DNA of 32,954 nucleotides from Planctomycetota bacterium (GTDB lineage Bacteria; Planctomycetota; Planctomycetia; Pirellulales; Pirellulaceae). Both the position numbers and the translations under genes were made by a program. Position 1 is the first letter of the stretch, and the number at the start of each line of letters is the position of its first letter. Of this stretch, positions 1-32,954 are shown in pieces. Below the pieces are notes generated by a model. That model made no database searches. It had not been told where the DNA came from and saw only the letters and a list, made by a program, of their open reading frames with translations. The stretch lies in assembly GCA_024274855.1 (NCBI GenBank), contig JAJSAJ010000948.1, positions 1 through 32,954 of the forward strand. Direction: 5' to 3'.

Positions 1-1
1 G

Positions 2-865
2 AATGACAAACAGTTTCCACTTCCCGGAAACGTGTTGAGCGATGCGCCGAAGGCGCGAGGACGCGTGGCAACACAACGTGTGACGTGGTCGCACGCGGTC
101 ATGACTGATCAGGCATTGCAGTTCATCCGCAACAACGCGAATGGCCCGTTTCTATTACACGTGCACTGGACCGTGCCGCACGCAAACAACGAAGGCGGGC
201 GCGTAACCGGAGACGGCATGGAAGTGCCTGATTACGGAATCTATAAGGACCGCGATTGGCCAGATCCGGAAAAGGGCTTCGCCGCGATGGTGACGTGGAT
301 GGACCGCGACGTCGGACGGTTGATCTCGCTGTTGCGCGAACTGAAAATCGACCGTCGGACACTGGTTATCTTCACATCGGACAACGGCCCTCACCACGAA
401 GGCAATCACAAAGTCGAGTTCTTTGATTCCAACGGCCCCTTGCGCGGCTGCAAACGAGATCTTTACGAGGGGGGCCTACGCGAACCGACGATCGCCTGGT
501 GGCCCGGCACGATCAAGGCCGGCACCGTCAGCGATCAGCCATTGGCCTTTTGGGACTACCTGCCAACGGCCTGTGAACTGGCAGGTGTGACCCCGCCCGA
601 AGGAATCGATGGAATCTCGTTCCTGCCGACCTTGTTGGGCAAGCCGCAAAAGGCGCACGACTATCTGTTTTGGAAATACGGCAGCAAAGAGGCACTTCGC
701 CACGGCTACTGGAAGGCCGTTCGTCTGAAACCGAACCAGCCGATCGCACTGTATGATCTGAGAACCGATCTGGGCGAACAGCACGACGTGGCGGCAGTAC
801 ACCCCGATGTGGTCCGGCAAATGAACCAGCTAATGAAGCAGGCGGTCCGAGTGACACAAGAGTAA
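2..865 (+). CDS. Sulfatase, C-terminal part (5' end outside window)
   Basis: The reading frame is open to the left edge of the window, so only the C-terminal part of a type I (formylglycine) sulfatase is present and the CxPxR maturation motif lies upstream. Visible family landmarks are a metal/substrate-site histidine segment 'HWTVPHANN', the 'DRDVGRL' helix, 'IFTSDNGPHHEG' (the conserved metal-binding D-N pair of sulfatases), and 'LRGCKRDLYEGGLREP', followed by the usual C-terminal 'LYDLRTDLGEQHDVA' strand. Enzymes of this family hydrolyse sulfate esters, in planctomycetes mostly on sulfated polysaccharides after export. The TAA stop coincides with the first three bases of a dispersed repeat (863-997). 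Family assignment is firm from the motifs; the substrate cannot be told. Confidence 0.93.
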   Translation, partial: NDKQFPLPGNVLSDAPKARGRVATQRVTWSHAVMTDQALQFIRNNANGPFLLHVHWTVPHANNEGGRVTGDGMEVPDYGIYKDRDWPDPEKGFAAMVTWMDRDVGRLISLLRELKIDRRTLVIFTSDNGPHHEGNHKVEFFDSNGPLRGCKRDLYEGGLREPTIAWWPGTIKAGTVSDQPLAFWDYLPTACELAGVTPPEGIDGISFLPTLLGKPQKAHDYLFWKYGSKEALRHGYWKAVRLKPNQPIALYDLRTDLGEQHDVAAVHPDVVRQMNQLMKQAVRVTQE

Positions 866-997
866 GGATTCGCCAATCAATAACTGTCGCACTCTTCCGC
901 GTACAGACCCCCATGGGTGAATCAGTCTCGCAGCTAAGGAGGATCGCCGCCCAAACGCCCCCAGTAAACACGACAATAATTGATTCGCCGGCCCTAA
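863..997 (+). repeat. Repeat A, copy 1 (MITE-like, 135 bp)
   Basis: This stretch is almost identical to the outer parts of 10847-11060. It starts TAAGGATTCGCCAATCAATA and ends GACAATAATTGATTCGCCGG plus CCCTAA. The two ends form an imperfect terminal inverted repeat of about 27 bp (about 19 matching positions when one end is reverse-complemented). TAA is found at both outer edges, which fits a short target-site duplication. The left TAA is the stop codon of the upstream sulfatase. There is no transposase, so it would be a non-autonomous element if mobile. Short open frames through it on either strand are by-products of the repeat and are not annotated as genes. Confidence 0.85.
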
Positions 998-1039
998 GCA
1001 GCAAGCATCACGACTGGCGACTCGGCACACTCGCCGGTC

Positions 1040-1066
1040 TTGCCCGCGGACATTTCATGATACAAT
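1040..1066 (+). promoter_or_regulatory. Possible sigma70-like promoter before the DUF2079 gene
   Basis: TTGCCC at 1040-1045 and TACAAT at 1061-1066 resemble -35 and -10 elements with a 15-bp spacer, which is slightly short. It lies about 135 bp upstream of the membrane-protein start. This is sequence resemblance only. Confidence 0.25.
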
Positions 1067-1098
1067 GCGGCATTGGGTCCGTCTGGCGGGATGCATTG

Positions 1099-1140
1099 CA
1101 CGGGCGGAATTCACCGCGCCGCGGTAAGCCGTGTTTTTTT
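1099..1140 (+). terminator. Possible intrinsic terminator
   Basis: CACGG (1099-1103) pairs with CCGTG (1129-1133), with an internal GCGG/CCGC hairpin (1104-1117), and is followed directly by seven T residues (1134-1140). The outer stem is short and partly interrupted, so this is a weak candidate for ending transcription from the sulfatase side. Confidence 0.35.
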
Positions 1141-1200
1141 CGTGGCGAACGGGACTGGCCAGGCTTGACGACTTGAGGGCGGCTACGCAGGATGGTTCGT

Positions 1201-3255
1201 ATGCCAGCACACCCGGCCAAAGCCAGATCGAAGCGAAACGCGGCCTCGTCCGCTGTCAGCAATCGCTATGTGATGTTGGCAGTTGCCGCCACAAGTGGGT
1301 GGACATGGGCGTTCTGCCTGTTGGCCGTACGGAACCACCTGCCCGAGAACTACGACGTCATCGTATCAACGTCGCCAGCTTGGGGTTTTCTAGCGCTACC
1401 GACCTGGACAATGGCACTTGCGGCAACTTGCGGCACATTACTCTGTTTCGCGATTCTGCGATCGGCAAGCCATGCAAGATACTCATCGGTCGTCATCTAT
1501 TGGACATTGAGTACATTACTGATTCCATTTGCTGATCTATTGCGACTTGGTGGTGTCGCGCTACCATGCACATTTTTCGAGCCACTGTTTTTCGTACTCG
1601 TGACGGGAAACGCGATTTGGAATCTGACACCGACGTGGCCATTCGATAATCGACTGGTACGAATGGACGATCGCAAATGCCTTTCCATTATATTGCTAGT
1701 GGTGGCCACAACGGCCGCATGGTGGTATTGGCAAGGCTCCTGCGCATATCGCGACTTTTTGCTCGGCTATCATGATTTCGGCCACTTCGCCCGTCGCGTC
1801 GCCAACACGTGGGAAGGACGCGGCTGGCTAATGGAAACCCCCAGTTTGCCCGCCTACTGGGATCACTTCAACCCCGCGTTGGCAACACTTGCACCACTCT
1901 GGTCAGTCTGGCCAAACGCTCATCTTTTCATTTTCCTGCAAGCCGTCTCTTTAGCGTCACCCGCATTGTTTGTGTATGGCATCGCTCGCTGTTGGCACAT
2001 GAACCCGGCATCAGCAATGTTGTTTGCACTGGCGTATCTGTCATTTCCCGCGGTCGGCCTGATGAATCTGAATTATTCGTATGGTTGGCATCCGGTCAGT
2101 CTGGCGCTGCCGTTGATCTTTGCAGCAATTTGGCTGATCCTGCGCAGGCAATACACATTGGCCATCTGTAGCGTGTTGCTGGCTTGTGGATTCAAGGAAA
2201 CGGTTTTGGTGACTTTGGCCTGTATCTGTGTTGCGATGGCATTTCAGGCGCGCTTTCTTGGCACATCGCGAGCTAACGCCTTGCTTGCCTCGCGATTGCC
2301 TTGGCCGGTATGGCTCGTGGCGGGCATCGCCCTGGCGCTCGCCTTTGCAGCGATATTTCACTTTGCGTCCTATTCGCAGTTTCAAACGTCGCGGTTCGCC
2401 AATCTGGGCGGTTCACTTTGGGAAATCGCTGCCTCACCAGTGTTGAAGCCCGCCCAGTTTTGGGGACAAGTGCTGCGAACTGAATCTATTTATTTCTTAT
2501 TGGCGATCACACTGCCGCTTGGCTGGCGTTGGATTGCGCGCGGATGGCCGGTGTTGTTGGCTGCATCGTTGACGGTTGGAGTCTTGTTGGCATGGAGGCA
2601 CGGTCCCGCCACCAGCATCGCTTTTCAATACATCACCAGTTTGATTCCGGTGATTCTTGTCGCCGTCATTGCCGGATCGGCTGAACCGTCACTGGATAAT
2701 TCCGACCAACGAAAGGTCATTGCTTCGGGTGTTACCGCAGTGATCGTGGGATTGACTGCCACAATGTTTTTCGGAGCGATGCCTTTTAGCAGCGACACGT
2801 CAACCATCATGCAAAACCAAACTTATCACACCAATTCGGCTTTGTTCGAATCCAATCCACGAGCAGCGGGGACCTCCGCAAGTCGCCATCTTCGTGAGAT
2901 CATCGACATGGTCGACGGCAAGGAATCCGCAGTATTGGCAACCGGCCGGATCGCGTCGCATCTGCTTCGCGTTCGCCGCTTGGAATCGGCCGACGAAGCC
3001 CGCAAACGATGGGATGCATTGACGATCGAAGCCGGCGACGGGCGTTCCGGCATCGAAGTGTTCGACTGGGTCGTACTGGATGCCTTGGAACGATTTCAAC
3101 AATCACCCGATGACGTCGGCTTTCTTCTGCATGAAGCTCAAAACGCGGGTTATAAGACCGTATCTATTTACCGTGGCATCTGGGTCTTACGACGACCGGA
3201 GCACCAGGAGCATTACACGAAGACTGGCCGATCTCAATTGCAGATCCAAAGGTAG
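1201..3255 (+). CDS. DUF2079 family polytopic membrane protein
   Basis: A protein of about 684 residues with many hydrophobic segments. It carries the DUF2079 landmarks: 'YHDFGHFARRVANTW' after the first loop, 'WDHFNPALATLAPLW', 'NYSYGWHPVSLALPL', and a following 'FKETVLV' loop. The family is a predicted integral membrane protein related in topology to GT-C type lipid-linked sugar transferases; its reaction is not established. The C-terminal part (from about residue 540) is soluble and ends 'VSIYRGIWVLRR', a typical tail of the family. Two ATGs are possible, at 1192 and 1201. I prefer 1201 because AGGA (1189-1192) stands 8 bases before it, whereas it overlaps the first ATG. The gene stands alone and converges on the ceramidase-like gene. 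Confidence 0.88.
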   Translation: MPAHPAKARSKRNAASSAVSNRYVMLAVAATSGWTWAFCLLAVRNHLPENYDVIVSTSPAWGFLALPTWTMALAATCGTLLCFAILRSASHARYSSVVIYWTLSTLLIPFADLLRLGGVALPCTFFEPLFFVLVTGNAIWNLTPTWPFDNRLVRMDDRKCLSIILLVVATTAAWWYWQGSCAYRDFLLGYHDFGHFARRVANTWEGRGWLMETPSLPAYWDHFNPALATLAPLWSVWPNAHLFIFLQAVSLASPALFVYGIARCWHMNPASAMLFALAYLSFPAVGLMNLNYSYGWHPVSLALPLIFAAIWLILRRQYTLAICSVLLACGFKETVLVTLACICVAMAFQARFLGTSRANALLASRLPWPVWLVAGIALALAFAAIFHFASYSQFQTSRFANLGGSLWEIAASPVLKPAQFWGQVLRTESIYFLLAITLPLGWRWIARGWPVLLAASLTVGVLLAWRHGPATSIAFQYITSLIPVILVAVIAGSAEPSLDNSDQRKVIASGVTAVIVGLTATMFFGAMPFSSDTSTIMQNQTYHTNSALFESNPRAAGTSASRHLREIIDMVDGKESAVLATGRIASHLLRVRRLESADEARKRWDALTIEAGDGRSGIEVFDWVVLDALERFQQSPDDVGFLLHEAQNAGYKTVSIYRGIWVLRRPEHQEHYTKTGRSQLQIQR

Positions 3256-3517
3256 TCGGGATCGCGGAACGTCGAAAGCCTCACTCGTTTTCGAAATACG
3301 TCGCTGGCCAAGTGGACAGTTTGGAAACGAGGCCCAGCAAAGCGAAGAGTCAACTGGCGTCCGGATCGCCCGTGAATTGGCACGCCTTCACCGGCCGACT
3401 AGCTACTCGCTTGCAGCGACATTTACAAACTCTGTTTGTCGGCATCACGCACGTCACGGTTCACATGGCCACTCGCCGAGATGCTCTGACGGCCCTTCGT
3501 CTCCTGATCGATGTCTA

Positions 3518-5029
3518 CTATTCGATTTCCGGCCGCACGTTGCCATAAGACCAAGGTGTATGGACTGGCGGGATTTCTTTTGGCGTCGGACTTTTGCCGG
3601 GCGTCATTTGGCCCAGCAAGTTCAAGCCGGCTTCAAGCATTTGACGACCGGCGGTGAGCTCCAAGTTACTGTAGCTGGTTAAACGGGTTTCGTAACCACC
3701 ACCGTGGGGCCCCATCGCCTCTTCAGTGGGAACATAGCCCACACATCCATTGGCCAATTCGACGGGAAACGTGAATTCGAACGGGCTCTTCTTTTTCAGA
3801 TCCAATCCATACTCGACGAACATCTCGGCTTCGTTGGTTACCAACACAGCCGGCCCGACTTGGATCGCCTGCACTTCAACCTCGACCTCCGGCTGAGCGG
3901 CGATCAGAGCATCCAGCATAAGAGTCTCCTTGGTCCACGTGGCAACATGCGCCGGATCCTTCTCGGCTTCCGCCAGACAACGCTTCACCTTCTCGGGACT
4001 CGGAACGCGACGTTTGATACTCCACACTTTGACCTTGGTATCTAGCGGGACCAGCGAGCCACGATGCATGCTCAACAAGACTTTAACCGCCTCGGCACCA
4101 ATCCGCCCTCCGACGATCGGTCCATCAATGTTGGGGTATGGGCTGAGGTTATCCACTTGAGTGATATCGCCACAGTCACCGTTCAGGAAAACGACGACCA
4201 CATCGTCACCCAGTGAACCGCGGATGACCTGTTCCATGTAGTAGATCCAGTTGGCCGACCACCCACTGGCCCCCGTCGTGCCATGATTCGCATAATTGAC
4301 GACGCATCCAACCAGCTTGCCGGCGGCGTTCCAGGCTCCGATCACGCCAACATCAGGATCGATCGGGCCCGCCGACTCAACAATATCGGGATTCCGTTTT
4401 CCGGGATGGGTAAAAGTCAATCCATTTTTCATTCGGAAGCGACGATTGAAAGCTACTTTGTCTTCGCGACCTCGACCAACGCCGCATTTCGCCTCGGCGC
4501 GGTTCTCATTGGCCAGGCAGACAGCGTTGACAATCTGATTGTGCACATGCTTCAGGTAGGCAGGATCAGCACAGGACGACTGGTCATACGCCAACCTCTT
4601 AACCAGATCCGACGCATGATCGAACTGGCCGGGCTGGACCATGCCCGTCGGGCCGGATGAGTGCGAATGCGAGGCACCGATCAGCACCGCATCGGGGGCG
4701 ATACCACATTTCGTTTCGATTTCTTGCCGCACAGCCTTGACCAGATTCCGGGGCACGATCAACGCATCGATACCAACCAACGCCACGCGCGTCTTGCCAT
4801 CGTCGAATACCGCCGCGCGGACCTTGCACGGATCCTGCGTCCGTTTCAGAAACACTTTATGATATCCGCCCGGCCTCTCCATCCCCGACTTAGGCGAAAT
4901 GTCCATCTCGGCAAACCCGGCTTTGAACGGCTGGGCGGCCTCGGCCGCCAGAGTCCCTCGCACGAAAAACGACACGGTCGCCGCCAGCAACCCAGCCAGC
5001 CTAACATATCGGCGAAGAAGCACGCTCAT
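3518..5029 (-). CDS. Neutral/alkaline ceramidase-like secreted protein
   Basis: A 503-residue protein with an N-terminal signal peptide (hydrophobic 'LAGLLAATVSFFV', cleavage likely near 'LAAEAA'). The mature part matches the N-terminal catalytic domain of neutral ceramidases: 'AGFAEMDISP' at the start, 'GASHSHSSGPT' (His121/His123, zinc-site block), 'NYANHGTT' (His249, second zinc histidine), 'FLNGDCGDI' (the place of the nucleophile loop in true ceramidases), and 'NEAEMFVEYG', which may supply the zinc glutamate. It lacks the long C-terminal domain of characterised ceramidases. Many planctomycete paralogues carry this domain with unknown substrates, so an amidase acting on lipid or glycan N-acyl groups is only a guess. 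The start is supported by AGGAG 8 bases upstream of the ATG. It lies 71 bp downstream of the TM2 gene on the same strand. Confidence 0.88.
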   Translation of the reverse strand: MSVLLRRYVRLAGLLAATVSFFVRGTLAAEAAQPFKAGFAEMDISPKSGMERPGGYHKVFLKRTQDPCKVRAAVFDDGKTRVALVGIDALIVPRNLVKAVRQEIETKCGIAPDAVLIGASHSHSSGPTGMVQPGQFDHASDLVKRLAYDQSSCADPAYLKHVHNQIVNAVCLANENRAEAKCGVGRGREDKVAFNRRFRMKNGLTFTHPGKRNPDIVESAGPIDPDVGVIGAWNAAGKLVGCVVNYANHGTTGASGWSANWIYYMEQVIRGSLGDDVVVVFLNGDCGDITQVDNLSPYPNIDGPIVGGRIGAEAVKVLLSMHRGSLVPLDTKVKVWSIKRRVPSPEKVKRCLAEAEKDPAHVATWTKETLMLDALIAAQPEVEVEVQAIQVGPAVLVTNEAEMFVEYGLDLKKKSPFEFTFPVELANGCVGYVPTEEAMGPHGGGYETRLTSYSNLELTAGRQMLEAGLNLLGQMTPGKSPTPKEIPPVHTPWSYGNVRPEIE

Positions 5030-5100
5030 CAGTTCAACTCCTGTTCAGGGATATCGATAACCATCGCCGCCAACAGACAATTCTTTGCCACAACCGTCTC

Positions 5101-5514
5101 TTACATTCCTTCTGAAATCGCGTTCAAATTAATCTCGTCCACCTGTTCATTCAAGGTCCAAAAATCATAAATGATTCCGATTCCAATCAGGCCGCCCGTG
5201 AAGAAGTAGACCACACCGGTGAGCACTTTTCCCAAATAGAAACGATGAACACCAAAAACACCCAGAAACGTCAACAGAATCCAAGCAATATTGTAGTCCA
5301 TGGGACCGGCCTCGTAACTAAAGCCAGCCTCGCGATCCATTCGCGGGATCAGAAACAGATCGACCAGCCAACCGATCCCCAAGAGCCCGAATGTGAACAG
5401 CCAAATAGTTCCCGTGATCGGCTTGCCGTAAAAAAACCGGTGCGAGCCCGTAAACCCAAAGATCCACAGGATGTAACCGACGACCATTGAGTGCGTATCG
5501 TTGGGACGGGGCAT
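5101..5514 (-). CDS. Tandem TM2-domain membrane protein
   Basis: A small protein of about 137 residues containing two TM2 domains in a row. Each has two transmembrane helices joined by the family signature: repeat 1 has 'GFTGSHRFFYGK' and ends near 'VDLFLIP'; repeat 2 has 'GVFGVHRFYLGK' and ends near 'IYDFWTL'. The conserved G-x-H-R-F-Y/F-x-G turn and the Asp in the second helix are present in both copies. The reading frame extends upstream to 5565, but I choose the ATG at 5514 because GAGGA lies 8 bases before it and the extension has no family similarity. The role of TM2 proteins in bacteria is not known. It may be cotranscribed with the ceramidase-like gene that follows on the same strand. 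Confidence 0.9.
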   Translation of the reverse strand: MPRPNDTHSMVVGYILWIFGFTGSHRFFYGKPITGTIWLFTFGLLGIGWLVDLFLIPRMDREAGFSYEAGPMDYNIAWILLTFLGVFGVHRFYLGKVLTGVVYFFTGGLIGIGIIYDFWTLNEQVDEINLNAISEGM

Positions 5515-5884
5515 GACAAAGTTCCTCTTACCAATAAAGTTCCACACGGCGTCTATTTCACGCAATCGGCTGACGTGTTACAGAACCCCATGCTGTCGGT
5601 CACAAACGGCCGCCAAGCGTATCCGACCCGAACACGTTTTCACGTACCGAATTGGCTTTGTGACAAGCCTCGACTGCATAGGGGCACTTCCAATGGTTAT
5701 ACTACGGAAAATCGGGCCGTCAATTACAGGCAAGGCTTTCAGCCCCGTCCAAGCGACTGCAACAGAAGAGCGATCACCGTGATCCAATTGCTTAATAATG
5801 AATCCAAAGGAAACGCGAGTTGCCATTTCGATAAACTCGAGCGGTTCTTGCAAAACAACATCCAATCCACGCAACTCATGAACA
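5515..5884. other. Divergent intergenic region (TM2 / CPBP)
   Basis: This 370-bp space separates two divergently transcribed genes. No convincing reading frame, RNA or repeat was seen. It contains a TATACT box (5698-5703) facing the CPBP gene and a small palindrome with a neighbouring AT-rich box (listed separately). Confidence 0.5.
5772..5796 (+). promoter_or_regulatory. Palindrome GATCAC-C-GTGATC next to an AT-rich -10-like box
   Basis: GATCACCGTGATC (5772-5784) is a perfect 6-bp inverted repeat around one central base. TAATAAT follows a few bases later, about 90 bp upstream of the CPBP start. This arrangement is compatible with an operator beside a promoter, but no regulator family is identifiable. 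Confidence 0.25.
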
Positions 5885-6679
5885 ATGAATAACAAACTGC
5901 GATACATCCTTGCTCTGTGCGTTGCCTTCAGCCTGTATTTCATCGCCAAGAAGACACTGTTGCCGAGCATCTTCTACGGAATTGATGGAATCGTTCGCCT
6001 TTATCCACTCAGCTACTTCACGGCGTACTTGATCGTTGGCCTGCCTGTTCTGGCATTCACGTTTTTTACCAATGGACACAAGATTTTCGGCCCCCTGGGA
6101 CTAACAAGTGGGATTGCCAAGGGTTTCCTTTTCTCCTTCGCTTTTTCAATTCCGATGTTCCTCGGGTACGGATTGCTGAGTGGCTTTCAGGTCGATTTGG
6201 AAGCGAAGACTTTTTGGTTGCTCTGTGTCAGTGCCGCGTTCTTCGAGGAGTTCTACTACCGGGGGTTTTTCTTCGGCCAACTTTACCGAAACACGCGACT
6301 GGGCTTCTTGCCATCATTGGTTCTAGGTGCACTGGTATTTGCATCACTGCACCTGTATCAAAGCAGTAACCCGTCCACTCTGGTTGGCATCTTCATGACA
6401 ACATTTCTGGGAGCAGCGATTTTTGCCTGGTTATTCGTCGAGTGGAACTTCAATCTGTGGATATCCATTGGCTTGCATTTTTTCATGAATCTTTCCTGGG
6501 ACCTGTTCTCCATATCGGACAATGCGCTCGGCGATTTCAACGCCAATATCATTCGGGGCGTAACCATACTGTTTGCTATTGTGGGAACGATAGTTTACAA
6601 GAGGAAGAAACAAATACCGTTGGCCATCACTCGAGATACGCTTGTGATGAATCGGCTTGCCGACAATAGGCCGGTGTGA
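5885..6679 (+). CDS. CPBP-family intramembrane metalloprotease/glutamic protease (CAAX-type, Abi)
   Basis: A 264-residue protein with about seven or eight hydrophobic segments. The three signatures of the CPBP/CAAX (Abi) family are present in order: 'FFEEFYYRG' (Glu121, Glu122, Arg126), 'FASLHLYQ' (Phe152...His156) and 'GLHFFMNLSWD' (His198...Asn202). Family members cleave within or next to membranes; in bacteria they process prenylated or bacteriocin-like peptides, confer self-immunity, or act in envelope signalling. All catalytic positions look intact. No Shine-Dalgarno is evident at the ATG. It lies 215 bp upstream of the Nudix-RelA/SpoT pair on the same strand, so a functional link is possible but not shown. 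Confidence 0.9.
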   Translation: MNNKLRYILALCVAFSLYFIAKKTLLPSIFYGIDGIVRLYPLSYFTAYLIVGLPVLAFTFFTNGHKIFGPLGLTSGIAKGFLFSFAFSIPMFLGYGLLSGFQVDLEAKTFWLLCVSAAFFEEFYYRGFFFGQLYRNTRLGFLPSLVLGALVFASLHLYQSSNPSTLVGIFMTTFLGAAIFAWLFVEWNFNLWISIGLHFFMNLSWDLFSISDNALGDFNANIIRGVTILFAIVGTIVYKRKKQIPLAITRDTLVMNRLADNRPV

Positions 6680-6894
6680 GACTTCTGGACGCGATGTCAC
6701 AATCGGACAGGACATGCAAGCTGGCTCGCTGATCTCAGGAATACATTTCAAGAATTGAGCTGCAGTGAAACCGAACGAATCCATCGAACGGTTGTTTGTT
6801 TACAATTAGAGGGCCTTCAGCCTGCCCATGCGAAACAACTGCCTATTGCCAGTCAAGAACACGTGCGATCCAGATACTTGAACGTGAGAGAACC

Positions 6895-7314
6895 ATGCCA
6901 AAACACAAACGGGGATTTGCCGTTCGAGCTGTAATCAGCGATCAACGGGGCCGCTGTCTGCTGGTGCGGCGTTCGAATTCATCCAAGTGGTTTGCCGGAA
7001 CCTGGGAATGGCCGGGAGGCAAAGTCGATTCTGGAGAGACCTACGACGTAGCCTTGCATCGCGAAGTCGCTGAAGAGACCGGATTGGAGATCGAGCTGAG
7101 CGGTGTTGCCGGTGCGTATTCGATGGAAGTGGCAGGCAGACAGATCGCCGTATTGTGCCTTGAGGCAGCTTGCATTCGCGGAGACGTCTGTCTCAGTGAA
7201 GAACATGACGACAGCGTCTGGGCACCGATGGCAGATCTATTGCAGTGGGAATTGGCTCCCGATCTTCGCAAGTTCGCGGACGAGTATATCCAACGCACAT
7301 CGGATGGAGGCTGA
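6895..7314 (+). CDS. Nudix hydrolase (MutT-like)
   Basis: A 139-residue, single-domain Nudix protein. The Nudix box is complete: Gly42-x5-Glu48-x7-Arg56-Glu57-Val-x-Glu60-Glu61-x-Gly63-Leu64, preceded by the usual 'FAGTWEWPGG'. These enzymes hydrolyse nucleoside diphosphates linked to another group; known members act on oxidised NTPs, ADP-ribose, dinucleoside polyphosphates or (p)ppGpp. The overall look is MutT-like. The frame is open further upstream to 6796, but the domain starts at 'MPKHKRGFAV', so the ATG at 6895 is chosen. The stop is 3 bp from the start of the RelA/SpoT-SLOG-RyR gene, and the latter's GGAGG ribosome site lies inside the last codons of this gene, so the two are almost certainly cotranscribed. 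I infer that the substrate may be the nucleotide made or sensed by its partner. Confidence 0.93.
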   Translation: MPKHKRGFAVRAVISDQRGRCLLVRRSNSSKWFAGTWEWPGGKVDSGETYDVALHREVAEETGLEIELSGVAGAYSMEVAGRQIAVLCLEAACIRGDVCLSEEHDDSVWAPMADLLQWELAPDLRKFADEYIQRTSDGG

Positions 7315-7317
7315 ACA

Positions 7318-9879
7318 ATGGCAGACAAAACCCAGTTGACCGCAAAGAAGCATCAGGAACAAATCCAGGCTTACGCGAAAGTGCGTGACGTGTACAAATT
7401 GTATGCAGAAGTACTGAAACGGGTCTTCGAGAACGCCTGCAGCATCTCTTTTCCCGAAGCCCTGGTCCAAACCCGAGCGAAAACGCTTTCGAGCTTTGCG
7501 GAAAAGGTAGCTCGTAAGTTCTCGAAATATACGAACGCCGTACAGGACATGACCGATCTGTGCGGAGGACGTGTCATTGTCCAGACGACCGAGCAGGTGC
7601 TGGCCGTCCGAAGGTTCATTGAGGCCAATTTCACCATCATCGAAGCCGACAACAAGACGGCGTTACTCAGTAAAGACACGTTCGGGTACCGCGATATGCA
7701 CTATATCGTTCAGCTGCGAGAAGATAGCGACGAGCTGTTGAGTATTTCGCCGGCGGAACGCGCAAGTATCGGCGATCGCAAGGCGGAGATTCAAGTTCGC
7801 ACCTGGGTGCAACACGCGTGGGCCGACACGCTGCACGATCGAATCTACAAGAACCCGTTGAAGTCGGTCTCGTCGGACATCGCAAGAACGGGTGCTTTGC
7901 TGTCCGCGCTGCTGGAAGAAAGCGATCGTGCATTCAAACGCCTTGCCGACGAACTGGACGGCTTGATCACCAACTACACGGCAATTGCCACCGAAGATGA
8001 GGTCGAGAAGGAACTCAAGATCCAGCAGCTGGTCCTGGACAACGAACCGGACGAAAAGAATAAACCGGCATTGGCAATGAAACTCGCCAAACTGGCACTT
8101 GCATGTGGTAAGGATGCGATCGTCGTGAACACTCTGGAGCCTCACGTTGGGATCCGTGGTGCCAGTCGTTGCGAGTTACTTTCGGATCTTGGATTTGCCT
8201 ACTGCCGCATAAAACGAAGTGAGCCGACGAAGCCGTTGTATTCACGCGGCATAGAGTTTCTTGACGAGTCACTCTGTATTTGCCGGTGTGTGGACGTGCC
8301 CTTTGTTCCACATCTTCGAAAAAACGAGAGTCTTCACGCACGCGCGTTGGCTCGGTTGGCCTGGGCCATGGAAGTGATCCCCGGCGAGGAACATACTGCA
8401 CGCGAGTTTTTCCACCAGGCCCACGAGCATGAACCGGCCAATCCCTACTACCTGGCAAACATGCTCGGATTCGAAATGTACTGCTCGCATCAAGGCGACC
8501 TGCCGACCAGTATGCGGACCACGATACGCGAAGCGATCAGAACTTGTCATGAACACGCAATCAGGCGAATCGAACTTCCGTGGGCTTTTTTCACAGCCGG
8601 TCGTCTCAGTGTTCTGCTCGGTAAATCGAACGACGCACTCAGCTATTACGCTCGCGGCATCGGGCACTGCCTCGAGGGAATCCACTGTATTCCGGAGACC
8701 GCGTTCGACGGTGAGATTCAGTGGCTTACCCGTCTCCATTTCGGGATGCCGACACCTGGCAAGACTCAGCGTGTAATCGATCTGCTTAAGCTCGGCAAGC
8801 AGACCAAGGGTGGCAAGAGATCACCCGACACCGCTTCACCGATCAAAGCCCCCGTGCTGATTATCGCGGGCGGGGCTGCAAGTATCGACGCGGAAATGCT
8901 CGATCGAATCCACCCTTTCCTGAAAACCAGCTTGGAGTATTTCCAAGGAACGGTTATCGCCGGCGGAACGAATGTCGGCGTGCCAGGCCGCGTCGGCGAT
9001 GTGGCGGGCCAACTGGCAGCAGAGAACCGAAAACAGTTTCAGCTTGTCGGCTACGGTCCCGCGATGCTTCCGCAGGGCGTATCGGACCACCCGCATTACG
9101 ACCACTCGATTCATATTGGCGACGACTTTTCTCCCGACCAGATCCTTCGCAACTGGGCCGACATCCTCGCCGCCGGGATCGAACCGCGTCAGGTCATGTT
9201 GCTTGGCATGGGCGGTGGACCACTCAGTGCCGTGGAGTATCGCATCGCGCTCGGCCTCGGCGCCTCAGTCGGGATCGTGATGAACACGGGCGGCGCGGCA
9301 GACGAGTTGCGACAGGACGGACTCTGGAGCGACCGGCCGAACCTCTACCCGCTCCCATTCGACTCTGCAACGGTTCGGTCGTTTATTATTCCACCGCGGC
9401 GAAAGCTCAAACCATCTGTCAAAGAGGCGATGGCCAAGTGCTTTCACGAAATATATGTTGCCGGCAGCACGAGCCGACTACCCGCGAACATGCGGCCGTG
9501 GTCTGAACTCGATAAGACATTCAAGACGGCCAGCATGGAGCAGGCGAAGTACTCGGTTGCGATTCTCGAAGCCGCCGGGTTCGCCGTGACCGAGGTCGCG
9601 GAGGGCGAACCAGACATATTCGAGGACTTCACCGATGAAGAAGTGAATTTCATGGCCGAGATGGAGCATGGTCGCTGGAACGTCGAGCGGCTTCGAAACG
9701 GCTGGCGCTACGGCAAACCACGTGACGACAACATGAAAATCCATGACTGTATCGTTCGGTGGGAAGCCCTGAGCGACGACATCAAGAGTTATGACATCGC
9801 CGCGGTATGCGCTTTCCCCAGTATCCTTGCCGAAGCCGGGTTGGAGATTACTCGGAAGGAGGCAACGGACGACACCTGA
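7318..9879 (+). CDS. RelA/SpoT synthetase - TPR-like - SLOG - RyR multidomain protein
   Basis: An 853-residue soluble protein with four parts. Residues about 25-185 form a RelA/SpoT nucleotide pyrophosphokinase core: 'R-A-K-TLSSFAEK' (Arg53, Lys55), 'DMTDLCGGRV' (Asp80), 'FGYRDMH' (Tyr124, His128), 'EIQVRT' (Glu157, Gln159, Arg161) and 'QHAWADTLHDRIYK'. The synthetase residues look complete, and there is no HD hydrolase or TGS/ACT domain. Residues about 230-480 are helical and TPR-like. Residues about 511-690 resemble a SLOG/LSDAT Rossmann-type nucleotide-binding domain ('LIIAGGA', 'VIAGGTNVGVPG', 'LLGMGGGPLSAVEYRIAL'). Residues about 775-840 are a bacterial RyR domain ('MAEMEHGRWNVERLRNGW', 'YGKPRDD', 'KIHDCIVRWEALSDDIKSYD'). 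RyR and SLOG domains are known from nucleotide-centred conflict systems. I infer synthesis of an alarmone-like nucleotide controlled by the C-terminal sensors, with the upstream Nudix enzyme turning it over. The start is supported by GGAGG 7 bases upstream. Confidence 0.9.
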   Translation: MADKTQLTAKKHQEQIQAYAKVRDVYKLYAEVLKRVFENACSISFPEALVQTRAKTLSSFAEKVARKFSKYTNAVQDMTDLCGGRVIVQTTEQVLAVRRFIEANFTIIEADNKTALLSKDTFGYRDMHYIVQLREDSDELLSISPAERASIGDRKAEIQVRTWVQHAWADTLHDRIYKNPLKSVSSDIARTGALLSALLEESDRAFKRLADELDGLITNYTAIATEDEVEKELKIQQLVLDNEPDEKNKPALAMKLAKLALACGKDAIVVNTLEPHVGIRGASRCELLSDLGFAYCRIKRSEPTKPLYSRGIEFLDESLCICRCVDVPFVPHLRKNESLHARALARLAWAMEVIPGEEHTAREFFHQAHEHEPANPYYLANMLGFEMYCSHQGDLPTSMRTTIREAIRTCHEHAIRRIELPWAFFTAGRLSVLLGKSNDALSYYARGIGHCLEGIHCIPETAFDGEIQWLTRLHFGMPTPGKTQRVIDLLKLGKQTKGGKRSPDTASPIKAPVLIIAGGAASIDAEMLDRIHPFLKTSLEYFQGTVIAGGTNVGVPGRVGDVAGQLAAENRKQFQLVGYGPAMLPQGVSDHPHYDHSIHIGDDFSPDQILRNWADILAAGIEPRQVMLLGMGGGPLSAVEYRIALGLGASVGIVMNTGGAADELRQDGLWSDRPNLYPLPFDSATVRSFIIPPRRKLKPSVKEAMAKCFHEIYVAGSTSRLPANMRPWSELDKTFKTASMEQAKYSVAILEAAGFAVTEVAEGEPDIFEDFTDEEVNFMAEMEHGRWNVERLRNGWRYGKPRDDNMKIHDCIVRWEALSDDIKSYDIAAVCAFPSILAEAGLEITRKEATDDT

Positions 9880-10147
9880 ACGGAACTCTGGATGCCATGG
9901 TTGTCGGTGAAACGCAAGATCTGGAGGAGCAGCATTTGTCTTCAACGCTCGCAGGCTGCCACGACAAGTGGCATCGCACCGGAGCGTTAAGGCTGACCGA
10001 AGAGAGTGGAGCAGGGTTTTGGCATGACAGTTATATCTTGTTGTCCAAAACATTGCCAAGGTCTACGACGCGGGTCACCATATCGCGGGAACGATAGTTT
10101 ATTTGTTGTGCTACATGATTTTCTTCACTATGAATGGAAAACGAAAG

Positions 10148-10849
10148 ATGAAAGCATTGACACCGATCATTGTTATCTCACTACTCAGCATCCTATCCCA
10201 AGCTGCGGCCGCCAAGGACTTCAAGCCGATATCCGAGAACGATTATACAAAGCAAGTGTTCGCCGATGACTTTTCAGCTTCCCGTCTGTCAAACAAGTGG
10301 AAACTATACAAGAGTGCGTCCGTCATTCGCGACGGCGTTCTCGTCGGTATTGAGCAAAAGAATGGGGGCCATGCGGCCGTTCACAGCATTAAGCTCGATC
10401 CTTTCAGTGACGTTGAGCTGAATGTGGACATCCGATTCGAGGGGTCGCGGGCAACCAATCTGACCTTCAACCAGCACAAGTTCAAAGAGTCGCATGCCGG
10501 CCACATTTGCCGGGTTATTATTTCGCCGAAGAAGATCATCCTGCGCGACGGGAAGACGGGCATCTTCAAGAACGAGATTTTTGAAATGAAAAAGGCGGGA
10601 CCGTTGGATGCCGCCACCAAGGCTTTGCTGAAGACCAAGGAAGCCGGCTTTCCGGTAAAACTGAAGCCCGACCAATGGTATTCGATAACGGTTCGTATTA
10701 AGGACGACGTCATGCAGGCGTTAATCGACGGAAAGCTGGTCGGCTCACTTCGTTCCGAAGGCATCGCCCATGCGACCAAGGACAAGATCGGCCTGGTGGC
10801 GCCGAAACAGGAAATGCACTTCGACAACATCGTGGTCAAGGTGCCGTAA
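10148..10849 (+). CDS. Secreted LamG/DUF1080-like protein
   Basis: A 233-residue protein with a clear signal peptide ('MKALTPIIVISLLSILSQAAA', cleavage near A-A-A-K). The mature part begins 'FADDFSASRLSNKWKLYKSA' and continues as a beta-rich sandwich with 'GVLVG', 'FSDVELNVDIRFEG' and the terminal 'IGLVAPKQEMHFDNIVVK'. This is the layout of planctomycete concanavalin-like proteins related to the DUF1080 (3-keto-disaccharide hydrolase) group, although the canonical 'FDGKTLxGW' opening is replaced by 'FADDFSASRL'. A longer frame starts at 10103, but the ATG at 10148 gives the signal peptide at the N-terminus. The TAA stop is the first triplet of repeat A copy 2. The function is probably extracellular carbohydrate binding or modification. 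Confidence 0.82.
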   Translation: MKALTPIIVISLLSILSQAAAAKDFKPISENDYTKQVFADDFSASRLSNKWKLYKSASVIRDGVLVGIEQKNGGHAAVHSIKLDPFSDVELNVDIRFEGSRATNLTFNQHKFKESHAGHICRVIISPKKIILRDGKTGIFKNEIFEMKKAGPLDAATKALLKTKEAGFPVKLKPDQWYSITVRIKDDVMQALIDGKLVGSLRSEGIAHATKDKIGLVAPKQEMHFDNIVVKVP

Positions 10850-11060
10850 GGATTCGCCAATCAATAACTGTCGCACTCTTCCGCGTACAGACCCCCGTGG
10901 GCTCGTCCCATGGGTGAATCAGGATCGCAGCTAAGCTGTTCTTCCGCGTACAGACCCCCATGGGCTCGTCCCATGGGTGAATCAGGCTCGCAGCTAAGGA
11001 GGATCGCCGCACGAACGCCCCCCCAGTAAACACGACAATAATTGATTCGCCGGCCCGTAA
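10847..11060 (+). repeat. Repeat A, copy 2 (MITE-like, 214 bp, with internal 63-bp duplication)
   Basis: The first about 50 bp and the last about 70 bp nearly match repeat A copy 1 (863-997). The centre carries two units with a 63-bp period, from 10877 and from 10940, each beginning TCTTCCGCGTACAGACCCCC. The units differ at only two positions over about 58 bp. Each unit contains TGGGCTCGTCCCATGGG. Copy 1 has a single shortened unit lacking GGCTCGTCCCAT. The outer edges read CCGTAAGG on the left and CCGTAAGG on the right, consistent with a target-site duplication that includes TAA. The left TAA is the stop codon of the preceding gene. Minus-strand open frames here are repeat artefacts. Confidence 0.88.
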
Positions 11061-11319
11061 GGCCCGATCCGTCACGGTTTGCGGTCTGGCTCATTTTCCG
11101 GCGAATAACCGTTACCTACAGAAACACGGACCAGTCTGCGAATATGGAGGGGTGAAATACCGCACTAGAACCCTATTTATGAGCAAACCATGAACCAAGT
11201 GACGTAGACTTGTCCATGGGTTAAGAGGGCAGAATGGCCCTGGCACTTAACCAAGCCAGCCACTTGGTGGCAAAACGCAATCACACCACCTACGAACGAC
11301 GCTTGCAAGGTGAGATATA

Positions 11320-12447
11320 ATGAAAAGGAAATTCCGGTTCCTGGTCCTCGTGGTCCTATCACTGCTAGTTCCGGCAAAGGGCCTCATGGCCAAGCCGTCC
11401 TTGGAGGTAAAGAACCTGAGCGTCGAGTTTCTTCCCGACAACAAGATACATGTTAAAGGGGAGTTTTGTTGCCGTGATATTAAGGGGATAGGCGGATTAA
11501 GTATTTCCACGGGCGTTGTTGTCGATGTGGATTTTCCTCACGGAGCAAAGGGTTTCAGCCTGTTGCCCGATTCCTTCTCCGGCTTGGGGGTTTCAAGTGA
11601 CGACCGGAATGACCCGGGAGTGCAACCCTACATGGTTTGTAATGGCATGCAATACCGCGAAGGACAAGAAACGGCCATCATCTACAACAGCACCTTTACC
11701 ATTCGCCCAATGGTGCTCGACAAGGATTTGGACAACGAGACGGACGATGGTAGATGGATTGCCTTTGACAAGACTCTGAACTTCAACTCCGGGCCTTCGA
11801 AAAATCGCGAACTTTACCGCATTCTGATCGGTTGGAAAGCACATTGGAGGTACGACTTCTTCAATCACAAGTATTTCTGGGTCACCTATGGCCCATTTCC
11901 CTGGGGAGTCGCACCGCTTTGCAATAAGTCGATGACGGCAACGCACTATCGCCACGCCTCATTCACCGAGAAGGGTGTCGTCATCAAGGAATCGGCTGCC
12001 CCACCCGAGGAGCCACGTGACAAACCGCCAGTCGACGAGGGGAACGGCGAAAAGCCGAAGCTCGTTCGACCTTCGAAACAGCCCACCCACCTCGAGGCCA
12101 TCGATGCGGCCGAACTCCTGAAAACGAAGCTGGCTGAATTGCCGGGCATTGAAGGATCGGGCGTTGGACTGCCTCCCAAGTTCGCCTTGGTGCGAATCAG
12201 CTACTCTGCCGGAATGAAGCCCGATGCTCTCACGCGATTGGTCGCTCGCGTCGCCCTGGAAACTGCTTATTGCGCCCCATGGGTTGAAACGATGAAAATC
12301 GCCGCCAGTGGAGATCAGGGCAGTTCCATGGTCACCGTCACTTGGACCCCGACCGCAAAATACTCTGCCAAGGAAATCACCCTTGAGGATTTCTGCAAGA
12401 CCTGGCAGGTCTCCGGCAAGGCGTTGGTCATCCCCAAAGCCCGCTGA
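11320..12447 (+). CDS. Secreted two-domain protein of unknown function
   Basis: A 375-residue protein that I do not recognise as a named family. It has a signal peptide ('MKRKFRFLVLVVLSLLVPAKGLMA'). A beta-rich N-terminal region follows (about residues 28-220, with 'EVKNLSVEFLPDNKIHVKGEF' and several aromatic strands near 'KYFWVTYGPFPWG'). Next is a charged Pro/Glu/Lys linker (about 225-250, 'PPEEPRDKPP'), then a small alpha/beta domain (about 255-375). The last domain reads helix-strand-strand-helix-strand ('LLKTKLAELPGIEGSGV', 'FALVRISYSAGMKPDALTRLV'). It is loosely reminiscent of a ferredoxin-like/HMA fold, but no Cys-x-x-Cys metal motif is present. The start has an unusually good ribosome site, AAGGTGAG, 5 bases before the ATG. 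The gene stands alone. Confidence 0.78.
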   Translation: MKRKFRFLVLVVLSLLVPAKGLMAKPSLEVKNLSVEFLPDNKIHVKGEFCCRDIKGIGGLSISTGVVVDVDFPHGAKGFSLLPDSFSGLGVSSDDRNDPGVQPYMVCNGMQYREGQETAIIYNSTFTIRPMVLDKDLDNETDDGRWIAFDKTLNFNSGPSKNRELYRILIGWKAHWRYDFFNHKYFWVTYGPFPWGVAPLCNKSMTATHYRHASFTEKGVVIKESAAPPEEPRDKPPVDEGNGEKPKLVRPSKQPTHLEAIDAAELLKTKLAELPGIEGSGVGLPPKFALVRISYSAGMKPDALTRLVARVALETAYCAPWVETMKIAASGDQGSSMVTVTWTPTAKYSAKEITLEDFCKTWQVSGKALVIPKAR

Positions 12448-12923
12448 AGCTATTGGCTGAGGAAAATAGATAAAGAAGAAACAGACACTTGGAAAAAGTA
12501 GCCGCTGACGCGGATGAGAACCATGAAACCGTGAAATATCCAGTGATGAATGATTCGGCACTGGCCGCGGACGCCCCCCCACGGCGTTTTGCTAGACGGT
12601 TGCCTCATTTCGCCGAGAGCACCGTCATTCCTTCGACATTCTTCATTCCTTGTTGGGCTGTTGGTTGTTCCGTCTTCTTGTGAACGGTTTTGGGCCCACG
12701 GATGGCAAAGCGTCCCACGGATAAGAAGACTGAGTGTGAAATCGTTGTGTGTTGGGCGTTCCTTGTTGACTGGTGGGTGAAACAACCCAGAGAGTAAGCC
12801 AACGCAAGCTGTGACCTCCCGTGCTCGGGCACCAGCCAACTGCGACTTCGATTCTACCCAGCGGGACCGAGCAATGGTAGAATCAATGGCGGTCCGTCCC
12901 TCGCCTTACCGGAGCTTGCGTTT
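12448..12923. other. Intergenic region of 476 bp
   Basis: No convincing gene was found. Weak open frames on both strands lack start signals and family similarity. The motif TCATTCC occurs twice 19 bp apart (12624 and 12643) in a T-rich stretch, and a tight GTGC-TCGG-GCAC hairpin lies near 12819-12830. The right end holds an inverted repeat listed separately. Confidence 0.5.
12850..12884 (+). promoter_or_regulatory. Perfect 9-bp inverted repeat containing a TAGAAT box
   Basis: GATTCTACC (12850-12858) and GGTAGAATC (12876-12884) are perfect inverted repeats 17 bases apart, ending 39 bp before the ATG of the rhamnosidase remnant. The right arm includes TAGAAT, one base from a -10 consensus. It may be an operator/promoter left over from the once intact gene. 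Confidence 0.35.
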
Positions 12924-13832
12924 ATGAAACCCATCCTGCCACTCCTGCTGCTTGGTCTTTGTGAACTTCTCGTTAACAACGCGGACGCGGCATTGACGCC
13001 CACAAGCCTGACCTGTGAATATCTTCACAATCCACCCGTTGTGGATGTACTGCAGCCTCGCTTGGCGTGGGTCAACGTCGCGGAACCGGGGGAACGCGGC
13101 CAACAGCAAACGGCTTGGCAGGTGCGCGTGGCCAGCTCGGTCTTCAGGCTGGCCAGTCCCGACTTGTGGGACAGTGGCAAACAAGTCTCAAAGCAATCAA
13201 CTCGCGTTACGTATGGCGGCAAGCCGCTCGCGTCGCGCCGGTAGTGCTGGTGGCAGGTCCGAGTCTGGGATCGGGATGGCGAGGTTTCCGCGTGGAGCAA
13301 ACCGGCGACCTGGAGCATGGGATTGCTCCAGCCTTCGGACTGGAAAGCGGAATGGATTGGTGCGCCCTGGCAAGGCGAAGAGGCACTCCCCAGGCCAAAA
13401 GGAGGTCCGAACGCCAAGCCGTCAGTCTTACCTCCCCCTGCTCCGCTCTTGCGAAAAGAGTTCGTTATTAACAAGAACATCGTGCGTGCTGTGGCCTATG
13501 TTACCGGCCTGGGATACTTCGAACTCTACGTCAACGGCAAGAAGGTCGGCGATGACCAGCTCGACATGGTCACGTACTCGAATGATACGCCGTTTGGAAC
13601 AGCGGGCATTTCCTGGCATCAAAGAAACGGCACGTTTCGCATGGACGTTCGTGTTCCGGTCGGGAGCACTGCTACCGTCTACGTTCCCACTAACAATGCA
13701 AGCGAGGTCACGGAAAGTGGCCAACGTCCCGACACATCACACGGTGTCACTTTCCAGCGAATGGAAGCCGGTTACGCCATCTACCGCGTCGGCAGTGGTC
13801 AGTACTCGTTTCAAGTCCGAACGGCCAATTGA
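12924..13832 (+). pseudogene. Alpha-L-rhamnosidase (GH78) remnant: nonsense codon plus loss of catalytic domain
   Basis: Codons 1-106 give a signal peptide ('MKPILPLLLLGLCELLVNNA') and the rhamnosidase N-terminal domain ('LTCEYLHNPPVVDVLQPRLAW', 'QTAWQVRVASS', 'DLWDSGKQVS', 'YGGKPLASR'). Codon 107 is TAG (13242-13244). The same frame then continues with 'WWQVRVWDRDGEVSAWS', 'WSMGLLQPSDWKAEWIG' and 'GYFELYVNGKKVGDDQLD', all typical for the family. After about 13575 it jumps directly to the family's C-terminal domain ('WHQRNGTFRMDVRVP', 'TATVYVPTNNASEVTESG', 'GVTFQRMEAGYAIYRVGSG'). Intact members are usually about 900 residues or more; the whole (alpha/alpha)6 catalytic barrel is missing. Two independent lesions make this a decayed gene. 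It once probably released rhamnose in the periplasm or outside the cell. Confidence 0.9.
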
Positions 13833-13972
13833 TCGGCGAGGTGAACGGCGGCAACGACAAGCGAATACACGCCGCACTTGAAACATGCACACCGTCAAGA
13901 GTTTTCGTGTTCGCACGGTTCCGATTCGCCGTTTGAACAGACGTGGACACGAATAGAGATTGGGGATCCCGA

Positions 13973-16675
13973 ATGCTTTCTTACCATCGAGTGACAATAA
14001 CTGCCATGGCATGCGCAGTGGTGATGGCCGCCACGGCATGGGGGGGCGATGGGATCCGTACGACGAAAAGGCCGAACCTCATATTCGTCTTCAGTGATCA
14101 ACACTCATGGGACATGCTTGGGTGCAATGGTAACTCGGATATCATGACACCTTGCTTTGACAAGTTCGCTAAACAAGGCGTTCGATTCACACAGTGCATT
14201 TCCAATTCACCAGTCTGCACACCCTATCGTGGAATCTTAATGACCGGCCAGCATCCACTTTATTGTGGTGCCATGCAAAACGATCTGCAAGTCCTGCCCG
14301 GACACAGCAATTACCTGGCCGAAGTCCTACGGGACGCGGGGTATCGCACGGGCTACTTTGGCAAATGGCATTTGTATGGCGGTGACCGAGTTCGTCCAGT
14401 ACCTGCTGGACCACTGCGGTACGGTTTCGACAACGACTTCTTGACCAACAACTGCACTTTGTTGTTTGATGCCAAGCGAGCCTACTACTGGGACGCTCAG
14501 GGCAACAAGCAGCTATACGGCAAATGGGAGCCGTACGCGCAGACAGACCAGGCGCTTGCGTTTATCGAAAGGCAAGGGACCGGCCCTTTTGCTCTTTTCC
14601 TCTCTTGGCATCCGCCCCACAATTGGGGACGTGCTCATGAAGGCTATTCGGCACCGGAGGACTGTCTTGCACTTTATGATCCGGCAAAGCTGCATTTGCG
14701 GCCGAATGTCGAAGACTCGCCCGCCGTACGCCTGAAATATCAAGGGCACATGGCTATGATCACGAGTCTCGATCGTTCGTTTGGCCGATTAATGAAGAGA
14801 CTGGCTGAACGCAACCTGGCCGACAATACGCTCGTTGTCTTCACGGCCGATCATGGGGACATGTTGATGTCTTACGGTTGGCCCAACAACAAGGGACGCG
14901 CCGAGGATGGATCGTGCCGCGTGCCGCTGCTGATGCGATTCCCTGGACGACTCGTGCCACGGGCCAGTCGGCTGCTGATCGGTACACTTGACCTGATGCC
15001 GACTCTGTTGGGGCTGCTCGAACTGCCGGTTCCAGAAACGTGCCAGGGCCACAATTTGACCGAGGCGATTTCTGGACAGGACGATGACGCGGTCGAATCC
15101 CAACCGTTGTTTTTCTTGCCGGCCGACTGGCGCGGCATTTACACACGACGCTATACCTACGCTTTCACCGTCAACCCAGATTCAGCACGCAGCCAGACCT
15201 TTTCCGATAACTTGCTGTATGACCATCAAAAGGACCCCTGGCAGTTACACAACTTGTTCAACTCGCCGAAACATGCAACGACTCGCAAACAATTGCACGA
15301 TGCCACGTTGCGATGGATGGAACGGTTCGGAGATACCGGGTTCCAATTTCAAGCATTACTGGAACAAGTCGTACGCGATGAAGACTGGCCGCTCGCCAGT
15401 TTGCCGCCACAATTCCGTGGACGTGGCTGGGAAGGTCGATTGAAGGGGCGCCCGGTCGATTTTCTGCCACTAAAGCCACCAAGGAAACCGGGAGCCGAGT
15501 TGCTCAAAGGCCTGACCATCAGACCGGCTGACGTGGTAACGGTCAGGAGCGAACGGTTGAAACTTTCCGCAAAACCGCCACGTGTTTGGGCCGAGGGCAC
15601 CAAGCTGCAGCGTCTGCGGCCGCTCGGGCCAAATACCGGAGTCCCCGCGCCGAACGCGGTCGATCCCGATAGCATCGTAGTGCGATACAATGGACGTGTC
15701 TTGACAAAGGGAGCTGACTACCTGGCAGATAAGACGTATGGAACGTTGGGCCTGGCACCCAATTCGAAAATATCTGCTCAAGATGATGTCGAGGTTGACT
15801 ATCGCTTCTCCTTGCGGCGTATTGACTCGATTGTCACAACTGTCGATAACCGCCGAGTGGTCCGCGTAGGTAAATCACACCTTACCGTCCCCATGCCGCC
15901 GACTTTGCTGGAAACAGACCGCCGCTTGGCCAATGTATTTGTCGATTATTTCAGCGATGGTCGTCATGTGGACGTGTTTCCGATCGAGCAACCGGCAATC
16001 GATGCGATGACCTTCACCACGCCAAATCGAATCCCCAAGACGTTGGCCAAATTGCGGCAAGAAAAGCCCGTCACCATTGTGGCTTGGGGCGACAGCGTCA
16101 CGGCAGGAGGCGACGCAAGCTCGCCGGAAACGCGCTACCCGGTGGCCTTCGAGCAACGACTCAAGAAAAAGTTTCCGAAAGCAAAAGTGACCGTGCGGAC
16201 GGTCGCAGTCGGTGGATCGAACTCCCGACAGTGGCTCTACCCCGACCGATTCCCTGGCCGGAATCCGCAGGGCACGCGTTGGCAACGCATTGTCGACGCG
16301 GACCCGGATCTCGTCACTATCGAATTTGTGAACGATTCCGGGATGTCTCCTCAACAGGTTAATCTCGTGTATGCCGACATTCTGAAACGATTACGGAAGA
16401 TCGGCGCCGAGGTGATTCTCATTACTCCCCATTTTACAATGCCGGCCATGATGCGGATGCCGACCCTGCACGAACTTGATCGACGACCTTATGTGCTTGC
16501 CTTGCGAATGTTTGCTGCTCGACATCATGTGGCATTGGCCGACGCATCTTCGCGCTGGGCACACTTGGGCAAGGAGGGTATTCCCTACGTAACACTCTTG
16601 CGCAATGGCATCAACCATCCCGATGATCGAGGCCACGCTATATTCGCGGATGAACTGATGAAATGCTTCGAGTGA
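13973..16675 (+). CDS. Sulfatase - SGNH/GDSL hydrolase fusion protein
   Basis: A protein of about 900 residues, numbered here from the ATG at 13973. It has a signal peptide ('VTITAMACAVVMAATAWG'). The sulfatase domain (about 30-450) has 'RPNLIFVFSDQHSWD', the formylglycine motif C-T-P-Y-R (Cys82), 'GYFGKWHLYG', 'FLSWHPPHNWG' and 'VVFTADHGDML'. A beta-rich linker (about 500-680) follows. Residues about 690-900 are an SGNH hydrolase: 'VAWGDSVTAGG' (nucleophile Ser708), 'VGGSNSRQW' (block II Gly/Asn), 'EFVNDSG' (block III Asn), and 'NHPDDRGHAIFAD' near the C-terminus (catalytic Asp/His). Both active sites appear complete. The natural reading is a bifunctional enzyme removing sulfate and an acyl ester from the same polysaccharide. 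The frame is open back to 13943, but the later ATG places the signal peptide at the N-terminus. Confidence 0.9.
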   Translation: MLSYHRVTITAMACAVVMAATAWGGDGIRTTKRPNLIFVFSDQHSWDMLGCNGNSDIMTPCFDKFAKQGVRFTQCISNSPVCTPYRGILMTGQHPLYCGAMQNDLQVLPGHSNYLAEVLRDAGYRTGYFGKWHLYGGDRVRPVPAGPLRYGFDNDFLTNNCTLLFDAKRAYYWDAQGNKQLYGKWEPYAQTDQALAFIERQGTGPFALFLSWHPPHNWGRAHEGYSAPEDCLALYDPAKLHLRPNVEDSPAVRLKYQGHMAMITSLDRSFGRLMKRLAERNLADNTLVVFTADHGDMLMSYGWPNNKGRAEDGSCRVPLLMRFPGRLVPRASRLLIGTLDLMPTLLGLLELPVPETCQGHNLTEAISGQDDDAVESQPLFFLPADWRGIYTRRYTYAFTVNPDSARSQTFSDNLLYDHQKDPWQLHNLFNSPKHATTRKQLHDATLRWMERFGDTGFQFQALLEQVVRDEDWPLASLPPQFRGRGWEGRLKGRPVDFLPLKPPRKPGAELLKGLTIRPADVVTVRSERLKLSAKPPRVWAEGTKLQRLRPLGPNTGVPAPNAVDPDSIVVRYNGRVLTKGADYLADKTYGTLGLAPNSKISAQDDVEVDYRFSLRRIDSIVTTVDNRRVVRVGKSHLTVPMPPTLLETDRRLANVFVDYFSDGRHVDVFPIEQPAIDAMTFTTPNRIPKTLAKLRQEKPVTIVAWGDSVTAGGDASSPETRYPVAFEQRLKKKFPKAKVTVRTVAVGGSNSRQWLYPDRFPGRNPQGTRWQRIVDADPDLVTIEFVNDSGMSPQQVNLVYADILKRLRKIGAEVILITPHFTMPAMMRMPTLHELDRRPYVLALRMFAARHHVALADASSRWAHLGKEGIPYVTLLRNGINHPDDRGHAIFADELMKCFE

Positions 16676-16856
16676 GATGTGGCCCGCCAAGGAGTTCCGC
16701 TCCCTGAGATCGATGCGGTGAACGCGGCAAACTGCGGCTATTACCCGTGTTACTCCGTATTCTGTTGACCGCACCCTGCCGCGGCCAAACAACTTGTCGG
16801 TCTCCTCTACCTCCAACTAGAAACGGTACGTGACCCCATATCCCTTGCGAATGCTC

Positions 16857-16862
16857 TATAAT
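16857..16862 (+). promoter_or_regulatory. TATAAT -10 box upstream of the DUF1080 gene
   Basis: A perfect TATAAT hexamer lies 61 bp before the chosen ATG. The best upstream partner (TGACCC, 16831-16836) is poorly spaced, so the -35 is unclear. Confidence 0.4.
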
Positions 16863-16922
16863 ACGGCGGCGTTCGTGAGTTTACCGACCTGCACATCACC
16901 CTCTGCCAACAGAAAGCGCCCC

Positions 16923-17567
16923 ATGTTCAAACAAACGCTTCTCATTGGATTGATCGCAGCCATGGCGACGTTCTCCGGTGCAACACTCCAACCGGCACGT
17001 GGAGACGACAGTGGATTCGTGCCGATGTTCGATGGTAAAACGCTCCAAGGCTGGAAGACAACAGGAAACTGGACGGTTCAACCGGGGGGCGTTATCGCCC
17101 TGACCCCTCGTCCTGGCGAGTCAGGCTGGCAACGTTTTGATGCCTACCTCATGACAACTCGAAAGTACAAAGATTTCGTCATCGATTTGGAGTTTAAGAT
17201 CGCAAAGGAAGGCAACTCGGGCGTGTTCCTGCGAGTTGGTAACCGTCGGGAACCGGTTAAGACGGGATTCGAGGTCCAAATCCTGGATACGCACGGCCTG
17301 GCCAACCCGGGAAACCACGATTGTGGCGGCGTGATCAGCGCGACAGCACCGAACAAGAATATGGCCAAGCCGGCGGGCCAGTGGAACCACTATACAATCA
17401 CTTGCCGTGGCCGCCATGTACAGGTCGTCATGAACGGAACGCAGATCATCGACCTCGACCTGGATCAATCACCGTTGAAAGACCGCCCGAACGAAGGCTA
17501 TATCGGTTTTCAGGATGAAGCCAAACTTGTCTGGTACCGCAATGTGAGAATCAAAGAGTTGAAGTAG
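16923..17567 (+). CDS. Secreted DUF1080 protein (3-keto-disaccharide hydrolase family)
   Basis: A 214-residue protein with a signal peptide ('MFKQTLLIGLIAAMATFSG', cleavage near 'ARGDD') and one DUF1080 domain filling the rest. Family marks are the opening 'FVPMFDGKTLQGWKTTGNW', 'DFVIDLEFKIAKEGNSGVFLR', 'GFEVQILDTHG', 'GQWNHYTITCRG', 'VVMNGTQIIDLDL' and 'GYIGFQDEAKLVWYRNVRIKEL'. The fold is a concanavalin-like beta-sandwich; some family members hydrolyse 3-keto-glycosides, and others are likely only sugar binders. The frame extends upstream to 16830, but the signal peptide starts at 16923. It follows the sulfatase-SGNH gene by about 250 bp and has its own TATAAT box, so it is probably a separate unit of the same polysaccharide-use cluster. 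Confidence 0.93.
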   Translation: MFKQTLLIGLIAAMATFSGATLQPARGDDSGFVPMFDGKTLQGWKTTGNWTVQPGGVIALTPRPGESGWQRFDAYLMTTRKYKDFVIDLEFKIAKEGNSGVFLRVGNRREPVKTGFEVQILDTHGLANPGNHDCGGVISATAPNKNMAKPAGQWNHYTITCRGRHVQVVMNGTQIIDLDLDQSPLKDRPNEGYIGFQDEAKLVWYRNVRIKELK

Positions 17568-17780
17568 TCGTGCCAAGTCAAACTTGAATGCGGAGCATTG
17601 GGTTTCGGTACGACGTTGACCGCATGACGTCACGTTAACGCCAAACATGAATCCCGGCCTATTTTCCTTGCAACTGCCCGTGCGTACGGCTACTCGCTAC
17701 GCACACGCATGAAACATCCGGCTAGAGTTCGGCTCAGTGGAGTGCGCATACTGCGCGCGTGTTTGAAAATCGATACCGGG

Positions 17781-17858
17781 TTCTGGTGTGCCGGCGCTCG
17801 CGTTAGGTGCGCACTCATTGGATACGTTGATCGAGCGAGCTTGTCACATCCTACTTGG
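17781..17858 (+). repeat. Repeat B, copy 1
   Basis: This segment matches the reverse complement of 32836-32914 over about 78 bp at roughly 85% identity with one gap. Its core of 45 bases (17804-17848, TAGGTGCG through CTTGTCACA) has only two mismatches. The core reads ACTCATTGGATACGTTG then TCGAGCGAGCTTGTCACA. The two copies face opposite ways, about 15 kb apart. Confidence 0.8.
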
Positions 17859-17964
17859 ATCGTCGCTGGTGGACGCGCTAAAGATCAACAAGCCGTATTC
17901 GGAAGAGGTTTTTGCGAGTCCCGCAGCAAACAGACAGATCCACTACATCACTTCTAGCAAATAG
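17788..17964 (+). pseudogene. Possible gene-tail remnant joined to repeat B
   Basis: An open frame (GTG at 17788, TAG at 17962-17964) runs through repeat B ('SLDTLIERACHILLG') into non-repeat sequence ('DALKINKPYSEEVFASPAAN', ending 'HYITSSK'). A hairpin-T-run terminator sits right after the stop. There is no good start or ribosome site, and an in-frame TGA lies at 17764-17766. I do not recognise the protein. A gene end whose front was replaced by the repeat is one explanation; chance is another. Confidence 0.3.
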
Positions 17965-17965
17965 G

Positions 17966-17998
17966 ACGCCAACATTTCTTTCCAATTCTGGCGTTTTT
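17966..17998 (+). terminator. Intrinsic terminator candidate
   Basis: ACGCCA (17966-17971) pairs with TGGCGT (17989-17994) and runs into TTTTT (17994-17998). The stem is short (6 bp) and the loop long (17 bases), but it lies directly after an open frame's TAG. Confidence 0.45.
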
Positions 17999-18257
17999 CA
18001 TGTCGCAGTTCTTGCCGTTTCTACCATCACTCCAATAGCAGGCTCCCCAAAAGAGCGTCAACACGGACCGGGGGGCGACGGACTTGCTCACCGCTTTCGA
18101 TCAAGTCGAGATCTGGCGGTGACGACACCGCCGGAAGTGTTTGCCGGTAATGCAACCGTCTGTCACAAGGCCGCCGGTCTGAGTGTTGTCGAATCCCGAC
18201 TCGATTGTGTGGCAGGTTCCAGAAACAATGGCACGGTTTGCATGCAGGAGAACTCAA

Positions 18258-18968
18258 ATGACATCGTTCAAATCGAAAACCTCGCTTATTCTGGTCGTAT
18301 TGGCAGCAATGGCAGTGATGCTATTGGCCGGACCGCGGGCGATGGCCCAGAATCACCGGCAACACGGCGGCAACCCGAACGCGGTCGACATTCTCAATGG
18401 CGTGGGCAACATGGTCGGGGCGATCATTCGGTCGACAGCTCCTCAAAATCAGCCCCAGAGGTTTCCCGGGTATACTCGGCCACAGGGATATTTCCCACAC
18501 CATCCAACGCCTGAGCACTACCCCTACCAGCGATACCCTCGCGTACAGACCGGTTATCACCCACAAACGACCTACTATGTGCCCGAGGCTACTACCGAGG
18601 TGCGAACGGTAACCGTGTCCGATACGCCCTCAGTCTCTGTGAACCCGGCGCCGCAGGTCGCCTCCAATCCGGCGCCGCGAGCCGATATTACTCTAATCAA
18701 CCCAAAGACGAACGGTGCAACGCTTCGCTACACGCTCAGCGGCGTTTCCTACTCACTGAAACCGGGGTACACACAACAGGTCCACCAACAATGCGTGATC
18801 ACGTTTGACCGCGGTGGTTCATCGGGCGTGGTCAGCTATACCTTGAGCGAAGGAACCTACAGATTCCAGCCATCCGAGGGCGCATGGGAGCTGTTTCAGA
18901 CCGATTCGACCGACGAGAGCACTTCGGCTGACAGCGCACTTGCATCGAATCCCGTGCCACTGTCGTGA
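18258..18968 (+). CDS. Secreted low-complexity protein of unknown function
   Basis: A 236-residue protein with a signal peptide ('SLILVVLAAMAVMLLAG', then 'PRAMAQ'). The first half of the mature part is rich in Pro, Tyr, His, Gln and Asn ('FPHHPTPEHYPYQRYP') and is probably disordered and surface exposed. The second half, from about residue 145, is a compact beta-rich domain ('ITLINPKTNGATLRYTLSG', 'YSLKPGYTQQV', 'VSYTLSEGTYRFQPSEGAW'). I recall such a domain from planctomycete secreted proteins, with no known role. The frame is open upstream to 18183, but the ATG at 18258 has AGGAG 7 bases before it and begins the signal peptide. A strong terminator follows 48 bp after the stop. Confidence 0.82.
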   Translation: MTSFKSKTSLILVVLAAMAVMLLAGPRAMAQNHRQHGGNPNAVDILNGVGNMVGAIIRSTAPQNQPQRFPGYTRPQGYFPHHPTPEHYPYQRYPRVQTGYHPQTTYYVPEATTEVRTVTVSDTPSVSVNPAPQVASNPAPRADITLINPKTNGATLRYTLSGVSYSLKPGYTQQVHQQCVITFDRGGSSGVVSYTLSEGTYRFQPSEGAWELFQTDSTDESTSADSALASNPVPLS

Positions 18969-19015
18969 GGTGATAAGTGACAACGCGACAATGTTTATTG
19001 CCGGGGAACCTGCAG

Positions 19016-19057
19016 CGACCGAGTTGATCCGATGGGTCGACTCGGTCGTCCTTTTTT
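19016..19057 (+). terminator. Strong intrinsic terminator between convergent genes
   Basis: CGACCGAGTTGATCC (19016-19030) pairs with GGGTCGACTCGGTCG (19034-19048) as a 15-bp stem with two G-U wobbles and a 3-base loop, then TCC and six T residues (19052-19057). It follows the secreted protein gene ending at 18968 and faces the caspase gene that ends at 19147. Confidence 0.85.
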
Positions 19058-19146
19058 CCGCGCCCGAAGGACTGCAGATTATCCTGGAGTGCACATCGCG
19101 AGTCGACCAAGCACGCTGGCATCGAAGAGTTTTGCGTGAGTGTCAC

Positions 19147-20361
19147 CTATTTTGGCAGCACGCTGGCAACTGGGTAGCTACGAATGGTTGCCGGTTTTTG
19201 CGTGGCAGGGTGTTGTTTGCCGTCGGTCACCTGCTTGACAATCGATGTGATGTGGAGATCGAGTTCATTGATTTCCAGAAGTCCGTCACGCAAAGTATCG
19301 TACTTGGGATCACTCAGCACCTTGAGGATTGCGTAGGTAAACGCCCCATGCTGAAGGTTGTCCAATTCGACGCTCACTTCCCGCGCCGTAGAGGAAGCAA
19401 AAACAACGCCTCCAATTTCGTCAGAGATCAGGTCTCGCCAGGGGTCTCGGACCAGGGATTTAGCGCCCGTAATCCCAGCGCTGTGGCATGTATCGACGAA
19501 CAAAATCACTTTGCACGGCATGTTCGCGATCAACTGGGTGACCTCACTAAATGCAATTGCGGTGCTTCTTAGCCGTGACAACTGCGTTTCCTGGGTAACC
19601 ATGTGGTAGTTTTGGCGGTGGTCCAATACACCATGCCCGGAAAAGAACAGAATAGCGACGTCATGCTGAGTCACGGAATGGTCGAGCCAATCCATCGCGT
19701 CGCGTACAGCTTGCGACGAGGCGTCTTCTTCAACGAGTACCCGCGAGTGTACGGTCTTGTAGAACCGCCCTTGCTGCCGCTTCCAGATATCTGCAAATGC
19801 GAGTGCGTCTTGATCCGCAAATTTCAGATCTGAAATGTCTGGGTCGGCGTATGCTGATACGCCAACAGCCAACAGGTAAAGATCTGGCTTTATCTCCTGG
19901 CTCGTTTTCCGGTGGACATTCACCGACACCGGATTGCTAATGGACTTGTTCGTCCCGGCGAGAAGCGTAATAACGTTTCGGCCCGGTGCCAGTTGGACGG
20001 CACGTTTAACTTCCACTCGTGTCAGCTGATTGGAAACATGAAGGGGAGCCTGCGGTCTTTCTCGAAGAATGCCCTTGGCACCCGAAGCGCGGCGCCCGTT
20101 CACCAAGACAAAAACGCTTGGCATATCCATTCCGCGACGAAACAACACCTCGCCGCGCAAAGTCACCGTGGATTCGTATGTTGTCAGTTCATCCGTCGGT
20201 GACAGGATGCGGACTTCTGGTGGTTGAAATTCAGAAAACTGCTGCCGGTTGCGTAGATCAATAGCTGGCCGCGACCGCGGAAGTGCCGCGTTCGCCTCGG
20301 TAATCGCCCGCTTGACGTCGCCTGTAGCGACGATCCGGTCGATGATATCCGGTCGGTACAT
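19147..20361 (-). CDS. Caspase-fold (peptidase C14) part of a WD40-caspase protein
   Basis: A 404-residue frame with a C14 caspase domain from about residue 158: 'PDLYLLAVGVSAYADPDI', the catalytic His243 in 'FFSGHGV' and the catalytic Cys292 in 'FVDTCHSAG', followed by 'VFASSTAREVSVE' and 'GAFTYAILKVL'. Residues about 45-150 form Ig-like strands. The frame is the same as that of the upstream WD40 gene and is separated from it only by TAG (20398-20400) plus 12 codons reading 'SKYFSADRFRGQ'. In homologues known to me the stretch '...GGDRFIGW...RFR...YRPDIIDR' is continuous, so this is the C-terminal half of one protein, about 1,077 residues if read through. The ATG at 20361 lies within conserved sequence and could serve for restart. 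Such proteins are predicted death effectors or regulatory proteases. Confidence 0.88.
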   Translation of the reverse strand: MYRPDIIDRIVATGDVKRAITEANAALPRSRPAIDLRNRQQFSEFQPPEVRILSPTDELTTYESTVTLRGEVLFRRGMDMPSVFVLVNGRRASGAKGILRERPQAPLHVSNQLTRVEVKRAVQLAPGRNVITLLAGTNKSISNPVSVNVHRKTSQEIKPDLYLLAVGVSAYADPDISDLKFADQDALAFADIWKRQQGRFYKTVHSRVLVEEDASSQAVRDAMDWLDHSVTQHDVAILFFSGHGVLDHRQNYHMVTQETQLSRLRSTAIAFSEVTQLIANMPCKVILFVDTCHSAGITGAKSLVRDPWRDLISDEIGGVVFASSTAREVSVELDNLQHGAFTYAILKVLSDPKYDTLRDGLLEINELDLHITSIVKQVTDGKQHPATQKPATIRSYPVASVLPK

Positions 20362-20397
20362 CTGCCCTCGAAAACGATCGGCCGAAAAGTACTTACT

Positions 20398-22380
20398 CTA
20401 CTTCATCGGGCCCTCGTCCACCAACCAGCCAATGAATCGATCACCGCCTGGCGAGCAATCGTAGTACCCTTCTTCGGACCAAAGAACCCAATCGGATGAG
20501 TTAGTCACGAGCAGGATGAGTACGGGAGTGCAAACCGGCAGATCCTTTATCAGAGTCGTCTCGGTTCGAAAGATATTCCCGTCGCGACTCAGTTCGAGGC
20601 TTACCCTTTGGCCTGGCCGAAACTTCATCCGGGTTTCAGGTTCCCCAAAGAGCTTTTCGACCGGGACACCCTCCATGCTCAAGAGTACATCTCCGGGACG
20701 AATTTGATCTCGTCTGGCAACAACGTCGGGAACGGCCGCCACGGTGGGTGCTGAGGCGGACAAGCTGTATTGGAAATCGAAATCCCAAGTCGCCTTAAGT
20801 TGGGTCAGGTTATAAAGCAGGACAACTCCGGCTTCCGTGCCAACAGCTACGAAATCCCGACGGGGCGATTCGCACAAACACCATGGCACGCCAAGCGTCG
20901 GCAGATAACAGAGTTCCTTCATCCGCCCGTTCGAGTCGGGTTTCGGATCCAAAAACAGGATCCCCGGAGGAAGAAGTCCGAATCGTGCTCCTACCGCCAG
21001 TGGATTTCGGACACCGAACCGCGAGTTTCGCAAGAACGAAGCCCAATGACACTCGCCAACCCAATTGGTGAAGTGACTCCAACGTGTACCGTTTCGAAGA
21101 CAGCGGAGCACTTGATACACTCGGGCCTCCGAATCCTGCTCGAAGGCGAGTGCAAGTTGCAAATCGTTTCGTTCGAGCGCCGACCAGTCGTGACATCCCG
21201 ACGCGTCATCCCTGAGTGTGCGCGTCGACAGATCAAACACTCGGTTCAGGCTTGCGTAATGGTTCAAGCCCCAAGCGTCGGGTCCGAACGGTCTTGTCCC
21301 GATGGCCAATCGTTGTCCGGTACTGTCAAACCCGACACTATAGACTGCCTGAGTTACTCCGCGGAAGCAGAACCGCTGCCGACCGGTCGCGATTTCCCAT
21401 ACGTGGATCTCCCCAAGACGATCGAGTGTTGCCGCTAGTTCACAGTTCTTTGACATGGCGGCAGCCAGGACGTCATAACGATTCTCGCGATAGACCTGGG
21501 TCGGGCTCCTTTGTCCAAGTCGATAGATGAACGACCGGTAATCAGGAGCACCATTCCTATCTGAGATCGCGGACACCAAAGCAAGACGTTCACTTTTTCC
21601 CGACTGCCCCAGCCGAATATCCCAGGGCACTACCCTCGTCCATTTCCCCTCGGGAAGTATCGGCCAGGGTGCGGAGGTGATACGATCCACGAAGGCCCGC
21701 AGAGCCCCGGTCGTCTGGCCGGGTGCGATTGGTTTCCATTCGGGAGCTTGCCAGACGCCGAACGATTCGGTCCCCAAAACCAGAAGAGAATGTGAAGTAT
21801 CGGGAAATCCGAAATACTGATACCAACCCATTTTTCGATCCGCCATCGACGCCACAACTCGCCGGGACTTCCAGTTCCAGATCACAATTCGAAAATGGTC
21901 TTCGACAAACATCACCGCAGCCAGGTACGTTCCATCGTATGAGAACGCCAAGTTTTGAATCGGGCCGCTCTTTCCGTCGATCATCTGAAACCGATGTAGA
22001 AACGTGTCGGTAGCATAGACACGAATCGCATACTTTCCGTTTCTCAAATCCGTTCCGACAAGCAACTGTCGCCCGTCCGGCGAAAAAGCAATCGCCTCAT
22101 ACTCGCCGGCGATTTCTCCGAAGTCCCCATAGAGCGTTCTGGCCAGTTCACCAGTTTTCAAACTCCAGACACGAACTTCGGCCATGCTTACGGCGGCGAG
22201 CAACTTGCCGTCGGGGCTGAATGCAATATCGGCCGCCGGTCCAACCCCGACGCCCTTTGTGTCGATGATGATGTCCGGCCCCGATCCCGCGCCGCGATCA
22301 CCTGACTGACCGTGGACGCTGCGACTCTCGATCAAGACAGGTAACAAGGCAATGCAAAAAATCGTGAAAACCGACTTCAA
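20398..22380 (-). CDS. Secreted WD40-repeat - PDZ part of a WD40-caspase protein
   Basis: A 660-residue frame beginning at TTG (22378-22380; no ATG is available before the upstream in-frame TAG) with a signal-like segment ('VFTIFCIALLPVLIESRSVHG'). Several WD40 blades are visible, e.g. 'IAFSPDGKLLAAVSMAEVRV', 'IAFSPDGRQLLVGTD', 'LAFSYDGTYLAAV', 'LGEIHVWEIATGRQ' and 'VGFDSTGQRLAIG'. A PDZ-like module lies at about 560-625 ('IRPGDVLLSMEGVPV'). The end 'DWVLWSEEGYYDCSPGGDR' is the linker that precedes the caspase domain in related proteins. The TAG at 20398-20400 breaks the fusion in frame. The gene is transcribed divergently from the kinase-nSTAND gene across about 400 bp. If the break is real, only an effector-less sensor half is made unless there is readthrough or restart. 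Confidence 0.85.
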   Translation of the reverse strand: MKSVFTIFCIALLPVLIESRSVHGQSGDRGAGSGPDIIIDTKGVGVGPAADIAFSPDGKLLAAVSMAEVRVWSLKTGELARTLYGDFGEIAGEYEAIAFSPDGRQLLVGTDLRNGKYAIRVYATDTFLHRFQMIDGKSGPIQNLAFSYDGTYLAAVMFVEDHFRIVIWNWKSRRVVASMADRKMGWYQYFGFPDTSHSLLVLGTESFGVWQAPEWKPIAPGQTTGALRAFVDRITSAPWPILPEGKWTRVVPWDIRLGQSGKSERLALVSAISDRNGAPDYRSFIYRLGQRSPTQVYRENRYDVLAAAMSKNCELAATLDRLGEIHVWEIATGRQRFCFRGVTQAVYSVGFDSTGQRLAIGTRPFGPDAWGLNHYASLNRVFDLSTRTLRDDASGCHDWSALERNDLQLALAFEQDSEARVYQVLRCLRNGTRWSHFTNWVGECHWASFLRNSRFGVRNPLAVGARFGLLPPGILFLDPKPDSNGRMKELCYLPTLGVPWCLCESPRRDFVAVGTEAGVVLLYNLTQLKATWDFDFQYSLSASAPTVAAVPDVVARRDQIRPGDVLLSMEGVPVEKLFGEPETRMKFRPGQRVSLELSRDGNIFRTETTLIKDLPVCTPVLILLVTNSSDWVLWSEEGYYDCSPGGDRFIGWLVDEGPMK

Positions 22381-22562
22381 ATGGCGAGTAATGCAACTTG
22401 GCTAGTGCATGTCAGTGTCTCCATTGAATGGACGGGCCGAGTTCCGGACGGCTGTTGGATTTCCCCAACCCAAGAAAACACAGTCTAGAGAAAACGGAGC
22501 CTCGAAAGAGCCATTGACGCAGCGCAGTATCAGTGTAGCAATTCCCCAACGGTTTGCACGAT

Positions 22563-22607
22563 GTTTTTCCCCTACCAGAGATCCTGATAGACTACCGTTT
22601 TTCCCCT
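22563..22607 (+). promoter_or_regulatory. Direct repeat GTTTTTCCCCT x2, 34-bp period
   Basis: Two perfect 11-bp copies, 22563-22573 and 22597-22607, are about three helical turns apart in the divergent promoter region. Tandem sites on one DNA face suggest a cooperative regulator site. No regulator is identified. Confidence 0.4.
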
Positions 22608-22648
22608 GGCATACGAGCATTTTTTGCGTGAGGCCATGATTTAGAAGA

Positions 22649-22678
22649 TCTCGACAATGCCCAACGGGCATATCGAGA
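22649..22678 (+). promoter_or_regulatory. Strong hairpin upstream of the kinase gene
   Basis: TCTCGA (22649-22654) and ATGCCC (22657-22662) pair with GGGCAT (22666-22671) and TCGAGA (22673-22678) around the loop AAC. This gives 12 base pairs with a small internal bulge. No T-run follows on the plus strand, so it is more likely an operator or leader structure than a terminator. Confidence 0.45.
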
Positions 22679-22781
22679 AAAACGCTTACTATGCGTGCTC
22701 TGGAGAAACAGGTATACATTCTTTCAAAGATCACGAAGTATTTCATCTGAGTCGGGAAATCTGGCAAGAGGAGCTAGACCG

Positions 22782-23354
22782 ATGAATGATCGAAACCACG
22801 ACACCGAGCAGCGGGAATTGTCTATCTCGCAAATCGAAAGAATCGACGACCTATGCGGCACTTTCGAGTCGCAATGGCGAGCCGGGGCGAGACCGACGAT
22901 CGAAGATTATCTGGTCATGGTCACGGCACCCTTGCGTTCAACATTGCAGACCGAGTTGATTGCCTTGGAAATCGACCTTCAGCAGGCCAGCAAAGAGCAA
23001 GCCAAGTTGGACGAGTATCACCGACGGTTCCCTTTAGACCGGACGGCCGTCGAGGCCGGTTGGAGGTTGATTGTGGAGCAGAACATAAGAAATGAGGAGG
23101 TTCTGACCACAATCAAGGGATCACAAGATGGCAAACGGGATATGGGGAGCAATACCCCAGTCGTTGGCGACCGCGCCTACGAGGCGACGAAGTCCGATGA
23201 ATTGCCAACGCATATCGGCCGCTATCAGATCCTGAAGGTCTTGGGAGAAGGCGGATTCGGCCGAGTCTATCTGGCATTGGACCTGCAGTTGCAACGACAA
23301 GTCGCCTTGAAAATCGCCGGCAATCGTTGGCTAGCATCTGAAACGAAGATCTAA
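22782..23354 (+). CDS. N-terminal part of Ser/Thr kinase-nSTAND protein (up to in-frame TAA)
   Basis: A 190-codon frame. Residues about 1-115 are the helical N-terminal module often seen before planctomycete kinases ('RIDDLCGTFESQWRAGARPT', 'YHRRFP'). Kinase subdomains I and II follow: 'LGEGGFGRVYLA' (glycine loop) and 'VALKI' (ATP-anchoring Lys). It stops at TAA (23352-23354), right after 'NRWLASETKI', and the next codon in the same frame is ATG (23355), continuing 'MLFHEARLAASLKHPALV', which is the kinase alpha-C region. The break therefore lies inside the N-lobe and this fragment alone cannot be an active kinase. The start at 22782 is supported by AGGAG 8 bases upstream. The TAA-ATG junction could allow reinitiation. 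Confidence 0.82.
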   Translation: MNDRNHDTEQRELSISQIERIDDLCGTFESQWRAGARPTIEDYLVMVTAPLRSTLQTELIALEIDLQQASKEQAKLDEYHRRFPLDRTAVEAGWRLIVEQNIRNEEVLTTIKGSQDGKRDMGSNTPVVGDRAYEATKSDELPTHIGRYQILKVLGEGGFGRVYLALDLQLQRQVALKIAGNRWLASETKI

Positions 23355-25244
23355 ATGCTGTTCCATGAGGCCCGCTTGGCCGCGAGTCTGAAGCATCCGG
23401 CGCTGGTAGCCGTTTACGACATCCAACGAGAAGGTGACAACGTTTACATCATCCAGGAGTATGTAGACGGTAAAGATCTCGGCAAATGGGCGGAAGAGAA
23501 TCGGCCGTCCTGCGACCAACTTATCCGAGTCATCCTGGAGCTCGCTCAGGCCATTGGCTTTGCCCATCAAAAGAACCTGGTCCACCGCGACCTGAAGCCA
23601 AGCAATATCCTAATCGATCTCGAGGGACGCGCCCACATAGCCGACTTTGGGCTAGCTTTGCGTGAGAGCGTTCACCGGCTACGTAAGGGCGAGGTATCGG
23701 GCACGCCTGCCTATATGTCGCCCGAGCAGGTGCGTGGCGAAACCCATTTGACAGATGGGCGTTCCGATTTGTGGAGCATCGGTGTCATATTGTACGAGTT
23801 GCTTACGGGGCGCCGTCCGTTTCGAGGTGATACCCTGTCCGAGTTATTTGACGAGATCGAGCATCGCGACCCCAAGCCACTTCGGCAGATCAAGCCGGAG
23901 CTCCCGTCCGAACTGGAACGAATATGCTTGAAATGCCTCGAGAAGCGTCGCACCACGCGGTATAACTCAGCAGCAGAGTTGACCGACGACCTGCAAGCTT
24001 GGCAACAAGAGAAGTCACCGACAAGAGTCGACCGGCAAAATGCAATCAAAGAGATAGCCACGCCACCACGCGTCGTCCCGAAAGGCCTACGGTCATTTGA
24101 TGTGCATGATGCCGATTTCTTTTTGGGGCTCTTGCCAGGCCCACGAGACCGGAATGGGTTGCCCGAGAGCATTCGGTTCTGGAAGAGACGCATCGAACAG
24201 ACAGATCATGATGCTCCGTTTTCCGTGGGGTTAATCTACGGTCCGAGCGGCTGCGGCAAGTCATCGCTGGTCAAGGCCGGCCTGTTGCCCCGACTGGCCC
24301 CGCATGTCACGCCGATTTACGTTGAGGCAACGCCGGAAGACACGGAGTTTCGGCTGAGCATGGCTCTGCGCAGACATATCGAGAGAATTCCTGGCGATGT
24401 CGAACTTCCCGAGTTGCTTGCTGGATTGCGTGCTGGCCAATGGATCGGCAAAGGCAAGAAGACTTTAGTCGTGCTGGACCAATTCGAGCAGTGGTTACAT
24501 GCGAGACGTAACGAGCAAGATACAGATCTCGTACGAGCTCTACGGCATTGTGATGGAGTGCGTCTGCAATGCATCGTGCTGGTACGCGATGACTTCTGGC
24601 TCGCGGCCAGTCGCTTCTTGCAAGATCTTGAGATCCGCTTGCTTGAAGGGAATAATACTGCCTTGGTTGATCTATTCGATCCACTGCACGCCCGCATGGT
24701 ACTCGCCGACTTTGGCCGTGCTTACGACCGCCTTCCGGACGAAACGACGGAGTTATCCGACGAGCAAAACCTTTTTTTGGACCGGGCAGTGGAGGGTCTG
24801 GCCCATGAAGGCAAGATCATCTGTGTCCGCCTGGCTCTCTTTGCCGATATGTTCAAAGGTAAACTATGGAGCACCGACACGCTCACTCGGGTCGGCGGCA
24901 CCGAAGGACTTGGCGTGACGTTCCTGGAAGAGACGTTCGGCCTTCCAACGGCTCCGGCGGCACACCGGTATCACCAAAAAGCGGCTCAGGCAGTGCTGAA
25001 AGCCTTACTCCCTGAAGCGGGACCCGCAATTCGAGGACGCCGTTTATCCTATAGGGGATTATTGGAAGCGTCCGGATACGAGCGCAGAAGGCAGGACTTC
25101 CAGGATCTGATTCGAATCCTGGATAACGAACTCCGCCTGATCACCCCAACGGCTTCACGTGACGAGGATATTGAGGCAGGTAATCCGAACGGGGATCGTG
25201 GCGAAGCGAGCAAGGAGAAAGCGGAGAGGGCACGGAACGAATAA
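23355..25244 (+). CDS. Kinase catalytic lobe - nSTAND NTPase part
   Basis: A 629-residue frame in phase with the preceding and following frames. The kinase remainder (1-215) has the catalytic loop 'HRDLKPSNIL' (Asp79, Asn84), 'IADFGLA' (97-99 DFG) and 'GTPAYMSPEQ'. From about 250 there is a novel-STAND NTPase: 'FFLGLLPGPRDRNGLP', Walker A 'GPSGCGKSS' (296-304) and Walker B 'LVVLDQFEQW' (371-380). The end, 'DLIRILDNELRLITPT', normally leads through a short linker into 'YQLTHDYLVPSLR', which is found after the TAA (25242-25244) in the same frame. The linker here is long and charged ('ASKEKAERARNE'). In the full protein, kinase and NTPase would be cytoplasmic, N-terminal to a single membrane helix. 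ATP-driven oligomerisation on signal is the established behaviour of STAND proteins. Confidence 0.85.
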   Translation: MLFHEARLAASLKHPALVAVYDIQREGDNVYIIQEYVDGKDLGKWAEENRPSCDQLIRVILELAQAIGFAHQKNLVHRDLKPSNILIDLEGRAHIADFGLALRESVHRLRKGEVSGTPAYMSPEQVRGETHLTDGRSDLWSIGVILYELLTGRRPFRGDTLSELFDEIEHRDPKPLRQIKPELPSELERICLKCLEKRRTTRYNSAAELTDDLQAWQQEKSPTRVDRQNAIKEIATPPRVVPKGLRSFDVHDADFFLGLLPGPRDRNGLPESIRFWKRRIEQTDHDAPFSVGLIYGPSGCGKSSLVKAGLLPRLAPHVTPIYVEATPEDTEFRLSMALRRHIERIPGDVELPELLAGLRAGQWIGKGKKTLVVLDQFEQWLHARRNEQDTDLVRALRHCDGVRLQCIVLVRDDFWLAASRFLQDLEIRLLEGNNTALVDLFDPLHARMVLADFGRAYDRLPDETTELSDEQNLFLDRAVEGLAHEGKIICVRLALFADMFKGKLWSTDTLTRVGGTEGLGVTFLEETFGLPTAPAAHRYHQKAAQAVLKALLPEAGPAIRGRRLSYRGLLEASGYERRRQDFQDLIRILDNELRLITPTASRDEDIEAGNPNGDRGEASKEKAERARNE

Positions 25245-25283
25245 GCCACGGATGATCGCAGGTCACTATCAGAACCTGGAAGT

Positions 25284-28200
25284 ATGAGATGCGGAGATGG
25301 GATGGGCGAAGAAGGACCACCTTGCATCGCCCCGAATACACCACCTGCCACTTGCCGCTACCAACTGACGCATGACTACCTCGTTCCCTCACTCCGCAAA
25401 TGGCTAACGCGCAAACAACGAGAAACACGCCGCGGCCGAGCGGAGTTGAAGCTTGTTGAACGGGCCGCGCAGTGGGCCTCACGATCAGAAAACCGATACC
25501 TGCCGACCGCGTTGGAAGATTTGAGTGTCCGCCTGCTGACTCGACATGAAGAATGGACCGAATCTCAACGTCGGATGATGCACAAGTCGGGCCGCTGGCA
25601 CGGTATGAGGACATTGGCCGTCGTCGGCATGATCCTGGCCGTGCCCGTGACCAGTGTAGTGATTCGCAATGACATACAGGCTGAACGCCGGCGCATTGAG
25701 GCCGAGAATCTGCAGAAACAAAACGCCACACACGCATCAGGCCTAGTCACCGCTGTAATGAAGGCAGACATCCAGCAAGTGCCCGCGATCGTCAAACAGA
25801 TTGGCAACTATCGCCAATGGACCGACCCGATTCTGAAAAGCGAGTACGAAAAATTCGAGGACGATTCGCCCGAGAAACTCAAGATTGCCTTTGCCCTACT
25901 GCCGGTCGATTCACGTCAAGTCGACTATCTCTACAACCGCCTCTTGGAAGCCGAACCGACGGAAGTCGTGGTTGTTCGCGACGCGCTGTTGCCCCACAGA
26001 AAACAGCTCGTTGACCGACTCTGGGGGCTTTTCTGGGGGATAGACAGCGAGGCCCAAGTGGACAAGATGGAGGCGGTGGACGGAGTCAGCAGGCTTGATA
26101 GGGCGGACACGGCAGAGGGAATCGATGGCCTCAAGCAGCTTCGAGCGGCCTGCGCGTTGGCCGTGATGGATGACAACAGCTTAAGGTGGCAGGAAATATC
26201 CAACCGCGTCGTAAGGCAGTTGGTCCACGTACGACCCGCGTTCGTTACCTATTGGCAGCAGGCACTCCGGCCGGTGAAGCGTGTTCTGTCCCCGTCACTG
26301 GCCGAGGCATGTCACGATCCGACTTTGACATCGACTGAACGCGCGTTAGCAACCGATCTGCTGGCCGACTACGCGGCCAACGCGCCTGAAGTGCTGGCAG
26401 ATGCGATCCAATACGCAGACGACGATCAGTTTGGCGTCTTCTTTCCATTGCTTGAAGCCAAACCGACCTCCGCCGTACCGGTCCTGGAGTCGTGTCTCGC
26501 TGAAAACCCAGCTTTCAACTGGCACGATTCGCCATTGGATCCGGCCTGGAAAACGCCCGACGCGTCGGTCGTCCAGAAAATTCAAGACGCTCATGGCAGA
26601 TTGATGGCTCGGTTCGCATTCTGTCAGACCTTGCCTTTAACGGACTTTCTGAATGTAGCCGAATCGTTGCGCGAATGCGGGTACCGACCAACGCGATTCC
26701 GCCCGTACTATTCTGGAGAAAAGGAGATCCACGTATCCGCCATCTGGGCCCGCGACACCAGCTCATGGCGAACCAAAATCGGCACTGTCGACGAAATCCG
26801 GTCTGAAAACAGGCGTCTGCAAGCCGATAAGTGGCAGGCCGTCGACATTGCCGGGTTCATGGCCCCGGACGCGGACGGCAAGTCTTCGCTGCTGTTTGCC
26901 GCATTATGGAATCAGGAGGGTGATGAGGCTCCTGCTCGCAAGTTGCTCGTTGGATTGCCTGCGGAAAATTGGTCGGCAGTTCGTCAATTTCTAGACAAAG
27001 CCGAATTGCGACGAGTGAACTGCTACAACGCGTCAACCACGCCGGAAGGCAAAACGCTGATTTCTGTCATTTGCAGCAAGAATGGCTCACATTCGTTTGC
27101 GTACAACGAAATTGGGTCTGGGTATTCGGGCGAGCTGCGTCCCGGCTTGTTGCAGGTCGACGTGGGGGTCGGCCGCTCGCCAAAACGCGAAAGCACGCAA
27201 CAACGTTACACGCGACAACTGGAAACTGCGGAACAAGCGATTGCCGCCGAACCGGATGATATTTCTGCGCGCCTCAGACATTTCATTGCCTGCTATCGTC
27301 TCGGCAAAAACGAGCAAGCTCTGGACGACATGGATCGGATATTCGCGACCCAGAAGAACGTATCGGCTCGCAGCTACCACCAGCGACGGTCGCTGATCCT
27401 TGCTCGCCTGGGCAAGAAACAGGAAGCGGAGAAGGAACTCGCAGAGTTTCAGAAGCTCTCCACGAGTGACGGTGAAAAGGCCTTCGTCAAGACCGTGGTC
27501 GCAGCACATTTGGGTACGGGGGATACGGCAATGGAGCGATTGGAACAAGAAGTTGCCCAACACAAGAGGGACATGGTTTTCCTGATCTGGGCAGCTCGTG
27601 CGTATAGTGTCGTTTCGGGGATCGTTCACAATCCGGACAAACGGGCCGCCTATGTCGAAAAAGCCATTGACTTGATCCAAAAAGGAATTGCGGAAGGCTT
27701 TGAGAACTACGCGGGCCTGACAAACGATTCGAACCTTGAACCGCTCGAGACAAGTCCGAGATTTGTCAAATTGCTGAAGAAGTATGGACTTGACCGCCGC
27801 TATACGGGCGTGTGGATAGAATCCATGTCATTCGAGTCGACCGAGGTTCATGGACTCTCCCCCCCAGACCAACTTGCTCGATCCATTGAATTGATCGAAC
27901 AAGGCTATCGTCCCGTGTCAATTGCTGCATGCAACCTCAACACGATGTTTGACTCCGCCAGGATTTTGTCGGACTCTCCCAACTCGCTCGCGCCCGCAAA
28001 CACGGGGCTTCCAGAACTCGAAACAGCCACAGTCTGGCATCGTCCCTTGATTCCGGAAGAAACGAAAGAAACCCTTGCCAAACGACAAGCCAATGCAGCA
28101 GTCACTCTTCTGAATCTCAACAAACCGTCGTCCGCCTGGCCCATCTTGCGTCACGCTCCGGACTCGCGAACTCGCAGTTACCTGATCCATCGCATGCGTC

Positions 28201-29327
28201 CATTGCACGTTGATCCCCAAATCCTGGCGGAACGTTTTCTCGACTCGTCTGAGGAAATATCGATCCGTCAGGCCTTGGCGCTGGCCCTTGGCGAGTTTGC
28301 CGCGGATCAACTGGCGGCGTCAAAGCGAGACGGGCTGTTGGAATCGCTTTTGAACATCTACCGCAACCATCCCGATCCAGGCCTCCACGCGGCAGTACGA
28401 TGGTTGCTGTGCCACTGGGGACACAAAAACCAAGTCTCGAAACTCGACGCGAGAATCCAGGAAACAGAAGCCCAATTGGCTGCCCGAAAACCGACCGACC
28501 GACGCCAGTGGTACGTGACGACACAAGGTCACACCATGGTGGTTATTCAAGGCGGCAGTTTCCTGATGGGCTCGCCGTTGACTGACCTGGATCGTTTGCA
28601 TGGCGAAACGCGCTATCGAAGAGACGTAGACCGCCGTTTTGCGTTGGCAGCAACAGAAGTGACACGTGCCCAGTGGCGGAAGTTTCAGCAAGCACATCCG
28701 GAAGAGACCAATGATGTCATGAAGATGCCGGAGTTTCTGGCGGTCGTCCTCACAGAAGATTCTCCGGTCGTGGCCGTCAGCTGGTATGAATCGGCAGCGT
28801 ACTGTAACTGGCTGAGCAAACAGGAAGGAATTCCGGAAGAGCAATGGTGTTATGTGCGTAACGCCGACGGCAAGTTCGCCGCTGGAATGCGGCCCAAGCC
28901 GAATTACCTGCTGCTGAATGGCTACCGCTTGCCAAGTGAAGCAGAATGGGAGTACGCCTGCCGGGCCGGTGCCACGACCTCGCGGTACTTCGGCCACACT
29001 GATGAACTATTGACCGACTATGCCTGGTATATGGCGAACAGCAACCATCACGCGTGGCCGACAGGCACGTTGAAACCAAATGATTTTGGGTTATTCGATA
29101 TGCATGGTAACGCCAATGAATGGTGCCACGGTCGGTGGACAAAACGCGGCAATGCCGGGAAGGACGTGGGAGATGCGGCACCGGTGCAGATTGCCGCGGA
29201 TCGCGCAGCTCGCGGCGGCAGCTTCGTCGAAACAGCGTCTCTCATACGTTCCGCGAGCGCCTTGGGCTTCCGGCCGGATGCGTTTAACTACGCTACCGGT
29301 TTCCGCGTGGCCAGAACTTATCATTGA
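25284..29327 (+). CDS. nSTAND tail - TM - HEAT/TPR - FGE-sulfatase-type domain part
   Basis: A 1,347-residue frame, in phase with 23355-25244. It begins in the same linker, and the conserved 'YQLTHDYLVPSLRKWLTRKQ' follows at about residue 26, so the ATG at 25284 is only a formal start. A single membrane helix lies at about 108-127 ('LAVVGMILAVPVTSVVI'). A long helical HEAT-like region follows, then TPR-like helices ('DISARLRHFIACYRLGKNEQ') and another HEAT-like stretch near 950-1050. Residues about 1075-1347 are an FGE-sulfatase/SUMF1-type fold ('VVIQGGSFLMGSP', 'VSWYESAAYCNWLS', 'RLPSEAEWEYACRAG', 'FGLFDMHGNANEW', 'RGGSF', 'GFRVA'). The catalytic cysteines expected around 'CRSA...GFRC' in true formylglycine enzymes are absent (here 'IRSASALGFRP'), so it is probably a ligand-binding module. 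Confidence 0.85.
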   Translation: MRCGDGMGEEGPPCIAPNTPPATCRYQLTHDYLVPSLRKWLTRKQRETRRGRAELKLVERAAQWASRSENRYLPTALEDLSVRLLTRHEEWTESQRRMMHKSGRWHGMRTLAVVGMILAVPVTSVVIRNDIQAERRRIEAENLQKQNATHASGLVTAVMKADIQQVPAIVKQIGNYRQWTDPILKSEYEKFEDDSPEKLKIAFALLPVDSRQVDYLYNRLLEAEPTEVVVVRDALLPHRKQLVDRLWGLFWGIDSEAQVDKMEAVDGVSRLDRADTAEGIDGLKQLRAACALAVMDDNSLRWQEISNRVVRQLVHVRPAFVTYWQQALRPVKRVLSPSLAEACHDPTLTSTERALATDLLADYAANAPEVLADAIQYADDDQFGVFFPLLEAKPTSAVPVLESCLAENPAFNWHDSPLDPAWKTPDASVVQKIQDAHGRLMARFAFCQTLPLTDFLNVAESLRECGYRPTRFRPYYSGEKEIHVSAIWARDTSSWRTKIGTVDEIRSENRRLQADKWQAVDIAGFMAPDADGKSSLLFAALWNQEGDEAPARKLLVGLPAENWSAVRQFLDKAELRRVNCYNASTTPEGKTLISVICSKNGSHSFAYNEIGSGYSGELRPGLLQVDVGVGRSPKRESTQQRYTRQLETAEQAIAAEPDDISARLRHFIACYRLGKNEQALDDMDRIFATQKNVSARSYHQRRSLILARLGKKQEAEKELAEFQKLSTSDGEKAFVKTVVAAHLGTGDTAMERLEQEVAQHKRDMVFLIWAARAYSVVSGIVHNPDKRAAYVEKAIDLIQKGIAEGFENYAGLTNDSNLEPLETSPRFVKLLKKYGLDRRYTGVWIESMSFESTEVHGLSPPDQLARSIELIEQGYRPVSIAACNLNTMFDSARILSDSPNSLAPANTGLPELETATVWHRPLIPEETKETLAKRQANAAVTLLNLNKPSSAWPILRHAPDSRTRSYLIHRMRPLHVDPQILAERFLDSSEEISIRQALALALGEFAADQLAASKRDGLLESLLNIYRNHPDPGLHAAVRWLLCHWGHKNQVSKLDARIQETEAQLAARKPTDRRQWYVTTQGHTMVVIQGGSFLMGSPLTDLDRLHGETRYRRDVDRRFALAATEVTRAQWRKFQQAHPEETNDVMKMPEFLAVVLTEDSPVVAVSWYESAAYCNWLSKQEGIPEEQWCYVRNADGKFAAGMRPKPNYLLLNGYRLPSEAEWEYACRAGATTSRYFGHTDELLTDYAWYMANSNHHAWPTGTLKPNDFGLFDMHGNANEWCHGRWTKRGNAGKDVGDAAPVQIAADRAARGGSFVETASLIRSASALGFRPDAFNYATGFRVARTYH

Positions 29328-29468
29328 GAAAGCAAGCTGCCAAAACCAGAAACTGAAACCTTCCTCTATCCGTCGGCCGATGTGTTTCCGCTTCTTGGAA
29401 CGGCTCACGTTCGTCAGTATCTAACTCGGGTATTTCACGAGCGATCGGCTGCCGAGTCTGCCAACATG

Positions 29469-29491
29469 TGAACCGTCAGTGGGACGGTTCA
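29469..29491. other. Perfect hairpin across the stop codon of the minus-strand sulfatase
   Basis: TGAACCGTC (29469-29477) and GACGGTTCA (29483-29491) form a perfect 9-bp stem with a 5-base loop. It overlaps the TGA of the sulfatase and lies between convergent genes. No T-run follows on either strand, so a terminator or mRNA 3'-end role is only possible. Confidence 0.4.
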
Positions 29492-30891
29492 TCGATCCAA
29501 CTTTGCCTCGGTTCGGCAAGAAAAACTCGGACACTCTTGGCAAGCTCCTCGGCCAACTCAGGGCGTTCAGCCAGCAAATCATTCGTCTCCCGAGCATCCG
29601 TCTCGATGTTGAACAGCTCTCGTGGTTTTCCATCGCGACAAAGGAGTTTCCACGGCCCACGGCGAGCCACTTCGGTAGAGTAGGGTTTTGGTTTGGGATA
29701 GTGACGTTGCAGATGCTTGTAGAGGTCGAGCTGCCAGAAAAGAGTGCCCCGTTGCACTTCGTCAACTGGCCTGTCGTCCAGAATATGTGGCAACAGGTTG
29801 ATTCCATCGATCGCCAGATCGCGTGGAAGTTGAACGCGAGCCGCAGCACAGAACGTAGGCAATATGTCGTTTGTGTGCGCCAACGTATTGGATGATCTTC
29901 CGGCGGAAATCCGCTTTGGCCAGTTGACGATCATGGGGACGCGGATACCCCCTTCGTGCAAGTCGGTTTTTCCACCTTTGAGACGGCCGATCCCGCCCTC
30001 GTAAGCCGCACCGTTGTCCGAGGTAAACAAGATCAGCGTGTTCTCGCGGATTCCCAGTTGTTCCAAGGTGGCGACAATCTGGCCTACCTTGGCATCCATC
30101 TGCTCGACCATCGATCGAAAACGGTGTTGGTCATCGGTGATATGCCGTTGCGCGGTTCGGGACCAATGGGGCTCCGGAGCTGGCTCGTAGGGCATGTGCG
30201 GAACGAGCCACCACACGTTAATGAAAAACGGTCGGTTGGTCTTTTGGAATCGACGAATCAAAGCCATCGTTTCATCGCCATTGATGTCGGTAAAGTGGCG
30301 ATTGTAGTAGGGGTGATCGGGCCCAACCTGGCGCTCATCACGAATCAGGCACGTACCGCCGTCTCGATACAAACGTCGCGCTCGCCCCAACTTCCCACGT
30401 AGCGGCTGTTCTTCGTTCTGGCAGAGATAGTGGTCGAATCCATGTTGCTGAGGGCCGGGGATCGAATGTGCTCGATCCCGAATATGCTTCAAGTGCAGCC
30501 CCCCCAGATGCCATTTGCCGACGTGGGCCGTCTGATAGCAGGCCCGTTTCAGCAGTCCAGGAAGTGTCATCACACCCCGCGGCAAATGAGACTCGTCATC
30601 AGGAAAATGCCTGTGTATGTCGAACCGCAATGGATAACGCCCCGTCAAAACAGATGCACGCGTCGGCGTGCAGACTGCCGAAGCAGCATAGAACTGCGTG
30701 AACTTCATGCCACCCTGGGCCAGCTTGTCGATATGCGGGGTACGGACGGCCTCGCTGCCAAACGCTGAGAGATCCGCATAGCCGAGATCGTCGGCCAACA
30801 GTAAGATCAAGTTCGGCCGTTCCAAAGCGTTCGTCGTATCCGAGAAACCGAATAGGATAGCGCACGAAATAAGGAGCAATTGTTGTTGCAT
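29476..30891 (-). CDS. Secreted sulfatase (formylglycine type)
   Basis: A complete 471-residue sulfatase with a signal peptide ('LLLISCAILFGFSDTTNA'). Key positions are the metal-binding pair Asp34-Asp35 in 'LLLADDLGYADL', the maturation motif C-T-P-T-R (Cys74), 'AHVGKWHLGG', 'WWLVPHMPYEP', 'ILFTSDNGAAYEG' and 'GGKTDLHEGGIRVPM'. The length and order match compact arylsulfatase-A-like polysaccharide sulfatases of planctomycetes. Cys74 must be converted to formylglycine by a separate enzyme; the FGE-like domain encoded just downstream on the other strand lacks the needed cysteines. A GGAG lies 9 bases before the ATG. It is divergent from the SGNH remnant at 31011. Confidence 0.95.
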   Translation of the reverse strand: MQQQLLLISCAILFGFSDTTNALERPNLILLLADDLGYADLSAFGSEAVRTPHIDKLAQGGMKFTQFYAASAVCTPTRASVLTGRYPLRFDIHRHFPDDESHLPRGVMTLPGLLKRACYQTAHVGKWHLGGLHLKHIRDRAHSIPGPQQHGFDHYLCQNEEQPLRGKLGRARRLYRDGGTCLIRDERQVGPDHPYYNRHFTDINGDETMALIRRFQKTNRPFFINVWWLVPHMPYEPAPEPHWSRTAQRHITDDQHRFRSMVEQMDAKVGQIVATLEQLGIRENTLILFTSDNGAAYEGGIGRLKGGKTDLHEGGIRVPMIVNWPKRISAGRSSNTLAHTNDILPTFCAAARVQLPRDLAIDGINLLPHILDDRPVDEVQRGTLFWQLDLYKHLQRHYPKPKPYSTEVARRGPWKLLCRDGKPRELFNIETDARETNDLLAERPELAEELAKSVRVFLAEPRQSWIDEPSH

Positions 30892-31010
30892 ATCGTGGAC
30901 TCCAAAAACATGTGGTCAGTATTTTCGCGGCAATCACAACTGGTTATGTTACCATAATCCGGTTTTCCTCACGTCTAACAGAGGCGAATTGCCCTGGTGG
31001 AGCACTCAGC

Positions 31011-31346
31011 ATGAAAACACGACTCGTTCTTGCCGCCCTGGCGTCGACTCTCATAGCTGCCACCTCACCGGCGCACAATAAACCAACTCATGCCAACGCT
31101 GCGGCTGCCGATAAGCTTATAGAAAAGCAATTCGCGGCATGGGTAAGCAGACTTCCACCTGCGCAATAAGCGTGGGAGCGTGTCTTGCAAGAGAACCTCG
31201 GTGGCTTTTACTTTCCCATCCACAAACGTCAGAAAGTTTCCGGCCGAACCAATGCATGGGACTTCGTACAGGACGATCTGAAGCTTCCACACATGCTGCT
31301 GACTGAAGATCACATCGTTGAAGAGGACGCGTTGGAATACGCATGA
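31011..31346 (+). pseudogene. N-terminal remnant of an SGNH/GDSL hydrolase family protein
   Basis: A signal peptide ('LVLAALASTLIAATSPAH') is followed by 'LIEKQFAAWVSRLPPAQ', then TAA (31167-31169). The same frame continues with 'AWERVLQENLGGFYFPIHKR', 'NAWDFVQDDLKLP' and 'HMLL'. This is the leader region of a common planctomycete secreted SGNH hydrolase, where 'DDPxLPRVLLIGDS' would normally introduce the nucleophile. Here the sequence diverges before the GDS motif and ends 'EEDALEYA' at TGA 31344-31346. The gene thus has one nonsense codon and has lost its catalytic part. GGAG stands 8 bases before the ATG. Its last codons overlap the start of the HEAT-repeat gene (ATGA), which may now be expressed from this gene's promoter. 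Confidence 0.75.
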
Positions 31347-32362
31347 ATATCGAACACTGGATTTCGGAGTTGGAGGGCCATGACCCCCGCGGGGCGATCT
31401 CGCAATTGGCCGTGATTTCACCCGGATTGGCCCGGCCCGCCGTGCCCGCATTGCTCGGGCTACTCAAGCGAGGCGATCGCATTCTAGGATACGAAGCCGC
31501 CAGACTGGCAATCCACATCGGGCCCGATCGCGCCGACGAAATCCGCGTGATCCTTCAGTTTCTACTTGCAACCAAGCCTTGTGGTTGGATGTTGCCAGAG
31601 GTGGCCTTCGCCTTTGAGCGGCTTGCATGTCAGGCCGAAGAGACGGTCGAGTTGCTTGGCCAGGCACTTGCCTATCCGCACTTTCGGATCCGCGTCGCCG
31701 CCGCACGTGGATTGGCGAGTATGGGATCACTACTGGAGTTCGTCGAAGTCCCATTGCTGCGTGCAATGGAGGATCGATGCAACTGCGTAACACAAACGGT
31801 CACTGAGACATTACGAATCAATCAACAATCGCTTTCGCCACGACTCGAAGCGGCCCTGGCCAAACAGATTCCAGCCAGCTTGACTTCGGAGGAACGTAAC
31901 GCATCCGAGGAACTGGAACACGCAGTCTGGCGGCCGCGAGCAAATCGCCTCAATGGGCTCGGTGATGACGGCGAAGATGCTGTCTTCTTTCTGCGACGGC
32001 TGACAGCTGATGAACGACATCTGTCGGATGCCGCACTGTTGGAACTACTTCTCGCAAGTCATGGCCTGCCAACTACGGCCTCCTCGATCAGCGAAATCAA
32101 GACGGACATTACTCAACTTGTCCTGGCCAAATTGCTGCACCCAATATTCTCTCCTGATCCGGTTACAGAGCAACCAGTCAATGTCTTGCTAAGGCAGTTT
32201 TTCGAGTTTTTAGACGACAACGTGCGCGTCTACTCGAACGCCACAGTCAGGAACAACACGATCCATTGTTTTCAACCCGTATCGTGCTGCCTGATTGATG
32301 CCGGGCTTATTTGGACGGACGATATTCGAGTCGGCATGTTCTGGATTGCGGACGAGGACTGA
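31343..32362 (+). CDS. HEAT-repeat-like protein
   Basis: A 339-residue soluble protein without a signal peptide. The first about 160 residues consist of paired helices of HEAT/Armadillo type ('LARPAVPALLGLLKRGDRIL', 'LGYEAARLAIHIGP', 'FRIRVAAARGLASMG'), which usually serve as protein-binding scaffolds. The second half (from about 175) is helical and acidic and shows no family that I recognise. The ATG overlaps the TGA of the preceding remnant in an ATGA arrangement. The small hypothetical gene follows after 56 bp. Homologues seem to be scattered planctomycete proteins; no function can be stated. Confidence 0.72.
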   Translation: MNIEHWISELEGHDPRGAISQLAVISPGLARPAVPALLGLLKRGDRILGYEAARLAIHIGPDRADEIRVILQFLLATKPCGWMLPEVAFAFERLACQAEETVELLGQALAYPHFRIRVAAARGLASMGSLLEFVEVPLLRAMEDRCNCVTQTVTETLRINQQSLSPRLEAALAKQIPASLTSEERNASEELEHAVWRPRANRLNGLGDDGEDAVFFLRRLTADERHLSDAALLELLLASHGLPTTASSISEIKTDITQLVLAKLLHPIFSPDPVTEQPVNVLLRQFFEFLDDNVRVYSNATVRNNTIHCFQPVSCCLIDAGLIWTDDIRVGMFWIADED

Positions 32363-32418
32363 AGAACATCCATAACTCTTCTGATACTGCTATTCGGAAG
32401 GCTTTGAAAGACCGCATA

Positions 32419-32844
32419 ATGCATACTTTCCAGGACTACCTGAGATCAGAGGGAAATCCGCTGTTTGTAAGCTGGGGAACGCACGAGGGAATTCGCGGTG
32501 CCACTTGGATCGAAATGCATGCCGATGGAATAGTGACCAAGAGGTGTTACATCCCGAACACGAAGGCGACCACAAGTTCACGAAGGCTCGGGACCGTACC
32601 ACCGGTGCGATTCCGGCAGTTGGTTTCTCGACTTTCCCGGATCCGATTCGAAGAGATCTGTTCGCCCCCCTCCCCTTCCCCCTCAGTCAGCAGCATTTCG
32701 TTGGAGTCCATCTGGGACGGAGCACGCTGGGAGTTCCTCCAACAAGAACCGCTCGTCAAAAGGCAGACCACCGCCGGAGGCAACGGACGACCGACAGAAG
32801 GTTCGCCATCTCCCCAACGTCTCCCACGGCCGCACCCCGAGTAG
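32419..32844 (+). CDS. Hypothetical protein, 3' end running into repeat B
   Basis: A 141-residue frame of unknown family. The first about 100 residues look like a folded domain ('MHTFQDYLRSEGNPLFVSWG', 'GATWIEMHADGIVTKRCYIP', 'RFRQLVSRLSRIRFEEI'). The tail is rich in Ser, Pro, Gly and Arg and looks unstructured ('TTAGGNGRPTEGSPSPQR'). The TAG lies within repeat B copy 2, so the natural C-terminus may have been replaced by the insertion. The frame is open back to 32311, but that part overlaps the HEAT gene. No clear ribosome site is seen. It could form a small operon with the HEAT-repeat gene. Confidence 0.55.
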   Translation: MHTFQDYLRSEGNPLFVSWGTHEGIRGATWIEMHADGIVTKRCYIPNTKATTSSRRLGTVPPVRFRQLVSRLSRIRFEEICSPPSPSPSVSSISLESIWDGARWEFLQQEPLVKRQTTAGGNGRPTEGSPSPQRLPRPHPE

Positions 32845-32914
32845 CGTGTGACAAGCTCGCTCGACCAACGTATCCAATGAGTACGCACCTACCGCAAGAC
32901 CGGCGCACCAGAGT
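32836..32914 (-). repeat. Repeat B, copy 2 (inverted relative to copy 1)
   Basis: The reverse complement of this segment matches 17781-17858, including the 45-base core with two mismatches. Weaker resemblance may continue to the window edge (both flanks contain GTACGG and CACGCATG), so the element could be longer than visible. It covers the stop codon of the hypothetical gene ending at 32844. Confidence 0.78.
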
Positions 32915-32954
32915 CTGATCCCATCCCCACGCATGCGTGCATGGTCCGTACAGC

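Follow-up and report, generated by a model that had tools for sequence, protein, structure and literature searches.

In the ulvan pathway of Formosa agariphila, the two domains of P36, an S1_25 sulfatase joined to a GH78, act in consecutive steps (PMC8511951). Among carbohydrate esterases, many CE2 enzymes work with Ser and His and without a usable block V Asp (PMC9487903). The targets of the very many sulfatases of Planctomycetes and Verrucomicrobiota are mostly unknown. In the present work, a stretch of DNA of 32,954 nt (the window) from a draft planctomycete bin (7.0 Mb, 1157 contigs, 73.6% complete) was analysed, in which a sulfatase and an SGNH esterase are encoded by a single gene. The fusion is a new combination of two known enzyme types and was found in one genome. 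It is probably genuine and, so far, the only one of its kind; a whole S1 sulfatase, a linker of about 14 residues and a two-domain esterase make up the chain, which would clear one glycan. About 83 candidate places in the bin matched the query, nearly all of them sulfatases. By pointing to a second activity on a shared substrate, the fusion turns one of these approximately 80 sulfatase-like loci into a testable pair. The two-domain esterase family represented by the second half may be a more durable result than the fusion itself.

Domain composition of the fusion protein

The sulfatase::SGNH fusion gene was located at 13973..16675 on the forward strand as a continuous ORF of 900 aa with no internal stops, inside an open frame of 912 codons. 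The Pfam domains detected above the curated cut-offs were Sulfatase (PF00884) at residues 34-349 with an E value of 1.2e-46, SGSH_C (PF16347) at 311-444, and Lipase_GDSL_2 (PF13472) at 705-890 with an E value of 1.8e-19. Residues 1-25 (13973..14047, +) contain the hydrophobic MACAVVMAATAWGG stretch and were assigned by eye from the translation as a likely Sec signal peptide. The first-pass annotation of this DNA had placed a sulfatase and an SGNH esterase on one secreted chain; both domains were recovered by Pfam, and the chain is predicted to be secreted from its signal peptide.

The S1-type sulfatase domain covers residues 31-460 (14063..15352, +) and was defined by PF00884 and PF16347. The score of this half with PF00884 was 159.8 bits compared to the cut-off of 25, as expected of an S1 formylglycine sulfatase, and its nearest PDB chains, 2qzu, 6j66 and 8di0, were mixed. 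The formylglycine motif C82-T-P-Y-R86 (14216..14230, +) corresponds to the C/S-x-P-x-R maturation motif, and the metal- and sulfate-binding residues are in place. In an alignment of 13 sulfatase sequences (A4), C82, R86, K131 and D293 were invariant, and D42 and K307 were nearly so; H133 and H294 are also present in the sulfatase half of the fusion. The C-T-P-Y-R motif and the sulfatase metal residues were thus rightly recognised at the first reading.

The SGNH/GDSL esterase domain comprises residues 700-893 (16070..16651, +), and the esterase half scored 71-73 bits with PF13472 against a cut-off of 32.9. The best PDB match of the SGNH half was the mannan acetylesterase RiCE17 (6hfz, 6hh9), with a profile E value of 5.6e-12 and a fold E value of 2e-10. 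The closest structural matches of the SGNH half have mannan, xylan and other esters as substrates; a polyvinyl-alcohol esterase and a thioesterase are among the Foldseek matches besides the acetylesterases. Residues 514-690 (15512..16042, +) make up a beta-domain at the N-terminus of the esterase module and are weakly DUF4815-like: a weak DUF4815 match was obtained at E<0.01 in 39 of 50 module members, and the profile search also matched 9euf, a phage baseplate DUF4815 chain. In the structural model of the module, the beta-domain and the SGNH domain formed one compact unit with a mean pLDDT of 95.8 and a pTM of 0.92, and the residues of the beta-domain were mostly at pLDDT 90-98. A DUF4815-like N-terminal domain together with an SGNH domain in one solved structure was not found among the best 50 Foldseek matches. 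The fold prediction of the whole chain, which used six sequences, resulted in a pLDDT of 55, a value too low to read the packing of the two halves.

The join between the two halves

The stretch of roughly 180 residues between the two enzymes had been described as an unassigned linker. It was resolved into a sulfatase tail of 39 residues, a real linker of about 14 residues and the conserved, folded beta-domain. The beta-domain may bind carbohydrate, as had been suggested for the linker. In the search of the family genomes with the sulfatase half, a standalone sulfatase orthologue was detected in genome G004 (531-codon frame, 55% identity by that count); further standalone orthologues were found in G1057 and G1051, both from another phylum. 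By BLAST, the three orthologues were 49-51% identical to the fusion, and the alignment extended up to residue 498. The orthologue C-termini read ...LKGRPVDLLGSVSAPGETGN, ...LLGRPLDLIRGIKR and ...LPGRPIDVLRQER, each directly followed by the stop codon; the fusion reads ...LKGRPVDFLPLKPPRKPGAELLKG... at the same place and then continues. The standalone sulfatases L150, L151 and L152 finish in L.GRP[VIL]D shortly before the stop codon. Because the match to the standalone orthologues reaches residue 498 and their endings are of the same form, residues 461-499 (15353..15469, +), ending in LKGRPVDFL, were assigned as the sulfatase's own C-terminal tail.

The relatives of the C-terminal half begin to match at about residue 514; some of them are whole proteins that measure about 440-500 aa and have an apparent signal peptide each. 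Residues 514-690 are therefore the N-terminal domain of the esterase family. The true linker, approximately residues 500-513 (PLKPPRKPGAELLK; 15470..15511, +), lies outside both groups of relatives. The alignments to standalone proteins show both native boundaries of the fused parts in the predicted chain. Neither a signal peptide nor a remnant of intergenic DNA was detected at the join, and the GC3 was flat along the fusion gene, ranging from 0.51 to 0.69. A simple missed stop codon is disfavoured, since the signal peptide of the second secreted gene would remain in that case.

The SGNH active site

The catalytic Ser708 in WGDSVT (16094..16096, +), Gly748, Asn787 and the catalytic His882 (16616..16618, +) were invariant in 62 of 62 related modules, which accounts for the residues of blocks I, II, III and V, respectively. 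The Gly-Asp-Ser, the block II Gly and the block III Asn named in the first-pass annotation were hence confirmed. The terminal Asp-x-x-His named along with them was not. His882 sits in an N-x-[IVL]-N-H-P motif across the modules (N-G-I-N-H-P in the fusion), and position 879, three residues before it, is occupied by A, G, N, C, S or T and never by Asp; the canonical D-x-x-H is absent. In the profile alignment to 5jd3, Asn878 and a one-residue insertion stand opposite the canonical block V Asp. The sole D-x-x-H near the end of the chain is D885-R-G-H888. It was rejected as the catalytic Asp-x-x-His: column 885 is mostly not Asp, and column 888 is His in 20 of the 62 modules and Met or Leu in the other 42 (29 and 13, respectively).

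The statement that both active sites are intact consequently holds for the sulfatase site and for the Ser, Gly, Asn and His of the SGNH site; the block V Asp is absent, and the SGNH site is non-canonical. Judging from the aligned modules, the missing Asp is a family-wide trait and not damage in the fusion, and the site looks functional though non-canonical. The assignment to the SGNH superfamily was kept despite the absent block V Asp because CE2 has known exceptions. His882 may be polarised by Asn878, a backbone carbonyl or water. A further candidate is Asp857, which is present in 58 of the 62 modules; the remaining 4 have Glu at this position.

Genomic neighbourhood

A remnant of a GH78 alpha-L-rhamnosidase gene was identified directly upstream of the fusion at 12924..13832 (+) by tblastn with the intact GH78 of locus L095, by translation and by Pfam. 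The remnant is interrupted by a stop codon (13242-13244) and has lost about 610 codons internally, from residue ~400 to 1013, without a change of frame. Only Ig_Rha78A_N and Bac_rhamnosid_N/C were detected by Pfam, the catalytic domain PF17389 being gone; identity with L095 is about 45-54% over the N-terminal Ig domain and a part of the N domain. The dead rhamnosidase reported at the first reading is accordingly more than dead, having lost its catalytic domain entirely. The genome retains at least four other GH78 genes. In L095, L138 and L139, an intact GH78 gene adjoins the module gene; the GH78s of the three are about 80% identical to each other, and their modules share 49-51% identity with the fusion module. 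In L166, a fourth close relative located near a contig end, no GH78 was seen. Downstream of the fusion and on the same strand lies a 3-keto-disaccharide hydrolase/DUF1080 gene (16830..17567, +; PF06439, E 6.7e-47), in agreement with the first-pass annotation, and a PF06439 gene is also found near the GH78-module pair of L138.

In the case of L168, a sulfatase gene directly follows the module gene on the same strand and a sugar transporter lies upstream; in L167, a sulfatase is about 4 kb from the module. A sulfatase was present within a few kb of the module in 8 of 42 loci. Such loose proximity is mostly uninformative in genomes that have so many sulfatases, and only L168 was counted. At L142, a GH28-like gene is located directly downstream of the module.

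Further genes were recorded in the window. Two more sulfatase genes were found at 32-865 (+) and 29476-30891 (-), the former lacking its N-terminal half, which was apparently cut by the contig end. A protein of 1347 aa encoded at 25284-29327 (+) has a formylglycine-generating-enzyme-like domain at its end. The serine/threonine kinase-nSTAND1 gene at 22695-25244 (+) is split by one stop in frame (23352-23354), which an ATG follows immediately, and the kinase match in the second part begins at profile position 46; the gene may be a pseudogene, contain a sequence error or consist of two parts. Near the kinase/nSTAND protein, a caspase-like peptidase gene is located at 19147-20361 (-). An 853-aa protein with RelA/SpoT-like, SLOG/LSDAT and RyR domains (7318-9879, +) directly follows a NUDIX gene (6796-7314); by their domains, the two look like a nucleotide-signalling pair.

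Distribution of the esterase module and of the fusion

Of the 241 genomes of the source's family, 12 carried the module. Among genomes sampled at the phylum level, it was present in 9 of 392 from Planctomycetota, the phylum of the source, and in 51 of 388 from the phylum to which the Lentisphaeria bin with L029 belongs. Most of the modules are standalone, occurring as separate secreted genes of 415-500 aa. The standalone module represents a two-domain esterase family that is widespread and, as it appears, uncharacterised. A fusion of the module with a GH5 cellulase-type domain was found in L029:6849-9164. The module also occurs at the C-terminus of DUF7133 and cytochrome c proteins of ~1,400 residues (L086:3800-8227 and L087:3793-8049) and is fused to right-handed beta-helix proteins in L088:4172-7756 and L089:3509-7090. 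The members of a sister module clade (L120, L121, L122, L125, L092) carry an N-terminal extension of roughly 250-300 residues.

In the phylogenetic tree, the fusion module was placed in a clade of eight with a FastTree support value of 0.998, and the remaining members of the clade all belong to the other phylum. L095, L138 and L139, with their adjoining GH78 genes, and L167 and L168, with a sulfatase nearby, are in this clade. Within it, the fusion, L029, L167 and L168 formed a nearer group with a support of 0.93. A transfer of the module between the two phyla is possible on the basis of this topology.

A taxonomic spread of the fusion, which had been put forward as a check at the first reading, was not observed: it occurs in one genome, and in all the other searched genomes the two parts are encoded separately. 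A second sulfatase-module fusion was found neither among the 1,910 genomes searched nor in the class of G658, and the sulfatase motif was not found in the other long SGNH family proteins L015, L018, L021, L024 and L027. A 1024-aa "fusion" in G292 was discarded because its frame merely reads through GC-rich DNA and the actual gene is standalone. No module relatives were found on viral contigs, and the plasmid search for the module returned distant SGNH domains only. In the titles and abstracts of open-access papers, no sulfatase-esterase fusion was found, which is weak as evidence of absence.

Proposed function and alternative explanations

If the fusion is genuine, the sulfatase-esterase chain would be exported, formylglycine would be formed from C82, and the sulfatase half would remove a sulfate ester. 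The Ser708-His882 pair would remove an acyl group, probably O-acetyl, with Gly748 and Asn787 forming the oxyanion hole. The two activities may share an oligosaccharide substrate, most likely one that contains rhamnose, and a glycoside hydrolase could act once the two decorations were cleared. The suggestion of the first-pass annotation that the desulfation and the deacylation of one glycan are coupled is kept as the reading to which the contexts best point, namely GH78 in three genomes, the sulfatase of L168 and the GH5 of L029. A rhamnose-containing polymer is proposed because of the GH78 context; the GH28 of L142 would also fit pectic rhamnogalacturonan. A bolder version is put forward tentatively and is itself rather doubtful. 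According to it, a bifunctional sulfatase-deacetylase would bind a sulfated and acetylated rhamnose-containing polymer once and strip sulfate and acetyl from neighbouring positions of that polymer. The esterase half would then stand for a new family of two-domain carbohydrate esterases, in which the site is Ser-His(-Asn) and a DUF4815-like domain is integral.

The broken rhamnosidase next door means that the locus may be decaying and that the fusion may be non-adaptive. The halves could have been joined as the rhamnosidase was lost, giving a real fusion that is neutral or decaying and in which one half no longer contributes. The gutted GH78, the occurrence in one genome and the missing block V Asp are all consistent with such a course. 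However, the family-invariant catalytic residues are all kept in both halves, the absence of the Asp is family-wide, and 2.7 kb are read without a stop or a frameshift; we regard this explanation as unlikely.

The separate occurrence of the genes in the rest of the genomes searched, the fragmented and incomplete state of the bin, and the large deletion in the adjoining GH78, which could likewise be an assembly effect, would be expected if two separate genes had been combined into an assembly or binning chimera and no such protein existed. In contrast, the join is in frame and falls inside the ~14 codons that separate a native C-terminus from a mature N-terminus, leftover signal peptide and intergenic DNA are absent, and the GC3 does not shift over the join. 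The upstream GH78 remnant also matches the GH78-module neighbourhood of the relatives, and both sides of the junction therefore fit the locus. A chimera is thus quite improbable. The first-pass annotation had named separate homologues and an artefactual join as the evidence against a fusion; the former were found, and the latter is not supported, given the in-frame join at native boundaries and the flat GC3.

In a further alternative, which is very unlikely, the substrate of the esterase half is not an O-acetylated glycan; this half would cleave a methyl, feruloyl or different ester, or transfer acyl groups, and the two domains would not share a polymer. SGNH folds take many substrates, the matches include a polyvinyl-alcohol esterase and a thioesterase, and modules are found on DUF7133-cytochrome c proteins as well. 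However, the contexts are mostly glycan-related (GH78, the GH5 fusion, GH28 by L142, sulfatases), and a mannan acetylesterase ranks first by fold.

Comparison with known systems

The genuine fusion preferred here resembles P36 in carrying an S1 sulfatase and a second carbohydrate-active enzyme on one chain, and the glycan of P36 is rhamnose-rich. The second domain of P36 is a glycosidase, whereas that of the fusion is an esterase, and the sulfatase of the fusion was placed at the S1 level only. Furthermore, the ORF of the fusion is without a GH78 catalytic domain; GH78 is a separate, broken gene, from which PF17389 was lost.

The esterase module shares with CE2 (CtCE2, BpEst2A; PMC9487903) the order of a beta-domain followed by the SGNH domain, and many members of CE2 likewise have Ser and His without a usable block V Asp. 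In contrast to CE2, the beta-domain of the fusion is DUF4815-like and not a CE2 domain. No CE2 structure was matched by profile, and none was matched over both domains among the best 50 fold matches. RiCE17 (CE17/CEX) was the top profile and fold match to the SGNH half, but about half of the fusion module aligns with it (TMq 0.44). The accessory domain of RiCE17 is a C-terminal CBM35, whereas the fusion module ends with the SGNH domain and its accessory domain is N-terminal. The members of the standalone two-domain SGNH family (L010, L012, L116), from Planctomycetota and the phylum of G645, differ in being separate genes or in having other carriers, never fused to a sulfatase in the sample, but they match the whole module with 31-51% identity and have the same invariant residues.
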